DNA of 64,000 nt from a virus (IMGVR_UViG_3300027976_000036:1-64000); one strand, 5' to 3'. Shown: positions 1 to 64,000, counted from the stretch's first letter. The notes: generated by a model not told the origin, from the letters alone. Program-made: numbers and translations.

Positions 1-2
1 AT

Positions 3-914
3 AATGGTGAATTTTATGGTGGTGTATTGGGTTTCGTCAATATGCTTAATAAATGTTTAAAGTCATATAATCCAAACGATATGTATATCGTTTGGGATGG
101 TAAGAACTCAAGAGCAAAACGTCAAGTTATTAATGAGGAATATAAAAACCATAGAACCGCCCCTAAACCACACCAAATGGTTAAAAACGGACTAATATCC
201 TCTCAAGAGGATATTGAGGCAAACAGAAATCTTCAACGAAATTTATTGACAGAGGTATTAGCTACTTTACCATTTTACAATATTAATCTTGTGGATCTTG
301 AAGCTGATGATATTATTTCAAAGTTAGCTCAAAAATTTTCACATAATAATGATAAAGCTATCATTATTTCGAACGATAAAGACTTTTATCAACTATTAGA
401 TGATAATATTTCTATTTATCGTTCGACAAATAAAACACTATATACCAAAGAAGATCTTCTAAGAGATGTTGGTATTCACCCTCACAATTTCGTTTTAGCA
501 AGAGCATTAGAGGGTGATAAGAGTGATAATTTACCGGGGCTTAAAGGCGCTGGTTTAGCTACTATTTGCAAGAGATTTCCAGGTATTTTAAAAGAAAAAA
601 AACTTACATTTGAAGAATTATATTCCCAAGCTGTTGTGGATAATGAATTAGATAAAAGAAAAAAACCATATACTATTTATACGGAATTATTTCAAAATCA
701 GGATTTAGTAAAGAAAAATTATGCGATTATGCAACTATATGAAGTCAATATGTCTTCTGAAGAAAATCAGCAATTAAAAGACATTATTGAATGTAATAGA
801 TTATTTAAAGAATCTGAATTTAATAATCTTTGTGATATATTTGCAAACAGGAATATGATGAAAAATTTTAAGATGTTATTGAGTAAATATTCTGAACACT
901 CTGATTATTTTTAA
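3..914 (+). CDS. 5'-3' exonuclease / RNase H of the FEN family, 5' end outside the window
   Basis: The reading frame is open from the first bases of the window, so the gene starts upstream and only its N-terminus is missing. The family removes RNA primers and 5' flaps during lagging-strand synthesis. Visible family signatures are the metal-binding segment VDLEADDIISK (about residue 90 of the visible part), the IISNDKDFYQL segment just after it, and the helix-hairpin-helix region GDKSDNLPGLKGAG near residue 165. The helicase gene follows after 10 bp, which fits a replication operon. The closest functional analogue I know is T4 RNase H; a Pol I-type 5' exonuclease domain is the alternative. Confidence 0.9.
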   Translation, partial: NGEFYGGVLGFVNMLNKCLKSYNPNDMYIVWDGKNSRAKRQVINEEYKNHRTAPKPHQMVKNGLISSQEDIEANRNLQRNLLTEVLATLPFYNINLVDLEADDIISKLAQKFSHNNDKAIIISNDKDFYQLLDDNISIYRSTNKTLYTKEDLLRDVGIHPHNFVLARALEGDKSDNLPGLKGAGLATICKRFPGILKEKKLTFEELYSQAVVDNELDKRKKPYTIYTELFQNQDLVKKNYAIMQLYEVNMSSEENQQLKDIIECNRLFKESEFNNLCDIFANRNMMKNFKMLLSKYSEHSDYF

Positions 915-924
915 GGACAATTTA

Positions 925-2304
925 ATGGAACTTACTAGTAGAAAAAAACAACTTTCAGACTTTGGACCGGAATTCCAAATTAAATTAGCTAAATTGATTG
1001 CAATTGATAGACCTTTCTCAAATAGAGTAAAAGACGTTATCAATATTGAATCATTTGAATTAGACTATCTAAAGATTTTAGTATCCAAGATTTTCGATTA
1101 TAAAGACGAATACAAATCACACCCTTCGCTTTCTACAATTGAAAGTATTGTCAACACAAAAATTGTTTATGACAATAAAATCAATGAAAACGCTGTTAAA
1201 AATTTCGTTTCAGGATTAAAAAGAAATTCTGAAGTAATTGATGAAGAATTTGTAAAGAATGAATCTATGACATTCTTTAAGGTACAAAAAACTAAAGAGG
1301 CCATTGGTAAATACCACGATCTATTAGATTCTGGCGAATTAGATGCCTTCAAGGCAAAAATTGATGAATGCTTTAAGCTTGGTGTTGATTTAGAATCAGG
1401 CTTAATATATAGCGAAGATGTTGAAAAAAGGTATGAAGAGGATCAGCGCGAGGGTATATGCACTAGCGGCTGGGATGTCGTAGATGATTATACTGGTGGC
1501 GGACCCGTCGCCAAAGGTGAGATAGCTGTATATCTCGCCCCTACAGGCACCGGTAAGAGCATGAGAATGGTATATACAGGTGCTGCTAATTTACTTAGAG
1601 GTAAAAATGTATTATATATTTCTCTTGAGTTAAAGGATAGCGTTATCGCTAGACGATTTGACTCTTGTTTGTTTGGTATAAAACTTCAAAATTTGAAGAA
1701 CAATAAAGACTTAATTAAGAAATATATGCATACAGTACCGGGCAAATTGTTTATTAAACATTTTCCCATGTATTCAGCAACGGCTCAGACAATTGAAAAT
1801 CACTATCATAAAATGATAGAACATGGTCATAAAATTGACCTTATTATTATTGACTATCTTGATTTACTTGTATCCTCTACAAAACGACAAGATGAATTAG
1901 GTTTTCAAGTCTATTCAGAAGTCTGTTCTATGGTTAGTCGTAATAATATGGCGACCTTATCAGCTTGCCAAACAAACAGGGCTTCGATTGAGGCTGATGT
2001 AGTTACTTTTAATCATATCCAAGATGGATACAAAAGAGTATCACCAATTGACTATGCTATGTCATTTTCAACAACGGGTAATGCTCTTATTATTAAGAAT
2101 CGTAACGGCCCAAGCGATAAAATTTTAAGAGAAGAAAAAGATTTATCAACAGTGTCTACTAGAATTATTGATGATTCTATTCAATTTGGATTTGATCTAT
2201 ATGAAAAAGAAGAGACAGCAGCGGAAGCGGAAACAAATCTCCAAAACTTTATCCTCAAAAAGAGACTTGAGCTTGAACAAAGACTCTCAAGAATTGCCAA
2301 ATAA
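925..2304 (+). CDS. Replicative DNA helicase, DnaB/T4 gp41-like
   Basis: A 459-residue protein of the usual size for a hexameric RecA-fold replicative helicase. The N-terminal 160 residues are helical and poorly conserved. The ATPase core starts near residue 165, with Walker A APTGTGKS (about residue 205) and Walker B LIIIDYLDLL (about residue 310), followed by an SACQTNRAS segment resembling the DnaB H3/arginine-finger region. The start ATG at 925 has AAGGACA upstream. It follows the FEN nuclease gene and precedes ribonucleotide reductase, as expected for a replication block. A GC-richer patch covers the Walker A region (about 1440-1570). Confidence 0.92.
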   Translation: MELTSRKKQLSDFGPEFQIKLAKLIAIDRPFSNRVKDVINIESFELDYLKILVSKIFDYKDEYKSHPSLSTIESIVNTKIVYDNKINENAVKNFVSGLKRNSEVIDEEFVKNESMTFFKVQKTKEAIGKYHDLLDSGELDAFKAKIDECFKLGVDLESGLIYSEDVEKRYEEDQREGICTSGWDVVDDYTGGGPVAKGEIAVYLAPTGTGKSMRMVYTGAANLLRGKNVLYISLELKDSVIARRFDSCLFGIKLQNLKNNKDLIKKYMHTVPGKLFIKHFPMYSATAQTIENHYHKMIEHGHKIDLIIIDYLDLLVSSTKRQDELGFQVYSEVCSMVSRNNMATLSACQTNRASIEADVVTFNHIQDGYKRVSPIDYAMSFSTTGNALIIKNRNGPSDKILREEKDLSTVSTRIIDDSIQFGFDLYEKEETAAEAETNLQNFILKKRLELEQRLSRIAK

Positions 2305-2500
2305 TGAAAACTGCGAAATATTAGAATGCGAATATTTTTATCCATCCAAGATGAGTTGGTACTCTCACGAAAAAGATTCTGAATTAAGAATCTGGATGAG
2401 TGGTAAAACAAAAGGTGGAATAAAACTAGGCATTTGGAATACCTACAGTGTCGATGGCAAAATTATTAGTACCGTAAACCACGATATTAGACCTAATTAA
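2294..2500 (+). CDS. Small hypothetical protein overlapping the helicase 3' end
   Basis: An open frame continues past the helicase stop and encodes a plausible globular tail with several Trp, Gly and Lys residues. No ATG with a good ribosome-binding site is present. I chose the TTG at 2294, which would give 68 residues and an 11-bp overlap with the helicase gene; an internal ATG at 2351 is the alternative (50 residues). No family recognised. Translational coupling to the helicase is the likely mode of expression if it is real. Confidence 0.4.
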   Translation: MPNNENCEILECEYFYPSKMSWYSHEKDSELRIWMSGKTKGGIKLGIWNTYSVDGKIISTVNHDIRPN

Positions 2501-2524
2501 AAACCCACCCAAAACAGTGAACAA

Positions 2525-2638
2525 ATGAAGATTAAGAAAATTTTAAATTATATTGATAAAAAATCATATAAAATTAGCACAAAAATTGTCAAAACTTTAA
2601 AAAAGTTGATAAAGAATATAGATAGAAACTTTATATAA
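2525..2638 (+). CDS. Very small lysine-rich peptide (37 aa)
   Basis: A short frame between the small helicase-distal gene and nrdJ encodes MKIKKILNYIDKK and onward, rich in Lys and Ile and able to form an amphipathic basic helix. The ribosome-binding site is weak (GTGAAC upstream). It fills an otherwise empty 157-bp gap, but AT-rich DNA produces such frames by chance, so this is a low-confidence call. Confidence 0.3.
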   Translation: MKIKKILNYIDKKSYKISTKIVKTLKKLIKNIDRNFI

Positions 2639-2657
2639 TAAGGAAATTATAAATTAG

Positions 2658-5162
2658 ATGCCAAACAATAACAATTCACCATATGCATATGAATATGCAT
2701 TAGAAAAATCTGTAAATTATTTTAATGGAGATAATTTAGCAGCAGAAACATTTATTCATAAGTACGCTCTCAGAGATCGTGATGGTGAATTATTAGAGTG
2801 TATTCCTACGGATATGCACAAACGCATTGCCAAAGAATTCGCTAGAATTGAGCAAAAATACGAAAACCCCCTGTCCGAAAAAGAAATTTTTGATTACTTG
2901 GATAGTTGGATGATTGTTCCTCAAGGCTCTCCAATGTCTTCAATTGGTAATGTTTGTCGGACACAATCATTATCAAATTGTTTTGTAATTGCACCACCTT
3001 ATGATTCTTATGGCGGTATTTTTAAAACAGATCAGGAAATGGCGCAATTAATGAAGCGTCGTGGTGGTGTTGGTACTGATTGTTCTACTATTCGCCCAAA
3101 AGGAATGAGAACAAATAATTCTGCTGGCACCACCGATGGTATTGCAGTATTTTGCGAAAGATTTTCTAATACGTGCAGAGAAGTTGCCCAAAACGGTCGT
3201 CGTGGCGCTCTAATGATTTCATGTGATGTAGAACATCCCGAAATTGAGACCTTTATTTCCATGAAAAAGGATTTAAAGAAAGTTACAGGAGCAAATGTTT
3301 CTATTAAAGTATCAGATGCCTTTATGGAAGCAGTTGAAAAAAATGAAGATTTTGTGTTGCGCTGGCCGACTGATGTTGTACCCAACTTAGCCAAGTTTAC
3401 CAAAACCGTTAATGCCAAAGAAATTTGGGACTCTATTGTAATGGCAGCTTGGCAATCAGCAGAGCCCGGTGTATTATTTTGGGATACATATTTACGAGAT
3501 ACGCCCTCTGATTGTTATGTTGATTTTGGGTTTAAGACAATCACGACAAACCCATGCGGCGAACTCGGTATGTGCGCAGATGATAGTTGCAGATTATTAT
3601 TGGTTAACTTGATTAAGTTTATCAGAAATGCATTTACCAAAGATGCTTATTTTGACGAGGTTGAGTACAGAAAAGTCTGCATGGTTGCCCAAAGACTGAT
3701 GGATGATCTTGTTGATTTAGAAATCGAAGCATGTGAAAAAATTATTGCCAAAATTAATGCAGATCCTGAACCACAAGAAGTTAAAGCCATTGAAATAGAT
3801 CTTTGGAAAAGAATTACACTTAAGGCTGTAAATGGTCGCAGAACTGGTACAGGTATTACAGCATTAGGTGATGCGATAGCTTTTATGGGATATCGATATG
3901 GCTCTACGGAATCAATTGAATTTACAGAAAAAGTCTATTCGTGTTTAACTACATCGTGTTATAAAGCTTCTATAGATTTAGCCAAAGAAAGAAATCCGTT
4001 CCCGATATTCGATTTTTCCTTAGAAAAGGATCACACATATCTCAATCGCGTCATACAGGCTGCTGATGCTCACTACGGGGATAGCACACTGGCGGACTGG
4101 CGGGACTATGGCCGACGTAACATCGCGCTCACAACCACAGCCCCAGCGGGGTCTGTGAGCATTTTGACACAGACGTCTTCCGGGTTCGAGCCGGTCTTTA
4201 TGATGTCGTATAAAAGACGCAAGCGTATTGCCGTGACTGATTCGACTATTCCCGATTTTGTTGATGATATGGGTGATAAGTGGAGTGAATTTACCGTAAG
4301 ACACCATGGATTAACTAAATGGATGGAAGTTACTGGATTGACTGATGAATCCTTGTCACCATATGCTAATTCATGTGCAAATGATATTGATTGGTCTGCT
4401 AAAATTGATATGCAAGCAGTAGCTCAAAAATGGATTTGTCACTCTATTAGTAATACCTTAAACCTACCAAAAGACGTTTCAGTTGAAACGGTTGACGATG
4501 CTTATTTTAAGGCGTGGAAAACTGGTTGTAAAGGTATTACAGTATATAGAGATGGTTCTAGAGCTGGTGTTTTGATTAGCACCGAACCAAAAGCAACGAT
4601 TAATAATATTAGTCTTACAAATGCACCTAAGAGACCAAGAGAAATGGAATGTGATATTCACAGAGCTTCTGTGGGTGGAGAACCATATCTAATTCTCGTG
4701 GGCTTAATGAATGGCTTGCCGTATGAAATTTTTGCGGGTTTATCAGAAATGGTAGAAGTACCCAAAAAGATTAAATCAGGATTTCTTGTTAAAGACGGTA
4801 AGAAAGATGGTGTAGCAATATATAATCTAAGAATTCCAATCAATGATGATGATGAAATTGTCTACAAGAATGTTGTAGAATTATTTGCAAATCCAAATTA
4901 TTCAGCATTTGGTAGAACTATCTCACTGGCATTGAGACACGGAGCACCTGTTAATTATCTTGTAGAGCAATTGAGAAAAGACAAATATTCAGATTTGACA
5001 TCCTTTTCAAGAGTTGTCGCAAGAGTATTAAGTAAATCATATATTGCAAATGGCACAAAATCTCTGGTTGAGAAAAAATGTGACGAATGCGGTGGTATTA
5101 ACATTGCGTATCAAGATGGCTGTATCACTTGTATGGACTGCGGCTCTAGCAAGTGTGGATAA
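2658..5162 (+). CDS. nrdJ: Adenosylcobalamin-dependent (class II) ribonucleoside reductase
   Basis: An 834-residue single-subunit reductase making deoxyribonucleotides from ribonucleotides with coenzyme B12. Class II features are an N-terminal alpha domain with LSNCFVIAPP (first active-site cysteine), the NPCGELGMC loop (about residue 298) carrying the radical-site cysteine, a TTAPAGSVSIL segment, and a C-terminal cysteine-rich zinc tail (CDECGG...CITCMDCG). The start has AAGGAAATTATAAATTAG before ATG. There is no separate beta subunit or activase nearby, as expected for class II. The block 4060-4210 is strikingly GC-rich compared with the rest of the gene. Use of this enzyme implies that the host makes or imports B12. 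Confidence 0.95.
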   Translation: MPNNNNSPYAYEYALEKSVNYFNGDNLAAETFIHKYALRDRDGELLECIPTDMHKRIAKEFARIEQKYENPLSEKEIFDYLDSWMIVPQGSPMSSIGNVCRTQSLSNCFVIAPPYDSYGGIFKTDQEMAQLMKRRGGVGTDCSTIRPKGMRTNNSAGTTDGIAVFCERFSNTCREVAQNGRRGALMISCDVEHPEIETFISMKKDLKKVTGANVSIKVSDAFMEAVEKNEDFVLRWPTDVVPNLAKFTKTVNAKEIWDSIVMAAWQSAEPGVLFWDTYLRDTPSDCYVDFGFKTITTNPCGELGMCADDSCRLLLVNLIKFIRNAFTKDAYFDEVEYRKVCMVAQRLMDDLVDLEIEACEKIIAKINADPEPQEVKAIEIDLWKRITLKAVNGRRTGTGITALGDAIAFMGYRYGSTESIEFTEKVYSCLTTSCYKASIDLAKERNPFPIFDFSLEKDHTYLNRVIQAADAHYGDSTLADWRDYGRRNIALTTTAPAGSVSILTQTSSGFEPVFMMSYKRRKRIAVTDSTIPDFVDDMGDKWSEFTVRHHGLTKWMEVTGLTDESLSPYANSCANDIDWSAKIDMQAVAQKWICHSISNTLNLPKDVSVETVDDAYFKAWKTGCKGITVYRDGSRAGVLISTEPKATINNISLTNAPKRPREMECDIHRASVGGEPYLILVGLMNGLPYEIFAGLSEMVEVPKKIKSGFLVKDGKKDGVAIYNLRIPINDDDEIVYKNVVELFANPNYSAFGRTISLALRHGAPVNYLVEQLRKDKYSDLTSFSRVVARVLSKSYIANGTKSLVEKKCDECGGINIAYQDGCITCMDCGSSKCG

Positions 5163-5216
5163 TGACTTGATCAATCATGGTTGGTGTGTATAGTCATAAA
5201 CGAAAAAAGGATAGGT

Positions 5217-5381
5217 ATGTTTACATTAAAAAATAACAAAGGTGTAGTTTTAAAAACTTCTCCAGACTTAGAAAAAATTCAACAATATGCTAAAAACTAT
5301 TTAAAAGAAAATAAAGAAAATCTTATTGTTTATAACGATGATGGCGAAAAGATTTCTGAATTTAAAATTCTTAATGGATAA
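5217..5381 (+). CDS. Small hypothetical protein (54 aa)
   Basis: Starts at the ATG at 5217, preceded by AAAGGATAGGT. An upstream in-frame start exists at 5181, but without a ribosome-binding site. The protein (MFTLKNNKGVVLK...) looks like a small alternating beta/alpha fold with no recognisable motif, membrane segment or cysteine. It sits between nrdJ and the purine enzyme gene in the same operon. Confidence 0.65.
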   Translation: MFTLKNNKGVVLKTSPDLEKIQQYAKNYLKENKENLIVYNDDGEKISEFKILNG

Positions 5382-5397
5382 TTTATAAAGGATTATA

Positions 5398-6489
5398 ATG
5401 ATTAAATTTGTAGATGTTGTTGTTGATTTAGCTTATGGCGATTGTGGCAAGGGTGCAATTACTGCTCAAATTTTAGGAGAAGAGCGTTATAATGTAGTAA
5501 TGCGAGTAAGCGGCGGCTCAAACGCTGGGCATACCATTTATCATGAAGGTAAACAAATTATAACACATTTAGTCCCTTGTGGTTTTCTGTATAATACAAT
5601 GTCAATTATCGGAAATGGCTGTGTTTTAAATGTAGATAAATTTTTGGCCGAAGTTGCCTATATTAAAACTCTTGGTTATAATACAGATTGTATTAAAATT
5701 GCAGGTAATTGCCATATCGTTACAAATTCTCATATTGAAGAAGAAAACAAAGAAAGCAGGATTGGCACGACTAAGCAAGGTATTGGTCCGTGTTATCGCG
5801 ATAAATACGATAGAAAAGGTATCTTAGCTAAAGATATTCCTGAGTTAAAAGAATATATTATTGATTTATATGAATTTTTATACGATTCTTCTTCTTCTCA
5901 TTCAATTCTTGTAGAAGGTGCTCAAGGCCACTTTTTAGATGTTGATTATGGCGATTATCCATATGTCACATCTAGCCATCCGGGGATTTCTTCCGTGTTG
6001 GCAAATTATATTTCGTATGATAAAATTCGTAATGTTTATGGCGTGATCAAACCATATGAAACTTACGTCGGAGCAAAAGAATTTCAGCCTAAAAACTCAA
6101 ATCATGAAAAATATTTTTCAAACATTGTTAAATTTGGTTCTGAGTTTGGTGCAACCACAGGACGTCAACGCCAAATTAATTTTTTAAATTACCCTAAACT
6201 AATTGAAGCCCTTTGTGTTACAGGTAAACTTAAGAAATTGTTTATCAGTAAGATGGATGTCATGGTTCAAAGTAACTTTAGGGATGTCGAAGATAATAGC
6301 TATCGTGAAATTTTTGAAGTTACCAATTATTGTGGTAGTATTTTTCAGGTTTTCAATTATCGTGGGGAGTTGTATGACTTGAAAACACATGAAAACTTCA
6401 TTGATTATATGAAAAAAACTTTAGCTGATTATACAGAATCAATTCAATTTCGGTATCACCCGAATCAACCAGTAGATATAAAGGAATAA
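5398..6489 (+). CDS. purA: Adenylosuccinate synthetase family enzyme (PurA/PurZ-like)
   Basis: A 363-residue enzyme ligating aspartate to a purine nucleotide using GTP. Family motifs are the P-loop GDCGKGA (residues 13-19, normally GDEGKGK), GGSNAGHT with the catalytic histidine, GTTKQGIGPCYRDK, VEGAQGHFLDVDYG, YPYVTSSHPG and ATTGRQRQ. The length (about 360 rather than 430) is that of archaeal-type PurA and of phage PurZ, the dGMP-using aminoadenine enzyme. The P-loop aspartate used by PurA as catalytic base is kept here; as I recall, it is replaced in classical PurZ, which argues for IMP as substrate, but substrate choice cannot be settled by eye. It lies 1 bp before the DUF3310 gene and in the same genome as a GMP reductase homologue. 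Confidence 0.9.
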   Translation: MIKFVDVVVDLAYGDCGKGAITAQILGEERYNVVMRVSGGSNAGHTIYHEGKQIITHLVPCGFLYNTMSIIGNGCVLNVDKFLAEVAYIKTLGYNTDCIKIAGNCHIVTNSHIEEENKESRIGTTKQGIGPCYRDKYDRKGILAKDIPELKEYIIDLYEFLYDSSSSHSILVEGAQGHFLDVDYGDYPYVTSSHPGISSVLANYISYDKIRNVYGVIKPYETYVGAKEFQPKNSNHEKYFSNIVKFGSEFGATTGRQRQINFLNYPKLIEALCVTGKLKKLFISKMDVMVQSNFRDVEDNSYREIFEVTNYCGSIFQVFNYRGELYDLKTHENFIDYMKKTLADYTESIQFRYHPNQPVDIKE

Positions 6490-6490
6490 T

Positions 6491-6832
6491 ATGTCAGATA
6501 AGATTAATCATCCATCGCATTATAATCAAGGAAAAATTGAAGTGTATGATTTTATTACAGATCAGAAGCTAGATTTTTCTCTTGGTAACGTGGTAAAATA
6601 TGTTTGTAGAGCGAAACATAAAAAAGGTCTCGAAGACTTAAAAAAAGCTCAGTGGTATCTTAACAAATTTATTAAAGAATTTGAGGCTGAAGAAGAAGCT
6701 TTGCTTAAATCTTCAAACGTGACTGCATCATCTATCTGTGATCCACAGGGAGATACCGTCGCCCTGTGGACCGACAATGAACAACGGCAACGAACCGCAT
6801 TAGCCAAAACTTATGCGAAAAACGGTATTTAA
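6491..6832 (+). CDS. DUF3310 protein, T7 gp1.7 (nucleotide kinase) family
   Basis: 113 residues with the DUF3310 signature at the N-terminus: INHPSHYNQGKIEVYDFI, then GNVVKYVCRAKHKKG and EDLKKAQWYLNK. T7 gp1.7, which I recall phosphorylates dGMP and dTMP, carries the same block (PSHY, GNILKYRLRAGKK, YLEKDLAKAD), so a role in deoxynucleotide handling is a reasonable inference, not proof. The last 35 residues are a less conserved, GC-richer tail. The start is 1 bp after the PurA-like stop, so the two are co-translated. Confidence 0.85.
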   Translation: MSDKINHPSHYNQGKIEVYDFITDQKLDFSLGNVVKYVCRAKHKKGLEDLKKAQWYLNKFIKEFEAEEEALLKSSNVTASSICDPQGDTVALWTDNEQRQRTALAKTYAKNGI

Positions 6833-6850
6833 CAAAATAAGGAAATTTAA

Positions 6851-7246
6851 ATGTTCGATTATATTAAAAAAATGACGCTAATTTTAGCGTGTCTAATTCT
6901 ATTTGAAAATACGGCAAAATCACAAGAGTTTCCGTTGGAATGTTCGATTTCCGATTATGAAGTTGGCTTTCCCTCTAACGAGCCTGCCAATTTATATGAA
7001 CGTTTTTTTATCTATTCTTCTTTAGAAGAATGTAAACACGGGGTTCCTGATAATTTTAATTTTATTTTAGCTTTAGATTTATTGCGCCAAGACAAAAATA
7101 TGTCTCTACATAGTTCACTAATTGGAATTTCCTTAGCAACTTGGTGTATTGAAGGTGGTTTACGAACAAAAAATAAAAATGGTGGGCCTATTATGGGTGA
7201 TTATAGAGAAGGTAGGGTTATCTTTCTCACGGCCCCATGCAATTAA
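6851..7246 (+). CDS. Exported or periplasmic hypothetical protein
   Basis: 131 residues starting at an ATG with AAGGAAATTTAA upstream. The N-terminus has a typical signal peptide: positively charged KK, a hydrophobic run LILACLILF and a cut region near AKSQ (about residue 25). The mature part has four cysteines, which suits a disulfide-bonded periplasmic protein. Phages use such small exported proteins for superinfection exclusion or lysis control, but no family is recognised. Confidence 0.7.
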   Translation: MFDYIKKMTLILACLILFENTAKSQEFPLECSISDYEVGFPSNEPANLYERFFIYSSLEECKHGVPDNFNFILALDLLRQDKNMSLHSSLIGISLATWCIEGGLRTKNKNGGPIMGDYREGRVIFLTAPCN

Positions 7247-7590
7247 TGGAAAACCGTTGGAAGTTATGTGACGGTAACCCTATTATTGTTCAAAATGTAA
7301 AGTGGGCTGCTCGTTGTTGGCATCGAGAATATAAAAGAGTCAATAAAAAGTATGAGAATAAATTTCTTTTTTGTTCTGAGACAGATAGAATGATGGTGAT
7401 TGAGGCATTAACCTCAAATCATCCACGTTATAAGATGAAGTGTTCTAAGGATTCTAATAATTGTACTCGCAATTATTGCAAAACAAGGTCTAAACATACT
7501 TTGCTTTTAGAAAAAATACACACAAGATCTCAAATTAATATGGATAAATACCGGGAGAATGATGAAAAATATATTGTATCAAGTAAATAA
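7246..7590 (+). CDS. Hypothetical Cys/His-rich protein
   Basis: 114 residues, start chosen at the ATG that overlaps the preceding stop (TAATG). An alternative ATG lies 9 bp upstream. It contains LCDGN, ARCWHRE, LFCSE, MKCSK, NCTRNYCKTR, giving seven cysteines and several histidines, mostly in the basic C-terminal half; a metal-binding or nucleic-acid role is possible but unproven. The reading frame overlaps the next gene by 32 bp. Confidence 0.6.
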   Translation: MENRWKLCDGNPIIVQNVKWAARCWHREYKRVNKKYENKFLFCSETDRMMVIEALTSNHPRYKMKCSKDSNNCTRNYCKTRSKHTLLLEKIHTRSQINMDKYRENDEKYIVSSK

Positions 7591-7879
7591 TTTTCTTCTT
7601 ATTGAAAGATTAGATTCTAATGCTATTAAATTGCCACCTCAATTCGCTTCTTCAAAAGAGAATCTAGAAAAAATTGGAGTTTATAAAGCTAGTAGAAGTA
7701 ATATTTTTCAACTTAATTTATTGAACCGAGAATTAACTGATGCGGAAGGTGAGTTTTTGGTATATGTTGATAACTTCTCTGTGTTGACGGTTGAAAAATT
7801 TAATACCGAGAGAATGTTTGTACCAAAGTCATCAATTATTTTAGTTGAATTTGTTCCTAAATACCAAGATGAAGATTAA
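7559..7879 (+). CDS. Hypothetical protein (106 aa)
   Basis: The start at ATGATG is preceded by GGGAGA. The protein (MMKNILYQVNNFLL...) looks like a compact beta-rich fold ending in an acidic tail, YQDED. No motif or membrane segment recognised. It overlaps its neighbours on both sides, indicating translational coupling in a run of unknown genes between the purine genes and DNA polymerase. Confidence 0.65.
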   Translation: MMKNILYQVNNFLLIERLDSNAIKLPPQFASSKENLEKIGVYKASRSNIFQLNLLNRELTDAEGEFLVYVDNFSVLTVEKFNTERMFVPKSSIILVEFVPKYQDED

Positions 7880-8747
7880 AAACCTCGTCTTGGGAAGCAA
7901 CTTGGAATCTCTGTTATATGCATTTTTAACAGATTCCAAGTTGCTTTTTTATGGAAATAATTATCCTTTTCCGTGGTCAATTATTGAGGATGATTTTTCT
8001 TGGTATTTATATCCATTTAGAAAAAAAATATCAAGAATTAGTTCCAAGTTTTATGATAGTAGCAGATCAGATATTTCCACAGAGTCTACTCTATATAGAG
8101 AATTGAGATATCATCTCAATTCAAATGGTAAACTACTAGATTTTCATTGTGATAAATTTAAGTTTACTTCACAAAATACATTACTGGCTTATACAAATAA
8201 CAATGCTAACCCGGTTAAGATTGAATTTGATATTTTGACCTTCATAAATTTTAACTCTGTTGAAGATGAGTTACAGTTCTTATTTGAAAAAGCTGAATTA
8301 AGTAATATATACAATATATATGATATATTTGAATATAAACATGTAGATTCTCACGTCTGTAGTGCAAACGACTATTTTAAAATATTTAAAACAGGTATTG
8401 AATTTCCATCTGAGTTAAGTTATTATCACTTCAACAAGGGTTTTTTCTTAATGTGTAAATCAGAAGTCACAGCAGAAGATATTAAAAAATCCACAATTCC
8501 AGATATAAATGAAATATATACTAGGAAGATTCTCTTTGATAACCCAAAGACGTTCTTACAGAAAAACATGCCGAGATCATTTAGGGCAATCAAAGAATTT
8601 AAACATAGACACATTTTGGACAATCATAATATAACATATAATTCAATAGAGTCAATAGAGTTTTTAGAGCTTAACAAAAAAGAACTTTTAGAAGATTTAA
8701 AACTTACATTAAAAGAGAGATCTAAAGTATTGTGTCATGTCTGGTAA
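7869..8747 (+). CDS. Hypothetical protein (292 aa) upstream of DNA polymerase
   Basis: The start is taken at the ATG at 7869 inside the end of the previous gene. The N-terminus MKIKNLVLGSNLESLLYAFL is hydrophobic and beta-alpha-like, reminiscent of the first strand and helix of a Rossmann-type dinucleotide-binding fold, but the glycine pattern is incomplete (GSNLES). The rest is rich in aromatic residues and charged helices. It overlaps the next gene by 11 bp. Function unknown. Confidence 0.7.
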   Translation: MKIKNLVLGSNLESLLYAFLTDSKLLFYGNNYPFPWSIIEDDFSWYLYPFRKKISRISSKFYDSSRSDISTESTLYRELRYHLNSNGKLLDFHCDKFKFTSQNTLLAYTNNNANPVKIEFDILTFINFNSVEDELQFLFEKAELSNIYNIYDIFEYKHVDSHVCSANDYFKIFKTGIEFPSELSYYHFNKGFFLMCKSEVTAEDIKKSTIPDINEIYTRKILFDNPKTFLQKNMPRSFRAIKEFKHRHILDNHNITYNSIESIEFLELNKKELLEDLKLTLKERSKVLCHVW

Positions 8748-9564
8748 ATTATTAAAGTTTAGAAAATTAGTCGTTGGTTGTGTTTCAACCATTTCACACA
8801 ATACAGACATGCGCTATATGCCTGCTAATTGTATGGTACCTGTATCTTCTAATATCAGCGCAATAAAAAAATGTTTACTAGATTTAACACACATGGGCTC
8901 AGATTATATAATAGTTGTTACATATCCTCATTTAAAAAAATTCTTTCAATTTCATTTAGGCAATTATATACATTCTAGAAAATCCAATTCTAATAAACTT
9001 AAACTTATGAAAATCCCTGTGTTGTATGTATCACCGTCTTATGAAGATTTAATGATGGGAATTGGGGCTACTGAAGCGTGTCTTAAAAGTTGTGAATATT
9101 TTAGACAATCATTTAAGCAAATTCTTAGTAATCAATTATCTATAAAGTTTATTATACATTATTGGGATTGTATGGCTAAAATTTGCAAAAATACACTTTG
9201 GGAAAAATATATAATTCCAAACATGAATAAAGCTATTAGAAGATATCACGTAAATTTTAAAAAAAATATTCAATTTACATTTGAAGGAAAAGGGTTTTTA
9301 GATGGCTACAATTATCCATTTATAATAAATACAGAAATATTGACAAAGTCTTTGGAAAGTATTAATTCTAAAAAAGAAATTGTAAAAATTAAAAACAAAT
9401 TTGGAAAAATAAAAAGCGAAATTTATAATACAAAATTTCTAACAAATAAAAAAATATTTGATTTTTTAAAGAAAGAAAACATTTTTCATATTGAAATGAA
9501 TAATTGTTATATGATTAATACTAATAGAAAATATAAAAAATTTATACAACAGGAATTCGTATGA
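8737..9564 (+). CDS. Hypothetical protein (275 aa), possible nucleotide-binding fold
   Basis: The N-terminal 75 residues alternate hydrophobic strands and helices (KLVVGCVSTIS, MVPVSSN, SAIKKCLLDL, SDYIIVVTYPHLKKFF), an order loosely like sugar-phosphate nucleotidylyltransferases or other Rossmann-type folds, but without a convincing catalytic signature. The C-terminal half is very rich in Lys and Asn. It overlaps the previous gene by 11 bp. I cannot assign a function; the fold statement is a guess from the pattern. Confidence 0.7.
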   Translation: MSGKLLKFRKLVVGCVSTISHNTDMRYMPANCMVPVSSNISAIKKCLLDLTHMGSDYIIVVTYPHLKKFFQFHLGNYIHSRKSNSNKLKLMKIPVLYVSPSYEDLMMGIGATEACLKSCEYFRQSFKQILSNQLSIKFIIHYWDCMAKICKNTLWEKYIIPNMNKAIRRYHVNFKKNIQFTFEGKGFLDGYNYPFIINTEILTKSLESINSKKEIVKIKNKFGKIKSEIYNTKFLTNKKIFDFLKKENIFHIEMNNCYMINTNRKYKKFIQQEFV

Positions 9565-9626
9565 AAACACAAGATATAAACTTAAGAGACTATAAGTTTT
9601 TTAATAAAGAAGTATATTATGAGTAA
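9561..9626 (+). CDS. Possible 21-residue leader peptide before the DNA polymerase gene
   Basis: A short frame starts at an ATGA overlap with the previous stop and ends with a TAA that overlaps the polymerase start region (ATG at 9619). It could couple translation of the polymerase to the upstream gene. It may equally be chance; only its exact bridging of two genes supports it. Confidence 0.25.
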   Translation: MKTQDINLRDYKFFNKEVYYE

Positions 9627-12600
9627 AATTAAATTTGTCGGATTACATGCTCATTCTGGTCTATCTATTTTAGATGGTTTTGGGGCTCCTTCAGAACATC
9701 TTGACTTTGCCCAACAGAATGGGTTAGAAGCGTTTGTATTCACTGAACATGGTCACATGAACAGTCTATCTTTCCATTTTATTCATCATCAAAAGATGAA
9801 AAAAGAAGGTAGGGCTATTAAGCCAATTTATGGTATTGAAGCATATTATCATGATTCAATTGATGAATGGAGGGAGCTAAAGGCTAATCGCGTAATTGAA
9901 AAAGATAAATCCTCGTCTGAAACAAATTTTGAAAATGAAGAAGAATCAAAAACAAACTTTAAAAAGAAAGATCCTATTCGGTTTAGGTCTCATCTTGTTA
10001 TTTTGGCTAAAAATCAGAAAGGATTAGAAAACCTTTACAAATTGACATCCATGTCAAATACTGGTGATAATTATTATTATTTTCCACGTATTGATATGAA
10101 AATGTTAAAAGAACATTCTGAAGGTTTGATTTTATCTTCAGCGTGCCTTGGTTCACATTTAATGAATCAATATTGGCACAATCGCGATAAAACGGATGAT
10201 GAAATTTTTCAACTGATGCTTGAAAAAGCATCAGGCTTCAAAGATGTATTTGGACAAGATTATTATCTTGAGCTACAATGGAATTCTATACCTGAGCAAC
10301 ACTGGTACAACACTAAACTAATTGAAATTTCTAAAATTTTAGACTTACATCTCTTATCAACGTGCGACTCTCATTATCCCAAGCCGGCTGACTGGAAAGA
10401 TAGGGAGATTTACAAAAGGCTCAAGTTTCTTAATCAGAAGAATTTTGATAATACCCTGCCCGAAACAGTTGAGGATGTTGGATATGACATTTACCCTAAA
10501 AACGGGGACCAAATGTGGGAGTCGTATAAATCATATTCAAAAAAATGTGGATATATATATGACGATCAATTGATTTTAGAATCAATTGAGAGAAGTTTTG
10601 ATATTGCAATGAATCAAATTGAAAACGTGATTCCTGATACGAGTATCAAACTTCCTTCTTTTGCTACACCTAAAAACAAAAGTGTTTCGCAGGCACTTGA
10701 GGAAATGTGTAGAGAAGAATTAATCAAACGTGGATTAGATAAGGACGAAGTCTACAGCAAGAGGATGGAATATGAATTATCCGTAATTAATGCTCGTGAT
10801 TTTGGTAGTTACTTTCTAACTACCAAGCAAATCACAGACATTAGTAAAGATTATTGTATTTCTTATAATGGTCGTGGTTCAGCAGCCGGTTCATTTGTTT
10901 CATATTTGCTTGGAATTCATCAAGTTGACCCTATTAAATGGGGAACATCATTTGAACGGTTTCTTCGACCATCTGATACAAGTTTGCCAGATATTGATAT
11001 TGATATCACTTCAAATTTTAAGAATATTTCTTTAGATGTATTCAAGAGCCATTGGGGTGAGGACACTATTGTCAATATCAGTAACTTAAATACTTTTAAA
11101 ATTAAATCCTTATTAAAAGATATTACCAAGTTTTATAATATTCCTTTTCAAGAAGTTAATGAAGTATCAGTCAAGATGATTGATGAAGCCATGCCACGAG
11201 CAAAAGAGGCTCACGGTATTACGGCGGGCGTTTATGAGCCTACACTTGAAGAAGTATTGGAATATTCAGAATCTTTCAAAGGATTCATCAACAAATATCC
11301 ATTCGTGTTTGATCACATCAAGAATCTATTAGGTGAGGTTCGAAACCTTTCCTGTCATGCCGGCGGGGTGATCATCTTGGACGATGTGAGCGCCAAATTG
11401 CCCCTTATCAGCGTGAAGGGCACCCTACAGACACCTTGGGTAGAGGGTATGGCAGGGAGGCACCTAGAGGCTCTAGGATACGTGAAATTTGACCTCCTTG
11501 GTCTAAAGACTTTGGATCAGATTGAGGCTTGTATTGAATCTATTTTAAAAAGGTCCAAACAACCATATGCCAAGAAAGATGTAATCAGTTGGTATAACGA
11601 AAATTTACACCCTGACAAAATTGACTTCAATATTGAACAGGTTTATGAGAATGTTTTTGATAAGATGAATTTCCTATCCATTTTCCAGTTTACCGAAAAT
11701 GGAGCCCAATCTTTTGCTAATCAATTTAAACCACGAAGTCTATTAGATATTTGTGTAATTACCAGTATTTATAGGCCCGGCCCATTATCATCCAATGTTG
11801 ATAAAAAGTTTCTTAAAGCCAAAGAATTTCCTGAAGAAGTTGTTTATATTCATCCCTTGGTTAAAGATATTCTTGGACTCACATTTGGCATGGTTATTTT
11901 TCAAGAAGATATCCCAAAGATTCTATGTTCTTTAGGAGAAGAAATTTCTCAAGATGAAGGACAATTAGTAAGAAAAATTCTTATTAAAAAAGGACTGTCA
12001 AAAGGTTTATCAGAAATAAGCGATATTGTTGAAAGATTTCACAGGGGGTGTATAAAATTAGGTCTTACACGAACTGAAAGTAATGAAATAATGAAATCAC
12101 TTGAAGAATTTGCTCGCTATGCATTTTCTTATAATCACGCCCTCTCATATTCAATGATTTCATATCAATGTTCGTATTTATTTACTTTTTATCAAGATGA
12201 TTGGTGTGCCTCTTATCTTGATACAGAATCAGCAGAATCAGCTGATTCAAAACAAAAAAGTATTATGAACATTCAAAAATTAGGATATGAAATCCTTTTA
12301 CCTGATATTAATTTATCTCAAGAAAAATGGAAAATTTTAGGTGATAATAATTTACTAGCACCTTTTACGATGGTAAAAGGAATGGGCTCTAAATCAATTG
12401 AGCAAATTATTAATAACCAACCATTTAAAAACATTGAACACTTTTTGTTTAATCCGAATATTTCCTATTCAGCACTTAATATTAGAAAAATAAAGGATTT
12501 AGCATCTGGTGGTATTTTAGATTCATTAAAAGATAATAGGTTTTTAAATAAAAAACATTTTTTCCAATCTATTGAGCTAAAAAACGCAAGAAAAGTTGAC

Positions 12601-13080
12601 AAAAATAACTTTTCTGAAATTATTGCTTATGGAAAGTTAACAGAAAAACAAATTGATTTATTTTCTCCTACTAAACAAGAATTAAAATTATCAGATATAG
12701 AAGAATTTTCTAAGCAAGAAATTCTAATGCAAAAAATTGAAATCCTTGGTTATTATGATATGAAATTAATCTTAAACGCAAAAAGAGAAGCATTTTTACA
12801 TAAGAATAGTATTCAAAATATTTCTTCATATAGCGCAGAAGATAACACTGTTTGGTTTATCCCAATTGAAAAAACAGCTAAAATCAGCAAGAATACTCAA
12901 AAACATTATGTTGAAATAGTTGTATTGGATGATACATTCAATAAATATAAAATATTTTGTTTTAATATATTTGAAATTAGTATTGAATTACACAATATTT
13001 ATGTTGCCACAATTGACTCTTTCAATAGTTTTTTTGGATTTACAATTTTTGATGCTAAACAAAAACTTATAAAATTATAA
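9619..13080 (+). CDS. dnaE: DNA polymerase III alpha subunit-like (DnaE, C family) replicative polymerase
   Basis: 1153 residues, the size of bacterial DnaE. The N-terminal PHP domain shows HAHSGLSILDG, FTEHGHMNSL and KPIYGIEAYY. The polymerase core has GRGSAAGSFVSYLLGI and the catalytic acidic pair in LPDIDIDI (about residue 456), then CHAGGVII, and a fingers-type helix with FARYAFSYNHALSYS near residue 835. The C-terminal third is AT-rich with a helix-hairpin-helix-like part (PFTMVKGMGSKSIEQI). The family replicates the genome with a clamp and loader, none of which is visible here. C-family polymerases are unusual in T4-like phages, which carry B-family enzymes, so this points to a separate lineage. 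A GC-rich block lies at 11340-11510. Confidence 0.95.
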   Translation: MSKIKFVGLHAHSGLSILDGFGAPSEHLDFAQQNGLEAFVFTEHGHMNSLSFHFIHHQKMKKEGRAIKPIYGIEAYYHDSIDEWRELKANRVIEKDKSSSETNFENEEESKTNFKKKDPIRFRSHLVILAKNQKGLENLYKLTSMSNTGDNYYYFPRIDMKMLKEHSEGLILSSACLGSHLMNQYWHNRDKTDDEIFQLMLEKASGFKDVFGQDYYLELQWNSIPEQHWYNTKLIEISKILDLHLLSTCDSHYPKPADWKDREIYKRLKFLNQKNFDNTLPETVEDVGYDIYPKNGDQMWESYKSYSKKCGYIYDDQLILESIERSFDIAMNQIENVIPDTSIKLPSFATPKNKSVSQALEEMCREELIKRGLDKDEVYSKRMEYELSVINARDFGSYFLTTKQITDISKDYCISYNGRGSAAGSFVSYLLGIHQVDPIKWGTSFERFLRPSDTSLPDIDIDITSNFKNISLDVFKSHWGEDTIVNISNLNTFKIKSLLKDITKFYNIPFQEVNEVSVKMIDEAMPRAKEAHGITAGVYEPTLEEVLEYSESFKGFINKYPFVFDHIKNLLGEVRNLSCHAGGVIILDDVSAKLPLISVKGTLQTPWVEGMAGRHLEALGYVKFDLLGLKTLDQIEACIESILKRSKQPYAKKDVISWYNENLHPDKIDFNIEQVYENVFDKMNFLSIFQFTENGAQSFANQFKPRSLLDICVITSIYRPGPLSSNVDKKFLKAKEFPEEVVYIHPLVKDILGLTFGMVIFQEDIPKILCSLGEEISQDEGQLVRKILIKKGLSKGLSEISDIVERFHRGCIKLGLTRTESNEIMKSLEEFARYAFSYNHALSYSMISYQCSYLFTFYQDDWCASYLDTESAESADSKQKSIMNIQKLGYEILLPDINLSQEKWKILGDNNLLAPFTMVKGMGSKSIEQIINNQPFKNIEHFLFNPNISYSALNIRKIKDLASGGILDSLKDNRFLNKKHFFQSIELKNARKVDKNNFSEIIAYGKLTEKQIDLFSPTKQELKLSDIEEFSKQEILMQKIEILGYYDMKLILNAKREAFLHKNSIQNISSYSAEDNTVWFIPIEKTAKISKNTQKHYVEIVVLDDTFNKYKIFCFNIFEISIELHNIYVATIDSFNSFFGFTIFDAKQKLIKL

Positions 13081-13108
13081 TTGACAATAATATCAAGGTG
13101 GATATACT
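13081..13108 (+). promoter_or_regulatory. Sigma70-type promoter before the dUTPase gene
   Basis: TTGACA at 13081-13086 and TATACT at 13103-13108 are separated by 16 bp, a near-consensus host-type promoter placed directly after the polymerase stop codon and 57 bp before the dUTPase start. The same opening (TTGACAATAA...AAGGTGGATATA) recurs at 26225, which raises confidence that the block is functional. Confidence 0.6.
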
Positions 13109-13164
13109 TGGGTGTCGAGTAAACAGACTCTAGTTAATTACCAATTTACCATAAAAGGAATAAA

Positions 13165-13599
13165 ATGTCAAGTACTTTAAAGATTAAACTTTTACGAGAA
13201 AGTAGCCAACTACCATTCCAAAAAAGCGATGAAGATGCAGGTTACGATCTGTATTATTGTGGAACAGAAGGTATTTTTATTGATGCGGGTCAAGGGGCTT
13301 TAATTCCAACTGGAATTTCTACATCTTTTGATAAGGAATATGTTCTAGAGATTAAGAATCGTAGTTCTGTTGCATCTAAGAAAAGTCTTATTGTAGGTGC
13401 TCATATTGTAGATTCTGGTTATCGCGGAGAGATTTTTGTAAATTTACATAACGTAAGTAACAAGTCTCAAATTGTTAAACCCGGCGAGCGTGTTGCTCAA
13501 TTTCTGTTTTATAAAATTGAACACCCAATTTTGCTAGTTCTTCAGGATTTAGAAGAATCTTCCCGTGGCGTAGGTGGGTTTGGCTCAACAGGGCAATAA
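13165..13599 (+). CDS. dut: dUTP diphosphatase (trimeric dUTPase)
   Basis: 144 residues with all five dUTPase motifs in order: DAGYDLYY (I), NRSSVASK (II), GAHIVDSGYRGEI (III), PGERVAQF (IV) and the C-terminal RGVGGFGSTGQ (V). The enzyme hydrolyses dUTP to dUMP, keeping uracil out of DNA and feeding thymidylate synthase, which is encoded at 31.4 kb. The start is preceded by AAAAGGAATAAA. Confidence 0.97.
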   Translation: MSSTLKIKLLRESSQLPFQKSDEDAGYDLYYCGTEGIFIDAGQGALIPTGISTSFDKEYVLEIKNRSSVASKKSLIVGAHIVDSGYRGEIFVNLHNVSNKSQIVKPGERVAQFLFYKIEHPILLVLQDLEESSRGVGGFGSTGQ

Positions 13600-13600
13600 T

Positions 13601-14275
13601 ATGAAAATCTTACTTAGAAAAATCTTCACTCTGTTTGCGTTAATGCCTATATTTTTTGTGATGCCAATATTGGCAATCACAATAATTTTTGGCATTTTTG
13701 ATACCGTTGGTATTATTTGGTTAATAAATTGTGCAATTGTTACGCCTATTTTTATATATAGTACTTATTCACACAGAGTTATTAATAGCGTGTCAGAAGA
13801 TAGTCTATTTTTTCAATCATTATTAATTAAATATAATGGTTTGATTAATAGTCCTGAGTTTTGGGAAAACGACCCTAAATACATTGCAAAATGTTCAAGA
13901 GCTAGGAAAAATATTGTTTGGTTTTTGCGTATGAAAGTTGTGGTAATAGATATACTTAAAAGGTATCCTACGTTTTTTGCATCTTTTTATATGATGCATG
14001 TAACAAATTTTGAAAATTCATATCATAATCAATTTCCTTGTAAACCTGGAATGTTTGTGTATATAGAAGAGCGTTTAATTCTTACTATTATATATAATTT
14101 GAAACTTGATACCAGTGTCAAAGTAACCTTTGACGACGAAGATCCATTAAAAGTTGTTAAGTTTCAGATATTTAACCAAGACGGATCATTAAAGGATACA
14201 TATTATCCTAACGATAATGGAAAATTTATTATTGACAACAACAGGGAAAAAGATGAAAGAATTATTTTGCTTTGA
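13601..14275 (+). CDS. Membrane protein with two N-terminal transmembrane segments
   Basis: 224 residues. The first 55 residues contain two strongly hydrophobic stretches (FALMPIFFVMPILAITIIFGIF and IIWLINCAIVTPIFIY region), then a soluble domain of about 165 residues with several aromatic residues and an acidic C-terminus. The start is an ATG 1 bp after the dUTPase stop. It overlaps the next gene by 23 bp. No family recognised; topology suggests an inner-membrane protein with a cytoplasmic domain. Confidence 0.7.
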   Translation: MKILLRKIFTLFALMPIFFVMPILAITIIFGIFDTVGIIWLINCAIVTPIFIYSTYSHRVINSVSEDSLFFQSLLIKYNGLINSPEFWENDPKYIAKCSRARKNIVWFLRMKVVVIDILKRYPTFFASFYMMHVTNFENSYHNQFPCKPGMFVYIEERLILTIIYNLKLDTSVKVTFDDEDPLKVVKFQIFNQDGSLKDTYYPNDNGKFIIDNNREKDERIILL

Positions 14276-15323
14276 TGACTTTGTGATGTTACCACTATAT
14301 TCAGAAATTGAATCTAGGTTTACAGTTGACACAACTGTAAACATAGAAAAGAAAGATGTTGATACTAATGAAGTTATCTCTCTATGGAGATTTAATAGTC
14401 CTATTATCTCTGCGCCTATGTCTAACGTAACTGATTATGAAATGTGTTCGGCTATGGGTAACATCAACTCCATGGCAATTCTACACAGATTTCAATCATT
14501 GGAGAGCAAGCTTGAGAAACTTAAAAAGCTTAAAAGTGAACATAATTTTACTTTTACTTCGGTCGCGGTAGGTGTTCAACAACAAGATTATGATGATCTG
14601 TTAGCATATATTGATGTTGGAGTAGATCTTATTTGTGTTGATGTGGCGCACGGCGTCAATATTAAAACATTAAAATTTGTTGAACATGCAAAAAAATTAC
14701 TAAGTGGAACAGGTATTTTCCTTGTAGTTGGTTCTATTTCTGATCATACTCATATTAGTGAGTATATTTCTAGGGGTTTAAGTGTAGATGGTTATCGTGT
14801 AGGAATTGGCGGCGGTAGTATTTGCACCACTACTATTCAAACAGGTCATGGCGTACCATTAGCTTCTAGTCTCTCTGTTATTCAAGAATATAGAGACACA
14901 CTACCTCCAAAAGATAATGATTTTTTCATAATTGCAGATGGTGGTATTAGAAATTCTGGCGATATTGTTAAGTCTTTATATCTTGGTGCTGATTTTGTCA
15001 TGTGCGGTAGCTTACTTGCAGGCACAAAAGAATCGCCCGGCAATTATGTGAGTATAAATGACAAACAATATAAACAATATTTTGGAATGGCATCCAAAGA
15101 AAATCAAGTCGGGAAAGATAATATTTACGAAGAAGGTATTTCACACCACATCCCAGCAAAAGGATATGTACATTTAGAAATTAATAATTTAATGAACGGT
15201 GTTAGAAGTGGTTGTTCGTACTCAAATTGTAAATCAATTTATGAGTTGCAAACTAAAGGTAAATCTTCTTTCATTACAAGTAATTCAATAGCTGAACGTA
15301 AGGCTCATATTCGTGAATTATAG
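14253..15323 (+). CDS. guaC: GMP reductase / IMP dehydrogenase family enzyme (more like GMP reductase)
   Basis: 356 residues, a TIM barrel without the CBS domains of most IMP dehydrogenases. Visible signatures: [16 protein letters not shown] at the N-terminus, [17 protein letters not shown], the catalytic-cysteine loop [45 protein letters not shown] and a flap segment YFGMASKEN that resembles GMP reductase (YGMSS) more than IMP dehydrogenase. GMP reductase converts GMP to IMP, the substrate of PurA, so with the PurA homologue it could divert guanine nucleotides to adenine nucleotides. IMP dehydrogenase remains the alternative. The family CTTR arginine is threonine here (CTTT). Confidence 0.88.
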
Positions 15324-15714
15324 ATATCTTTTTATAAGAAAAAATAAAAAATTACCTTATACATACCCTTATAGTATGAGGCATATTTTAGCTAGATATA
15401 TTTCACCAAGAGAATTAAACGCATTACTATCTAATGTAGATAGAATTAAGTTTATTTCCAAATTAGCAAGAAGAAAAATTGATCACATAGAATTTCTTGG
15501 TTTTTTTATTCACCACTTAATGAGAAATAAAGATTTAAGAAACACCCTCTTCAAACGTTTTCAAAGAACTAAATACAAATTTAGAGATTTGAAACAAAAA
15601 GAGAAAAGGAAGATGTTAATAATTGAAAAAACTGCTATAAACATGAAGGAAATCTTTAATTTAAGCTACGAACCTGAAGAAATTCAAACATATTATAAAA
15701 TACTTAATAATTAA
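15313..15714 (+). CDS. Basic hypothetical protein (133 aa)
   Basis: A GTG start overlaps the preceding stop by 11 bp; an in-frame ATG at 15376 is an alternative. The protein is very rich in Arg, Lys and Phe, with helical stretches (RHILARYISPRELNALL) and no cysteine. Its charge suits nucleic-acid binding. No family recognised. Confidence 0.55.
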   Translation: MNYRYLFIRKNKKLPYTYPYSMRHILARYISPRELNALLSNVDRIKFISKLARRKIDHIEFLGFFIHHLMRNKDLRNTLFKRFQRTKYKFRDLKQKEKRKMLIIEKTAINMKEIFNLSYEPEEIQTYYKILNN

Positions 15715-15747
15715 ACTATTTAACACTATAGTTTCTCGGAGAAAAAT

Positions 15748-16383
15748 ATGAAAACAAAAAAAATGATCAATGAAAGTACTCAGCGAAGAATGGCCGCTTT
15801 AGCTGGTATCAGGCTTTTGACAGAATCTGAAGATTTTGATATGGAGACTGATGATGATGAAATGACAGGTGGTTTTGGCGGACCTCCTACAGACGGACCT
15901 CCTGCACCCGTAGGTGCAGATCTAGGTGGTATGGGCGGCGGTGATGACGAATTTGACGATCTAGATGACGTCGGCGATGATTTCGGGGGCGATGATTTCG
16001 GGGGCGATGATTTCGGAGACGATGATTTCGGAGGTGGTGGTGACCTCGGCGGCTTTGGCGACGGCGACGACGGCGGCGAAACGGTTTCGGTTTCACGATC
16101 AGAACTAGAGCAAATGCGCAGCTTGATTGATGGATTGCTCGGTGGCGGCGGTGGCGGTGCAGATATCGATCTCACTGGCGATATGGGCGATGACGACTTA
16201 GACGGCGACCTAGAAGACGACATGGGTGGACTAGAAGACGACATGGGTGGATTTGAAGATGACTTAGAAGAGGAAGAAATTCTTCCCGAATCCAAGAGAA
16301 AACCCGGTAAATTAGTTGAATCATTGACCAATAGAGTTTATGATAGACTACTAAAAGAAAGTCTTAATAGAAAGAAAAAGTAA
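15748..16383 (+). CDS. Acidic, glycine-rich low-complexity protein, scaffold-like
   Basis: 211 residues with a conserved-looking basic N-terminus (STQRRMAALAGI), a long Gly/Asp-rich centre including four 15-nt tandem repeats coding DDFGG/DDFGD near 15978-16034, a helix (SRSELEQMRSLIDGLL), and a basic helical C-terminus. The layout of acidic core and basic ends resembles phage prohead core or scaffolding proteins, and LTE and LPE sites near the ends resemble T4 prohead-protease cleavage sites; this is inference only. The next gene beyond a terminator encodes a ClpP-fold serine protease, a family that includes head-maturation proteases. The local GC rise is due to the Gly/Asp codons. Confidence 0.7.
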   Translation: MKTKKMINESTQRRMAALAGIRLLTESEDFDMETDDDEMTGGFGGPPTDGPPAPVGADLGGMGGGDDEFDDLDDVGDDFGGDDFGGDDFGDDDFGGGGDLGGFGDGDDGGETVSVSRSELEQMRSLIDGLLGGGGGGADIDLTGDMGDDDLDGDLEDDMGGLEDDMGGFEDDLEEEEILPESKRKPGKLVESLTNRVYDRLLKESLNRKKK

Positions 16384-16401
16384 GTAATTTTATTAAGATA
16401 C

Positions 16402-16439
16402 AAGGGCAATATTGAAAAATATTGCCCTTTTTCATTTTT
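16402..16439 (+). terminator. Rho-independent terminator after the acidic protein gene
   Basis: A perfect 12-bp stem (16402-16413 with 16418-16429), GAAA tetraloop and a T-rich tail. It closes the long + strand transcript that runs from the exonuclease gene to here. Confidence 0.9.
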
Positions 16440-16452
16440 ATGAAATTACTTA

Positions 16453-16480
16453 TTGTTACATTATAAGTCGTGTTTATACT
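16453..16480 (+). promoter_or_regulatory. Sigma70-type promoter before the clpP-like gene
   Basis: TTGTTA (16453-16458) and TATACT (16475-16480) with a 16-bp spacer, just downstream of a strong terminator and 26 bp before the gene start. The -10 and spacing match the promoter at 13081. Confidence 0.5.
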
Positions 16481-16506
16481 TGTACGCAATCACCAAAGGT
16501 AAGAAC

Positions 16507-17115
16507 ATGGAAGAAATTATTGAACTTGTTTCTGCAAATTCATGCGAAGATGAAAGTGAGATATTGGCGACAGTGACTAACAGGCTATATTTCTTCGGGG
16601 AAGTAGAAGAAGAAAATTCTCTCAAATTTATTAAAGAATTGCACGAAATGACTGATATTTTAATATATTATTATGAAAAGTATACAGATAAATTTATCGA
16701 GAAATTTGGAAACAATTTAATTATATATTTATCAACTCAAGGTGGAAGTATACACGAAGGTTTTGCAATTTATCAAGCTATTAAAGAATGCTCAAGGTAT
16801 TTCAACATTGTTATTCATTGTTATGGTAAGATTATGTCGGCTGGTTTATTGATCCTTGCAGCGGGTAATGAGAGAGTTTCGTCACAAAATACTACTTTTA
16901 TGGTCCATGAAGCATGGTTGAGCGCCACGGGGCATACTTCGCACCTACTTAATGAGACGAGTGACTTGAAAAGGATAAGTCACAAGTACCTCGAAACCCT
17001 AAAAAAAGAATTTGGCAATGACGGAATTAGAAATTTAATTAAACCAAATATTAATACTTATTTTTCTACAACTAAAGCCAAGCGATTAAATATTCTCACC
17101 AAAATTATTCGATAA
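16507..17115 (+). CDS. clpP: ClpP-like serine protease
   Basis: 202 residues, start at ATG with AAAGGTAAGAAC upstream. The ClpP/crotonase fold shows STQGGSIHEGFAIYQAI, the nucleophile serine in GKIMSAGLLILAAG (normally ASMGAFLL) and the catalytic histidine in FMVHEAW. ClpP works with an AAA+ unfoldase, whereas phage homologues also act as head-maturation or scaffold proteases. No ClpX/ClpA gene is nearby, although an acidic scaffold-like gene precedes it and a GroEL-like gene lies 4 kb downstream. Whether it degrades host proteins or processes virion proteins is open. Confidence 0.88.
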   Translation: MEEIIELVSANSCEDESEILATVTNRLYFFGEVEEENSLKFIKELHEMTDILIYYYEKYTDKFIEKFGNNLIIYLSTQGGSIHEGFAIYQAIKECSRYFNIVIHCYGKIMSAGLLILAAGNERVSSQNTTFMVHEAWLSATGHTSHLLNETSDLKRISHKYLETLKKEFGNDGIRNLIKPNINTYFSTTKAKRLNILTKIIR

Positions 17116-17127
17116 GGAGATATAATT

Positions 17128-17913
17128 ATGTTTAATTTTTTAAAAAGTTTTTATAACAAAAACAAAGACTTAGAAGAAAAGATGAAAGAGGAAACAGTAA
17201 AAGAATTAAATGGTTTTGCTTCTACTCTTTTAGATAATTTTATTTTATGTGACGGTAAGAAGGTCCCAATTGATTGCAAGGTTATTCAAAAATCATTACC
17301 ACCATCATGTTATCGAACAGAAAAAAAACCAAGACACCCTAATATGATTGTGACCCATTGGGATGTGGCTCTTTCTGCAACAAGTTGCTTTAATATTCTC
17401 AAAAAAGTTTCTATTTCTACGCATTTTTGTATTGATAATGATGGAACCATTTTTCAGTTTGTTGACACAAACAATATTGCTTGGCACGCTGGCCCGACTA
17501 GTATTGATAAAAAACAGTTCAAGGGTATAAAAGTTGCTTCTTGGAATAATAATTCAATTGGAGTTGATATTTCAAATGCATATTATCTCAAGTACCAAAA
17601 CACTTACATTAAAAACGGATTTGGACCACGACCAATTATGAATGCTAGAGTTCATAAAACAAATCTTGGTCCATTTTTAGGTTTTTACCCAAGACAAATT
17701 GAATCATATAAAAAATTAGTAAAGTGTTTAACTACACAATATAACATTCCTCTTGTTTGTCCGTCTAATATAGATGGTATTTGTGATGAGGCTGTAATCG
17801 GTGAATTCAATGGTGTGTTAAATCACTATAATTTAACGCGCAACAAAATTGATTGCGCCGGGTTGGATTTGCCAACTCTATTAGAAGAAATAAGGAAAAA
17901 TACTAGTGGATAA
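17128..17913 (+). CDS. N-acetylmuramoyl-L-alanine amidase endolysin
   Basis: 261 residues with a strong ribosome-binding site (AAGGAGATATAATT). After a 60-residue N-terminal extension comes an amidase_2/PGRP domain: first zinc ligand in IVTHWDVA (about residue 73), STHFCIDNDGTIFQF, AWHAG, NSIGVDIS, then the distal ligands in LNHYNLTRNKIDCAG, matching the His...Cys pair of T7 lysozyme-type amidases. It cleaves the peptide-sugar bond of peptidoglycan at lysis. No signal peptide is visible, so a holin is expected elsewhere. It overlaps the next gene by 8 bp. Confidence 0.9.
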   Translation: MFNFLKSFYNKNKDLEEKMKEETVKELNGFASTLLDNFILCDGKKVPIDCKVIQKSLPPSCYRTEKKPRHPNMIVTHWDVALSATSCFNILKKVSISTHFCIDNDGTIFQFVDTNNIAWHAGPTSIDKKQFKGIKVASWNNNSIGVDISNAYYLKYQNTYIKNGFGPRPIMNARVHKTNLGPFLGFYPRQIESYKKLVKCLTTQYNIPLVCPSNIDGICDEAVIGEFNGVLNHYNLTRNKIDCAGLDLPTLLEEIRKNTSG

Positions 17914-19282
17914 TATTATAAAATCAGTAATCTTACTTCAAACTCAGGAAATATCTGAGATCGAAACCTTGTTAGGTAAATATCCTGGATATTTACGTAA
18001 ATTGTTTAAAAAAAACAATCTACCTTCTCCGTCTATATTCACTAATTTAAAAAAATTAGTGATATTATCTGAAGACGACAAGACAAATATTAAAATTTTA
18101 TATGAAAATTATTTTGGGAAGTCTAAAACAGTTAAACAGATTTCAAAAGATTTAAATATTCCCGATTATATTATTAAATCTTTTCTCAAAGAAAATAATA
18201 TAACTCATGATTCAAATATTCTTTCATATGAAGAAGAAAATCTAGAAAAAGAAATTAAAAAAATTGTTAATTTTAAATTACAGAAAAATTTAGAAGATAA
18301 AAAACTTTCAGAAATTAAAACCAATTCAGACAAGTGGTTAACTTGGAAGGATTCGTTTTTAGAACCATTTATTAATTTTTGCAAGACCCATAAGCATATC
18401 AATATCCCGATTGAAGAATCTTCTAAAAAAAGCGAATATTGCATTGTCCTACCTGTCCAAGATTTCCATTGGGGTAAGGTGACCAATTATAATGAAATCA
18501 ATAAAACTTCTCAAAATAGTTATGAAATCCTAGAAAGTAGATTAGTGCATTGCACAGCGAACTTAATCGGAAATGCTAAAAACTTTGGCGTTGCCGAAGA
18601 GATCTATTTAACTGTTGGTGGCGACTTTTTCAATATGGATACTTGGACGGGAACAACAACTGCTGGAACTGCTCAAGATAATGAGAATTCAATTGTTAAT
18701 GCTTTGTTAAGCGGACTTATGTTAAAAGTTGCCTATATTAATTATTTACTCGATAGTGGAGTTACTAATAAAATCAACCTAATTGTAACACCCGGCAATC
18801 ATGATAGATTAAGTTCTATTTCTCTTTATACAATGATATCATTATTTTTTATGAACAATGACAGAGTATGTAGCAAGTTAAAAGATGAACTAGTCGGTCA
18901 AAATGTTGGTATTGACAATTATATGTCAATTGCTAATAATTTAGATGTTAGAACTAGACAATATGTCAAATATGGGAACACTTTAATCTGCTTCACACAT
19001 GGCGATGGGATGAAAGCCGAAGACCTTCCACTCACAATCGCCCAAGAAGCACGCGAAATGTGGGGACAAACAGAAAATTGTGTATTCTTCAATGGTCACT
19101 TTCACCACAAAATTGTAAAAGAATTCTCTGGTGTTATCCAATTCCAAGTGGGTTCTCTATCGGGCGCTGATAGGTGGCACCAAAATAAAGGATATGTCAC
19201 CAGCAATAAGACATTAAGCTTCTTTTTATTAAATAAAGATAATGGCGTATTCGCAGAATTATGTGAGAAGGTTAGGTTTTAA
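17906..19282 (+). CDS. Calcineurin-like metallophosphoesterase with N-terminal helical domain
   Basis: 458 residues, GTG start overlapping the endolysin stop with AAGGAAAAA upstream. Residues 1-150 are helical and Lys-rich, with a helix-turn-helix-like segment (TVKQISKDLNIPDYIIKSFLKE). The phosphoesterase core has all metal-binding motifs in order: VQDFHWGK (DxH), TVGGDFFNMD, TPGNHDRL, CFTHGDGMK and FNGHFHHK. This suggests a DNA- or nucleotide-directed phosphodiesterase, perhaps a repair nuclease of the Mre11/SbcD/T4 gp47 superfamily, but no SMC-type partner is in the window. Confidence 0.85.
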   Translation: MDNIIKSVILLQTQEISEIETLLGKYPGYLRKLFKKNNLPSPSIFTNLKKLVILSEDDKTNIKILYENYFGKSKTVKQISKDLNIPDYIIKSFLKENNITHDSNILSYEEENLEKEIKKIVNFKLQKNLEDKKLSEIKTNSDKWLTWKDSFLEPFINFCKTHKHINIPIEESSKKSEYCIVLPVQDFHWGKVTNYNEINKTSQNSYEILESRLVHCTANLIGNAKNFGVAEEIYLTVGGDFFNMDTWTGTTTAGTAQDNENSIVNALLSGLMLKVAYINYLLDSGVTNKINLIVTPGNHDRLSSISLYTMISLFFMNNDRVCSKLKDELVGQNVGIDNYMSIANNLDVRTRQYVKYGNTLICFTHGDGMKAEDLPLTIAQEAREMWGQTENCVFFNGHFHHKIVKEFSGVIQFQVGSLSGADRWHQNKGYVTSNKTLSFFLLNKDNGVFAELCEKVRF

Positions 19283-20817
19283 TGAGTAGAAATACCACAA
19301 AATCTATCCTAGAATACCTGATAAAAGAAAATAGTATTTCTTCAATTAGGGCTTTATTACAAGGACAAGAAAAAGCTAGAGTTGATAGAGGTGAAAACAA
19401 AGGAAAGCCTTATGGTTTTCTTCATCACCGTATCAATAAATCTATATTGGAAGTGGATTATAATGCAAGTCCTACATTTAGAGGTGCCATAATTACACCA
19501 GCATCCAAATTGGTTCTAAAATCAGAAGGCTCGCAATCTAAAAGTGTACCAAGCGTTGATTTAATTTTAGCTTTAAAATGGGATTGGAATTATACTTCTT
19601 TAAAAGTGCCGCGTGGCACAGTTCGTTTTGTGGAAAATGATAGACGTAAAAGTTTATGGTTGTTAAACTATATTTATTACTTTTATTCTCAAGAATATAT
19701 GAATCCATCTGGATCTAAATTGTTAGATCCAAATAGCGGTGAATTTAAACAAAGATACAAAATAAGGAATAAAAGCTCCAGGTATGAGACGACTATTGGT
19801 TTTTCTAAATTTGAATCTATAGCTAAAAAAATATTTAATAAAAATAAAAAATATGGTGAAAACAATGATACAAATGGATTCAATGCAAGCTTTCACAGAG
19901 AGTTAATGAAAGCAGATGTATCACTTCATTGTCAATGCAATGCGTTTAAATTTTATTATTCATATGCAGCGACAAAGAAAAAATCAGCATTTCCCGGCAT
20001 GGAAGAAACAAGGCCAGCAAGTAATAATAATCCAAATAATGTTGGTATTGGTTGTAAACATATTCATTCAATTCTGTCTGGCCCGATTGGGTTTTCAGGT
20101 GTTGTTAAAAAATGTATAGAAGAAAGTGTTCAAGTTGTTGACAACAAATTGTTTATTAATAATAGAGATATAAACGATGGAGTTAATTTACCTTCTGAAA
20201 AAGTTTTTCAAGAAAAAATAAGAAAAAATAATATAGTTAAAGATATTTCTAATTTAGAACAAAAAATATCTAAACTAGAATTAGATATTGACAAGATTGA
20301 AAAACTTTTAAATTCAGAAACATCTCAAAGTAAAATATTTAAATTAGAGGATAAAAAATTAATTTTTAAATATGATTTAGCAGAAAAAAAGAACCAATTA
20401 ATTTCTTTAAATAAAGAATTAGATAGTGTTAAAGTTTCAGATGGTTCTTCTGATAATAAATTAGCTAAAGAAGAATTAAAAATTTTAGAAAATGAAATAG
20501 ATAAAGATGAAGTTGAATTAATTTCAAAGAAAAAAAAATATGCAAGTGAAAAAAAGCCAATTATTAGAAATGATGCATTTAATTCTAAAGTCAACATGGA
20601 CGAAGCACCAGAGGGCACAGGCACGCCACGGCCGGCACCGACACCCGATGGTGCCACTACGCCCTTGACAGCGCCCGTCAAGGTGCCTACGGTGCCGCCG
20701 GGACCACCTGTGTCGCCATTAGATGCAGCCGACGACACAACAGAACCCAAATTACCATCTGTTGAAGTGATCGAAAATGACAATATTTTTGATCCTGATG
20801 ATCCTGATTTTTACTAA
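19282..20817 (+). CDS. Hypothetical protein with SWIM-like Cys/His motif, coiled coil and Pro-rich tail
   Basis: 511 residues, start overlapping the previous stop (TAATG). The N-terminal 210 residues form an unknown globular part. A SWIM-type zinc pattern follows: CQC in LHCQCNAF (about residue 215) and CKH in GIGCKHIHSIL (about residue 257), i.e. CxC...CxH. Then a Lys/Glu-rich coiled coil (about 310-430) and a Pro/Thr/Ala-rich tail with GC-rich codons (20600-20720). SWIM motifs bind DNA or proteins; a role with the neighbouring phosphoesterase or chaperonin is possible but only inferred from position. Confidence 0.75.
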   Translation: MSRNTTKSILEYLIKENSISSIRALLQGQEKARVDRGENKGKPYGFLHHRINKSILEVDYNASPTFRGAIITPASKLVLKSEGSQSKSVPSVDLILALKWDWNYTSLKVPRGTVRFVENDRRKSLWLLNYIYYFYSQEYMNPSGSKLLDPNSGEFKQRYKIRNKSSRYETTIGFSKFESIAKKIFNKNKKYGENNDTNGFNASFHRELMKADVSLHCQCNAFKFYYSYAATKKKSAFPGMEETRPASNNNPNNVGIGCKHIHSILSGPIGFSGVVKKCIEESVQVVDNKLFINNRDINDGVNLPSEKVFQEKIRKNNIVKDISNLEQKISKLELDIDKIEKLLNSETSQSKIFKLEDKKLIFKYDLAEKKNQLISLNKELDSVKVSDGSSDNKLAKEELKILENEIDKDEVELISKKKKYASEKKPIIRNDAFNSKVNMDEAPEGTGTPRPAPTPDGATTPLTAPVKVPTVPPGPPVSPLDAADDTTEPKLPSVEVIENDNIFDPDDPDFY

Positions 20818-20837
20818 AATATTTAACAAAGGAAAAT

Positions 20838-22385
20838 ATGCAAGAAATTAAAAATGAAATAATAGAATATGTAAATAGATTTTCAGAAATAGTTGGAAGT
20901 ACATTCGGGCCGGGTGGGTTTAATGTATTGATTTCCAATGATGGCGGAGACTTTCTTACAAAAGACGGGGTTACTGTTGCTAGAAATTTACATACTAATA
21001 ACCCGTTAGAAAAATCCGTGTGGAATTTAATGAAGGAAGCATGTGAAAAAACCGTGTCAAGTTGTGGCGATGGGACAACAACTACGGCTATTTTAACATC
21101 TGCTTTTTACAATAATATGATCAGGGTTATTGATTCTGGGACTAATAGACCTTTATTGTTTAAAGAGTTAGATAGGTGTTTAGAAATACTTATTAGCGAG
21201 TTAACCAAAGAGGTATATGATATTAAAAATTATGGAGATATATTTAGAGTTGCATTATTGTCTTCGAACAATGATAAAGAATTAGCAAAATTAGTTGCTG
21301 ACACACTTGAATTTATTGGTATTGATGGATCTGTTAAAATCGAAGAAAGCAAAACTCACTTAAGCCATACTAGTATTAGTGATGGTTATCACTATAACTC
21401 TGGTTATAGCAGTTATGAATTTTGTAATACGAATAAACATACTTGTGAATTGGAGGACCCATTAATTCTTGTCTACAATGGTAGGCTAAATTTTGGCTCG
21501 GATTTTAAAAACACCATTGAAACGTTAGTTTTGCTTAATAAACCAATTGTACTAGTGGCAGATGAATTTGATGAAAAAGTATTGTCTACTCTTATTTACA
21601 ATAAAAATAAAAGTGGGATAAAAATTCTTGCAATAAATGCTCCTTATTTTGGTGTCAAAAAGAAAAACTCACTTGAAGATTTAAGTGTAATGGTTGGTGC
21701 GTCGTTATTTGATGATAGTTTACTACCCTTATCTCTTCTTAAGCCATCGGAGCATTTAGGTACCTGTAAAATGGTCACGTCTTCTAAATTTAAAACCTTA
21801 TTTATTGATTGTAATTTTAATGATGCAAAATATGATTCTTGGATCGAAAAACTTAAATCAGATATGACAGAAGCTGAAGATGATAGAATGGCACAAGAAT
21901 TGACTTATAGAATTTCGCAATTAAGTGCTTCTGCAATTATCATTTATCTTGCAGGTAACACGCCAGCAGAAATCTTGGAAAAGCGACACCGATTAGAAGA
22001 TGCGCTCTCGTCTGCAACGACTGCTGTTCGTGGTGGGGTCGTTGTCGCTGGCGGTGGTCCGTTGATTAGGGCGCTGTCCAATATTAAGCTTAGTGAAAGT
22101 GAATTTGTTTATGGTTTAATGATAGATACAATTTTTAAACAAACAATATATAGCCTATATGATAGATTATATGATAATTTGAGTGCAAGATCTCATATTA
22201 TTAGGTCTAAGTTATTAGTCTCAAATATATTTGAGTATTGCGATTACAATACTCACGAATTATCTGATTCTAAAGAATTTATTGAACCATACTTAACTAT
22301 AAAACAGAGCCTTAGTTATTCTTTATCAATCTCTAAGTTACTGTTGTCAGTCAAAGCATACGTGCTTAATAAAACTCAACAATAA
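20838..22385 (+). CDS. groEL: Phage-encoded GroEL-like group I chaperonin
   Basis: 515 residues aligned by eye with GroEL from end to end. Key blocks: STFGPGGFNVLIS, FLTKDGVTVARNL (ATPase aspartate), CGDGTTTTAILTSAF (nucleotide-binding GDGTT), and the C-terminal equatorial block RLEDALSSATTAVRGGVVVAGGGP, with the aspartate matching GroEL Asp398. The GGM tail is absent. The central apical domain is diverged. A few large phages carry their own chaperonin, some of which work without GroES. The start has AAAGGAAAAT. A GC-richer patch falls on the conserved C-terminal block (about 21960-22080). Confidence 0.92.
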   Translation: MQEIKNEIIEYVNRFSEIVGSTFGPGGFNVLISNDGGDFLTKDGVTVARNLHTNNPLEKSVWNLMKEACEKTVSSCGDGTTTTAILTSAFYNNMIRVIDSGTNRPLLFKELDRCLEILISELTKEVYDIKNYGDIFRVALLSSNNDKELAKLVADTLEFIGIDGSVKIEESKTHLSHTSISDGYHYNSGYSSYEFCNTNKHTCELEDPLILVYNGRLNFGSDFKNTIETLVLLNKPIVLVADEFDEKVLSTLIYNKNKSGIKILAINAPYFGVKKKNSLEDLSVMVGASLFDDSLLPLSLLKPSEHLGTCKMVTSSKFKTLFIDCNFNDAKYDSWIEKLKSDMTEAEDDRMAQELTYRISQLSASAIIIYLAGNTPAEILEKRHRLEDALSSATTAVRGGVVVAGGGPLIRALSNIKLSESEFVYGLMIDTIFKQTIYSLYDRLYDNLSARSHIIRSKLLVSNIFEYCDYNTHELSDSKEFIEPYLTIKQSLSYSLSISKLLLSVKAYVLNKTQQ

Positions 22386-22397
22386 ACTAATTTAGGA

Positions 22398-22473
22398 TTA
22401 TAATATTGTACCTATATTTTGTCTGATGCAGGAAAGCATCCTACAACTTACAACTATAGGTACAATATTATGG
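22398..22473 (+). promoter_or_regulatory. Long hairpin that pairs over the start codon of the MoxR gene
   Basis: A perfect 16-bp inverted repeat, 22400-22415 with 22456-22471, extendable by two G-U pairs, encloses a 40-nt loop that contains a second hairpin (22425-22429 with 22436-22440). The 3' arm contains the only plausible Shine-Dalgarno (AGG, 22458-22460) and the ATG (22470-22472). There is no T-run, so it is not a terminator. The mRNA structure would hide the start site until it is opened. Confidence 0.7.
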
Positions 22474-24173
22474 ATTATTCGAGCAAAATTGGTACTCTTA
22501 CTATCAAGCAAGCCAAAGAAGTAATTTACAAATTTATGAAGGCTCAAGAGCCTATTCTGATTCGGGGTCAGCATGGTATTGGTAAATCAGAAATTGTTTA
22601 TCAGGCTGCCAAACGTTTAATTGAAGAAGGTTTGGTAAACAAAGTCATTGAAAAACGCCTTAGTCAGTTAACCGATGGTGAAATGACTGGTCTACAGCGC
22701 GTAGACGGCGATTTCGTTCAATTTACACCTGTAGATTGGCTTTGGACAGCCTGCAATGAACCAGTCGTTCTTTTCCTAGATGAAGTTGACCGAGCCATTA
22801 GGGAATTGGCACAAGGTGTTTTTCAGCTCATGGATTCACGAGCCTTTAATGGTATGACTCTCCATCCCGGTACTATTATTATTGCTGCTGTTAATGGCGG
22901 GGAGCATGGGTCGAATTATCAGGTTCGAATTATGGATCCTGCCGAACTTGATCGTTACGCGGTGATTGATGTTCGACCAGATCTTACAGAATGGCTTGAA
23001 TTCGTTGGTGAAAAGAAACTTGTGCCAACTGAAATTTCACACTTTCTTGCGCAAAACCCTGAACACTTTTTCGCTGCTGAGATTGAGCGAAATGTCATTC
23101 AGCCAAGTCCGCGCAGTTGGGTTAAGCTTTCACAATTCTTTATCAAAAATAAAATTCTTGAAAAAGTTGAAGAACTTGGTGATGAAATTGTCACCTATTC
23201 ACGACCTCGCGTCGGTATGAAGGCATCGATTGATCTTGTAAAGTTTCTTCATAATAATTATGCAAAGATTTCAATTGTTGATATTCTTGATGGTAAGAAA
23301 AAGACTTCACAACTTTCGACAGCTCAGGTATATTCAAGCATTGAATATAATGAACTTTTGAATCTTCGCTCTACTATTTTTGAGAAGGGTTATAATAGAT
23401 CGGCGGTGGATAATCTTACTAAGTGGATATCCGAACTTAGTGAAGAAGTTATCATGACCGCCATTGGTAATATTATTTATGTTCTAATGTACGAACCAGA
23501 TATTAACACCAAGGGTGTTAATAGCCTAATATCAATGTTTATGGGTTCACTTTTTGAACACAAAAACGTGAAGAGTATTTATGTAAAGAGATCTGACGAA
23601 CTTGTTTCTCTTGACGGATTTGATTTCGTTGACGCTATTGTTGCTGGGTGTATGCTTGAAACTAATAAGACTGTTGATGCAGAAAGTATGCTTGACATTA
23701 TTATTTCAGATTCTGGTATGCCACGCACCACAATGAAGTGGGAATTTGTTATTGAAGACGGCTATACTGATCAAGATTATGTAACAATGAAAAAGGATGT
23801 CGAAAAGATCACAATCAAAGATATGCCGACTTGGAAAGAGCTTAGTCCTCAAGAAAAAGATGAGCAGCGTTCAATTTGGGCAAAGTTTCTTCGTCACAAT
23901 AAGAAGATTTACTTTGGACCTCATGCTGATAATAATAAAGCAATGGACGACAAGACTTGGCGTGTCAATGCTTTGCTTGCACACAGCGACGTAAAGCATT
24001 TGAACATCTTTTATAAGGATCCAAATACCAATCGTATTTCTTGGTTCTTTTATATCAATGACATCGTTGATGAAGTTAAGCAGCACAGTCTTACTGAAGA
24101 AAAGCCGATGACAGATTCAATCCTTATTGCATTCAATAAGGCTGAAGTTACTCAAATGTACTCGGGGGAATAA
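22470..24173 (+). CDS. MoxR-type AAA+ ATPase
   Basis: 567 residues when started at the ATG at 22470; a longer TTG-initiated frame from 22419 would read through the hairpin and is less likely. The AAA_5/MoxR core has Walker A GQHGIGKSEIVYQ (about residue 29), Walker B VVLFLDEVDRA (about residue 102), a sensor-1 region IIAAVNGGEHG and an arginine-rich PSPRSW segment. The C-terminal 300 residues are unlike MoxR and may bind the partner protein. The next gene encodes a metallopeptidase/VWA-like protein, reproducing the widespread MoxR-VWA pairing (as in RavA-ViaA), which usually remodels or inserts metal into a target protein complex. Confidence 0.88.
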   Translation: MDYSSKIGTLTIKQAKEVIYKFMKAQEPILIRGQHGIGKSEIVYQAAKRLIEEGLVNKVIEKRLSQLTDGEMTGLQRVDGDFVQFTPVDWLWTACNEPVVLFLDEVDRAIRELAQGVFQLMDSRAFNGMTLHPGTIIIAAVNGGEHGSNYQVRIMDPAELDRYAVIDVRPDLTEWLEFVGEKKLVPTEISHFLAQNPEHFFAAEIERNVIQPSPRSWVKLSQFFIKNKILEKVEELGDEIVTYSRPRVGMKASIDLVKFLHNNYAKISIVDILDGKKKTSQLSTAQVYSSIEYNELLNLRSTIFEKGYNRSAVDNLTKWISELSEEVIMTAIGNIIYVLMYEPDINTKGVNSLISMFMGSLFEHKNVKSIYVKRSDELVSLDGFDFVDAIVAGCMLETNKTVDAESMLDIIISDSGMPRTTMKWEFVIEDGYTDQDYVTMKKDVEKITIKDMPTWKELSPQEKDEQRSIWAKFLRHNKKIYFGPHADNNKAMDDKTWRVNALLAHSDVKHLNIFYKDPNTNRISWFFYINDIVDEVKQHSLTEEKPMTDSILIAFNKAEVTQMYSGE

Positions 24174-24174
24174 T

Positions 24175-25671
24175 ATGCAAACGCCAGAAGAATTAGAGTT
24201 AGAAATTGCTTTATATCACAAGGAATCAGATAGAGTATATAATCTTAGTAAAGAGTATTATCTCAAAATCCTAAATCATAAATCATTTGTTGATTTACCT
24301 GATGTATATAAAGATGGACTTAACAACAATTACAAGATTTTTGAAGATCAAAGAGATTTCTATGTTCAACTAAGAAGTCAATCCTTTGAGAAAAAGAAAG
24401 CTGCATGTGAAAAGATCTTTTTTACCTGTATTAATCAAAAACTGTTAGGCAACAATACCTTCTTTTATTACATGTTTATTGGTATCAGTGTTATTGCTGA
24501 TAAAAAGTCTATGTTTGAGGAAAAGACAGCAGCTGTTGTGTATGATTCAAGATATAATAATCGTTATATGATTTATAACCCTGATTTTATTCTCTATCAA
24601 TATAAATTAGGAGGATTATCTTCCATCGAATTTATCATTATTCACGAAATGTCTCACATTATTCTCGGTCATATTGATTTTAGAAATAAAATCTCGTTTT
24701 CTCACAATCTTTTCGAAGATACTGCGAAGATTGAAAACATTGCTCAAGATCTTCATATCAATTGGAATTGTGCTGTAGATGGGCAAACTATTCTCATTCC
24801 AAATATTTGTTTACCCGGCGCATTTCCTTATCAAGATTTTCCGACAGGGCTCTCTTCGGATGAATATTTAAATATTCTAAGAAAAAAAGACCAGAGTTTC
24901 ATCAATATGATGAATCTTCATGATAAATCATCTCTTTCTACAGAGCATGGTATGTCACTGGAAGATTTTAGTGATGCGATCGAAGGCCATGAATCAGCCC
25001 AAGGTAGTAAAAAAGGTGGACATGGTTCAAAGAAAGGGCCGGATTTCCTTGAAAAAATCTATGATTTGAATAAAATCCAAGATGCATACCTTTCTTCAAA
25101 AGGTCAAGGACTTGGTAATTCAACTCTTCTTGAAAAGTTTATCAAGACTCGCAAATCCAAGACAAATCCAGAAGATATTTTAAATTTTTTCTTGGAAAGA
25201 GCGAATGTTATTTGTGGTAAGGAATCTTCTAATCGAAAGCTGAATAAAAAGAATCCTTATATGCATCCGGGTAGTAAATTCATCCGACAAGCTGAAATTG
25301 CTTTCTTTTGTGATATGTCGGGCTCAGTCTCGGATGAATTGCTCGCAGATTTCTTCGCGATTGTTAAAAAGTGTTGTGAAGCCGACCGGGAATTTCTTTT
25401 CGTGCCGTTCACAACTTCGGTTGACAGTGAGAACATCGTGACTATTACTAGTATGGTGCCACCTAAGCTACGCACGGTGTGTGGCGGCACTGATTTTTCC
25501 TGCATCAATAGCTACATTAAAGACATGCCTAATTTATCTGGTGTGGTAGTATTGACTGATTTGGAAGCTCCCTATCCGGGAGAAATTGGGATTCCTAGAC
25601 TCTGGGTAACTAACCACGATTCTTCGAATTTCAACGGCGAAAACGTTCTGAACTTTTCGCAATATAAATAA
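24175..25671 (+). CDS. VWA-like protein with zinc metallopeptidase motif (DUF2201 type), MoxR partner
   Basis: 498 residues, start 1 bp after the ATPase stop. The N-terminal half has the zinc-peptidase signature IIHEMSHIILGHIDF (HExxH) near residue 160. The C-terminal part starts with AEIAFFCDMSGSVSDEL, the DxSGS metal-site motif of von Willebrand A domains, with CGGTDFSCI and VVVLTDLEAPYPG as the other metal-site loops. The central region is Gly/Ser/Lys-rich. The combination matches the DUF2201 family. It probably acts as the adaptor or target-binding subunit of the preceding AAA+ ATPase. A GC-richer patch covers the VWA metal site (25310-25500). Confidence 0.85.
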   Translation: MQTPEELELEIALYHKESDRVYNLSKEYYLKILNHKSFVDLPDVYKDGLNNNYKIFEDQRDFYVQLRSQSFEKKKAACEKIFFTCINQKLLGNNTFFYYMFIGISVIADKKSMFEEKTAAVVYDSRYNNRYMIYNPDFILYQYKLGGLSSIEFIIIHEMSHIILGHIDFRNKISFSHNLFEDTAKIENIAQDLHINWNCAVDGQTILIPNICLPGAFPYQDFPTGLSSDEYLNILRKKDQSFINMMNLHDKSSLSTEHGMSLEDFSDAIEGHESAQGSKKGGHGSKKGPDFLEKIYDLNKIQDAYLSSKGQGLGNSTLLEKFIKTRKSKTNPEDILNFFLERANVICGKESSNRKLNKKNPYMHPGSKFIRQAEIAFFCDMSGSVSDELLADFFAIVKKCCEADREFLFVPFTTSVDSENIVTITSMVPPKLRTVCGGTDFSCINSYIKDMPNLSGVVVLTDLEAPYPGEIGIPRLWVTNHDSSNFNGENVLNFSQYK

Positions 25672-25687
25672 CAAAAAGAGGTATTTT

Positions 25688-26224
25688 ATGACACGGCTTA
25701 AGACACGTTTTGTACATTTTCGCGGCTCTGAATTTGAAACCGGGGCGACTGTTGCTTTTGAATTTACGGGTGAACGCGATGCACCTGAGCGAGAGGTGGT
25801 GTTTGGTGTTTCATTTTGTAATAGAAAAGATACATTCAATCGTGCGACGGGCCGCATGATTGCGGAGAATCGTTTGAATTGTGACAGGACATGTCGACAA
25901 TTCACTGTGAAGCTTAATAGTTTCGAAAATATTAATATTCAAATTATTTGCGCCATCCGAGAATTTATCATGAAGCAACGGTCGGTGCGCGATGATGATG
26001 GAAAAATCATCGTTAAGGGTACTCCACAAAATTTCCGCGATCCGTTTTCGATGTTTTGGCCGACTTTTGGCCTTCTTGATCCATTTATGGAACAAGAAAT
26101 CGAACGTCGTTATGGACTTGTTTATCATGGACTTGCTTATCATCAAGCAGAGTTCTTAGAAGATCCATCTGGTTATCCGATGCGGCAAGTTTTTGATACT
26201 ACTGACGTTTTTGATAATGTCTAA
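25688..26224 (+). CDS. Hypothetical protein (178 aa)
   Basis: Starts with AAAGAGGTATTTT before ATG. The sequence is more Arg-rich and GC-rich than its neighbours (MTRLKTRFVHFRGSEF...), with aromatic-rich C-terminal motifs FSMFWPTFGLLDPF and YHGLAYHQAEF. No known domain recognised. It follows the MoxR/VWA pair with a 16-bp gap, so it may belong to the same functional unit. Confidence 0.7.
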   Translation: MTRLKTRFVHFRGSEFETGATVAFEFTGERDAPEREVVFGVSFCNRKDTFNRATGRMIAENRLNCDRTCRQFTVKLNSFENINIQIICAIREFIMKQRSVRDDDGKIIVKGTPQNFRDPFSMFWPTFGLLDPFMEQEIERRYGLVYHGLAYHQAEFLEDPSGYPMRQVFDTTDVFDNV

Positions 26225-26280
26225 TTGACAATAACAAAAGGTGGATATAGTGTTAGTACTATATCCACCTTTTATAAATA
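26225..26280 (+). terminator. Terminator-like 16-bp hairpin overlapping TTGACA/TATAGT and TATAAATA promoter-like boxes
   Basis: Arms 26236-26251 and 26258-26273 are perfectly complementary (16 bp, 6-nt loop), with A-run and T-run ends. The 5' side carries TTGACA (26225-26230) and TATAGT (26246-26251), 15 bp apart, and the 3' end carries TATAAATA (26273-26280), the T4 late-promoter box. The stem would end transcription of the MoxR block, and one or both boxes could restart it for rIIA. Confidence 0.7.
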
Positions 26281-26293
26281 CAAGAGAAAATAA

Positions 26294-28729
26294 ATGACAT
26301 CAACTTGTACAAATTTGGTTTCTCCAAACCTTTCTGATGCTGCTATTTTTAGCATTGATGCTAATTCTACAATTATGGATATTTTATCCACCAAGATTTA
26401 TGTTAATAAGGAACTAGCTTTTATCCGTGAAATCATGTGTAATGCATATGACGCTCACGTTGAAAGAAAATGCGAAAATATTCCTATTAAAGTTACAATA
26501 AATCACGATTCAATTTTAATCCAAGATTATGGCTTCGGATTGCATCATGATGATATTATTGGACTATATACCACATATGGTTCATCTTCTAAAAAAGGTG
26601 ATAATCAATTTACTGGTTCAATGGGGATTGGCTGTAAATCTCCATTAGCATACACTGATTCATTTAGTGTATGCTCAATTTTTGATGGAATCAAATCAAC
26701 ATATTACATTTTTAAAGATGCAAAAAATTACCCACGGTGTCAATTAATATCTCAAGTTGAATCCACAGAAGAAACTGGCTTAACAGTAAATATTCCTATT
26801 GATTACAACTTTTTATATGGTGAACAATACATTAAACACGTAGGTTACTTTTTTGAAGTAGAACCTATATTCTACATTGGAGATGTTCTTACACAAATTG
26901 GTAACTATAAAAATGATACTGTTGAAATTCATTCAGATTCTTTTATTCGTTTTTCTAAGCTGGAAAAAACTAATTTGTGTTTAAATTCTAATGTGATTAC
27001 GTTTAAATTTAAAAATGTAATCTACGATTTAACCGTTAAACATGGTAAAACAGATCTTAGTGTTTTGTTTGGAGAGAAATACAACAAGATTTTTAACTAC
27101 TATGATAGAGATTCATTGGAATATTATCTTATTGAAGTACTTGACGATAAGGAATGCCAGTTTAATCCCGGTAGAGAATTATTAGAAATTACAGATAATT
27201 GCTATAATAATATTGTTAATTTTATTGATAATTATTTTAAGAATTATCTTAATGAATTGTTGAATACAGACATTCAAGATGAAACGTTTTTTAATAGTAA
27301 TAAGGTTATCTTAAGGCTTCTTACTTATCTTTTAAAATCAAATAATGGCATTGGCAATGCCCCTCCACTTCTACATGATATTTTCTTGCCTATTGATTTA
27401 AAACATGAAGATTTTACTCTTTTGACAAGTGATGAGATCGAAGCCCTTGAAAAAGAATCTAAATCTAGATATAAACTCGTTTACAACAAAAACATTGCTA
27501 CCTCAAACATATATATGAATTTTCATGATATTTATAAATGTAAATTTTCAAATATGAATTTGATAGATTATGTTCATAGTGTAATGAGGGCAAAAGTCTG
27601 GAGTGATATCAGATGCACTAATAATAATAACGTATACAGTAACAATTGCAATCAGGAAACAAATAACAGAATTGTTATTTGTTTCTACAAACCTGGAACT
27701 CGTGGTACTTTTATTTTGGGGTCTGCCAAACGATATCATACCCTAAAATTAAAATTAGAAGAAGATTGGAAACTGGATTCTACTTTACTATTTTATGCAT
27801 TCCCAGAAGCAAACGAAGAATTAGTAAAAACCTTATTTACAGATAAAGTTGTTGAAGACTTAAAGTTTATTGGTATTGATGTGCATCAATATCATATTAG
27901 TAATGAAATTTATTGGCAAGATTTTAAGAACCCTCCAAAGATTTCAACAAAAACACCAAATCCAAGAGTAAAAAAAGAAAAAACAAATTATCCTGGTTCT
28001 TTTATCTTTGATAAAGATCTAAATGTTATTTCGGATAATATTGTCTATTTTAGAAAGACTAGACACAACCCTGAATTCGTTGTTAAAAAAGACAACATTA
28101 TCTTTTTTAATGGTCTAAAACCAGAAAATGTAAGATATAGTGGGTTTAAATATTTTGAATTACTCAATAAGTTATCTGAAAATTTCAATCCAAAGTTTGA
28201 AAATTTTATCAATCCAATTTTTAAAAATGCTAATTTTGTATTTCTTAATCTAGCAGAAGAGTCAAAAGACTCTGTTATTAATCTAATAAAGACAAATAAT
28301 CCCGATTGTAATTATCACGAATTTTCACCTAATCACGACCTCACAATAACATTTCCAGAATGTTTAACTTCAAAAAAATTATTTAATATAGAAAGTCCTC
28401 TTGCGGAAGACGTTGATGACTATAATTTAATAATTATATATCTATATATTTATTATCGCTTAGATATTGAAGATATATTTAAATTCTTGTCGGAATCTAA
28501 ATATAAAGATTTTTATAAGAATCTATGCGATAAATATGAATATATTAAAAGCGACAATGCGACAGAAGAGGATCTCATTAACTTTTCTAAAATTTATGAC
28601 AGAGTAACAGAATATTATGATTTTTATTCCAATAAAAATTCTAAAATAAACGCTAGATCTATTTGTGACTCTATTAATGCAATGAAAAATCACGAAAAAC
28701 TTATGGATAAATTAATTATCCCACTATAA
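26294..28729 (+). CDS. rIIA: RIIA-like GHKL ATPase-fold protein
   Basis: 811 residues, close to T4 RIIA in length. The GHKL (Hsp90/MutL-type) ATP-binding signatures are REIMCNAYDAHVE (N box), IQDYGFGLHHDDI (DxGxG) and YTTYGSSSKK...GSMGIGCKSPLAYTDSF, the last being very characteristic of RIIA. The rest has no known domain. RIIA and RIIB are membrane-associated proteins that protect against exclusion by the lambda Rex system and affect lysis and replication. The rIIB homologue follows directly (16 bp), as in T4. Confidence 0.92.
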   Translation: MTSTCTNLVSPNLSDAAIFSIDANSTIMDILSTKIYVNKELAFIREIMCNAYDAHVERKCENIPIKVTINHDSILIQDYGFGLHHDDIIGLYTTYGSSSKKGDNQFTGSMGIGCKSPLAYTDSFSVCSIFDGIKSTYYIFKDAKNYPRCQLISQVESTEETGLTVNIPIDYNFLYGEQYIKHVGYFFEVEPIFYIGDVLTQIGNYKNDTVEIHSDSFIRFSKLEKTNLCLNSNVITFKFKNVIYDLTVKHGKTDLSVLFGEKYNKIFNYYDRDSLEYYLIEVLDDKECQFNPGRELLEITDNCYNNIVNFIDNYFKNYLNELLNTDIQDETFFNSNKVILRLLTYLLKSNNGIGNAPPLLHDIFLPIDLKHEDFTLLTSDEIEALEKESKSRYKLVYNKNIATSNIYMNFHDIYKCKFSNMNLIDYVHSVMRAKVWSDIRCTNNNNVYSNNCNQETNNRIVICFYKPGTRGTFILGSAKRYHTLKLKLEEDWKLDSTLLFYAFPEANEELVKTLFTDKVVEDLKFIGIDVHQYHISNEIYWQDFKNPPKISTKTPNPRVKKEKTNYPGSFIFDKDLNVISDNIVYFRKTRHNPEFVVKKDNIIFFNGLKPENVRYSGFKYFELLNKLSENFNPKFENFINPIFKNANFVFLNLAEESKDSVINLIKTNNPDCNYHEFSPNHDLTITFPECLTSKKLFNIESPLAEDVDDYNLIIIYLYIYYRLDIEDIFKFLSESKYKDFYKNLCDKYEYIKSDNATEEDLINFSKIYDRVTEYYDFYSNKNSKINARSICDSINAMKNHEKLMDKLIIPL

Positions 28730-28745
28730 ACCAAAGGAAAACAAA

Positions 28746-29807
28746 ATGTTAGCATATAATTTTAAAATCAAAGAAGAAAAAATTGTTTCAATTGAATTAA
28801 TCCTTAATTCAAAAATTGTTAAAATAAATTCTACTGATTTTATGTTTGAAGAAGTATATAGGATTCTGTGTAATTCAGAGTCAGAAGAAGAAATTGAAGA
28901 ACAACTATTAGAAATCTTTAAACCAGAAGAATCTTTAACTACATTAGTTAAAGATCGTCTATTTTATATTACTGATACCATCGTTTTTAAAAATGGTGAT
29001 AACAGATATGAATTTAAGAGTCAAAAATTTCTAGAAAAAATCAAACGATTGTTTGCAAATGGTGTAAATCTTAAGTATGTAGCTAATTTTTGCGAGAAAC
29101 TTACAGAAAATCCATCTGAAGCTTCTCAAAATATGATATTTGATTTTCTAGAACACAACGATATCGCAATCGCCACTGATGGCGATATTCTAGGCTATAA
29201 GAGTGTAATGTTAGATCTATATGATGCGCATAGCCATACCATACAATATAATGTTGGTACATTTATTACCATGGATCGTAATTTGGTGGATATTGATCCA
29301 AATAATCACTGTTCAAGTGGTCTTCATGTTGGCTCTTATATTTATGCGAATGGATTCTCTCAACAAATGCTTCTAGTTAAATTGTCTCCTGCTGATGTAG
29401 TGAGCGTTCCAAATGATCATAGTGCTATGAAATTACGATGCTGTAAAATGTTCGTGGTATCTAAGATGGACAGTCCGGTAGCACTAGAAGAAGCTTGTTA
29501 TAGCGTTAAAAATTCTGATGAAGAATATGATGGTGACGACGACGACAATGATTGCGAAGATAAATATGAAGATGAATATGAAGATGAATATGAAGATGAA
29601 TATGAAGATGAAGATGAAGATGAATATTCAGATGAAGATGAAGTTCTTCCACAAACTTCATATAAATTGCATATTGTTAAGGTAACCAGAGAGCCGGTGA
29701 ATTCGACGTCGCAAAAGCTGCTCAAAAAAACCATAGTACTAGCTTCAGTGTGTGACAAACCGTTAAGAGATCCGCTTACGGGTCGATTCGCTAAGCGTGC
29801 ACAATAA
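28746..29807 (+). CDS. rIIB: RIIB-like protein with acidic repeat tail
   Basis: 353 residues. The RIIB core is visible at residues 130-245: FLEHNDIAIATDGDILGYKSV, YDAHSHTIQYNVG, CSSGLHVGSYIYA and KLSPADVVSVPNDHSAMKLRCCKMFVV. A tandem acidic run of YEDE units (about 29560-29625) and a basic C-terminus are extra to T4 RIIB. It acts with RIIA in exclusion and lysis control. The start has AAAGGAAAACAAA upstream. Confidence 0.92.
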   Translation: MLAYNFKIKEEKIVSIELILNSKIVKINSTDFMFEEVYRILCNSESEEEIEEQLLEIFKPEESLTTLVKDRLFYITDTIVFKNGDNRYEFKSQKFLEKIKRLFANGVNLKYVANFCEKLTENPSEASQNMIFDFLEHNDIAIATDGDILGYKSVMLDLYDAHSHTIQYNVGTFITMDRNLVDIDPNNHCSSGLHVGSYIYANGFSQQMLLVKLSPADVVSVPNDHSAMKLRCCKMFVVSKMDSPVALEEACYSVKNSDEEYDGDDDDNDCEDKYEDEYEDEYEDEYEDEDEDEYSDEDEVLPQTSYKLHIVKVTREPVNSTSQKLLKKTIVLASVCDKPLRDPLTGRFAKRAQ

Positions 29808-29833
29808 GCTCTATTAAGCATTTTGTACGTTGA

Positions 29834-29897
29834 ATGAGACCAAGACGTGTATATAGTCTCTTCACGAGGGGGATGTAGGAACAAGTCCTACATCCCC
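29834..29897 (+). promoter_or_regulatory. Intergenic hairpins between rIIB and the next gene
   Basis: A strong 12-bp stem, 29869-29880 with 29886-29897 (loop ACAAG), GC-rich and not followed by a T-run, and a weaker GAGAC/GTCTC stem at 29834-29859. It may be a factor-dependent stop, an mRNA stabiliser or part of a small RNA. No promoter consensus is clear. Confidence 0.6.
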
Positions 29898-29925
29898 GCC
29901 AATAAATCATACCATAGGATACAAC

Positions 29926-30615
29926 ATGAATACTGAAACTACTGAAACTACTGAAACCGTCTCTGCGAGCGTACTTGCCAAGCTAGCAACCCTATCGCTT
30001 CGCGATAATCTTATGCTAGCTCTTGGTGGGGAAGCTCGCTATTTTTCTTTTGAAGAAATTTCTGCTGCCGCCACTAGTCTTAAATTGAATAAGGGTGTAG
30101 CGCCCTCGCAACGTGGTCTCAAGATCGCTCTGTCACGCCTATCTGGCGAAAATGGCGTGTTTGTTTGTGACGAGTCAAAGTATTGGTTCGGAATTCGAAC
30201 GAATATGATGGGTGTGCCTTTTCCCGAGGTGCCTGCTGGATTCGTCTATAAGTCCGGACCGACACCTTCAGCTAAGAAAACGTCTAATGGCCTTAAGGGT
30301 CGGCCTTCTAACGACCCTACTGTTAACTATACTCGTATTGTTAACGCCCTTCTTGCAGGAAAAGATGTTGCTCAAGGCAAGTTGAGCAAGGCACGTAAAG
30401 AATATGCTGTGAAGCTAGCATATCAGCTTGCTAATACCGTCGAAGTTGATGTGCTTGTGGATGGGCTCATTTTGGCGGAATACAAAGCTCAAAAGCTTCA
30501 GGACGAAACCGTTGCAGACAATGACGAAACCGTTGCAGACAATGAAGATACCGGCGATGATAGTGATAATGATGAATTGGAAGACGAAGAGGGTGACGAA
30601 GAAGTTGCTGCATAA
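29926..30615 (+). CDS. Hypothetical protein with acidic tail, codon use richer in GC
   Basis: 229 residues. The N-terminus carries Thr/Glu repeats (TETTETTET). The central region (residues 20-165) is a globular, Lys/Ala/Leu-rich part with helical stretches (SQRGLKIALSRL) and a GRPSND segment that could bind DNA like an AT-hook, followed by an acidic tail with a 21-nt duplication (DETVADN twice). Higher GC and strong flanking hairpins suggest an independently and highly expressed gene. No family recognised. Confidence 0.7.
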   Translation: MNTETTETTETVSASVLAKLATLSLRDNLMLALGGEARYFSFEEISAAATSLKLNKGVAPSQRGLKIALSRLSGENGVFVCDESKYWFGIRTNMMGVPFPEVPAGFVYKSGPTPSAKKTSNGLKGRPSNDPTVNYTRIVNALLAGKDVAQGKLSKARKEYAVKLAYQLANTVEVDVLVDGLILAEYKAQKLQDETVADNDETVADNEDTGDDSDNDELEDEEGDEEVAA

Positions 30616-30630
30616 TTAACTCCTTACTAT

Positions 30631-30666
30631 AAGGGCCGAATTTGGAAACTGATTCGGCCCTTTTTT
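30631..30666 (+). terminator. Rho-independent terminator
   Basis: An 11-bp stem (30631-30641 with 30652-30662) rich in GC is followed directly by a T-run. It separates the acidic-tail protein gene from the downstream nucleotide and RNA genes. Confidence 0.93.
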
Positions 30667-30717
30667 ATTATTACTATGTTTTAAAGCCTAATTATATGTT
30701 CGAATACGGAGAGCATT

Positions 30718-31326
30718 ATGAAATTATATAAATTAGTCTTTAAATTAGCAATATTAAGTAGATGGACATTATTATGGTCTAAATTTTACAGGAATACTTT
30801 TCAGCGTAAATACAATAAAAAAAATAGCCCACTTATTTTGAAGAGGAATATTTCAACTGAATCAGACGAAAATTATTTTAAACGGGTATATGAATCCGTT
30901 AAAGGAATTGATTGGAAGAAAGATGATTGGAAGCAAATGTGGGATGTAATTTCTACTCCACATTTTATGCAAACTCAAATTAATAGACTTTCTGATAACA
31001 AATTACAAGAAGAAAAATCTTGTGATTGTGATGATTATTCAGTCTATTTTGCTAACATTATCTCTAAAAAATTTAGTCCACAACTTTTGACAGTAACTTA
31101 CAAGGAACCTGATGCTTTTGTCTTTGGAGGACATGTAGTATGCCTAGTAAAAGATTCTAATGATGAATATTATCATATTTCCAATTGGGGCATATATGGT
31201 GGTTTTAAAACCACCGAGGAAGTTGTTGAGAATATCGTGGGGGATAGACTACATGTTGGATCTGTTTTGTATACAAAAGATCTAAATCTTTTCAATGTTA
31301 AGTTTGTTGATTCTGTCAACAAATAA
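30718..31326 (+). CDS. Transglutaminase-fold cysteine protease-like protein
   Basis: 202 residues, start with ACGGAGAGCATT upstream. After a basic, partly hydrophobic N-terminus, the papain/transglutaminase triad can be read as Cys in SCDCDDYSVYFAN (about residue 101), His in FGGHVVCLV (about residue 138) and Asn/Asp in YHISNWGIYG (about residue 155). This pattern fits bacterial transglutaminase-like cysteine proteinases, which are found in many phages with unknown substrates. The substrate and role here are unknown. Confidence 0.72.
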   Translation: MKLYKLVFKLAILSRWTLLWSKFYRNTFQRKYNKKNSPLILKRNISTESDENYFKRVYESVKGIDWKKDDWKQMWDVISTPHFMQTQINRLSDNKLQEEKSCDCDDYSVYFANIISKKFSPQLLTVTYKEPDAFVFGGHVVCLVKDSNDEYYHISNWGIYGGFKTTEEVVENIVGDRLHVGSVLYTKDLNLFNVKFVDSVNK

Positions 31327-31356
31327 AATATTATTACACATTATTACGGTAAATAA

Positions 31357-32217
31357 ATGAACAATTTCGACGAACAATATATCTCTCTATTGAAAGATAT
31401 TTTAAAAAATGGCACAAAGAAAGAAGACAGAACTGGTGTAGGTACGATTAGTTCTTTTGGAAAAACAATGGAAATTGATATTTCCGAATCATTTCCACTT
31501 CTTACCCTTAGAAAGATTGTTCCTAAAATCTTCCTAGAAGAAACATTGTTTTTCCTCGGTGGATCTTCCGATACAAAAGTATTGGAAAATAAAGGCATAA
31601 AAATTTGGACAGGGAATACTTCTAGGGAATTTCTTGATCAGAGGGGATTACATCATTTGCCAGAAGGTGACATGGGTCTCGGGTATGGTCCACAGTGGCG
31701 CTCGTTTGGGCAGGGGGACCCGATCGAGCGGGCCGTTGATCAGGTGTCACAGGTCCTACAAGGGCTTCGCGACGACCCTTACTCACGCCGGCATGTTATC
31801 ACGGCTTGGAACCCTTTGGCGCTGCCCAAGGTGGCGCTCCCACCTTGCCACATTACTTATCAGTTTGTAGTGAATGGTGATAAATTAGACTGTTGTTTTT
31901 ATATGCGTTCTAATGACGTATATCTTGGACTACCTTTTAACATTGCACAATATGCAATGCTGACTTATATATTCGCTAAATCATGTAATCGCAAACCGGG
32001 TAAGCTTGTATATTTTTGTGCAGATGCACATATTTATACAAATGCGATTGAGGCAAGCGAAACACTTCTTGATAAGAAACCATTTGAATCGCCATTAATG
32101 GTGATTACAGTGCCTTTAGAGAAGGTGAGCGATGTCTTCAAGTTGACATCTGATGATTTTCAAATTGATAATTATCAAAATCATGGTAATGGACCAAAAG
32201 TAACAATGGCTATTTAG
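31357..32217 (+). CDS. thyA: Thymidylate synthase (ThyA type)
   Basis: 286 residues with DRTGVGTISSFG near the N-terminus, PYSRRHVITAWNP, the catalytic cysteine in LPPCHITYQF (about residue 165), RSNDVYLGLPFNIAQYAML and CADAHIYTNAIEA. The asparagine in PFNIAQ is the dUMP-specific residue, so this is a dUMP methylase and not a T4-type dCMP hydroxymethylase. It uses methylene-tetrahydrofolate; no dihydrofolate reductase gene is visible. The middle of the gene (31660-31860) is about 60 % G+C by hand count and the rest about one third, a striking internal contrast. Confidence 0.96.
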   Translation: MNNFDEQYISLLKDILKNGTKKEDRTGVGTISSFGKTMEIDISESFPLLTLRKIVPKIFLEETLFFLGGSSDTKVLENKGIKIWTGNTSREFLDQRGLHHLPEGDMGLGYGPQWRSFGQGDPIERAVDQVSQVLQGLRDDPYSRRHVITAWNPLALPKVALPPCHITYQFVVNGDKLDCCFYMRSNDVYLGLPFNIAQYAMLTYIFAKSCNRKPGKLVYFCADAHIYTNAIEASETLLDKKPFESPLMVITVPLEKVSDVFKLTSDDFQIDNYQNHGNGPKVTMAI

Positions 32218-32235
32218 CACTAAAACTGTGATTAA

Positions 32236-32508
32236 ATGATACTAAAAATTGATGATAAATCACAATTCTTTTTTTTTGATGAGCAAAAAAAATGGACTTC
32301 GTTCGAAAGTCAGAATGAGTATCAACGCGTGAAATTTTTACATTCTTCTTTAAGTAGAAAGCGTTTCTATTTGAAGGCACATAATAATTTCATGAATTCA
32401 GGTTTTTACAAGATGGGTATATCTTTTAATGGTAGAATGTATATGTTCTACAGATTAAAAGATTATCATTCAACCTGTGAAACGTATATATTCAATAGAT
32501 TGAATTAA
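32236..32508 (+). CDS. Small hypothetical protein (90 aa)
   Basis: A compact, aromatic-rich (Phe, Tyr) protein between thymidylate synthase and RNA ligase. The ribosome-binding site is weak (TGTGATTAA). It contains an FFFFDEQKKW stretch and a YRLKDYHS end. No motif recognised. Confidence 0.55.
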   Translation: MILKIDDKSQFFFFDEQKKWTSFESQNEYQRVKFLHSSLSRKRFYLKAHNNFMNSGFYKMGISFNGRMYMFYRLKDYHSTCETYIFNRLN

Positions 32509-32552
32509 TCAAGTTTACCTTAATTCTCATGTACTGTTTAAAAGGAACACAA

Positions 32553-33695
32553 ATGTTTAAAGTAGAAGTCACTGATATTAAAGACATCAAACCACACCCC
32601 GATCCAGAAACTGTTTCACTGGAAATTGCTATCGTATTTGGGTGGCAAGTGATTGTTCGAAAAGGAACATATCAAATCGGTGAAAAAGTTGTCTATTTGC
32701 CCGTTGACTCAGTATTAAATCCTGAGCTAGAAAATAAAATCTTTGGAGAAAATTCCAAAATTACTCTCAAGGGTTCACGAATTAGAGCTATTAAGATTCG
32801 AAAGTTTATCAGTCAAGGGATGATTTTACCTCTTTCCGATCTTGGCTTAAGTGATAAACTCCCATTGGGTAAAGATGTAGGAGATCTTATTGGCGTAAGT
32901 AAATATGAACCACCCGAAAATCCAGCCCTGTCAGTTGAGCAAGTCGGAAAGAACGGAAAAGTAAAGAAAGTCAAGAAGCATAATAATCCACTATTCGGTG
33001 AATATGGTGGATTAACTAAGTTAAATTTTGTTCCACATGCATTTAAGCCCGACGATGAATTTATTACGATTCATGAAAAAATTCACGGTTCTAACAGTCG
33101 TTGTGGGTGGCTACCCGTTAAATTAACATTTTTTGGAAAAATTAAGAGATTTTTCGGATTCGGAAAAGATTTTGAGTTTTGCTATGGATCAAATCGTGTA
33201 CAACTTCAAAGTCAAACTTTTAACGGTTTCTATAAACAAAATGTATATCAAAGAGCTTTTGATATGTATGGCCTAAAGGAAGCCCTCCCAGAAGGATTTA
33301 TTCTTTATTACGAAATCTTTGGACCTACGATTCAAAAGGGATATCATTACGGATTAAAAAATGATGAAATTGATATTGTTGTTTTTGATGCCATCAAGGT
33401 TGAAAAAGATGGTTCAAAATCATGGTTAAATGATTTTGAACTGCGGAAATTCGTAGCTGACTTAAATTTAAAAACAAAAAAGGTTTTACGTTTGTCACCT
33501 GTTTTGTATCGAGGAATTTTCCAATCTCTTGAGCACGTAGAATCTTATGCAGTGGGAAATTCTGTATTCGAGCCTTCTCAAAAAATCCGTGAAGGTGTTG
33601 TAGTTCGAAATTCTATTGACTATGAATATAACCGTAAAGCTTATAAGGTTATCAGTAAAGAATATCTTATGAAAGAAAATTCAGATTTTCATTAA
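32553..33695 (+). CDS. RNA ligase, DRB0094 (Rnl5) type
   Basis: 380 residues starting at ATG after AAAGGAACACAA. The N-terminal 110 residues look like the OB-fold domain typical of this class (VEVTDIKDIKPHPD...VYLPVDSVL). The nucleotidyltransferase core follows: motif I EKIHGSNSR with the AMP-accepting lysine (about residue 177), motif III LYYEIFGP, motif IV EGVVVRN and motif V YKVISKEYL. The enzyme seals nicked or broken RNA, and phages use such ligases to repair tRNAs cut by host defence. A P-loop kinase-like gene at 61.5 kb could supply 5'-end healing, but this is only an inference. Confidence 0.9.
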   Translation: MFKVEVTDIKDIKPHPDPETVSLEIAIVFGWQVIVRKGTYQIGEKVVYLPVDSVLNPELENKIFGENSKITLKGSRIRAIKIRKFISQGMILPLSDLGLSDKLPLGKDVGDLIGVSKYEPPENPALSVEQVGKNGKVKKVKKHNNPLFGEYGGLTKLNFVPHAFKPDDEFITIHEKIHGSNSRCGWLPVKLTFFGKIKRFFGFGKDFEFCYGSNRVQLQSQTFNGFYKQNVYQRAFDMYGLKEALPEGFILYYEIFGPTIQKGYHYGLKNDEIDIVVFDAIKVEKDGSKSWLNDFELRKFVADLNLKTKKVLRLSPVLYRGIFQSLEHVESYAVGNSVFEPSQKIREGVVVRNSIDYEYNRKAYKVISKEYLMKENSDFH

Positions 33696-33704
33696 AGGAC
33701 AATA

Positions 33705-33983
33705 ATGGGTCTTGTGATAATTTTAGTAATTGTGTTCTGTTGTGTATATAATGGAGCATTATGTTATATTATAGCTGATAAACTCAATAGAGATAAGAGT
33801 TTATGGTCTTTCCTTGGAACATTTTTTGGTCCATTTGCTACACTTTTTCTAGTTACACTTGGGAAACAAGACTTATCATCTTATTTATTAAAAGATGAGA
33901 TTAAAATCTGGGGTTACTTGGCAGTTTTAGTAGTTCTTATTGTACCCTTTGTATGGTCAATATACTACATGAATCACAACTAG
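33705..33983 (+). CDS. Small membrane protein, same motif as the 55.1-kb protein
   Basis: 92 residues with three hydrophobic segments (LVIILVIVFCCVYNGALCYII, the SLWSFLGTFFGPFATLFLV region, and LAVLVVLIVPFVWSIYY). The pattern NR-K-S-WSF-G-FFGP-A is shared with the 63-residue protein at 55131-55322. This motif recurs in many small bacterial and phage membrane proteins of unknown function. The start has AAAGGACAATA. Confidence 0.75.
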   Translation: MGLVIILVIVFCCVYNGALCYIIADKLNRDKSLWSFLGTFFGPFATLFLVTLGKQDLSSYLLKDEIKIWGYLAVLVVLIVPFVWSIYYMNHN

Positions 33984-33997
33984 ATAAGAGCGTAACA

Positions 33998-34405
33998 ATG
34001 TGTCGCAAGAAGTTCACTAACTTTCTTAACAAAGCCTACAAGGCTCACAAACATAGCGACGAGTGTCGCTACCGCCACGTAGCGGTCATCGTGAAGGGTG
34101 GTAGCATCCTCTCTGTGGGCTTCAATTCAATGAAGCCACATCCTATGGCTATGCTGCCGCTCGGCGTCCTAAACAAGGCGGAGATCGTGCCTAACGACAC
34201 CCGTACCATTCACGCCGAAATGGATGCCATACGTAAAATTAAAGACAAGAGACTCTTGTCTAGTTGTGAGCTGTGGGTATACTCAGAAATGAAGAACGGC
34301 ACGCTTCGCATTTCGAAGCCGTGCTCTCTGTGTCAGCACTACATTCAAATGTATGGTATCAAGACCGTACATTTTTCAACGGAATCAGGTTGGGAGAAAC
34401 TATGA
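33998..34405 (+). CDS. Zinc-dependent deoxycytidylate/cytidine-type deaminase
   Basis: 135 residues with the deaminase zinc site: TIHAEMDAIRK (His ligand and catalytic Glu) and KPCSLCQ (two Cys ligands). Length and the VGFNSMKPHPM segment suit a (d)CMP deaminase, which would make dUMP for thymidylate synthase. A tRNA- or base-directed deaminase is possible. The whole gene is GC-richer than its neighbours. ATG at 33998 follows AAGAGCGTAACA; an upstream in-frame start is not supported. It overlaps the sigma-like gene by 4 bp (ATGA). Confidence 0.85.
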   Translation: MCRKKFTNFLNKAYKAHKHSDECRYRHVAVIVKGGSILSVGFNSMKPHPMAMLPLGVLNKAEIVPNDTRTIHAEMDAIRKIKDKRLLSSCELWVYSEMKNGTLRISKPCSLCQHYIQMYGIKTVHFSTESGWEKL

Positions 34406-35178
34406 AATTTAATACCTTGAAAATTTTCACAAATGAAGAAATTTTGGAAATCAATAGGATAGCGGCTTTGTGTACTCTAAAATATCAGAGTACACAAACA
34501 CACTCTAATGAAACAAAGAAATTTTTAGAATCTCTTTGTAATTATATTGGGTATTTCACCTTAAAGATGTGCAAGTTTCAAAGTCAGGATTGTAATGAAA
34601 ATTTAAGCGTTGGTTTTCTTGCTGCATATTCAGCAATCGAGACATACAATAAAGATCATTCCTTTCTTAATCATCTAAAAATCAACATTGAATTTAAGGT
34701 AAGGAATTCTTATTTTAATAGCAAAATTCCAAAATCAATGTTGAAATTTACTTCACGGGTAAGCCGTGCTCATACGAAGTCATATAAAAAATGGGTGCAG
34801 TCTACGGAAGTGTCTGAACTTTCTGATAATGAAAAAATTGAAAAATATTCATCTATTCACAATTTGAAACCCGAAGCGGTTAAAATGATGCATGAATATA
34901 TTAGTACGGCTGTTTTTGCGCCAAAAGAAGAGGGAGGCATTAACGTTTATTCAATTGAAAAACTACCACAAGAAAAACAGTATATGTTATCTAAAGTTAT
35001 GGAGTATGTCGAAGATAACTTCACAGATAATCAAAAACAAATATTGCAAAATTATTGTACGGAAAAATATTCCGTACAAGAATTTTGTTTATCGGCTGGA
35101 TACACGCCTCAGAATTATTCAATTCATCTAGAAAAAATTACAGATAGACTTAAGAAAAGGTTTAGTAATTTTCTCTAA
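34402..35178 (+). CDS. Sigma-factor-like protein, possible late transcription sigma (T4 gp55 analogue)
   Basis: 258 residues, start at the ATGA overlap with the deaminase. Residues 65-105 resemble sigma region 2 (ENLSVGFLAAYSAIETYN...FLNHLKINIEFKVRNSY, compare the LIQEGNIGLMRAVEKFD...FSTYA pattern). The C-terminal 50 residues resemble a region-4 helix-turn-helix (FTDNQKQILQNYCTEKYSVQEFC...). Size is between T4 gp55 (185 aa) and host sigma factors. It would redirect host RNA polymerase, most likely to late promoters; the TATAAATA box at 26273 may be a target. Assignment is from pattern, not from alignment. Confidence 0.72.
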   Translation: MKFNTLKIFTNEEILEINRIAALCTLKYQSTQTHSNETKKFLESLCNYIGYFTLKMCKFQSQDCNENLSVGFLAAYSAIETYNKDHSFLNHLKINIEFKVRNSYFNSKIPKSMLKFTSRVSRAHTKSYKKWVQSTEVSELSDNEKIEKYSSIHNLKPEAVKMMHEYISTAVFAPKEEGGINVYSIEKLPQEKQYMLSKVMEYVEDNFTDNQKQILQNYCTEKYSVQEFCLSAGYTPQNYSIHLEKITDRLKKRFSNFL

Positions 35179-35213
35179 AAAAAAGCGCGATAGATTTCTA
35201 TCGCGCTTTTTTT
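35177..35213. terminator. Bidirectional terminator between convergent genes
   Basis: An A-run, a GC-rich stem (AGCGCGATAGA with its complement) and a T-run form an 18-bp stem that can end transcription from both sides. It separates the + strand block from the - strand giant gene. Confidence 0.95.
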
Positions 35214-35219
35214 ATTACT

Positions 35220-38200
35220 TTATTTATCAGCCTTTGTTTGTAATAATTCTCTCGTGTTTCTAGCTATTTGTACTCTGAGAGTTAACTGATCTTTCTTCTC
35301 ACCTTCAGGAGTTTTCTTCAGAGCTGCTTCGAGTTGGTGTAGGTTCAGCTTAGCTTTTTCTAGTGCGTCGGCATCTCTAACCCTATTCAAATCCGACTCT
35401 TGCTCGCTGTAGGAAGGCGCTTTAGGGTATTCTCTTGGTGTATCTGTGCTGAGGGTAACCGGTGTTCTAGATATCACCTTCGGTGTCCCTAGACTCACAG
35501 CCCCCTCAACTTGATCCTTCGGCTTCCTGCTCTTCAGGATTGCTACTCTTAATCCAATTCTGATTCCTTCTAATGTTTCTTTTCTCATTTTAATGTAGTC
35601 TTCAAAAGTAAAGTCAGAAAAATAAGATTGTAATTTCATTATTTTTCTATATTCTTCTATTTTACTTTCCCCTTCAATTTCCAAGCGAGCTATTTTTTTC
35701 TTCAAATTTTCAACGACAGAATTATTACTATCTACCATACCTTCGTCGGTTTTTTGTTTTTCTGTTTTTTTCGTTTTTAATTCTTCATCCATGCCAGTAA
35801 TAGATCTCAAGACTTCAGCTTTTGATTTCGGAATAATACCGCTCTCTTCATGAGTAAGGTAATTCATAAATTCAGAATATTCTTTTTGTAGTTTTTTGTC
35901 TGATTGATTAATTTTCCCTCTAGAAAGAATTTTGATTTTGTCGGTAATTTCTAATTTGATATCGCGAATAAATCTTTCCCCTGATGTTCCTAGTCGGGAA
36001 GAAATTTCAGTGTCAAAAAATACACTATCTTCTTTTCCATAATTATTTAAGTTTTCAATATAATTGTTTTTAATAATACTATATTGATCTTTTAAGTTAT
36101 TGAAAACAACAATTAATTCACTATTGTTTTCTGACTCACTATAGAATGATAGTAAATCAGAAATCAAATTAATTTTTGCATAAGTTTCTAATTTAATCTC
36201 TTCAATAATTTTTGTTTTGATAAAATTGGAGATGATTTCCAATGATTCATCACTTATTACATGATTACTGTTTGATTCAGAGGGCATATTATAGCTACGC
36301 TTATAATTGTTAATCATTGTATCAACATCATAATTTTGCTCTAGTTTTTCATCGTCTTGGCAAATTGTGATTAGTTTTTCTAGTAATTCATTAGATTCGT
36401 CTAGAGAATTATTACTATAAATTTTTGTAGCTAAATTGATTTTTCTGATAAATCTCTCTTCAATATTTGCCACTTTAAATTTGATTTTATAGAAATCAAA
36501 AAGATGTAAACTCAATTTATCCATATATTCTTCTAGAGAATCCATAATTTCCATTAGTTTTTCTCTAGATTGTTCTGGATTGTCTTCGTCAATTTCTAAT
36601 TCTGAATAATCTGGAATTGATATTTTGTTCAGTTCTTTAGCTGTTTTCATTATTTCAATAAAGCTTTCATCTTCTTTGAATGTCTTATCATCACCAACAC
36701 CAAGTTCTAGCATTTTTTCCTTGTATAAAACAAGAGCACTACCACTATTATTCTTAGTTAATCCTAGTTCGTCTTCTTTTTTACTACAACTTATTTCACT
36801 TGATTCAATTTCTTCTTTGGTTTTTAAATATTTTTTAAAGGTTTTTTTGTTTGCCTTCACATTTTCCAAAATAGTTTCATCTGATATACTTTCAATTAAT
36901 GAGATTAAGTATTCTTTATAATTAAGAATAATCTTTGGTCTGAATTGTCTAGTAAGATTAACAAATTGGTTAAATGAATAATCACCACCATCCAATCTTA
37001 CCTTCATTCTAGCTGTATTATGTGTACCAAATTTTTTATCAGCACCACTGTTTTTGTGATTTCTATGCACAGCGTCATTATTATACATTGACATCACATG
37101 ATCTGAAATTGTATACAAGAAATCTTTATCGTCTTCAATACTTAAATCAATTTCGAATTGATTTGTTAGAGAATCATTTACAATTTTTTCTCTTGGTGTA
37201 GTAAAGTAAATTTTTTGAGTTTGTTTTTTGTTCTCTTCTATGTTTTTTCTTTGTTTCACCACATCCTCTGCTGAAGACAGAATATTTGCCTTGAGTATTA
37301 TAAGTTCGTCTAGTTCTTGCCCTGAAGACGTATCAGAGTCTTCGTATTCTTTTAGAATAGATTCTAGCTCTAATTTCTTTGCTTCCAATGCAAGAATTTC
37401 AACCTCTCTTTTTCTCTTTTCTTCTGAGATTAAAGAAAGGTTCAGCTGTAGACTTCTGATTAATTCTCTAAAAGCATTAATATTTTTAGAGAAAAGCTCA
37501 ACACTTTTTTCTTCCATTGTTTCAATACTTTTTTCCAATTTTTCTATTTCAGATACTAATACAGTTATTCCTTTTAATCCATCAGATTCTGTTGAATTTT
37601 GTATATTAGTAATTTCTTGTTTAATATCTTCAATATCTTTATCAACTCTAATGATTGAAACAGATATATTAATATATGATTCTCTTGCATCACTTGTAAT
37701 AATTGGTTCGTCGAATTCTCTTAAGGCTTCATTTTTAAACATTAATTCCGTAACAACAAACTGAAGATCAGTTCTTTCTGTTTTCATTTCCGCCAGAGCT
37801 ACAGCAAACTTTGAAATATTTTCGAAATTTTCTATTTTTGGTTTTGGCGCTGAAGCATCTCCTATACTTTTCCAAACAGCATACGCTGTTCTGTATTCAG
37901 CATCATATTTATTCATTTTGTCTATTTCAACATCTTTTAAAGCTAGTTTAATTTTAGCTTCGACCAATTTATCATCTTGTTCTTCGTTAACTTTAACTTT
38001 GCTCTTTAATATGATTTTATCAATATTGTCAATAGTTGTTTTAATTTTCCCAACTTTACTATCAAATAATGGCTTAATTGTTTTAAATGGTTCAAAATTA
38101 TTAAAGAAAGCTGAAAAAATGTTTGACAATTCAGATTTTTTCACCGCTTGAATAATTGCTTCCACATTTCGAGAAACTCCATCATCAGAAAATGAACCAC

Positions 38201-41200
38201 CATATATTTTAGATAAATTTTTCTCTTTTATTTGAGTAATTTTTTCATCATGTGATAAAGTAGGAGAAATATTGTTCAAACTACAAATAATTTCAATCAA
38301 TACTGTAGAAACCTCATCTATAAAAACAACATAATCATCAATATTGTTTTGCTCTAAGTCTTCATCACAAATTTTTGTGTAATTTTTTAGAGACAAATAT
38401 ACATTATATACAACTTCTGGAATTATGTATAAACTATTGTTGATTTTGAATATATCTATTGAAGTTAAGTATCCATTATATTGACCTTTACCACTATTTT
38501 GTCTAGCAAACATATTGATAAAGGCGTTTCCTGATGAATACTTGGGGTCCATACTCAAATACTCGCCACCCGTAATGGGTTTAGCTAAGTCTACTATTTT
38601 TTGGAATTCATCTTTTCTGACCTTGTGAACCACGACAGATCTATTCTCAGGATCTCCTGACTCCAATGCTTTCAGAACAACTGTTTTAGCATCTATCTCT
38701 AATTCAATATTATTGAGAATATTTGTATTCCTTGTAATAGAGCTGTTGGCACCACGAATCTGTTGATCCAACACTCCTTCATTCTCAAGAGATTCTTTAG
38801 CTCTATCAATTTTTTCCTGTGTGTGTTGTCTTGATTTAAAAAGTCTGAACAACTCACCCTTGACTTTCTGATACTGTCGAGTCTGCTCAGTGTCTGCGAT
38901 GAACGGTGTTGACACAGAAGCTTCTGTATCAACGGTCAAAGTTGTTAGACTTTTAATTTTACCCTGAAGGCTTGCTTGGTCGCTTCTTATGTTCTTAAGA
39001 AATGGGTCAAGATCCAAAATAATATTTTCAATATCAACATTTGATATGTTTTCTTCTAGGAGAATATTAACTTGAATCAAATAATCAAGAACAACCTCTT
39101 TAAAGATTCTTTTACCATCTTCACCTTGGTCTACTTGATTATTTGTGATACGTGTTTTACCAAAGAACTCAGCAAAAGCTTCTTCGAGTTTACTTTCATA
39201 GTAATCTTTATTCGCTTCCATCACTTTTACATCTTTGACTAACGCCTTGAATTTACTTGATGAAGTGTCAGGCACTGCCCCAATATCAAAACTGAACGTA
39301 GTATTATTGATGTTGTTAATTCCAACAAAACTCTCCAGAGTTTCTTCCTCTTCTGATTCAATCAGATTTTTTATTTTACTAATTGTAAAATATTTATTAA
39401 TAGTAGAATCAAAAGATTCTTTGTTATTAATTCTTACTCTTCTATAGTGATTTCTATCTAATCTATCTATTTCATCTTCTTTCAATTCATTTTCTGGTGC
39501 ATGTTCATCTTCATCCTCAGATGTAAAAATTGCACTATTAACTATTTTGAGATGCTTTATAAACTCTTGTAAATCTTTATCGAATTTATCCATATCTCTT
39601 CTGTTTTCTCTACCTTTACCAAATACAGATTTATTTGTATTCGTTGCTATTATGGTTTTGATGAGATAATTATATAATTTCTTGATTGCTCCAAGATTAG
39701 AGTTTATGTCTCTTTCCTTCAAGGTACTACTGTTTGCTTGAGAGATAAACATCATTACACAATTTTTAAAACCTTCGAAAATATCAATATCAATATCTCT
39801 GTCTCTCAATTTATTTCTAAGATATGAACCCCTTCTAAGGTATTCATCGATAATTTTCTTTAATGCCATGAAGATGTTTTTACTAGCCAGGTTTTCAAAG
39901 TTTCTAAATGAATTTTTTGAATCAATATCTCGGCCAACTTTATTAAGTTGGGCTTTTAATAAAGTTTCTTTTTCTTGATACTCTTCTAAAACTTTTGGAT
40001 CAAGTGGTTCCTCCCGATCTTTTGCTTCGGCTTTTTTCTTTCCAAATTCTTCTCCTAATTCTCTATATTCTTTACCCAAAATCTCTTTTTCATCTATTAA
40101 ATCAGAATATTCTTCTGTTTCTTTTTTAAAAGAAACATGGTCTCTACCTTCATAGTCAGCAATTATTCTATTTCTAACAACATTACCTAATCCACTTTGA
40201 GATATAATATTTTGTTTTTCTTCAGTATATTTTTGTGAAATAGAAGAAGCCTCTTTCATTAATTCATTATTTTCTTCTAATTTCTTTTCTAAATCTTTTC
40301 TAAATTTATTTAGCTCTAAATTGTAAGAAAATGGAGTTTTCTTTGAAACTAAAAATTCTGTAATTTTTAAAATTTCGTCAAGAGATTTACTATTATTTTC
40401 AATCACGTCTGAATAATCTTTTTTATTTCTTTTATTGCCTAATTTATCAGATTTTAATTGAAATTTGGCTTTAAAATTACTATCAATTGTATAATCTTTT
40501 TCTGTTTCAAAATTTTTGCTAGTCTGGCTTGATGTACTTAAATGGAAGTCAACCAGATCTTGCCCTGCGCTTTCAATTGTATCAGATTTAATTTCTGTGG
40601 TTTTCTGTTTGACATCCTCTACGGTGATTCTATTACGTAATTCCATAGTGATTCTTTGTAGAATTGCCACATTAATGCCGTTGTTCTTAAAAAAGATATT
40701 AATAAATTCTCTAAAAAGAGTTACAACATTTACAGTAATTTTATCGCCCATTATCGTTTTTTCAGCTCTAATATCGGCAATATTTCTATTAACCACTTCA
40801 GAAGCATTTGAATATTCTTCTACAAGCTCTTTCGATTTCGTGTATAAATCAGATGACTCTTTATTATCAAGAAAACCATTTTTTGCATGTTGTTTATATC
40901 TTTCACTCAATTCTTTTGAATTATCTCTGTACTCATTGAATCTCTCAAGAGGATAATCACCTTGATTGTTTAATGATAAATCAATTTGTTCTGATTCAAT
41001 TGATGTTAATTTCATTTTTAATCTAATTTGATCAATGGTAACAAATGATTTTAGATAGTCAACTAAAGTTTTTCCCGCTTTAATATTTTTTGCAATACTA
41101 TCTATTTTTGGTAATAAACCTTTAGTAATCTTATCCGCATCATCAGGATTTGCATCGCTATTACCCTCTAAGAAATAAAGCATATTTTCAACACTATTAT

Positions 41201-44200
41201 TCATACTGGCTCGTATTGCAACAATTTCCTCTAGATAAACAGATGGGAGAACATTGGCATTGCCAGAGGTTTCTCTTGAAAGCTTTTTCATTCTATTGGT
41301 GATTTCCAATATTTCTTTTTTAATGTCTTCTATTTGTACAATTATTATTCTGCCATCAGCATCTAGATCTTCATATGAATCGACATTTAACTCTTCTAAA
41401 ATATCATAATAATGCTTTAATTCTTCTTGTTTATCATCAAGCAAAGTTCTTAAAAGATCCATCTGATTACTGTCTTCTAATAATCTTTCTTTGATATATA
41501 ATCTATCTGCATTTTTTTCAAATTCTTCTTTATAATCTTGAATAAAATTATTATCTTCAGCATTTTGGCTTATTTTGCTTTCGCTCATTTCTTTTCTTGA
41601 TAACTTACGACCCTTTAGGATTTTTTCTAATATTTCTTCTGGAATATCGATATAGTTTTCAATTTTGACTTCAGGTGTGCCCTCATCGTTAAACTTTACT
41701 ATATTTATATGATTTTTTATAAACTCATAAGCTTCTTGTACCAATTCTTCTCCGACTGGTATGAAAGTTTTTCTGTATTCTCTTTCTTCTTCTTGTGTTT
41801 CAAAAACTGGTTTAGCTTTATAGTTTTCTTTATATTCATCATCTTCTCTGATATAAGCTATATCAATACCAATATTTTTTAAAAATGAATCATCTGTAAA
41901 TTTATAATTTTTCTTTTGTGCAATCTTTCTGCCTTCTTTAGTTAATCCAATTGCAGAAAATAAAAGTGAATTATTTAAACCTAAATCGCTAACGTGAAGT
42001 GATTTAGTTTCATCTCCAAAATCTTCAAAGATATCTTTGATATAATATGCACAAATAGATTTAAACCTACTTGACTCTTTAAATTGTTTAAATAACATAG
42101 TAAATTCAGGAACCAATTTATCATTTTTATTTTTATTATTTAAGATAATAATTTCTTTATTATCTTCTGTTAATTTTGCTTTGTCTTCATCAGATAAATC
42201 TTTATTGATTTTTTTCAATGGAAGAATGTTGTCTTCTGAATTCCATCTATCAATTGCTTCTTTATTTACTTTACAAAAATCTTTAACAATCATTCTTTCA
42301 AGATCAGAAGAAGACACCCCTGAACTTGATGAAGTTTGTCCATTGAATCTTCTCTCAATCATATTCATCGTCAAGCGTCTACGTGCAGCCGTTTGACGAT
42401 GCTTGGCGACTACCTGCTCTGACATGGCCGTGAGGACCGCCAATTCCTTGTCTACGACCTCTTCTCCACCCTCGATGCGGTGCGAGATAAGCCGCGACAG
42501 CTTCATACAATCAGCAATCAACGCTTGTGTTTGTTCTACATAAATATCATATGATTCTTTTATCTCTCTATCTATTTCACCATAATTTTCATGTATGATT
42601 TTTAACTTAGCTGAAGAACTTTCCGTTCTACCACTATTACCATTTGTGAAAATAGATGTTAAGTATTCAGAAGTTTCATCAATATTCGTTTGAATACTAT
42701 AAATACTTGTAGTAATGTTCTGTATATTTTCATATTTTTCGATGATTAATCTAAGAAAATCTGATTTATTATACTGATGAATTCTTTTCATTTCTATAGG
42801 AGAAGGTACATATTCCATTAATAAATTAACCAAAACCTCTAGTTCATTTTTATCTAATGCCACTTCTCTATTCATATTAAACATTGTATTAATCAATGAA
42901 ATTACGAAAGGGAAACCATTTTCACTTTGAGAAATGAGACCCCCTGCATAAGCTAATGTTTTATTCCCATTTTGTTTTACAAAATCTTTAATTGAAGAAA
43001 AATCTACAATATTAGGAACATCATTCATATTAAGTTCTTCAAGGACTTTATTATATTTTGTTCTATTGTTTGGGTTTGTATCCTTAACTCTGGCAGAATA
43101 TAGTTTCATAAATTGATTAATATTTAAACCAAAATTACTCCCTATTTCTTCTAATAGATTTTTATATACGTTTTCTGCTTCCGGGAGTGTTTCCGTAAAA
43201 TGAACTTGGTGAAGGTTGGATATTTTACCACCTATCTTATCAAAATTGATAGATAATAACTGCTGGACTTTCCAAAACCCACAAATAGATTTTAATTGTT
43301 TAATAATTGAAACATCTCTAATTGTATCGAATTCTTTTTCTTTTCTATCCCATTCTTTTAGAAGCTCATTAAACTCGTTTCTTTTTTCAAAAAGAAAGTT
43401 TTGGTCAATAAAGTCTTCAGTAAATTTTTTGCCGAGTGCTGAGGATTTGTTAGATAGTCTTTTAGTGTTTACTTTTTTATACCCTTCTAAGTTTCCATCT
43501 TTGTAGATAGCCACATCAGCCATGTCCAAGTTTGAATTTCGGGCATTTTTTTGTTGTTCTAGAATTTCATCTAATTTATCTTGAGTATCCTTCTCAAAAG
43601 CAAGTGACTGAATTTCATAAAGATATTCGTCTTTTATTTTTGATTTCAAATCACTTTCCGTATATAAGGAATTATCATAACTAGACGGATTAATGTCTAA
43701 TCTTAGTTTTTCATCAATTTCCTCTTCTAGTTTAGCAGTAAATTCATTAAGTGCTGCTTCTTGCTCTATTCCAAAATTGTCTTTCTCAAATTTCTTTTTC
43801 TCTGCAATTTCAGAAATTGCATTTTCGTCGTTTTTGCTTTCGTAAACTATATCACTTTTTAAAGTTTCCCACTCTTCTTTAATTTCATTAATTTTATATA
43901 ATTTTTTGATCTTATCAAGTGTTTCATCTTGTTCGATATCAACAACAAGTTTTTCAATATATGGATCTAAAAGTGTTTCTTTTAATTCTTTTAATTTGTA
44001 AGATGAATTATCTAGATTTTCATCATTTACAAATCCTGTATGTAATTTTGCTAATGTATCTGCATTTGGATTATAGTTAAAGTAAAAATCTAATGCAGAT
44101 ACAGCGTGATTTTTTCTCATTAATAAAACATGCATATGAAGTAGAATTGGAATTTGGTATTTCTTTTCGTCTGTTTTATCTTGATATTCAACTGTTTCAT

Positions 44201-47200
44201 CGCTATTTAGAATCTCGTTTAAACTGATACTTACATCTTTTCCGTCAACTTTTTTCTCCATAATATCTTTATACGATCTATTATCAGTTGTATAAATTGA
44301 AGTATTTCCTGACAAAATTTCATTATAGAAATCTAAATGTTGTTCTTTAAGTTTTTCTAATTGGGCATATCTCTCTTTTTTAACGCCTTTTAATTCATTA
44401 TTCTTATATCTGGTATATTCTGTATTCATAATTATATAGAATATAAATGTAGTAATATTGTTCTTTAAATTTAACAACGTTCTTGCTAAATTATCAACAT
44501 CATTTATTTGGGTAGACGTGCCTGTTGGCAACATATTCGTTAAGTCAGTGTACATATTCTGACTATTGATCATAACTTTTTCGAGAATTGATAATTCGGC
44601 TTTCATTTGAACAAATTTTTCAGCCGTCCCTGAATCAATTTGCTTAACTACTTGCGGTACATTTCCAACTGCTGTAAGACCATTTTTTTTGATATCTTCC
44701 TCTTTCTTCTCGGATGCACTTCCAATAAAACTATTTACGAATTTGGCCAGATTCTCTCTTACTTCAGGAGACATTTGTGTTCTAGCAATTTTTTTGTTAA
44801 ATTTATCAAAGTGTTCTATTCCTGAATTATTTAGCATTTCAACAACTAAATCTTGAGGAATATCAAACAACTCATCAAAAACAGGAAGTAATACTTTCAT
44901 AATACTGTTGATAGCTTTACCGTCTTGCTTCATTCGTGGTAAACTAATCATCATTAGTTTATTATATTCATCATGAAAATCACTCAATACTCTGTCTTTA
45001 GACTCTCCAGTAAAAGAAAACTCAATAAAGTGATTGAATTTATTAAGAATTTCGTCTTTCTCTATTGTTTTTCTGTTTAAAATTTCTTCTAGTTTTATTA
45101 TTTGATCATCAAATAATTTTAATTTTGTTTTTTCATCATCACTTAGAGATAAACTATAACCCCCTAAAGATTGTGCTAATTCTTCACGAGCTTCAGTTGT
45201 TAAAAATATTTCAATATTAATATTTGATTGAAATTTTTTAAATGTTTCTTTTACGGAATCAATATAAGATTCTGTTTTAAGTTTACCAACTGATTTTAGA
45301 TGAAACAACTCTGTAATTAAATTTTCTTTATCCTTCTCAGTTGGACTACCTGTCTCTTTTTGAATGTCTTGAGCTTTTGATAGATTATCAAAAAATACCA
45401 CAGAAGTTTCTCTTACAAAATCTTCAATAGCTTGCAAATCGTTATTAGATTTAATAAATTGATTAAGCGTAACATTAATAACATCATTTAATTTCGTGAA
45501 AAGATTTTGTAGTACTTCTGTTTTGTTTGATAATTCTCTTAATGTTTCAAAGGATTTCCCCAATAAAACAAATTCTGTTTTAATATTTTCTGAATTTGTT
45601 TCCACACCAATATCAATTTTCAATACATTTGCAAGTTGTTTAAATCCACTTTCTTCGTTGGAGTTTAACAATTTCACGAAGTTTTTAATAAAACCAGAGC
45701 TTTCTGTTGGCGTATTTGTTTTTGTATTTTCAATTTTCTTAGCAACAGTGGCTAAAGTAATCCACTCATTAATTTTAGCTAATTCAATAATTTTATCTGT
45801 ATTATCTTTAATTTTTTGATTTAGTTCATCAATTTTCGTAACATCAACTTCTTCAATATTCGCAACATCTACTTCTTTATCATAGGGTGTTATAAACATT
45901 GAACCATCAGCGGTTAAAATAGTTTTTTCAAAGTCAATCATTGACTCTCTTATTGCACTATTAAATTTCTTAAAATATGCAACATACTCAGAAAGCTTGG
46001 TAAATTCTTTTACTTCTACAGTTCCATCTTCGTTTACTGTTGCTCTATTTGTGCCTAATGATAAAATAATTTTTTTCACTAATAGATCGTTTTCTGATCT
46101 GTTAACTTTTAAGTGGTTGACAAGCTTGATTAAAAATTCATCATTATCCACATCTAAGGGGGCGGCTCCATCGTGATATTTGATTGCACGTTCTTTCTGT
46201 GTATCAATCAGTTTCGGCAAGATTCTTAAAACCTCTTGATTTGAAGCAAAAGAGTTTTCTGGCGTCTTTGATGGGTAAATTCTATCAATTAATTCAACAA
46301 ATTTAGCTAAATCATAATTGTCTTTACTTAGATTTTTTAATACTGTAACAAGAAAATTAGCTGATATATTATTTAGTGGCCTATCAGTTGGGTTCTCATC
46401 CATTCTATAAGAAAAAATTCTGTTCACAAATGAATCGTTAAGATTAGATTCAACTGTTAGTTTACCCAATCTATCGCGGAGAACATTTCTTTTTTCAATT
46501 TCATTCTCTGCAATAGCTTTTCTTAATATCTCTGTTTTTTTATACAGTGAAGATCTGAATTCATTGTATTCTCGAATTTGTTCATTTTTATCTTCTTCTG
46601 AAATGGTTCCTCGTGATAGTTCATTGCTTAGATTTACAACAAATTTATTATATTGTTGATTTTTTTCATCTAACCAATCTTGAAAAAATTTCAAATTTAA
46701 TATCGCATTGATTGGAATATTTAAAGACATATATTCTTTAACATATTTCAATTTACGATTAATTGGTGAAGAATCTAATACTTCACCAATTTTATCAAAA
46801 ATAGCATTTTTTTCTTTTCTATCACTAGATAAAAATTCTTCTCTTTTCAGATTAATAACTAATTTTTCGTTTTCTTTCTGTCTTCTTTTTTCGCTATCTG
46901 ATAATAAATTGGTATATACATCAATTAATGTACTGTAATCACAGTAATCTAGTCTCTCCAATTGATCTAATTCTTCTTTTAATGCTGTTCTTTTCTTTCT
47001 CTTTTTATTGGTTGCCCCAACAATATAGTTCAATGATCTTGTTACATCTTCTTCGTCAAGATCAAGTAACCAATATTCTGTCTTTTGAGTATCTATTAAC
47101 GCTTCAATTTCCAAAGAAATAATATTATAATCTATGGTTTTTAAATTCTGGTGAACTCCTTGCATTTTTTTGTTAACAACTTGAAACGCTTTTAGGATAT

Positions 47201-50200
47201 CTTCTTTTTCTGGGTCTTGTGATAGTCTGCCCACAATGTCATTGAGTTTTAATACAAATCCTGACAATATATTATTTGAGAACGCATTAATTTCTTTTGC
47301 AAATTGAGACTCTCCATAATCAACTTTAGTAATTCCAAAATCATTATTGTTAATATGAAAATGAATTTCAGCCATAGCTGAAGTCAACACCTTGAGATAA
47401 AACGTCATTTCATCTTCGTTCACTTTAGACAACAAAGGATTATTTGTTTTTAGTGTAGAAAATTGATTAAGAATTCCGAGATTGTAAATCATTCTTTGAT
47501 TTATAACTCTTGGAATGTCTTGAAATTGTAAATTCTCTTTACTGACAGGTGTTACTGTTCTTTTTAGTAAATCATAATCCCCAAACATAAAATTATATAT
47601 AATAGAATTGTGTTCTACATTTGCTTTTGGAAGCACCGTAATTGGAAATACGTTACTAGAAACGCTCTGAATCTTTTTAGATAATAATGAAATTGGCTCC
47701 AATTTCACTTTAGAGATATTTCCAATTACTTCCAAAAGTTTAGGGATTTCTATACCCAATTCTTTATAGTTTTTTGCAAGATCATATGGCGTGAAGAAAA
47801 CCTGCAAAGATGGATTTCCTGTTTTAATAATATCTAAATTGTCAATATCAATAATTTTACTATTTGTTGCGGTATTTGTTCTTTTTGCAAATTCAGATAG
47901 TTGGTTTAGATATTCATACATTTTAAGCTTCATTCTTAATTCCAATTCTTCTAACTTGGAATTGAAATTGGCGGTATTTTCAATTGATTCTCTAATATTA
48001 TCACTTTCTTCATTGTATGAATTTTCATACAAGTGATTAATTTCTCTAGATACGACGAGAATTTCTTGACGTAAAGAGTTTTTACTTGGTGCTCTTGTCG
48101 CCGTTATTTGAGAAATTCTCCACTCTTCTTCTTTCGCTATTAATTCTTTTTCTAATTTGTTTTTATGGTAATTAAGAGATTTAATTTCTTGCTTATCAGA
48201 AGTTGTAATAAGTTTTTCTTTGATTTTTTCTAAAGATTTTTCTAGTTTTTCAGCTTCTTTTTCTGCTTTATCTGCTTTATCTGTGGATACATTAGTATAA
48301 AACTGGGGAATGGCTGGGTTCTTATCGTCAAATCCTGTATTCTGTAGTAAGTCTAACAGCATTTTAGAAATACCAGAAGCGGCATCTTGTTTTTTAAATA
48401 AATTAATAAACTTAGAAAATCCTTGCATCATTGCATTTATTTCGCTGGAGAAGAATTCCACATCGTTAAATTCATAAATTGATTCCAATTCATTTAATAA
48501 CAGTTCTACTTCAAGTCGTTTGCTTACATCTACTACATATTTATTATCTTCAGGGTTCAATGATTTAAAGAGCCTATCTCTAACTGCATTCACATAATAT
48601 ACAATATACAATAATGAAAAACTAATATATTCATTTTCATTTTCTAAATCACCAATTATATATTGGTTATTATTTAAGTTAGAGTAATCCTGTTTTCTTG
48701 TGATCGTTGTGAAGACGTCTAGGACTGCATTGAGGGCGTCTTGGTGCTCTTCGGGTATGACTAGTTGATCAGGGGCACCCATAGTGCTCTTGATTGTTTC
48801 TAGGCGTCTTCTCTTCTCTTTTTCTACATAGGCTCCTGTTTTCTCAAACTGTCTAGCGGCCTCATCAACAAACTTGAATTCTTTTTGAGTTTTGTCAAAT
48901 GCATCAAATGTTGATCTTAGAAATAAATCCCCATTTTTAATAGGTCCTGAAACTTGTTCGAAATAATCCTTCCATTCATTCTTAATTGAATCTAATTGTT
49001 GGAAATCTTCTTCGGTCAAGAATTTTTTAATATAGAAGTTTGGAGCAATATTAAACTTTTCACTACTTGTTTTTGCATTCTTAAGTGTAAATGGAAGCAA
49101 ATCTAATCTTGAAATTTTTTCATCTGTTAATTTTGAAGTTAATATATTAGAAATTCTATCAACAGTATCTTTCCCAATTTTGGAATTAATAATATTTAAA
49201 CTTCTTAGAATATTTAAATCAGTTCTGTTCAAATCTAAGACAGTTAAAATATTAGCAATTTTAACAATTTCAACATTTAGTTCATCTGAAACCTCTGGAG
49301 TTTCTTTGATTTCTTCATGAATACTCTTGATTTTATCAGTAATACCATCTTTTACTGTATTCGTAATTCTCAAATTATGAATAATAAAACAAAGAGTTTT
49401 ATGATCATTTTTCAGGATATCGATTAGATTGTTTTTAACATCTAGTGTTCTTGTATTCATCCCTTCTAAGGCTCTAGTAGTTTGGTTATTAAAAGCTTTC
49501 GCATCTTTAATAAGAAGATAGATTCTATTTAACCTTTCGTTCATTTTTTTAACATCATAAACTTTAAATTTATTTAATATGTTATTTTGATCTTGAAAGA
49601 TTTTATTAATTTTATTAATATCGAAATAAAATTCACCTTGTTTATAATATTTACTAATATATTCGAATTTTGTTTCTGGTTTATTAATTTCCGAACCCGC
49701 AAGTTCACAAAGAATGTTGATTAATTTTCTGAATATTTTATCTTCATTTGAATCAAATTTTTCAATAAAATCTTCTTTATTGTTAATAAATCTAAAATTC
49801 ATTAATAATGATTCTTTATTAACTAAGAAATCAATTGAAATAAAATCTTCATAATACTTAATTTTCTGATTAACATTATCTAATTTGTCGATTTCTTTAT
49901 CTATTTCTTCTTGAATTAAAGCAATTGTGTTGGGGTTATTGTTCTCCACAATATATCTATTAAGGTCTTTAATTTCTTCTTTGTCAAAAATAAATTTTGA
50001 CAATTGAATATAATATTTTTTGTCACTACCTTCGCTTGGAAAATTCTCTTCAAATGATTCAATTGAATCTGAGTTTTTTAATCTTCTTATGAGATCGGTA
50101 CTTCCATCAATTTTATAAGATAGTTTTTGGCGTTCATGTAATAGATAGATATAGTAATCTTTACCATATCCTTCATCTACCTTTCTGTCTGCATCTTTTT

Positions 50201-50483
50201 TTGCGTCGATTCCTTCACTGGTATCGCTATCGCCAACAGATAAAGCAGAATTTAAACCAGAATTTTTAAAGTAAAAATTAACATCACAAGGCATAAAAGA
50301 ATTTATTTTTGGAAGATCATATAATCTAACTTTTTCAACCCTAAAACCTGACTTGCTTTTTATATGTAAATCTTGGTATTTGGCTCTAATTTCAAGAGCC
50401 CTTTCAATTAGACCTCTTTTATTTTCTTCTAATACTTTATTTAAAGCCTTGTTTTCTTTTCTTCCGGTGTTGCTTACAGACAT
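35220..50483 (-). CDS. Giant protein of about 5087 residues, function unknown
   Basis: An uninterrupted 15.3-kb frame. The chosen ATG (50483) follows AAAGGAATATAAAGTA; an ATG 24 bp upstream (50507) lacks a good site. The product is charged (Lys, Glu, Asp), Asn/Ile/Leu-rich and mostly helical, with many heptad-like Lys/Glu stretches, roughly a dozen cysteines, and no signal peptide, membrane span, catalytic motif or clear internal repeat I can see by eye. The C-terminal 100 residues change to a Pro/Thr/Ser stretch and a charged helix, with GC-richer codons. GC-rich islands occur at about 35260-35530, 38520-38940, 42360-42520 and 48700-48860. The size suggests a large structural or injected virion protein (N4 virion RNA polymerase is the type of precedent), but no polymerase or protease motif is seen. 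Confidence 0.93.
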   Translation of the reverse strand: MSVSNTGRKENKALNKVLEENKRGLIERALEIRAKYQDLHIKSKSGFRVEKVRLYDLPKINSFMPCDVNFYFKNSGLNSALSVGDSDTSEGIDAKKDADRKVDEGYGKDYYIYLLHERQKLSYKIDGSTDLIRRLKNSDSIESFEENFPSEGSDKKYYIQLSKFIFDKEEIKDLNRYIVENNNPNTIALIQEEIDKEIDKLDNVNQKIKYYEDFISIDFLVNKESLLMNFRFINNKEDFIEKFDSNEDKIFRKLINILCELAGSEINKPETKFEYISKYYKQGEFYFDINKINKIFQDQNNILNKFKVYDVKKMNERLNRIYLLIKDAKAFNNQTTRALEGMNTRTLDVKNNLIDILKNDHKTLCFIIHNLRITNTVKDGITDKIKSIHEEIKETPEVSDELNVEIVKIANILTVLDLNRTDLNILRSLNIINSKIGKDTVDRISNILTSKLTDEKISRLDLLPFTLKNAKTSSEKFNIAPNFYIKKFLTEEDFQQLDSIKNEWKDYFEQVSGPIKNGDLFLRSTFDAFDKTQKEFKFVDEAARQFEKTGAYVEKEKRRRLETIKSTMGAPDQLVIPEEHQDALNAVLDVFTTITRKQDYSNLNNNQYIIGDLENENEYISFSLLYIVYYVNAVRDRLFKSLNPEDNKYVVDVSKRLEVELLLNELESIYEFNDVEFFSSEINAMMQGFSKFINLFKKQDAASGISKMLLDLLQNTGFDDKNPAIPQFYTNVSTDKADKAEKEAEKLEKSLEKIKEKLITTSDKQEIKSLNYHKNKLEKELIAKEEEWRISQITATRAPSKNSLRQEILVVSREINHLYENSYNEESDNIRESIENTANFNSKLEELELRMKLKMYEYLNQLSEFAKRTNTATNSKIIDIDNLDIIKTGNPSLQVFFTPYDLAKNYKELGIEIPKLLEVIGNISKVKLEPISLLSKKIQSVSSNVFPITVLPKANVEHNSIIYNFMFGDYDLLKRTVTPVSKENLQFQDIPRVINQRMIYNLGILNQFSTLKTNNPLLSKVNEDEMTFYLKVLTSAMAEIHFHINNNDFGITKVDYGESQFAKEINAFSNNILSGFVLKLNDIVGRLSQDPEKEDILKAFQVVNKKMQGVHQNLKTIDYNIISLEIEALIDTQKTEYWLLDLDEEDVTRSLNYIVGATNKKRKKRTALKEELDQLERLDYCDYSTLIDVYTNLLSDSEKRRQKENEKLVINLKREEFLSSDRKEKNAIFDKIGEVLDSSPINRKLKYVKEYMSLNIPINAILNLKFFQDWLDEKNQQYNKFVVNLSNELSRGTISEEDKNEQIREYNEFRSSLYKKTEILRKAIAENEIEKRNVLRDRLGKLTVESNLNDSFVNRIFSYRMDENPTDRPLNNISANFLVTVLKNLSKDNYDLAKFVELIDRIYPSKTPENSFASNQEVLRILPKLIDTQKERAIKYHDGAAPLDVDNDEFLIKLVNHLKVNRSENDLLVKKIILSLGTNRATVNEDGTVEVKEFTKLSEYVAYFKKFNSAIRESMIDFEKTILTADGSMFITPYDKEVDVANIEEVDVTKIDELNQKIKDNTDKIIELAKINEWITLATVAKKIENTKTNTPTESSGFIKNFVKLLNSNEESGFKQLANVLKIDIGVETNSENIKTEFVLLGKSFETLRELSNKTEVLQNLFTKLNDVINVTLNQFIKSNNDLQAIEDFVRETSVVFFDNLSKAQDIQKETGSPTEKDKENLITELFHLKSVGKLKTESYIDSVKETFKKFQSNINIEIFLTTEAREELAQSLGGYSLSLSDDEKTKLKLFDDQIIKLEEILNRKTIEKDEILNKFNHFIEFSFTGESKDRVLSDFHDEYNKLMMISLPRMKQDGKAINSIMKVLLPVFDELFDIPQDLVVEMLNNSGIEHFDKFNKKIARTQMSPEVRENLAKFVNSFIGSASEKKEEDIKKNGLTAVGNVPQVVKQIDSGTAEKFVQMKAELSILEKVMINSQNMYTDLTNMLPTGTSTQINDVDNLARTLLNLKNNITTFIFYIIMNTEYTRYKNNELKGVKKERYAQLEKLKEQHLDFYNEILSGNTSIYTTDNRSYKDIMEKKVDGKDVSISLNEILNSDETVEYQDKTDEKKYQIPILLHMHVLLMRKNHAVSALDFYFNYNPNADTLAKLHTGFVNDENLDNSSYKLKELKETLLDPYIEKLVVDIEQDETLDKIKKLYKINEIKEEWETLKSDIVYESKNDENAISEIAEKKKFEKDNFGIEQEAALNEFTAKLEEEIDEKLRLDINPSSYDNSLYTESDLKSKIKDEYLYEIQSLAFEKDTQDKLDEILEQQKNARNSNLDMADVAIYKDGNLEGYKKVNTKRLSNKSSALGKKFTEDFIDQNFLFEKRNEFNELLKEWDRKEKEFDTIRDVSIIKQLKSICGFWKVQQLLSINFDKIGGKISNLHQVHFTETLPEAENVYKNLLEEIGSNFGLNINQFMKLYSARVKDTNPNNRTKYNKVLEELNMNDVPNIVDFSSIKDFVKQNGNKTLAYAGGLISQSENGFPFVISLINTMFNMNREVALDKNELEVLVNLLMEYVPSPIEMKRIHQYNKSDFLRLIIEKYENIQNITTSIYSIQTNIDETSEYLTSIFTNGNSGRTESSSAKLKIIHENYGEIDREIKESYDIYVEQTQALIADCMKLSRLISHRIEGGEEVVDKELAVLTAMSEQVVAKHRQTAARRRLTMNMIERRFNGQTSSSSGVSSSDLERMIVKDFCKVNKEAIDRWNSEDNILPLKKINKDLSDEDKAKLTEDNKEIIILNNKNKNDKLVPEFTMLFKQFKESSRFKSICAYYIKDIFEDFGDETKSLHVSDLGLNNSLLFSAIGLTKEGRKIAQKKNYKFTDDSFLKNIGIDIAYIREDDEYKENYKAKPVFETQEEEREYRKTFIPVGEELVQEAYEFIKNHINIVKFNDEGTPEVKIENYIDIPEEILEKILKGRKLSRKEMSESKISQNAEDNNFIQDYKEEFEKNADRLYIKERLLEDSNQMDLLRTLLDDKQEELKHYYDILEELNVDSYEDLDADGRIIIVQIEDIKKEILEITNRMKKLSRETSGNANVLPSVYLEEIVAIRASMNNSVENMLYFLEGNSDANPDDADKITKGLLPKIDSIAKNIKAGKTLVDYLKSFVTIDQIRLKMKLTSIESEQIDLSLNNQGDYPLERFNEYRDNSKELSERYKQHAKNGFLDNKESSDLYTKSKELVEEYSNASEVVNRNIADIRAEKTIMGDKITVNVVTLFREFINIFFKNNGINVAILQRITMELRNRITVEDVKQKTTEIKSDTIESAGQDLVDFHLSTSSQTSKNFETEKDYTIDSNFKAKFQLKSDKLGNKRNKKDYSDVIENNSKSLDEILKITEFLVSKKTPFSYNLELNKFRKDLEKKLEENNELMKEASSISQKYTEEKQNIISQSGLGNVVRNRIIADYEGRDHVSFKKETEEYSDLIDEKEILGKEYRELGEEFGKKKAEAKDREEPLDPKVLEEYQEKETLLKAQLNKVGRDIDSKNSFRNFENLASKNIFMALKKIIDEYLRRGSYLRNKLRDRDIDIDIFEGFKNCVMMFISQANSSTLKERDINSNLGAIKKLYNYLIKTIIATNTNKSVFGKGRENRRDMDKFDKDLQEFIKHLKIVNSAIFTSEDEDEHAPENELKEDEIDRLDRNHYRRVRINNKESFDSTINKYFTISKIKNLIESEEEETLESFVGINNINNTTFSFDIGAVPDTSSSKFKALVKDVKVMEANKDYYESKLEEAFAEFFGKTRITNNQVDQGEDGKRIFKEVVLDYLIQVNILLEENISNVDIENIILDLDPFLKNIRSDQASLQGKIKSLTTLTVDTEASVSTPFIADTEQTRQYQKVKGELFRLFKSRQHTQEKIDRAKESLENEGVLDQQIRGANSSITRNTNILNNIELEIDAKTVVLKALESGDPENRSVVVHKVRKDEFQKIVDLAKPITGGEYLSMDPKYSSGNAFINMFARQNSGKGQYNGYLTSIDIFKINNSLYIIPEVVYNVYLSLKNYTKICDEDLEQNNIDDYVVFIDEVSTVLIEIICSLNNISPTLSHDEKITQIKEKNLSKIYGGSFSDDGVSRNVEAIIQAVKKSELSNIFSAFFNNFEPFKTIKPLFDSKVGKIKTTIDNIDKIILKSKVKVNEEQDDKLVEAKIKLALKDVEIDKMNKYDAEYRTAYAVWKSIGDASAPKPKIENFENISKFAVALAEMKTERTDLQFVVTELMFKNEALREFDEPIITSDARESYINISVSIIRVDKDIEDIKQEITNIQNSTESDGLKGITVLVSEIEKLEKSIETMEEKSVELFSKNINAFRELIRSLQLNLSLISEEKRKREVEILALEAKKLELESILKEYEDSDTSSGQELDELIILKANILSSAEDVVKQRKNIEENKKQTQKIYFTTPREKIVNDSLTNQFEIDLSIEDDKDFLYTISDHVMSMYNNDAVHRNHKNSGADKKFGTHNTARMKVRLDGGDYSFNQFVNLTRQFRPKIILNYKEYLISLIESISDETILENVKANKKTFKKYLKTKEEIESSEISCSKKEDELGLTKNNSGSALVLYKEKMLELGVGDDKTFKEDESFIEIMKTAKELNKISIPDYSELEIDEDNPEQSREKLMEIMDSLEEYMDKLSLHLFDFYKIKFKVANIEERFIRKINLATKIYSNNSLDESNELLEKLITICQDDEKLEQNYDVDTMINNYKRSYNMPSESNSNHVISDESLEIISNFIKTKIIEEIKLETYAKINLISDLLSFYSESENNSELIVVFNNLKDQYSIIKNNYIENLNNYGKEDSVFFDTEISSRLGTSGERFIRDIKLEITDKIKILSRGKINQSDKKLQKEYSEFMNYLTHEESGIIPKSKAEVLRSITGMDEELKTKKTEKQKTDEGMVDSNNSVVENLKKKIARLEIEGESKIEEYRKIMKLQSYFSDFTFEDYIKMRKETLEGIRIGLRVAILKSRKPKDQVEGAVSLGTPKVISRTPVTLSTDTPREYPKAPSYSEQESDLNRVRDADALEKAKLNLHQLEAALKKTPEGEKKDQLTLRVQIARNTRELLQTKADK

Positions 50484-50635
50484 TACTTTATATTCCTTTG
50501 AGCGCAAGTGTACTCATGATAAATAGTCTAAGAAGGTGCTAAATTAAGCTTTTCTTGGACTATTGATGTAAAAATGGTGCATGGAATACCATGTCATTGC
50601 ACCTTGCGCAGCTATTATGATTCTCACAGTGAAAC
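50484..50635 (-). promoter_or_regulatory. 152-bp gap upstream of the giant gene with two hairpins
   Basis: In the transcription direction there is a hairpin with the CATGG/CCATG core extended by GGTG/CACC (about 50570-50603), then an imperfect AGTCCAAGAA/TTCTTAGACT hairpin (about 50523-50561), then the giant gene's ribosome-binding site. No T-run and no clear -35/-10 are present. The 12-mer TCACAGTGAAAC (50624-50635) recurs near 63730. This gap is the only candidate site for a promoter dedicated to the giant gene. Confidence 0.4.
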
Positions 50636-50785
50636 TTACATTTCAATGATTATGGTACCACTATCTTCTTCTTCTTCTTCTTCCTTTTCTTTTTCTAATT
50701 GTCTTATATATTCTTCTGGTAAGATGTGATAAGTTGGTATTTCTAAATATAAATATTCGTAATTATTCAAAATATATTTCTCCAT
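50636..50785 (-). CDS. Small acidic protein (49 aa), uncertain
   Basis: Start taken at the ATG at 50785, inside the last 23 bp of the upstream gene. An ATG at 50821 would lie deeper in that gene. No Shine-Dalgarno is visible. The protein ends in a Glu run (KEKEEEEEEDSG). Coupled translation could express it; it may be spurious. Confidence 0.45.
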   Translation of the reverse strand: MEKYILNNYEYLYLEIPTYHILPEEYIRQLEKEKEEEEEEDSGTIIIEM

Positions 50786-51017
50786 ATTCGTACGGAATTT
50801 TCGTTTTAATTGACCATCCATTTTTAATAGTCAATTTTTCTTCATCTGATAGAATTTTCATAAATTCTTCTATATCATTTTGGCATCTATCTTTATATAA
50901 TCTTGCCGACCTCCTATCAAATAAATAGTTTCCACTATAGATTATAAGATCACCTATTGAATTGAGGTAAATTGTAACGTCAATTAATTTGGGACTTTTT
51001 TCGTTTAATTCATTCAT
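50763..51017 (-). CDS. Small hypothetical protein (84 aa)
   Basis: Starts at the only in-frame ATG within a tandem ATGAATGAATGA run, with AGGA upstream. The protein (MNELNEKSPKLIDVTIYLN...) is charged with a central aromatic part. No motif recognised. It is the second gene downstream from the terminator at 51041, so it needs its own promoter or read-through. Confidence 0.65.
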   Translation of the reverse strand: MNELNEKSPKLIDVTIYLNSIGDLIIYSGNYLFDRRSARLYKDRCQNDIEEFMKILSDEEKLTIKNGWSIKTKIPYEYGEIYFE

Positions 51018-51040
51018 TCATTCATTCCTGTTCGTGGCAA

Positions 51041-51080
51041 ATAAAAAAAATGGAAAAAGCCGAAACTTTTTCCATTTTAA
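51041..51080 (-). terminator. Rho-independent terminator for the small-gene array
   Basis: Read on the - strand, AAAATGGAAAAAG pairs with CTTTTTCCATTTT (loop TTTCGG) and runs into a T-tract. It lies just after the stop codon of the 51082-51450 gene and looks like the main end of the 63.7-51 kb transcript. Confidence 0.85.
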
Positions 51081-51081
51081 A

Positions 51082-51450
51082 TTAATCTATCTCGATTTCA
51101 GACACCCAAAAGAACTTTTCTTCCTTTTGGGAAGTTTTAATATCTTCTAAGTCTCTTAAATCTAAATATGATTGTTCTTTAATGAACAATTTTTCTTCTT
51201 CTATCATATTTTCTTCTGCTACATGAAGAAATCTTGAGAAAAGCTTTATCGAAACATCAGAAGCTTCATAGAGTTTCATGATATAATCATCAAGAAAGAG
51301 TTTCTTGCTGATTATATCATTATCAACCAGGTTGTTAGCCTGTAATACTTCAACAAAATTTCCTTTTGGCGAAATTCGCTTGATTTCAGTTTTGACAATG
51401 TTTAGTGCGTCAATCAAGGTTTTAAGAGCCTCAATTTTTTCAATCTTCAT
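51082..51450 (-). CDS. Hypothetical helical protein (122 aa)
   Basis: Start at 51450 (MKIEKIEALKTLIDAL...), with AAGG upstream; a longer frame to 51510 would overlap the previous gene further. All-helical and Glu/Lys-rich. It is loosely similar in style to the group of helical small proteins between 53.9 and 60 kb. No function known. Confidence 0.7.
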   Translation of the reverse strand: MKIEKIEALKTLIDALNIVKTEIKRISPKGNFVEVLQANNLVDNDIISKKLFLDDYIMKLYEASDVSIKLFSRFLHVAEENMIEEEKLFIKEQSYLDLRDLEDIKTSQKEEKFFWVSEIEID

Positions 51451-51688
51451 ATTTTTCTGACCTTCTGTTCCTACTTGAACAGATTTGATTGTTATAATAC
51501 CATACAACAAACTCTAATTCATGGTTCATCATTTCTTCGCTGAAACTTAGCGTCGAATGAAGTCTTTTTCCTTCGAAAATGTATGCTCCGTTTTTATTTG
51601 GGGTGACGAAATAGTTATATTTTCCATCGAAATAATATATTTCAGTTTTTTCCTTTGTATTAATTCGTGCTTTTATGGTAATACTCAA
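51440..51688 (-). CDS. C-terminal half of a split membrane-anchored protein (frame -1 to the upstream half)
   Basis: An open frame of 82 codons begins inside a run of seven T residues where the upstream gene ends. It encodes a soluble beta-rich domain (ITIKARINTKEKTEIYYFDGKYNYF...) that would naturally follow the transmembrane segment of the upstream half. It could be reached by -1 frameshifting on the T-run, by re-initiation at the TTG that overlaps the TGA, or the split could be a sequencing or mutational indel. No independent ATG with a ribosome-binding site exists. Confidence 0.6.
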   Translation of the reverse strand: MSITIKARINTKEKTEIYYFDGKYNYFVTPNKNGAYIFEGKRLHSTLSFSEEMMNHELEFVVWYYNNQICSSRNRRSEKYED

Positions 51689-51843
51689 AAAAATATACCA
51701 AACCCTGCTACAGATAGATATATTACCAATATAACAAATCCCGTAAATAAGGATTTTGCCCACAGTAAATTATTTTCTCTGTGCCATTTTTTTCCCTCTG
51801 GGGATTCTCTGAATTCTTTTCTGATTTGTTCAAGTGACTTCAT
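51685..51843 (-). CDS. N-terminal half: 52-aa single-span membrane protein
   Basis: MKSLEQIRKEF... starts with a good ribosome-binding site (GAAGGAGTATTT). A charged N-terminus of 30 residues is followed by a hydrophobic span LFTGFVILVIYLSVAGFGIFF that ends at TGA within a 7-T run. The frame continues in -1 as a soluble domain. Together they would make a protein of about 134 residues with an N-in single span. Confidence 0.7.
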   Translation of the reverse strand: MKSLEQIRKEFRESPEGKKWHRENNLLWAKSLFTGFVILVIYLSVAGFGIFF

Positions 51844-51894
51844 AAATACTCCTTCGCTATCATTGTGATAGGTGCCTCAAGTGAGGCATTCATA
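51844..51894 (-). repeat. Double-hairpin module, divergent copy 1
   Basis: Variable hairpin GCCTCA/TGAGGC (51874-51887), 7 nt after the stop of the 51895 gene. The second hairpin is CTATCA/TGATAG (51857-51871) with loop CAA in place of AATGTT. Then AAGGAGTA and ATG. Confidence 0.6.
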
Positions 51895-52275
51895 TTATTC
51901 TGTCCAATTTTCGAGAGGAAACCAAGTGCTTCCTCTCATGTTTACATACCATTTATTTTCTATTGGTTTAAAAAGATACAGATATTCTGCACCCATGTAA
52001 GGCCAAGACCTTACATTTTTGTGATGTACTGTAGGTACAATCAGTGCAGGGTCTTCACCTCTTCGGTCTTTATAAAAAGAGCATTCCTTCAAAGTTTCAC
52101 CCAATACTGATAAATCTCCGCCTTCAATTAGTTCTACTACGGATTCCATTGTTTTATAGAATTCCAACAACAGACGCCCAGCAGATTCAACACCTCCTGC
52201 ATTATGCAGGTATACTGACTTAACGTCGTAGTTTCCGTTGTTCAACTCAATACCAATAAGTGCTCTTGTACTCAT
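51895..52275 (-). CDS. Conserved phage protein of the MxTRxxIGIE type (126 aa)
   Basis: The N-terminus MSTRALIGIELNNGNY, a mid-region VYLHNAGGVESAGRLLLEFY, GDLSVLGETL, then FYKDRRGED match a protein family common in diverse phages (pattern MATRSxIGxE...IYxHWDGYPxGVGxxLLxHY...LGDLSxLGE...YHRDRGED) that I know as uncharacterised. It keeps the family's order with the central HWDGY replaced by HNAGG. Start has AAAGGAGAAAA upstream. Confidence 0.8.
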   Translation of the reverse strand: MSTRALIGIELNNGNYDVKSVYLHNAGGVESAGRLLLEFYKTMESVVELIEGGDLSVLGETLKECSFYKDRRGEDPALIVPTVHHKNVRSWPYMGAEYLYLFKPIENKWYVNMRGSTWFPLENWTE

Positions 52276-52284
52276 TTTTCTCCT

Positions 52285-52389
52285 TTAAACCATTAGCGAT
52301 GTTGCAAACACTATATACACAAACACAAGAATCTTCATAAGAAAATTTTCTTTGTGTATATAAGAATTTATTTTATCTTCAATTAACAT
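52285..52389 (-). CDS. Very small membrane peptide (34 aa)
   Basis: The frame starts at the ATG at 52389 and ends 9 bp before the next gene. The C-terminal half is a hydrophobic helix (MKILVFVYIVFATSLMV). An 11-codon frame starting at the module's own ATG (52414) overlaps its start and could feed ribosomes to it. It fills a gap of about 200 bp. Moderate to low confidence because of its length. Confidence 0.45.
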   Translation of the reverse strand: MLIEDKINSYIHKENFLMKILVFVYIVFATSLMV

Positions 52390-52414
52390 TCTTTTCAGAT
52401 GAAATTTTCTTCAT

Positions 52415-52472
52415 ATAATGTACTCCTATATACTGCGACATTGCAGAATGTGAGGCACATGTGCCTCATTCG
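52415..52472 (-). repeat. Double-hairpin module, copy 2
   Basis: Variable hairpin GAGGCAC/GTGCCTC at 52452-52467, 5 nt after the stop codon; conserved hairpin CTGC-AATGTC-GCAG at 52433-52446; then AGGAGTACATTAT and ATG. Confidence 0.9.
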
Positions 52473-53183
52473 TTATTCTTCGTCTTCATCATCATCATCA
52501 GGTGGATATAATTTCGCATATTGTTCATCAACAAGATGCATGAAATTGTGTCCAAGCGATGTACGAAACCTGGAGTTAAATGTTTGGGTTAATTCTTCGA
52601 ATTCTTGATATTCCAATGGAATATCAAGCCTTATACATTCTTCAATAGAATGTATAATCGCATCATACTCACAGTGTTGTGATATAATAATGTTTAAGTT
52701 GTCATCAACATGGTGTTCAGCGTGGAACAAATCGTGAAAAAACCACGAAATATTTTCGTATTTCATGACAATTTGAATTTTTCTAGTCCCATGTTCATTC
52801 CACCAATAAACAAAAGGTATTAATACATCGACTTTTTCTTCAAGAATAATTTGCCTATTTTTGTTGTTTATATAGAATCCATTTGCCGAAAACCGGCGCT
52901 TTTTCCATTTGCTTGGAAATTCATCATCATCTTCCTCTTCTGGATTCATGTATGGAATGAATGAATATGGCCAATCTTCTTCACCCATTCCCCACCTTAT
53001 GATTGTATCATAATCTGGCATTTTTTCTTTGTTTTTATTGCAATACCTCTTGTAAGCATCAAATGCTGACTTTGGTATTACCGTTTCATTTAGGCCGATT
53101 TCCCCGTTTCCAAAGCTTGAAAAATTCGTTGATTTTTTAAAGATAAATTCAATTTTATCTTTGTCTACTGTATGGTATTCCAT
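52473..53183 (-). CDS. Hypothetical protein (236 aa) with acidic C-terminus
   Basis: Start at 53183 directly after AGGAGTACATT; a frame extended to 53201 only translates the ribosome-binding site. The protein has a central His-rich piece (WFFHDLFHAEHHVDDN) that could bind metal, many Trp/Tyr residues and an Asp/Glu tail (DDDDEDEE). No family recognised. Confidence 0.75.
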   Translation of the reverse strand: MEYHTVDKDKIEFIFKKSTNFSSFGNGEIGLNETVIPKSAFDAYKRYCNKNKEKMPDYDTIIRWGMGEEDWPYSFIPYMNPEEEDDDEFPSKWKKRRFSANGFYINNKNRQIILEEKVDVLIPFVYWWNEHGTRKIQIVMKYENISWFFHDLFHAEHHVDDNLNIIISQHCEYDAIIHSIEECIRLDIPLEYQEFEELTQTFNSRFRTSLGHNFMHLVDEQYAKLYPPDDDDEDEE

Positions 53184-53245
53184 AATGTACTCCTTAGTCA
53201 TAGCAACATTGCTGTGAAATGGGAAATTAATCCCAAGTCGTAGAT
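53184..53245 (-). repeat. Double-hairpin module, copy 3 (AGC-type stem)
   Basis: Variable hairpin GGGA/TCCC at 53221-53234; second hairpin AGC-AATGTT-GCT at 53202-53213. The loop is unchanged while the stem pairs differ from the CTGC type. AAGGAGTACATT then ATG. Confidence 0.85.
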
Positions 53246-53869
53246 TTATTTCAGATATTCTTTTGTTACAAGGCGCTGTAACGAAGCCATCGCGTCTTTA
53301 ATGGCTTCTCTTTCTGAAGTAATACCGTCGCCTGATTCAATGACGTCACCATCTTCATCTTCAATAGTCCATAGAAAGAACGAATCATGAGTAAAACCCT
53401 CTCTGTGTTCAACTATCTCAACACACAGAGCACTGAACATTTTCTCAAAGTTGTCTTTTGAGTATTTCGAATCTTTTCCAAGAACCCTTTCTGAGTGATT
53501 GTTCCAAAAATTGGAAGTTTCCTCTCTTTTGATGTAGAAAAACCCAAATAAACCTGTGTCCCAACCACTAGCACATACGCTAGTATGCATGGTTAGTCCA
53601 CTATGGTCAGTGGCGGAAATGCAATACACATGATACCCTCTTTCTTCCCCAAAGAGATTAACCATTTCTTCTATACTTTCACAATCAAAATTTGCAAAAT
53701 CAACTCCCAAAGGTTTAATTTTGTCTATATTGGATTTTGGTCCTTCATAAGACTTGTGAAAACTACAAAATCCAATTCCATAATCCAAAATTTCGTCTTG
53801 AAAAAGTTGGGTTACTAGATCTTGCGAGCATTCCATGTCTTCTTGAACGGTAATTTTGTACTTAATCAT
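53246..53869 (-). CDS. Conserved phage protein with SGWDTGLFGF motif (207 aa)
   Basis: Contains SVCASGWDTGLFGFFYIKREE, resembling a known but uncharacterised phage family with SGWDxGQVGFIYV followed by an acidic segment, and a C-terminal domain WTIEDEDGDVIESGDG. Start ATG at 53869 follows AGGAGTACATT. Function unknown. Confidence 0.75.
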   Translation of the reverse strand: MIKYKITVQEDMECSQDLVTQLFQDEILDYGIGFCSFHKSYEGPKSNIDKIKPLGVDFANFDCESIEEMVNLFGEERGYHVYCISATDHSGLTMHTSVCASGWDTGLFGFFYIKREETSNFWNNHSERVLGKDSKYSKDNFEKMFSALCVEIVEHREGFTHDSFFLWTIEDEDGDVIESGDGITSEREAIKDAMASLQRLVTKEYLK

Positions 53870-53924
53870 AATGTACTCCTACATACTGCGACATTGCAGC
53901 ATATGAGGCTAAATGCCTCATTCG
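53870..53924 (-). repeat. Double-hairpin module, copy 4
   Basis: Variable hairpin GAGGC/GCCTC at 53905-53919, 5 nt after the stop; conserved hairpin CTGC-AATGTC-GCAG at 53886-53899; AGGAGTACATT and ATG. Confidence 0.9.
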
Positions 53925-54389
53925 TTAAGATAGTGTTTTGTTATAAACAAAGCTCTCATATTCATGTAAAGCTGTTTCAGCTCTTTGGTATAAGTCTCTG
54001 GCTTCTGAGAAAAATGCCGATATCGACACCAGGTGGTTTGGTATCGATATTAATGCATTTTCAATTGCAATGTCTCTATTTTCAAAGTGTTCAGCGTTCA
54101 GAACACTGTTCAAAGCACTTTTGATTTTCTCTAGGTGCATTGAGCAAAAATATATGGCCGATTCTATTGGCGTTGCTCCTATTTTTGACCAAATAACAGG
54201 AAGAGAGCTTTCTTTAATTAAAGAATTGATAATCTTCAACATTGCTTCGCAATTGGTTTCGAACCTACAAATTGACATTATACTTTTGTTTGATTCCCAA
54301 AAAGAATACAAGAATTGTATTTCCTTTTCAAAATCGTCATTTTTGTGGTACGCCTGTATCATTTTTGACTCATTCTTAAATTTAGACAT
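53925..54389 (-). CDS. Hypothetical all-helical protein (154 aa), paralogue-like group
   Basis: Helical throughout, with an aromatic helix (AIYFCSMHLEKIKSAL) and a C-terminal helix (FFSEARDLYQRAETALHEYESF). The order resembles the proteins at 54465, 58974 and 59531, which suggests a diverged gene family. Start has AAGGAAACAAT upstream, one of the few that lack AGGAGTA. Confidence 0.75.
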   Translation of the reverse strand: MSKFKNESKMIQAYHKNDDFEKEIQFLYSFWESNKSIMSICRFETNCEAMLKIINSLIKESSLPVIWSKIGATPIESAIYFCSMHLEKIKSALNSVLNAEHFENRDIAIENALISIPNHLVSISAFFSEARDLYQRAETALHEYESFVYNKTLS

Positions 54390-54464
54390 ATTGTTTCCTT
54401 ACAAACAGTAGCAACATTGCTACATTATCCAACATTTCTGTTGGATATCGGTTTAAAAGATGGT
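54390..54464 (-). repeat. Double-hairpin module, copy 5 (TAGC-type stem)
   Basis: Variable hairpin ATCCAACA/TGTTGGAT at 54427-54446; second hairpin GTAGC-AATGTT-GCTAC at 54408-54423. A second in-frame TAA for the upstream gene lies at 54453, 6 nt from the hairpin, the spacing seen elsewhere. Confidence 0.88.
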
Positions 54465-55007
54465 TTAAAAAAGAGGAACTTTTTCCAATCTTTTTAAGGA
54501 ATCGTTTTCGAAATCCTGCGCAAAATTGTTATACTTTGCAATCAGGTTTTCCAATTGTCCCTCTAAGTCTCTTGCACCATACATGAGGACTTCTATCTCA
54601 TAAAATTCAGCCGCCAGCCTCTCAAAAACATAATCAATCAAATTTCTGTTTTTTTCTGATTCGACAATGTCAAGGTTTTCGAATTGTGTTTGCCATGGAG
54701 TAAAATACTTAATCCGATCACACATCAAATCTAATAACCAAATAATCCGGAATATAGAATGCCTATATGCCTCTTCTGGATCTCCATGGAGTTCTTTAGA
54801 ATTTTCATTTTTCTGTGACTTGAAGAATTTTGAGATCATAAGTTGAAACAACAATTGCAACACATTTGCCGTCTCAACTCTAGTGACATAACCCGTATCC
54901 GTTTTCGGAGTGTGTCCAACTGACACTAGATATTTTTTCATAACACTAAAGTCTTTCTCGAAGCCTGTAATGTTATTGTAAATCACAACCGTTTTTCTTT
55001 CGTTCAT
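54465..55007 (-). CDS. Hypothetical all-helical protein (180 aa), paralogue-like group
   Basis: MNERKTVVIYNN... followed by helices (IFRIIWLLDLMCDRIKYF, and GARDLEGQLENLIAKYNNF). Start follows AGGAGTACGTT. Similar layout to the 53925 protein. A four-codon in-frame extension to a second TAA at 54453 would restore the usual stop-to-hairpin spacing. Confidence 0.75.
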   Translation of the reverse strand: MNERKTVVIYNNITGFEKDFSVMKKYLVSVGHTPKTDTGYVTRVETANVLQLLFQLMISKFFKSQKNENSKELHGDPEEAYRHSIFRIIWLLDLMCDRIKYFTPWQTQFENLDIVESEKNRNLIDYVFERLAAEFYEIEVLMYGARDLEGQLENLIAKYNNFAQDFENDSLKRLEKVPLF

Positions 55008-55067
55008 AACGTACTCCTAGATATCTGCAACATTGCAGAATATCTCGGCATTTCTGCCGAGATTCGT
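55008..55067 (-). repeat. Double-hairpin module, copy 6
   Basis: Variable hairpin CTCGGCA/TGCCGAG at 55044-55061; conserved hairpin CTGC-AATGTT-GCAG at 55025-55038 with flanking ATAT pairs. The annotated stop of the upstream gene is 69 nt away, but an in-frame TAA sits at 55068, 6 nt from the hairpin. Confidence 0.9.
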
Positions 55068-55130
55068 TTAATTATTCGAAGCGACGATTTACAATTTTTT
55101 TCTTACCACTTTTAAACCCCTAAAACCAAT

Positions 55131-55322
55131 CTAACGGATCAAATTCTGGTTTTGGTTTGGTTTAATTCCTGCTGCAAGCAAAGCAAATATTGCCAAAGGA
55201 CCAAAAAGCCAACCAAAGAAGGACCAACTTCCGGCGCAGCGATTATATCTATTAGCAAGTATTGCTGCTATAATAGCAAAGTAGAATGAGAACATAATTA
55301 TAATAAACCAATATTCGTTCAT
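55131..55322 (-). CDS. Small membrane protein (63 aa), C-terminus possibly truncated
   Basis: Two hydrophobic spans (WFIIIMFSFYFAIIAAILA and WSFFGWLFGPLAIFALLAAG) and the motif NR-SWSF-G-LFGPLA, shared with the 33705 protein. It ends at TAG (55131); the frame continues to TAA (55089) and TAA (55068), the last placed exactly where module spacing predicts a stop. This looks like C-terminal decay rather than read-through, because two stops intervene. Start follows AGGAGTACATT. Confidence 0.78.
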   Translation of the reverse strand: MNEYWFIIIMFSFYFAIIAAILANRYNRCAGSWSFFGWLFGPLAIFALLAAGIKPNQNQNLIR

Positions 55323-55382
55323 AATGTACTCCTAGATATTCTGCAACATTGCAGAATATCTCGGCATTTCTACCGAGATTCG
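55323..55382 (-). repeat. Double-hairpin module, copy 7
   Basis: Variable hairpin CTCGG/CCGAG at 55360-55377 with one C-A mismatch, 5 nt after the stop; conserved hairpin CTGC-AATGTT-GCAG at 55341-55354; AGGAGTACATT. Confidence 0.9.
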
Positions 55383-55817
55383 TTAACGAATAAAATATTG
55401 GTTAAGATATGTGATAAACATATTAGTTACACGCACTCTATCATCTAGCTCAAATCCACACACGGTGGGATCGCCCAAGAAGTTGCGCACTGCACCTTCG
55501 TAATCCGTTAAGTTTGCGCACAGTACGCTGTCATAGCAATATGACATAAATTTCGCAGGTGAAATTTTAATCAGTTCTCGCCATTTGTCTTCTTTTTCTT
55601 GAAAAGAAGACAAGTCAATTAAGCTACTAAGTTCTTTTTCCTTGTCGCTTAACTCAAAGATTTCGTGGGGCAAAATCTTTAATTGATTCAAAATTTTGAT
55701 AGAAGTAGCTTGAGCTACTTCTATTTCTTCTATTAGGCTTCTCCTTTTTTCGAAATCATTTTTGATTGTTTCGATTTTGTTCTTTAACAAGTTTATCTTA
55801 TATTCTAGTTCTTTCAT
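55383..55817 (-). CDS. Hypothetical coiled-coil protein (144 aa)
   Basis: The N-terminal 70 residues are a clear coiled coil (MKELEYKINLLKNKIETI...), followed by a shorter C-terminal domain with three Cys (YCYDSVLCANL, TVCGFELDD). No motif recognised. Start follows AGGAGTACATT. Confidence 0.72.
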   Translation of the reverse strand: MKELEYKINLLKNKIETIKNDFEKRRSLIEEIEVAQATSIKILNQLKILPHEIFELSDKEKELSSLIDLSSFQEKEDKWRELIKISPAKFMSYCYDSVLCANLTDYEGAVRNFLGDPTVCGFELDDRVRVTNMFITYLNQYFIR

Positions 55818-55881
55818 AATGTACTCCTAGATATCTGCAACATTGCAGTATATCTCGGCATTTCTGCCGAGATTCGTCTGA
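55818..55881 (-). repeat. Double-hairpin module, copy 8
   Basis: Variable hairpin CTCGGCA/TGCCGAG at 55854-55871, the same sequence as copy 6; conserved hairpin CTGC-AATGTT-GCAG at 55835-55848; AGGAGTACATT. The nearest in-frame stop of the upstream gene at the usual spacing is 55882, not its first stop at 55999. Confidence 0.9.
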
Positions 55882-55998
55882 TTATTCGCTTGGTATAGTC
55901 AATGTAAAATTGTGTTTCTTGAATGACTCTACTTTAGAAAATATAGATTGTGCTTTTTTAAGCGTTTCTTCTGATTTTTTAAGTGCTTCTTCTGATTT

Positions 55999-56604
55999 TT
56001 AATTGGCTGTACTCAGAGCCAATTCAGCTTTTTTAACTTTGTCGGTTGTAGATTGTATCGCAACAAATATAGTTTCAATGTCAGGTTTTTTTGTGAGACG
56101 ATATTCTAACTCTAGAATCTCTTCTTCTAATTCATATGCCCGTATATGATGCCATACTTTTTCACCTGCTTTCTTAGAATAAAAATCAGCTTTTGCTTCT
56201 TCTTTTTTTGCCATAACTAAGTTATTTTGGACATAATAACGTTTCATGTTGTCGAGAGCCGTCTTAAATTTTTTTATATCAGAAGGTCGCGCTTTTTCTG
56301 CTCTATATTCTTTTACTTTTTGTTCATCCATTTGCGTTTGTAACTTTTCCATTAGCTTATAATCTGATACTTGTGATTTATAATCTGATACTTGTGATTT
56401 ATAATCTGATACTTGTGATTTATAATTTTGTGCTATTTGTGTCCATGCATCGGCATCTTCTTTATAAATCTTAGCTTCAGCGAGTAATTCTTCAACGACT
56501 CTTATTCTGTCTTTGTCTAGTGGTTCATTATCATCTGCATTAGCAGAACTAACACTTATGAATGAAAAAGCGACAGCACCAAGAATCTTACAAAACTTAT
56601 TCAT
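55999..56604 (-). CDS. Exported coiled-coil protein with tandem YKSQVSD repeats, stop codon interrupts the frame
   Basis: 201 residues from the ATG at 56604 (after AGGAGTAAC); an extension to 56628 only reads the module. A signal peptide (KILGAVAFSFISVSSANA) directs it to the periplasm. A helical body follows with three exact 21-bp repeats coding SQVSDYK units. After TAA (55999) the same frame stays open for 38 codons (KSEEALKK, KSEETLKK, then QSIFSKVESF...) to TAA at 55882, which lies at the normal distance from the next module. This points to a nonsense mutation or read-through of a 240-residue protein. Confidence 0.78.
   Translation of the reverse strand: MNKFCKILGAVAFSFISVSSANADDNEPLDKDRIRVVEELLAEAKIYKEDADAWTQIAQNYKSQVSDYKSQVSDYKSQVSDYKLMEKLQTQMDEQKVKEYRAEKARPSDIKKFKTALDNMKRYYVQNNLVMAKKEEAKADFYSKKAGEKVWHHIRAYELEEEILELEYRLTKKPDIETIFVAIQSTTDKVKKAELALSTAN
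56358..56420 (-). repeat. Three tandem 21-bp repeats inside the exported coiled-coil gene
   Basis: Three identical 21-bp copies in register with the codons encode YKSQVSD repeats. Identity at the DNA level indicates recent tandem duplication. Confidence 0.92.
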
Positions 56605-56688
56605 GTTACTCCTAGATATCTGCAACATTGCAGAATTTTAGAATATGATAAACAATTTGTCTGTTTATCATATTCTAAACGTCATATG
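56605..56688 (-). repeat. Double-hairpin module, copy 9, with an 18-bp variable stem
   Basis: Variable hairpin of 18 perfect base pairs (56637-56654 with 56662-56679), the longest in the array, 9 nt after the stop of the DUF932 gene; conserved hairpin CTGC-AATGTT-GCAG at 56620-56633; AGGAGTAAC. Confidence 0.92.
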
Positions 56689-57843
56689 TTATGCGACGAG
56701 CTGATACAGATACTGAAGCGCAGGTTGCGCCGTCGTATCAGTGTTCAGTACATCCTCATAACGAGAACGCAATCGAACCGTCTCAAGATTTACGTCACCG
56801 GTGTATCCATGGATATTCGTTCGCTTGCTGCGAAGAGTCCAAGAGGTTACGCCTTGAGCCCACCCGAAAACCGTTGATGTGTCAATATCCTCGACACCCG
56901 GCTGATCATTGTCCAAGTGATTCAGAAAATCAACGTGAAGTTTTTCCAACGACTTCGTCTGGCGATCCGACAAATCATTGTCAGTCAGAGACTTGCCGAA
57001 AAGATTTGAGAAGAATTCCCTCTTTTCACTGTCAACAATCTTACGGCTAAGCATCTTGTCCAAAGTCTTCTGATATTGAGACGTAGATTCCACTACGTCC
57101 ACAAGCGAAGACTTCCAATCATCCAATAGGATATAAGCGTTTGCCGTGCGCTTTAGATTACCATTTCCAATGGCGGCTTGGGCCTTTACGTGCATCATCG
57201 TATTCATGCACACGGTAGCCATAATGGTCTTTCTTGGACTAAGCGCCATCGAACCATCAAGGCTACCCATGATGGTCAAAAGATACGCATTTCCGTCCGC
57301 GAAACCACCTTCCCCAATATCTCCAACGAGATACTGCATACAGGCTTTCGCCCCATTGTCAAAAACAATCAATCCAAAAGGAATGAGTGCTTCTTCCAAT
57401 TCTTTAGGCGGAAGAAGAGCATTCTCCCAACTAAAATTGGCCCATGACGCGCTGACAGAAGCATTCATTTCGAATTGCTTCTCCCCCCAAGTTGCGACAA
57501 CTTGGGAACCACTTGTAGGAAGATATAATCCCGGATTCTTCACACTTGGCATTACCCGTGGCAACACATGGATTCCGAAGTTTTCGGAATCCAGTCCAAC
57601 CTTTTCCAATAACTGCAAACCAGAAGTAGGAGTTTCCTCCATAACTTCTCCCAAACCGTGCCAAGCTTTTCCGGCCTGTGGACTAAAAACCGCAGCAAAT
57701 CCAAAGGCATGACCATTCGGATTATCGGTAGTGACATCTTCGCTACCGATTGCCAACTTAGAAACCTTAGAAGCCTTAGCGGGCTTCTCGATGTCGAAGT
57801 TGGTATTAGCGAAGATACTGGCGATAGAATTGGTATTCGACAT
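56689..57843 (-). CDS. DUF932 phage/plasmid-like protein (TIGR03299 type)
   Basis: 384 residues with the DUF932 signature KAWHGLGEVMEE (about residue 60), then the usual beta-rich body (VSASWANFSWENALLPP, LVGDIGEGG) and C-terminal helices ending in TVFGWAQGVTSWTL...TVRLRSRYEDVL. The family is common on phages and plasmids and has no established function. The gene is GC-richer than its small neighbours, which suggests separate acquisition or strong expression. Start follows AAGAGAGTAAATA without a double-hairpin module on its upstream side. Confidence 0.9.
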   Translation of the reverse strand: MSNTNSIASIFANTNFDIEKPAKASKVSKLAIGSEDVTTDNPNGHAFGFAAVFSPQAGKAWHGLGEVMEETPTSGLQLLEKVGLDSENFGIHVLPRVMPSVKNPGLYLPTSGSQVVATWGEKQFEMNASVSASWANFSWENALLPPKELEEALIPFGLIVFDNGAKACMQYLVGDIGEGGFADGNAYLLTIMGSLDGSMALSPRKTIMATVCMNTMMHVKAQAAIGNGNLKRTANAYILLDDWKSSLVDVVESTSQYQKTLDKMLSRKIVDSEKREFFSNLFGKSLTDNDLSDRQTKSLEKLHVDFLNHLDNDQPGVEDIDTSTVFGWAQGVTSWTLRSKRTNIHGYTGDVNLETVRLRSRYEDVLNTDTTAQPALQYLYQLVA

Positions 57844-57877
57844 TATTTACTCTCTTTCGAATGTATGTTTAACAATC

Positions 57878-58168
57878 TCAACTAATCTTGTGCAAGAGTT
57901 TGTACAAGATTTCTAAATCCCTTTCGATTTCAGATTGTATACTTGGTAGCAATGAGTCGTGCTTCATTATAATACCTGTTTCCAGGTTGAGCGTCATTGT
58001 CAAGTAATCATCTACATCGTCAGGACAATATGCTTCAATCAAGTTAGAATTTCCAACTATCACTATCGCATAATTTTCATTTACGAATGTAATATGTTCT
58101 TCCCCGCTTTCTATACACATAAAAACTTTCATGTGCGAGAAAATGATTTTTAAATTATCGCATATCAT
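57878..58168 (-). CDS. Hypothetical protein (96 aa)
   Basis: MICDNLKIIFSHM... has beta-rich content and a helical end (SEIERDLEILYKLLHKI). Ends with TAG 34 bp before the DUF932 gene. Start follows AGAAGGATC. No motif recognised. Confidence 0.65.
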   Translation of the reverse strand: MICDNLKIIFSHMKVFMCIESGEEHITFVNENYAIVIVGNSNLIEAYCPDDVDDYLTMTLNLETGIIMKHDSLLPSIQSEIERDLEILYKLLHKIS

Positions 58169-58231
58169 GATCCTTCTCAGCCCTTGGTAACATTTCCAAG
58201 GATATCAGAAATTAATCTGATATTCGGTACT
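58169..58231 (-). repeat. Double-hairpin module, divergent copy 10
   Basis: Variable hairpin ATATCAGA/TCTGATAT at 58202-58223, 9 nt after the stop; second hairpin CCTTGG-AAATGTTA-CCAAGG at 58182-58201, whose stem is unrelated to other copies while the loop keeps AATGTT. The ribosome-binding site is AGAAGG. Confidence 0.8.
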
Positions 58232-58432
58232 CTAACAAAATTTACGATAGCCATGAACTTGTGTAAACTCATAAACTTCGTAATATACATTACTGGGGCA
58301 TGGTTTTTGATTGTGTTTGTATTTTGCCTTTAGCGCAGCCTCAAAACTCTTATGTCTTGAAATATAAGAGTTTACTGGTTCATTATTTATTTCGCAAAAT
58401 ACAAAAAAATATCTTCTGTGAGGATATCTCAA
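58232..58432 (-). CDS. Small hypothetical protein (66 aa)
   Basis: MRYPHRRYFFVFCE... is rich in Tyr, Phe and Lys. The ATG overlaps the upstream stop by 4 bp, so it is translationally coupled to the 58429 gene and needs no module. No motif recognised. Confidence 0.65.
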   Translation of the reverse strand: MRYPHRRYFFVFCEINNEPVNSYISRHKSFEAALKAKYKHNQKPCPSNVYYEVYEFTQVHGYRKFC

Positions 58433-58908
58433 ATTTCTTCTCCTGTATCTCTTAAGATTCGTATTGTGAAATCATGAATGTGAGATTGATGAAGCAATTT
58501 TGCTTCTCTAATCTTTTCTTCGTTCTTAGAGTTCATAAGTAAAAATTCCGAGAACAAAGTTATATATCTTTGAATCTCGAAAAGGATACTATGAATCTTG
58601 TCAAGACTTTCTTGTGTAAGCATATCATCAATATATAGCATGATGAATGTTGGCACTTGCGATACACAAAACTCTAACGAGTCTTTTGTTGTGTCCAAGA
58701 CAGTTTTGTACTTTGGGCAGTAACCCGAAAAGTACTTCCTCTCATAATCTGAAAGTACGATTCGTGCCAACTTCTGTAAAAATATTTTCTCTTTAGGATC
58801 ATCCTCCCTTTTGGACCTATTCCAAATTTTCTGGAAGATTTTCCAATTCTCAAGGTTTTCCTGGGGGATGTTAATTGTTGTCTCTTGGGTAGTTTTGATT
58901 ATTTCCAT
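58429..58908 (-). CDS. Hypothetical all-helical protein (159 aa)
   Basis: Starts after AGGAGTACATC. Several amphipathic helices (TFIMLYIDDMLTQESLDKIHSIL, and a Glu/Lys-rich end). Possibly a member of the same helical group as its upstream neighbours. No known domain. Confidence 0.72.
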   Translation of the reverse strand: MEIIKTTQETTINIPQENLENWKIFQKIWNRSKREDDPKEKIFLQKLARIVLSDYERKYFSGYCPKYKTVLDTTKDSLEFCVSQVPTFIMLYIDDMLTQESLDKIHSILFEIQRYITLFSEFLLMNSKNEEKIREAKLLHQSHIHDFTIRILRDTGEEI

Positions 58909-58973
58909 GATGTACTCCTAGAAATCTGCGACATTGCAGAATACGAACCCCGTGAAAAGGGTTCATTCGTTTG
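58909..58973 (-). repeat. Double-hairpin module, copy 11
   Basis: Variable hairpin GAACCC/GGGTTC at 58945-58964, 9 nt after the stop; conserved hairpin CTGC-AATGTC-GCAG at 58926-58939; AGGAGTACATC. Confidence 0.9.
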
Positions 58974-59471
58974 TTAGATATTTGTATCATCAGATAACTT
59001 GACGATATAAGAATGATATGCGTCTTTCGCATTTTCCATGGCCACGAGAAATCCATTTGATTCATTGATTACATTCTGGATTCTGTCTAAAATCCAACTC
59101 ACACGCACGCAAACGTTTTTATATTCTTCAAAAGCTTGCTCGTTAAGCGCATAACTGTTTATATTAAACGACATCAAACTTTTTACGTTTGATATTGCCA
59201 TGTTTATTCTGGTGTAATACCAAAACATAGCTTTTTGTTTAAGAGAGAGAACTAAGTATTCTTCTTCCTCTTTTTCAACTGAGAAATATTGAAACTGCAC
59301 GTATTCCAATAGATCAGAAATGACACTGAGAATGAATTCATTCTCATAAAAATTTTCAGTATCCTGATAAAGCTTTATTCTTTGGAATAGACGTTGAACG
59401 TTTCCAAAAGATTTTTCGAATTCATAATTATTATATATCTCAATTGAAAGCTCTTTCATCAGATTAGACAT
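58974..59471 (-). CDS. Hypothetical all-helical protein (165 aa), paralogue-like group
   Basis: Start at 59471 immediately after AGGAGTACATC; a longer frame to 59525 translates the module itself and is rejected. Helices include FWYYTRINMAISNVKSL and SWILDRIQNVINESNGF...AKDAYHSYIV, matching the layout of the 53925, 54465 and 59531 proteins. Confidence 0.75.
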   Translation of the reverse strand: MSNLMKELSIEIYNNYEFEKSFGNVQRLFQRIKLYQDTENFYENEFILSVISDLLEYVQFQYFSVEKEEEEYLVLSLKQKAMFWYYTRINMAISNVKSLMSFNINSYALNEQAFEEYKNVCVRVSWILDRIQNVINESNGFLVAMENAKDAYHSYIVKLSDDTNI

Positions 59472-59530
59472 GATGTACTCCTTAGTAATAGCAACATTGC
59501 TATATTTGCCAACAGATGTTGGCAATCGTA
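59472..59530 (-). repeat. Double-hairpin module, copy 12 (TAGC-type stem)
   Basis: Variable hairpin GCCAAC/GTTGGC at 59508-59523, 7 nt after the stop; second hairpin ATAGC-AATGTT-GCTAT at 59488-59503; AAGGAGTACATC. Confidence 0.9.
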
Positions 59531-59980
59531 TTATGTTTTTGTTATCTCAATCTCATACATGGCGACCAACATTCCTAGATTATCCTCCGCATCTTGTTCC
59601 GCTTTTTTGAAAAAAGTGAGTCTCTTCACAAACTCGCGAAACTTAGATAACTCGACATTAAGGATTTCATAGTTATAGTTTTCATGACTTGGAAAGCCTG
59701 TGCCATTTTTGATGTATGCTTCATCGACATTGTCAACTTCTTGTTGTATTCTCATTAAGAAGTTGTTAATAACATTGCTGATGCCATGATCGGCATAGCT
59801 TTTTGTTTTATCATCTTTTTGGAAATGCTCCTGTCCGGAGATAGTTGCATAACTAATTGCTCTTAAATAAAAGAGAGCTAGATTTACTTCCATGATTCTG
59901 TGATGGTGAAATTTCTTCCACGCGAAAGTTATGTCTTCCAATAATAATTGGGAACAAAATTTGAATTTAACGTTAGACAT
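59531..59980 (-). CDS. Hypothetical all-helical protein (149 aa), paralogue-like group
   Basis: Starts after AAGGAGTATATC. Helices with LALFYLRAISYATIS and a C-terminal FFKKAEQDAEDNLGMLVAMYEI similar in position to those of the other helical family members. No known domain. Confidence 0.75.
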   Translation of the reverse strand: MSNVKFKFCSQLLLEDITFAWKKFHHHRIMEVNLALFYLRAISYATISGQEHFQKDDKTKSYADHGISNVINNFLMRIQQEVDNVDEAYIKNGTGFPSHENYNYEILNVELSKFREFVKRLTFFKKAEQDAEDNLGMLVAMYEIEITKT

Positions 59981-60045
59981 GATATACTCCTTGGATACTG
60001 CGACATTGCAGAATATGAATCAATTTTCATTGATTCATTCGTTGA
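59981..60045 (-). repeat. Double-hairpin module, copy 13
   Basis: Variable hairpin GAATCAA/TTGATTC at 60017-60036, 9 nt after the stop; conserved hairpin CTGC-AATGTC-GCAG at 59998-60011; AAGGAGTATATC. Confidence 0.9.
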
Positions 60046-60318
60046 TTATTTAGAAATATTTTTTAGCAATATTTCTTGCAAAATAAGAAGCTTTTCTAAA
60101 TTTTCTTCTTCTTCTCTATGGTATCGGAACTTTTCCCTATCAAATCCTTTATAAAAGACTAACCACTGACTATTGAGAGTCAGTCTTTTCTTTAAATCGA
60201 TAATTGTTTTTTCGGCAATTAAGATTGCCACTTTTGATTCTGGAGACATTTTATTATTTTCCTTCGAATCAGCTTTTTCAAGCTCTTCGAACCAATTGAA
60301 ATTGTAGTCTTCTTTCAT
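60046..60318 (-). CDS. Small charged helical protein (90 aa)
   Basis: MKEDYNFNWFEELEKADSKE... followed by a Lys/Glu-rich helical body (RHREEEENLEKLLIL). Possibly a coiled coil. Starts after AGGAGTACATC. Function unknown. Confidence 0.7.
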   Translation of the reverse strand: MKEDYNFNWFEELEKADSKENNKMSPESKVAILIAEKTIIDLKKRLTLNSQWLVFYKGFDREKFRYHREEEENLEKLLILQEILLKNISK

Positions 60319-60381
60319 GATGTACTCCTAGATATGCTGCAACATTGCAGCATATGAATCCCTTTTACAGGATTCATTCGT
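60319..60381 (-). repeat. Double-hairpin module, copy 14, with perfect 11-bp second stem
   Basis: Variable hairpin GAATCC/GGATTC at 60356-60375, 6 nt after the stop; conserved hairpin extended to ATATGCTGCAA/TTGCAGCATAT at 60332-60355 without mismatch; AGGAGTACATC. Confidence 0.92.
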
Positions 60382-60873
60382 TTATCCTTCGATGGCTACC
60401 AACTTTTGATCGAAGTCTGTGGGCATATCCTCTTGCCAATTTGGAAATCCGAATTTGCAGAAAACATCATCGAAACTTGACACCAAATTGATTCCGTAGA
60501 CGACGGTCAACTCGGCGTCTCCGTATGAAAAATCCGCGTTTAATTCCAAACGCTCCATGAATTCACTTTGCACATCAAAAGCATACTTCTGTTCAAGATT
60601 GTAAAGCAAATCGTTGATGTGCAGAATTTCAAAGTCCGTATGGGTGACTTCCTTGCTCCAAGCATTCAGAGTTTGAAGGTCTTTGAGTTCTTTCAACTGT
60701 GAACTCAAAGTCTTCACAATCTCTTTGAGTTCAAAAGTTGTCTCAAAGACGCTTTGCTCAAGCGTCTTCAAGTTTGCAATGTTTTCCTCTAGATCTTTCC
60801 CATATTGAGGAATCAAAGCATTCAGTGTAGCAATGCTGGCGGTTAATGCTTTCTCTTTGTTGTCAATTTCCAT
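60382..60873 (-). CDS. Hypothetical protein with N-terminal coiled coil (163 aa)
   Basis: About 90 residues of coiled coil (KALTASIATLNALIPQYGKDLEENIANLK...) then a mixed domain (ELNADFSYGDAELTVVYGINLV). Starts after AGGAGTACAAT. No motif recognised. Confidence 0.72.
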   Translation of the reverse strand: MEIDNKEKALTASIATLNALIPQYGKDLEENIANLKTLEQSVFETTFELKEIVKTLSSQLKELKDLQTLNAWSKEVTHTDFEILHINDLLYNLEQKYAFDVQSEFMERLELNADFSYGDAELTVVYGINLVSSFDDVFCKFGFPNWQEDMPTDFDQKLVAIEG

Positions 60874-60937
60874 ATTGTACTCCTAAATATACTGCAACAT
60901 TGCAGCATATGAATCCTGTAAAAAAGGATTCATTCGT
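60874..60937 (-). repeat. Double-hairpin module, copy 15
   Basis: Variable hairpin GAATCCT/AGGATTC at 60911-60931, 6 nt after the stop; conserved hairpin CTGC-AATGTT-GCAG at 60892-60905; AGGAGTACAAT. Confidence 0.9.
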
Positions 60938-61213
60938 TTAACAAGAATATTGTGCACAGACGATGTGGAAATCGTCATAATCATCTTCTGCGAATTTGCA
61001 GACGATTCCCCAGAAGATAGTTGCATGTTCTGCAAATTGCCAACCTTCTTCTGAAGTTGGCATCATATCATTGATATCGTAACAATTGTTACGATATCGA
61101 AAGAAACTGGCATCTGTATCAGGTTTTCTATAGTGATCGAAATCACTTTTCTCTTCTTTTGTCAGATCGTTCCAACAAAGGATTTTGCATTTTTCTGAAT
61201 TCTTAATTTCCAT
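60938..61213 (-). CDS. Hypothetical phage protein (91 aa) with RYRNNCYDINDMM motif
   Basis: Contains CWNDLTKEEKSDFDHY, FFRYRNNCYDINDM and a C-terminal beta part (ATIFWGIVCKFAEDD). This order (a FxRYxxxxYDxxDxM block then SxxxGIVxxF) is shared with a widespread uncharacterised phage family as I remember it. Starts after AGGAGTACATT. Confidence 0.72.
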   Translation of the reverse strand: MEIKNSEKCKILCWNDLTKEEKSDFDHYRKPDTDASFFRYRNNCYDINDMMPTSEEGWQFAEHATIFWGIVCKFAEDDYDDFHIVCAQYSC

Positions 61214-61276
61214 AATGTACTCCTGGATATCTGCGACATTGCAGTATATGAATCAATTTTTCATTGATTCATTCGT
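61214..61276 (-). repeat. Double-hairpin module, copy 16
   Basis: Variable hairpin GAATCAA/TTGATTC at 61250-61270, 6 nt after the stop; conserved hairpin CTGC-AATGTC-GCAG at 61231-61244; AGGAGTACATT. Confidence 0.9.
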
Positions 61277-61444
61277 TTAAAGATTTCTTTCTATCCTCCT
61301 TAATTTACCTTTTGGAATTCGAGAAGCAATTGCGTCTCTAATTTCTTTTAAATCTTTAATTTTTTGTTCTTTTGTTATTGCATGATTAGTGATATCACTA
61401 ATCAGACATTCAACCATGATTAAAATATCTTCAAGAGATTCCAT
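61277..61444 (-). CDS. Small hypothetical helical protein (55 aa)
   Basis: Short but well supported: ATG after AGGAGTATATT, modules on both sides and a stop 6 nt from the next hairpin. MESLEDILIMVECL... continues into a basic helix (KGKLRRIERNL). Acidic N-terminal helix and basic C-terminus. Function unknown. Confidence 0.8.
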   Translation of the reverse strand: MESLEDILIMVECLISDITNHAITKEQKIKDLKEIRDAIASRIPKGKLRRIERNL

Positions 61445-61508
61445 AATATACTCCTGGATATCTGCGACATTGCAGCATATAGAACCCTTTTTATAGGGTT
61501 CTGGGCGT
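61445..61508 (-). repeat. Double-hairpin module, copy 17
   Basis: Variable hairpin AGAACCCT/AGGGTTCT at 61481-61502, 6 nt after the stop; conserved hairpin CTGC-AATGTC-GCAG at 61462-61475; AGGAGTATATT. Confidence 0.9.
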
Positions 61509-61964
61509 TTAGTTTTCTTTCAGGTACTGAGCCATCATTCTCTCGATGGAAGCCATAGGAACGCTATGTACGTTCCTCTCAGCGAATTTTCGACAGAGTT
61601 CGTCCCTCTTCAAAGAGGTTGACAAATCGAACTCTTCGAATAGATTGACGAACTCGACATTATATCCTCGTTTTTCCGCAAAATAAGTATACTGTTTCCA
61701 ATGAACTTTCATTATGTTCGTGTTGTTCACGAACACATATGGGGTAAAACTATCCAAAGCTGCCACGAATTTTTTGAAGCAACTGCCATGAGCAGTTGCC
61801 AATTGGGCGGGGTTCCAATCATAATGACCATTTTTCATGAAATGATCATCTGCCGAGCAGACGACCATTTCTTCAGTTGACAGTTGCATTTCCTTTCGGA
61901 AATTGTCGATAAAGAAATCTTTGCCCATTCCGGGCACGCCTTGCATGATATAAACGGTGTTCAT
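61509..61964 (-). CDS. P-loop kinase-like protein (AAA_33 / polynucleotide-kinase-like)
   Basis: 151 residues. Walker A GVPGMGKDFFIDN at residue 9, a second block CSADDHFMKNGHYDWNPAQLATAHGSCFKKF typical of NEDD4-binding-protein-2/PNK-like kinases, then VFVNNTNIMKVHW and GYNVEFVNL. This family includes 5'-end polynucleotide kinases; the usual phosphatase domain is absent, so it would be a kinase only. It could pair with the RNA ligase at 32.6 kb. Starts after AAGGAGTATA. Confidence 0.85.
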   Translation of the reverse strand: MNTVYIMQGVPGMGKDFFIDNFRKEMQLSTEEMVVCSADDHFMKNGHYDWNPAQLATAHGSCFKKFVAALDSFTPYVFVNNTNIMKVHWKQYTYFAEKRGYNVEFVNLFEEFDLSTSLKRDELCRKFAERNVHSVPMASIERMMAQYLKEN

Positions 61965-62030
61965 TATACTCCTTAGCTAATAGCGACATTGCTATGTTTC
62001 CCAATGCTTTCATTGGAAATTCGTTAATCA
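61965..62030 (-). repeat. Double-hairpin module, copy 18 (TAGC-type stem)
   Basis: Variable hairpin CCAATG/CATTGG extended by TTT/AAA at 61997-62019, 11 nt after the stop; second hairpin ATAGC-AATGTC-GCTAT at 61980-61995; AAGGAGTATA. Confidence 0.88.
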
Positions 62031-62360
62031 TTAATCATGCACAGCGATTAGAAGGTCTTCGAAAAGAACTCCTAACTTTTTCTGTACTAAGTTAATCCAA
62101 CTCTTGTTCCCTTCATACGAAGAGACTTCCAAATCATCTAAAACATGATTTACTATGGGTATTATATCCATTCCCGTCAATATGCAATATTGGAACTTTC
62201 CAATATCAAAGCATTCGTCCGTTTTTTCTAACAATACGGACTCGAAATCTTCTGGGTCAGTGACCCCGTTCAGTTCGCTAAGTGAATTGAACACGATTTC
62301 TGAAAATCGCGAAAACATGATTACTTCGATATTTTCAAAGTTCTTTTTATTTTTCTTCAT
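62031..62360 (-). CDS. Hypothetical protein (109 aa)
   Basis: Starts MKKNKKNFENIEVIMFSRF after AGGAGTACATT. Helical, acidic, with a C-terminal amphipathic helix (LVQKKLGVLFEDLLIAVHD). No known domain. Confidence 0.72.
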   Translation of the reverse strand: MKKNKKNFENIEVIMFSRFSEIVFNSLSELNGVTDPEDFESVLLEKTDECFDIGKFQYCILTGMDIIPIVNHVLDDLEVSSYEGNKSWINLVQKKLGVLFEDLLIAVHD

Positions 62361-62431
62361 AATGTACTCCTAGATATCTGCGACATTGCAGCATATGAAT
62401 CAATTTTTCATTGATTCATTCGTTCGTTCGT
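62361..62431 (-). repeat. Double-hairpin module, copy 19
   Basis: Variable hairpin GAATCAA/TTGATTC at 62397-62417; conserved hairpin CTGC-AATGTC-GCAG at 62378-62391; AGGAGTACATT. The ACGAA spacer after the stop is repeated (CGAACGAACG), giving 14 nt. Confidence 0.9.
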
Positions 62432-62644
62432 TTAGATATAAAATCTACACTTTTGGTGTAAATCCCAAATTCTCCACTTGAAATCATAAGAGATTTCAAA
62501 TCTTATAATCATTTCTTCGAGCATGTCCACCGTGAGACACAGAGATGTTTCAAAAGGACTCTTATTTGCCTTGTCCATCAAGAAGTTCCTAAGCTCTCTT
62601 ATAAAGCTTAGTTTTTCTTCCCAAGTCAATTCTGATACTTTCAT
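62432..62644 (-). CDS. Small hypothetical protein (70 aa)
   Basis: MKVSELTWEEKLSFIRELRNFLMDK... is a charged helical protein. Start follows AAAGGAAAAAA. The upstream side has a terminator instead of a module, so a promoter may lie in 62650-62713, an AT-only stretch. Confidence 0.72.
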   Translation of the reverse strand: MKVSELTWEEKLSFIRELRNFLMDKANKSPFETSLCLTVDMLEEMIIRFEISYDFKWRIWDLHQKCRFYI

Positions 62645-62713
62645 TTTTTTCCTTTACAATATTTTTGAATGAAATATTTATTCATTCATTCGATTTTTTT
62701 AAAAATAAAATAA

Positions 62714-62749
62714 ATAAATGTTGGGAAGTTTTATTTTCCCAACATTTAT
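62714..62749 (-). terminator. Hairpin terminator between the 62759 and 62432 genes
   Basis: A 14-bp perfect stem (62714-62727 with 62736-62749) with an 8-nt loop. On the - strand it is followed by T-rich sequence (ATTTATTTTATTTTT). It may end most transcripts of the first genes in the array. Confidence 0.8.
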
Positions 62750-62758
62750 TTTATTTTG

Positions 62759-62986
62759 TTAGTGAATCGTCGGGTTGGAGCTCATGATCCTTTGCTCTTC
62801 AGCAAGAAATCCGCCGATGTTTCCGTCGAGAAACATCTTAATGGCCCATTTGCACTTGGAGAGAATCTTGTTCTCACTTTCCCCTTCGAAATTGCCGAGA
62901 GTCTTCAGCGTTTCCGCTGCTGCTATCATCACGAACATATTGGCCGCGAGGCCAATGGCCTCCAACTTCACACATTTCTCACACAT
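62759..62986 (-). CDS. Small hypothetical protein (75 aa) with N-terminal CxxC
   Basis: MCEKCVKLEAIGLAANMF... has a CxxC pair at the N-terminus and a helical body. The start follows TTTAGGAAAAAAA. A competing + strand frame over the same DNA lacks a ribosome-binding site and context. GC-richer than flanking DNA. Confidence 0.7.
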   Translation of the reverse strand: MCEKCVKLEAIGLAANMFVMIAAAETLKTLGNFEGESENKILSKCKWAIKMFLDGNIGGFLAEEQRIMSSNPTIH

Positions 62987-63076
62987 TTTTTTTTCCTAAA
63001 TTTGTTTTACTTTTGAATGATATACTCAAAAGCCGGCATGATTGCCAGTTCCCAACCTTTAAAAGTTGGGAATCGT
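62987..63076 (-). repeat. Double-hairpin module, divergent copy 20
   Basis: Variable hairpin TTCCCAAC/GTTGGGAA at 63049-63072, 5 nt after the stop; second hairpin CTGGCA-ATCA-TGCCGG at 63033-63048 (loop not AATGTT); a further CTTTTGA/TCAAAAG hairpin at 63010-63032. Nearly the same arrangement as copy 21. Confidence 0.75.
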
Positions 63077-63508
63077 TTAGTATTCTGTAAATTGGACGAA
63101 GGAGAAGGTCGAGACCTTCTCCGTCGTTCCGTCTTCTTTTACGACTTCCGAGCTTTTGCGCTCGGAAGTCGCATAAAATGCGGTTTCGCCTTGGTCTGAG
63201 ATCATTTCGACTAAGTTGTGGACAAGGCCAAAGTGGCCTTGAACTAGATATTGGAGATGACTGCGGCCGAACTCCTTATTAATCTTAGGTTGTGGATAGA
63301 TTTGGTCCAAGATAGTGTTTAATGTGTTTCGCGCAAGTTGTCGCACTTGCATTCGTGTGAAAGAAGGGTCTACGTTCGGCATCAAATACGCGAAGCACAT
63401 TATGCTTCGGTCTTTATCATCGTCCTCTCTAAGCGGCATATTCTGTGCCGCTTCTTTCTGTTCTTTGCTCCACTTACTAACAGGATGATTTGTTAAATTA
63501 ACAAACAT
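63077..63508 (-). CDS. Hypothetical protein (143 aa), N-terminal NLTNHPVSKWS motif
   Basis: Start at 63508 after GGAGAAAGAAAA; a longer frame to 63580 overlaps the module. The N-terminus MFVNLTNHPVSKWSKEQKEAA is a motif I have seen in other small phage and defence-island proteins of unknown function. The rest is helical with an Arg-rich stretch (RMQVRQLARNTL) and a beta C-terminus. GC-richer than its neighbours. Confidence 0.75.
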   Translation of the reverse strand: MFVNLTNHPVSKWSKEQKEAAQNMPLREDDDKDRSIMCFAYLMPNVDPSFTRMQVRQLARNTLNTILDQIYPQPKINKEFGRSHLQYLVQGHFGLVHNLVEMISDQGETAFYATSERKSSEVVKEDGTTEKVSTFSFVQFTEY

Positions 63509-63606
63509 TTTTCTTTCTCCAACATTTATTTTACTTTTGAATGATATACTCAAAAGCTGACATGATTGCCAGTCTCCCAACTTTAAAAGTTGGGATTCGT
63601 TAAAAG
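63509..63606 (-). repeat. Double-hairpin module, divergent copy 21
   Basis: Variable hairpin TCCCAACTT/AAGTTGGGA at 63575-63595; second hairpin CTGGCA-ATCA-TGTCAG at 63557-63572; CTTTTGA/TCAAAAG hairpin at 63534-63556. Shares about 40 bp with copy 20, so the two arose by duplication. Confidence 0.75.
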
Positions 63607-63678
63607 TTAAAGTAGAACCAATATCATCGGGCTAAAGAATAGCCCAATGATTGCCATGGAAAAGATAAACATTTTCAT
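63607..63678 (-). CDS. Tiny hydrophobic peptide (23 aa), first gene of the array
   Basis: MKMFIFSMAIIGLFFSPMILVLL starts after CAAGGAATCATT and ends 12 nt before a module hairpin. It is one membrane-spanning helix. Despite its length, the ribosome-binding site and module position support expression. Confidence 0.55.
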   Translation of the reverse strand: MKMFIFSMAIIGLFFSPMILVLL

Positions 63679-63689
63679 AATGATTCCTT

Positions 63690-64000
63690 GAGAGTCAATT
63701 GGAGAGGATTCTCCATTTTGGAACAAAATGTTTCACTGTGAAACAAAATGTTCCGTTGTTTCAATTGTCTAACCTGGAAAACTTTAATAAAATCCAAGGT
63801 TTGTGACATTCAACATTGCAGATATTAATCAATGCAACGTTTCGCCATTAAAGGTGGCGAGTTTTTGAAACTGTAAGTATATGATTATATTGGGTATATT
63901 GAGTATATTTGAGCAATATGGGGATTAACAAATCCACCCACACTTTTCTAAACTTTTCTCAAACTTATCAACTTTATTCAATTAAATCAAATACTCACAG
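63690..64000 (-). promoter_or_regulatory. Gene-free 310-bp leader upstream of the small-gene array
   Basis: No gene is seen. It holds a GGAGA/TCTCC hairpin (63701-63714), a GTTTCA-CTG-TGAAAC palindrome flanked by GGAACA/TGTTCC (63719-63753), a degenerate module (CGCCA/TGGCG at about 63852-63868 and CTGCAATGTTG near 63812-63822), and AT-rich DNA with TATAAT on the - strand (63884-63889) but no well-spaced -35. A promoter for the - strand transcript is expected here. Confidence 0.4.

Follow-up and report, generated by a model that had tools for sequence, protein, structure and literature searches.

Small unknown genes stand in long rows in phage genomes, and little is understood of how a single transcript yields even expression across such a row. 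The window analysed here, a 64,000-nt stretch that covers all but a small part of a virus record of 64,142 bases, holds a row of this kind on the - strand at 51.8-63.6 kb. A sequence-only reading had proposed that two hairpins recur in about 21 of its gaps, in a rigid order before the ribosome-binding site. This raises the questions of whether the repeats form a real unit, whether they are maintained as DNA or as RNA, and what they would do for the genes that follow them.

Results

The phage and its gene array

The analysis of the array rests on one fragmentary genome of an uncultured phage, for which DNA comparison found no near relatives among phage records. Its + strand bears a replication block (DnaB, RNR, DnaE-type polymerase, rIIA/B, GroEL and RNA ligase) with counterparts on other viral contigs at ~43% identity, as judged from DnaE; several of these contigs measure 100-190 kb. 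These DnaE relatives have the replication block in common with the phage, but not the array genes. The array lies beyond an ORF of 5095 aa, which was considered as a giant virion RNA polymerase and rejected, having no family match. The array genes tested are mostly family-less, the exceptions being a kinase-like gene, a DUF932 gene and weak matches to unknown PHROGs. No paralogy was found among the array proteins, which rules out a module travelling with its own gene family.

A composite unit before most array genes

Eighteen gaps of the array share one composite unit, and looser variants precede the ATGs at 51843, 62986 and 63508 (Table 1), which brings the total to the 21 gaps first proposed. 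Read 5' to 3', the unit consists of a stop codon, (A)CGA, hairpin 1, a gap of 3-5 nt (sd 0.7; 3 nt in 15 of 18 copies), hairpin 2, a gap of 5-9 nt (sd 1.1), AGGAG, ~6 nt (2-7 nt from SD to ATG, sd 1.1) and ATG. These spacings uphold the rigid order and vary far less than does the spacing from the preceding stop, which ranges over 3-125 nt. In most units the spacer from the stop to hairpin 1 measures 3-17 nt and usually ends in CGA. At the two longest of these distances, 125 and 67 nt, the preceding gene seems to have a decayed 3' end, because reading on reaches an apparent older stop just before the unit; counted from that stop, both distances also become short. Hairpin 1 has 5-19 pairs of variable sequence. 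Hairpin 2 has 4 pairs, often lengthened by AU pairs, and the loop AAUGUY, its usual forms being CTGC-AATGTY-GCAG and TAGC-AATGTY-GCTA (the latter termed type B). The array genes at 57843, 58432, 52275, 51763 and 51510 have no unit.

The window has 17 exact copies of the core GCAATGTYGC, each of them in a - strand gap between 52435 and 62389; shuffled sequences predict 0.16, and none of 100 shuffles reached 17. A covariance model of hairpin 2 and the SD tail found 18 copies in the window at E values of 5e-13 to 1e-4, these being the same 18 copies on which it was trained, and the next place in the window reached only E=0.33. A fold z-score below -2 together with at least two hairpins was found in 19 of 20 array gaps; in five distant relatives the share of such gaps was 5-18%. 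Similarly, two hairpins lie upstream of 20 of the 38 SD starts in the window, versus 12% in 155 other loci.

In most predicted folds of the units the SD is unpaired. The short ATAT linker described by the sequence-only reading needs correcting: in the predicted folds its ATAT often pairs with an ATAT 3' of hairpin 2, so that several copies have no single-stranded linker; ahead of the genes at 60318, 60873 and 55322 the two hairpins directly adjoin, every base of the linker being paired.

Table 1. Units of the - strand array and flanking terminators (hp1 and hp2, hairpins 1 and 2; CM, covariance model)
Feature	Coordinates	Strand	Following gene	Details
Module	62361..62419	-	62031-62360	hp1 ATGAATCAAT/ATTGATTCAT, hp2 CTGC-AATGTC-GCAG, AGGAG
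Module, type B hp2	61965..62019	-	61509-61964, kinase-like	hp2 TAGC-AATGTC-GCTA
Module	61445..61502	-	61277-61444	hp1 AGAACCCT/AGGGTTCT
Module	61214..61272	-	60938-61213	3 edits from module at 62361
Module	60874..60933	-	60382-60873	hp2 extended, no free linker
Module	60319..60377	-	60046-60318	hp2 extended, 8 predicted pairs, no free linker
Module	59981..60038	-	59531-59980	
Module, type B hp2	59472..59525	-	58974-59471	
Module	58909..58966	-	58429-58908	hp1 ATGAACCCT/GGGGTTCGT
Divergent module	58169..58223	-	57878-58168	hp1 ATATCAGA/TCTGATAT, hp2 CTTGG-AAATGTTA-CCAAG; CM E=1.3e-4
Module, 19-bp hp1	56605..56679	-	55999-56604	
Module	55818..55873	-	55383-55817	hp1 ATCTCGGCA/TGCCGAGAT
Module, hp2 extended	55323..55379	-	55131-55322	
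Module	55008..55063	-	54465-55007	3 edits from module at 55818
Module, type B hp2	54390..54447	-	53925-54389	
Module	53870..53921	-	53246-53869	hp1 ATGAGGC/GCCTCAT
Module, type B-like hp2	53184..53235	-	52473-53183	shortest hp1, 5 pairs
Module	52417..52468	-	11-codon ORF, probable gene remnant	
Variant unit	51844..51889	-	ATG 51843	hp1 TGCCTC/GAGGCA, hp2 CTATC-ACAAT-GATAG, AAGGAG; outside CM set
Variant unit, three hairpins	63509..63595	-	63077-63508	loop AATCAT; from sequence and fold
Variant unit, three hairpins	62987..63072	-	62759-62986	loop AATCAT; from sequence and fold
Terminator-type hairpin	62712..62751	-		U-rich tail; upstream side of array
Intrinsic terminator	51047..51078	-		U tract; downstream side of array

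Pairing is kept while sequence changes

Hairpin 1 has ~15 different arms, all of which pair with themselves. When the 7 nt ending 3 nt before hairpin 2 were taken, a fixed offset that keeps the test unbiased by choice of arm, a perfect upstream partner was found in 13 of 17 copies, compared with 3% when arms were swapped and 6.5% at places picked at random in the array. The arm-swap and fixed-offset tests support covariation, and the earlier claim of two hairpins per unit with variable, self-pairing stems is upheld. There are four internal non-Watson-Crick pairs in hairpin 1, and all are G-U in the RNA sense, none A-C. Its loop is also free to vary, with 12 distinct loops in 18 copies; hairpin 2 has a single loop (AATGTY) in its 17 exact copies.

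The covariation score of the hairpin 2 stem is 0.395, against a mean of 0.129 after shuffling; none of 500 shuffles reached 0.395, and slid registers of the stem scored lower. Two of the four pairs changed on both sides (C-G to U-A, and U-A to A-U or G-C) around a fixed loop. Since the copies are related, these two-sided changes may be few events and the counts are not probabilities; the type B stem itself may come from one or a few events. Covariation or compensatory stem change, as expected of a leader hairpin at the RNA level, is present.

The units match no sense-strand terminator and no known RNA family

Genuine terminators lie on both sides of the array and also on the + strand. No U tract follows hairpin 1 (2 of 8 bases are T, with a maximum of 3), which rules out a reading of the units as sense-strand terminators; antisense terminators are unconvincing, having weak tails (median 4 of 8 T). 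An Rfam covariance-model search of the units gave no match at gathering score and none credible at E<=1. In 40 fragmentary records of DnaE relatives our own model gave four weak hits (E 0.02-0.06), none of them an array, and a pattern scan of a genome collection returned nothing with the strict pattern and four single, chance-like matches with a looser one.

Related single leaders in other phages

Viral contigs were scanned for GCAATGTYGC followed by AGGAGTA, and the 125 sites considered are the matches listed, a few of them from later scans. Among these, 59 have at least two further Watson-Crick pairs (~8 expected), and 34 of the 59 are also followed by an ATG at a suitable spacing; inspection of stems and starts indicated that many of the pattern matches are real hairpins. 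When de-duplicated sites with GC-loop-GC, AGGAG and ATG were compared among the matches listed, the stem was extended by at least two pairs in 12 of 21 sites with AATGTY and in 4 of 26 with other loops (Fisher p 0.005, or 0.007 after merging homologues). The preference for this loop elsewhere therefore looks real, on few independent cases among the matches listed.

Single leaders resembling hairpin 2, with an AAUGUY loop and AGGAGUA, were found in ~10 other phage lineages among the matches listed, on other stems (ACGGC, ACTGC, CCGC, CAGC, CGGGC, GAGC, AGGC, GGGC and TAGC). The ACGGC and ACTGC groups precede homologous early-gene proteins of 66-82 aa (~40% identity), so that between these leaders one pair has changed on both sides, from G-C to T-A, with the loop kept. 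The sequence-only reading had looked to covariation for confirmation, and support for it comes both from here and from hairpin 2 of the array. In the ACTGC group (L127, L128 and L023) a -10-like hexamer, with TTGACA 17 nt upstream, ends ~6-7 nt before the hairpin, so that the hairpin would be 5'-terminal in the mRNA. In each related record the matches number one or a few at most, with one strong match among them. The two-hairpin layout is convincing outside this phage at best in L039 and L093, and hairpins like hairpin 1 accompany 8 of 11 sites elsewhere versus 44% at random places, which is not clearly above background.

Discussion

Our results indicate that the repeated two-hairpin unit is real and strong and is matched to no described element, and that the array of such units is so far unique. 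The units look like an undescribed signal controlling the translation or the protection of each gene. The reading that we favour, with a probability of roughly 0.6, is that each unit is an RNA leader making its cistron an independent unit of translation and decay under shared control. This leader would have been copied to positions before single cistrons along a long - strand transcript, whose genes are small and mostly family-less. Hairpin 2 would be the recognised, functional part, its loop being read by a phage or host factor and/or the hairpin stabilising the 5' end, as would the single-copy relatives found directly downstream of a promoter in other phages. Hairpin 1 would serve as a sequence-tolerant insulator that parts hairpin 2 and the ribosome-binding site from the structure and translation of the upstream gene, and it could also act as a 3' barrier against decay.

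The least certain step is a cut between the hairpins, which would possibly leave each cistron with one hairpin at either end. Taken as the main reading, in line with the first proposal, this step would have an endonuclease release monocistronic mRNAs that begin with hairpin 2 and end with hairpin 1. The constant 3-5 nt between the hairpins, the natural suitability of hairpin 1 and hairpin 2 as protective 3' and 5' ends, and the single leaders just after promoter-like sequence in other phages are all consistent with it. However, the linker is paired in several copies, among them the three with adjoining hairpins, and there is no recognisable RNase site in the units, and we consider such processing punctuation doubtful. 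A cut fits the layout, but the RNA leader reading does not need it.

It has also been suggested that the units act at the DNA level as PeSL-like or integron-like cassettes, that is, as homology patches or recombination sites for shuffling genes. Some units differ by only 3 edits in 61-64 nt and are flanked on both sides by unrelated coding DNA, at the 20-40% identity expected by chance; as their genes are not paralogous, a unit has been copied or homogenised without its gene. The sequences of hairpin 1 resemble those of neighbouring units (Mantel r=0.31, p=0.005), and the array holds decayed genes and the 11-codon remnant. Homology patches need identity, though, and the arms of hairpin 1 differ from copy to copy while always pairing; moreover, the distance from unit to start codon is fixed and no recombinase was found among the phage proteins scanned. 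The copying of units between gaps therefore stands, whereas shuffling as their main role is weakened, because selection keeps the pairing and not sequence identity, and we regard it as rather unlikely.

A DNA operator or promoter, with hairpin 2 as a palindromic regulator site or as the ESAS-like core of a phage-specific promoter, is improbable. Its stems are palindromic, and in L127 and L128 a similar palindrome adjoins a promoter and an opposite-strand upstream gene that is Cro-like by eye; the symmetric stems of such promoter-proximal cases could be DNA operators. In the array, by contrast, the invariant centre is asymmetric and always in the same orientation, the four internal mismatches of hairpin 1 are those that RNA would tolerate as G-U, and a promoter would not withstand the freely changing arms of hairpin 1. 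A sigma-70 promoter within the units was rejected, given that a sigma-70-like match on the - strand overlaps only 2 of 18 units and none recurs. A weak match at 34273-35178 hints at a sigma-like protein of the phage, which leaves the door slightly open for a promoter of another type inside the unit.

Finally, a pseudoknot in which the AAUGU loop pairs with ACAUU between SD and AUG, hiding the ribosome-binding site until remodelled, is very improbable: 17 of 18 copies can form four pairs (63% expected with shuffled tails) and most tail transitions leave a G-U pair, but no pair has changed on both sides, each is kept in only 13-18 of 18 copies, the loop geometry would be tight, and the conservation of both parts may just reflect copying.

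Fixed-loop hairpins near an SD, or hairpins at a 5' end, are familiar from the coat operator of RNA phages, the T4 gene 32 leader and ompA-type 5' hairpins. The units described here differ from these RNA operators and stabilising hairpins in their ~18-21 copies within one array and in their tandem arrangement with a variable hairpin. The closest known kind are the start-associated SAS/ESAS repeats of cluster K mycobacteriophages, which lie in 11-19 copies per genome beside the ribosome-binding sites of small non-structural genes, in one orientation and, in about half of the cases, with an upstream inverted repeat (PMC3203893, PMC11373665). Pope et al. (2011) noted that departures in the 17-bp ESAS repeats generally do not support RNA pairing (PMC3203893), and a SigA-like promoter lies within ESAS according to the Adephagia paper (PMC11373665). 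The likeness lies in repeats at the starts of small genes, next to the ribosome-binding site and in one orientation. The present unit is set apart from start-associated phage repeats by its RNA pairing, kept through sequence change, and its tandem hairpins; it also has no recurring sigma-70-like promoter, and the 13-bp SAS GGGATAGGAGCCC, sought at starts with <=2 mismatches, had no match in the window.

The PeSL (promoter early stem-loop) elements of T4-type phages, whose defining features are taken here from a mention in PMC4503421 and from general background, are likewise intergenic stem-loops in small-gene regions with a possible role in shuffling. On that description they combine an early promoter with a terminator-capable stem-loop; the units have no recurring early promoter (a phage-specific type aside) and no U tract after their hairpins, and carry a second, fixed-loop hairpin beside the SD. 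The layout is therefore distinct from both PeSL and SAS/ESAS, as the sequence-only reading had held. A 17-bp inverted repeat occurs in ~34 copies, many of them intergenic, in cluster O mycobacteriophages; its arms are invariant, its orientation is not meaningful and some copies lie inside genes (PMC4351075), unlike the present units with their variable arms, single orientation and constant place before a start.

It is conceivable, at rather long odds, that the AAUGUY hairpin beside AGGAGUA serves phages at large as an RNA operator for a trans-acting factor, and that this phage has multiplied the operator, along with an insulating hairpin, to give a post-transcriptional regulon of ~20 jointly controlled, independent mRNA units. 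Unrelated phages carry single hairpins with this loop and SD, so the idea can be tested in cultured phages. A compact leader, conserved in structure and repeated ahead of every gene, would represent a new layer of regulation; it would offer a handle for finding its RNA-binding partner and a ready part for devising multi-gene expression cassettes.

Related hairpins in other phages

Two viral contigs from unrelated phages, L039 and L093, carry an AAUGUC loop in a layout of two hairpins followed by a Shine-Dalgarno (SD) site and then ATG, and these sites may be single-copy relatives of the whole two-hairpin module. In the viral contigs L127, L128 and L023, an AAUGUY hairpin stands promoter-proximal, ahead of an early gene of 68-69 aa, and is predicted to form the extreme 5' end of the mRNA. 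A sister hairpin with AACAUC accompanies the AAUGUY form in L023 and L128.

Hairpin sites and long features (strand where assigned)
Feature	Location	Strand
Two hairpins, SD, ATG	L039 700-733	-
Promoter-proximal AAUGUY hairpin	L127 1218-1257	
Promoter-proximal AAUGUY hairpin and AACAUC sister	L128 8860-8899 and about 11395	
Promoter-proximal AAUGUY hairpin and AACAUC sister	L023	
Nested-hairpin leader (GGAACATTTTGTTTCACAGTGAAACATTTTGTTCC, GGAGAATCCTCTCC)	63676-63820	-
ORF of 5095 aa	35220-50507	-

Other features of the window

The nested-hairpin leader precedes a hydrophobic ORF of 23 aa, and a partial copy of the module, ATATCTGCAATGTTG, lies near 63820 (-). Within the array, gene 55876-56604 (-) contains 21-nt tandem repeats and an in-frame TAA 39 codons ahead of a second stop, which looks like a premature stop. 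Gene 55131-55322 (-) seems to be frame-shifted at its 3' end (55060-55160), where a different frame reads on to an older stop directly ahead of the module.

The 5095-aa ORF gave no Pfam or PHROG matches. The product of 34273-35178 (+), with a weak sigma-70-family match (E about 1e-4), is possibly a phage sigma factor. In the replication block, 5398-6489 (+) resembles adenylosuccinate synthetase (PurA/PurZ-like), with a match that falls below both cut-offs. The block also encodes a thymidylate synthase, a dUTPase and an IMPDH/GMP-reductase-like protein at other positions, and this set may point to a modified purine metabolism.
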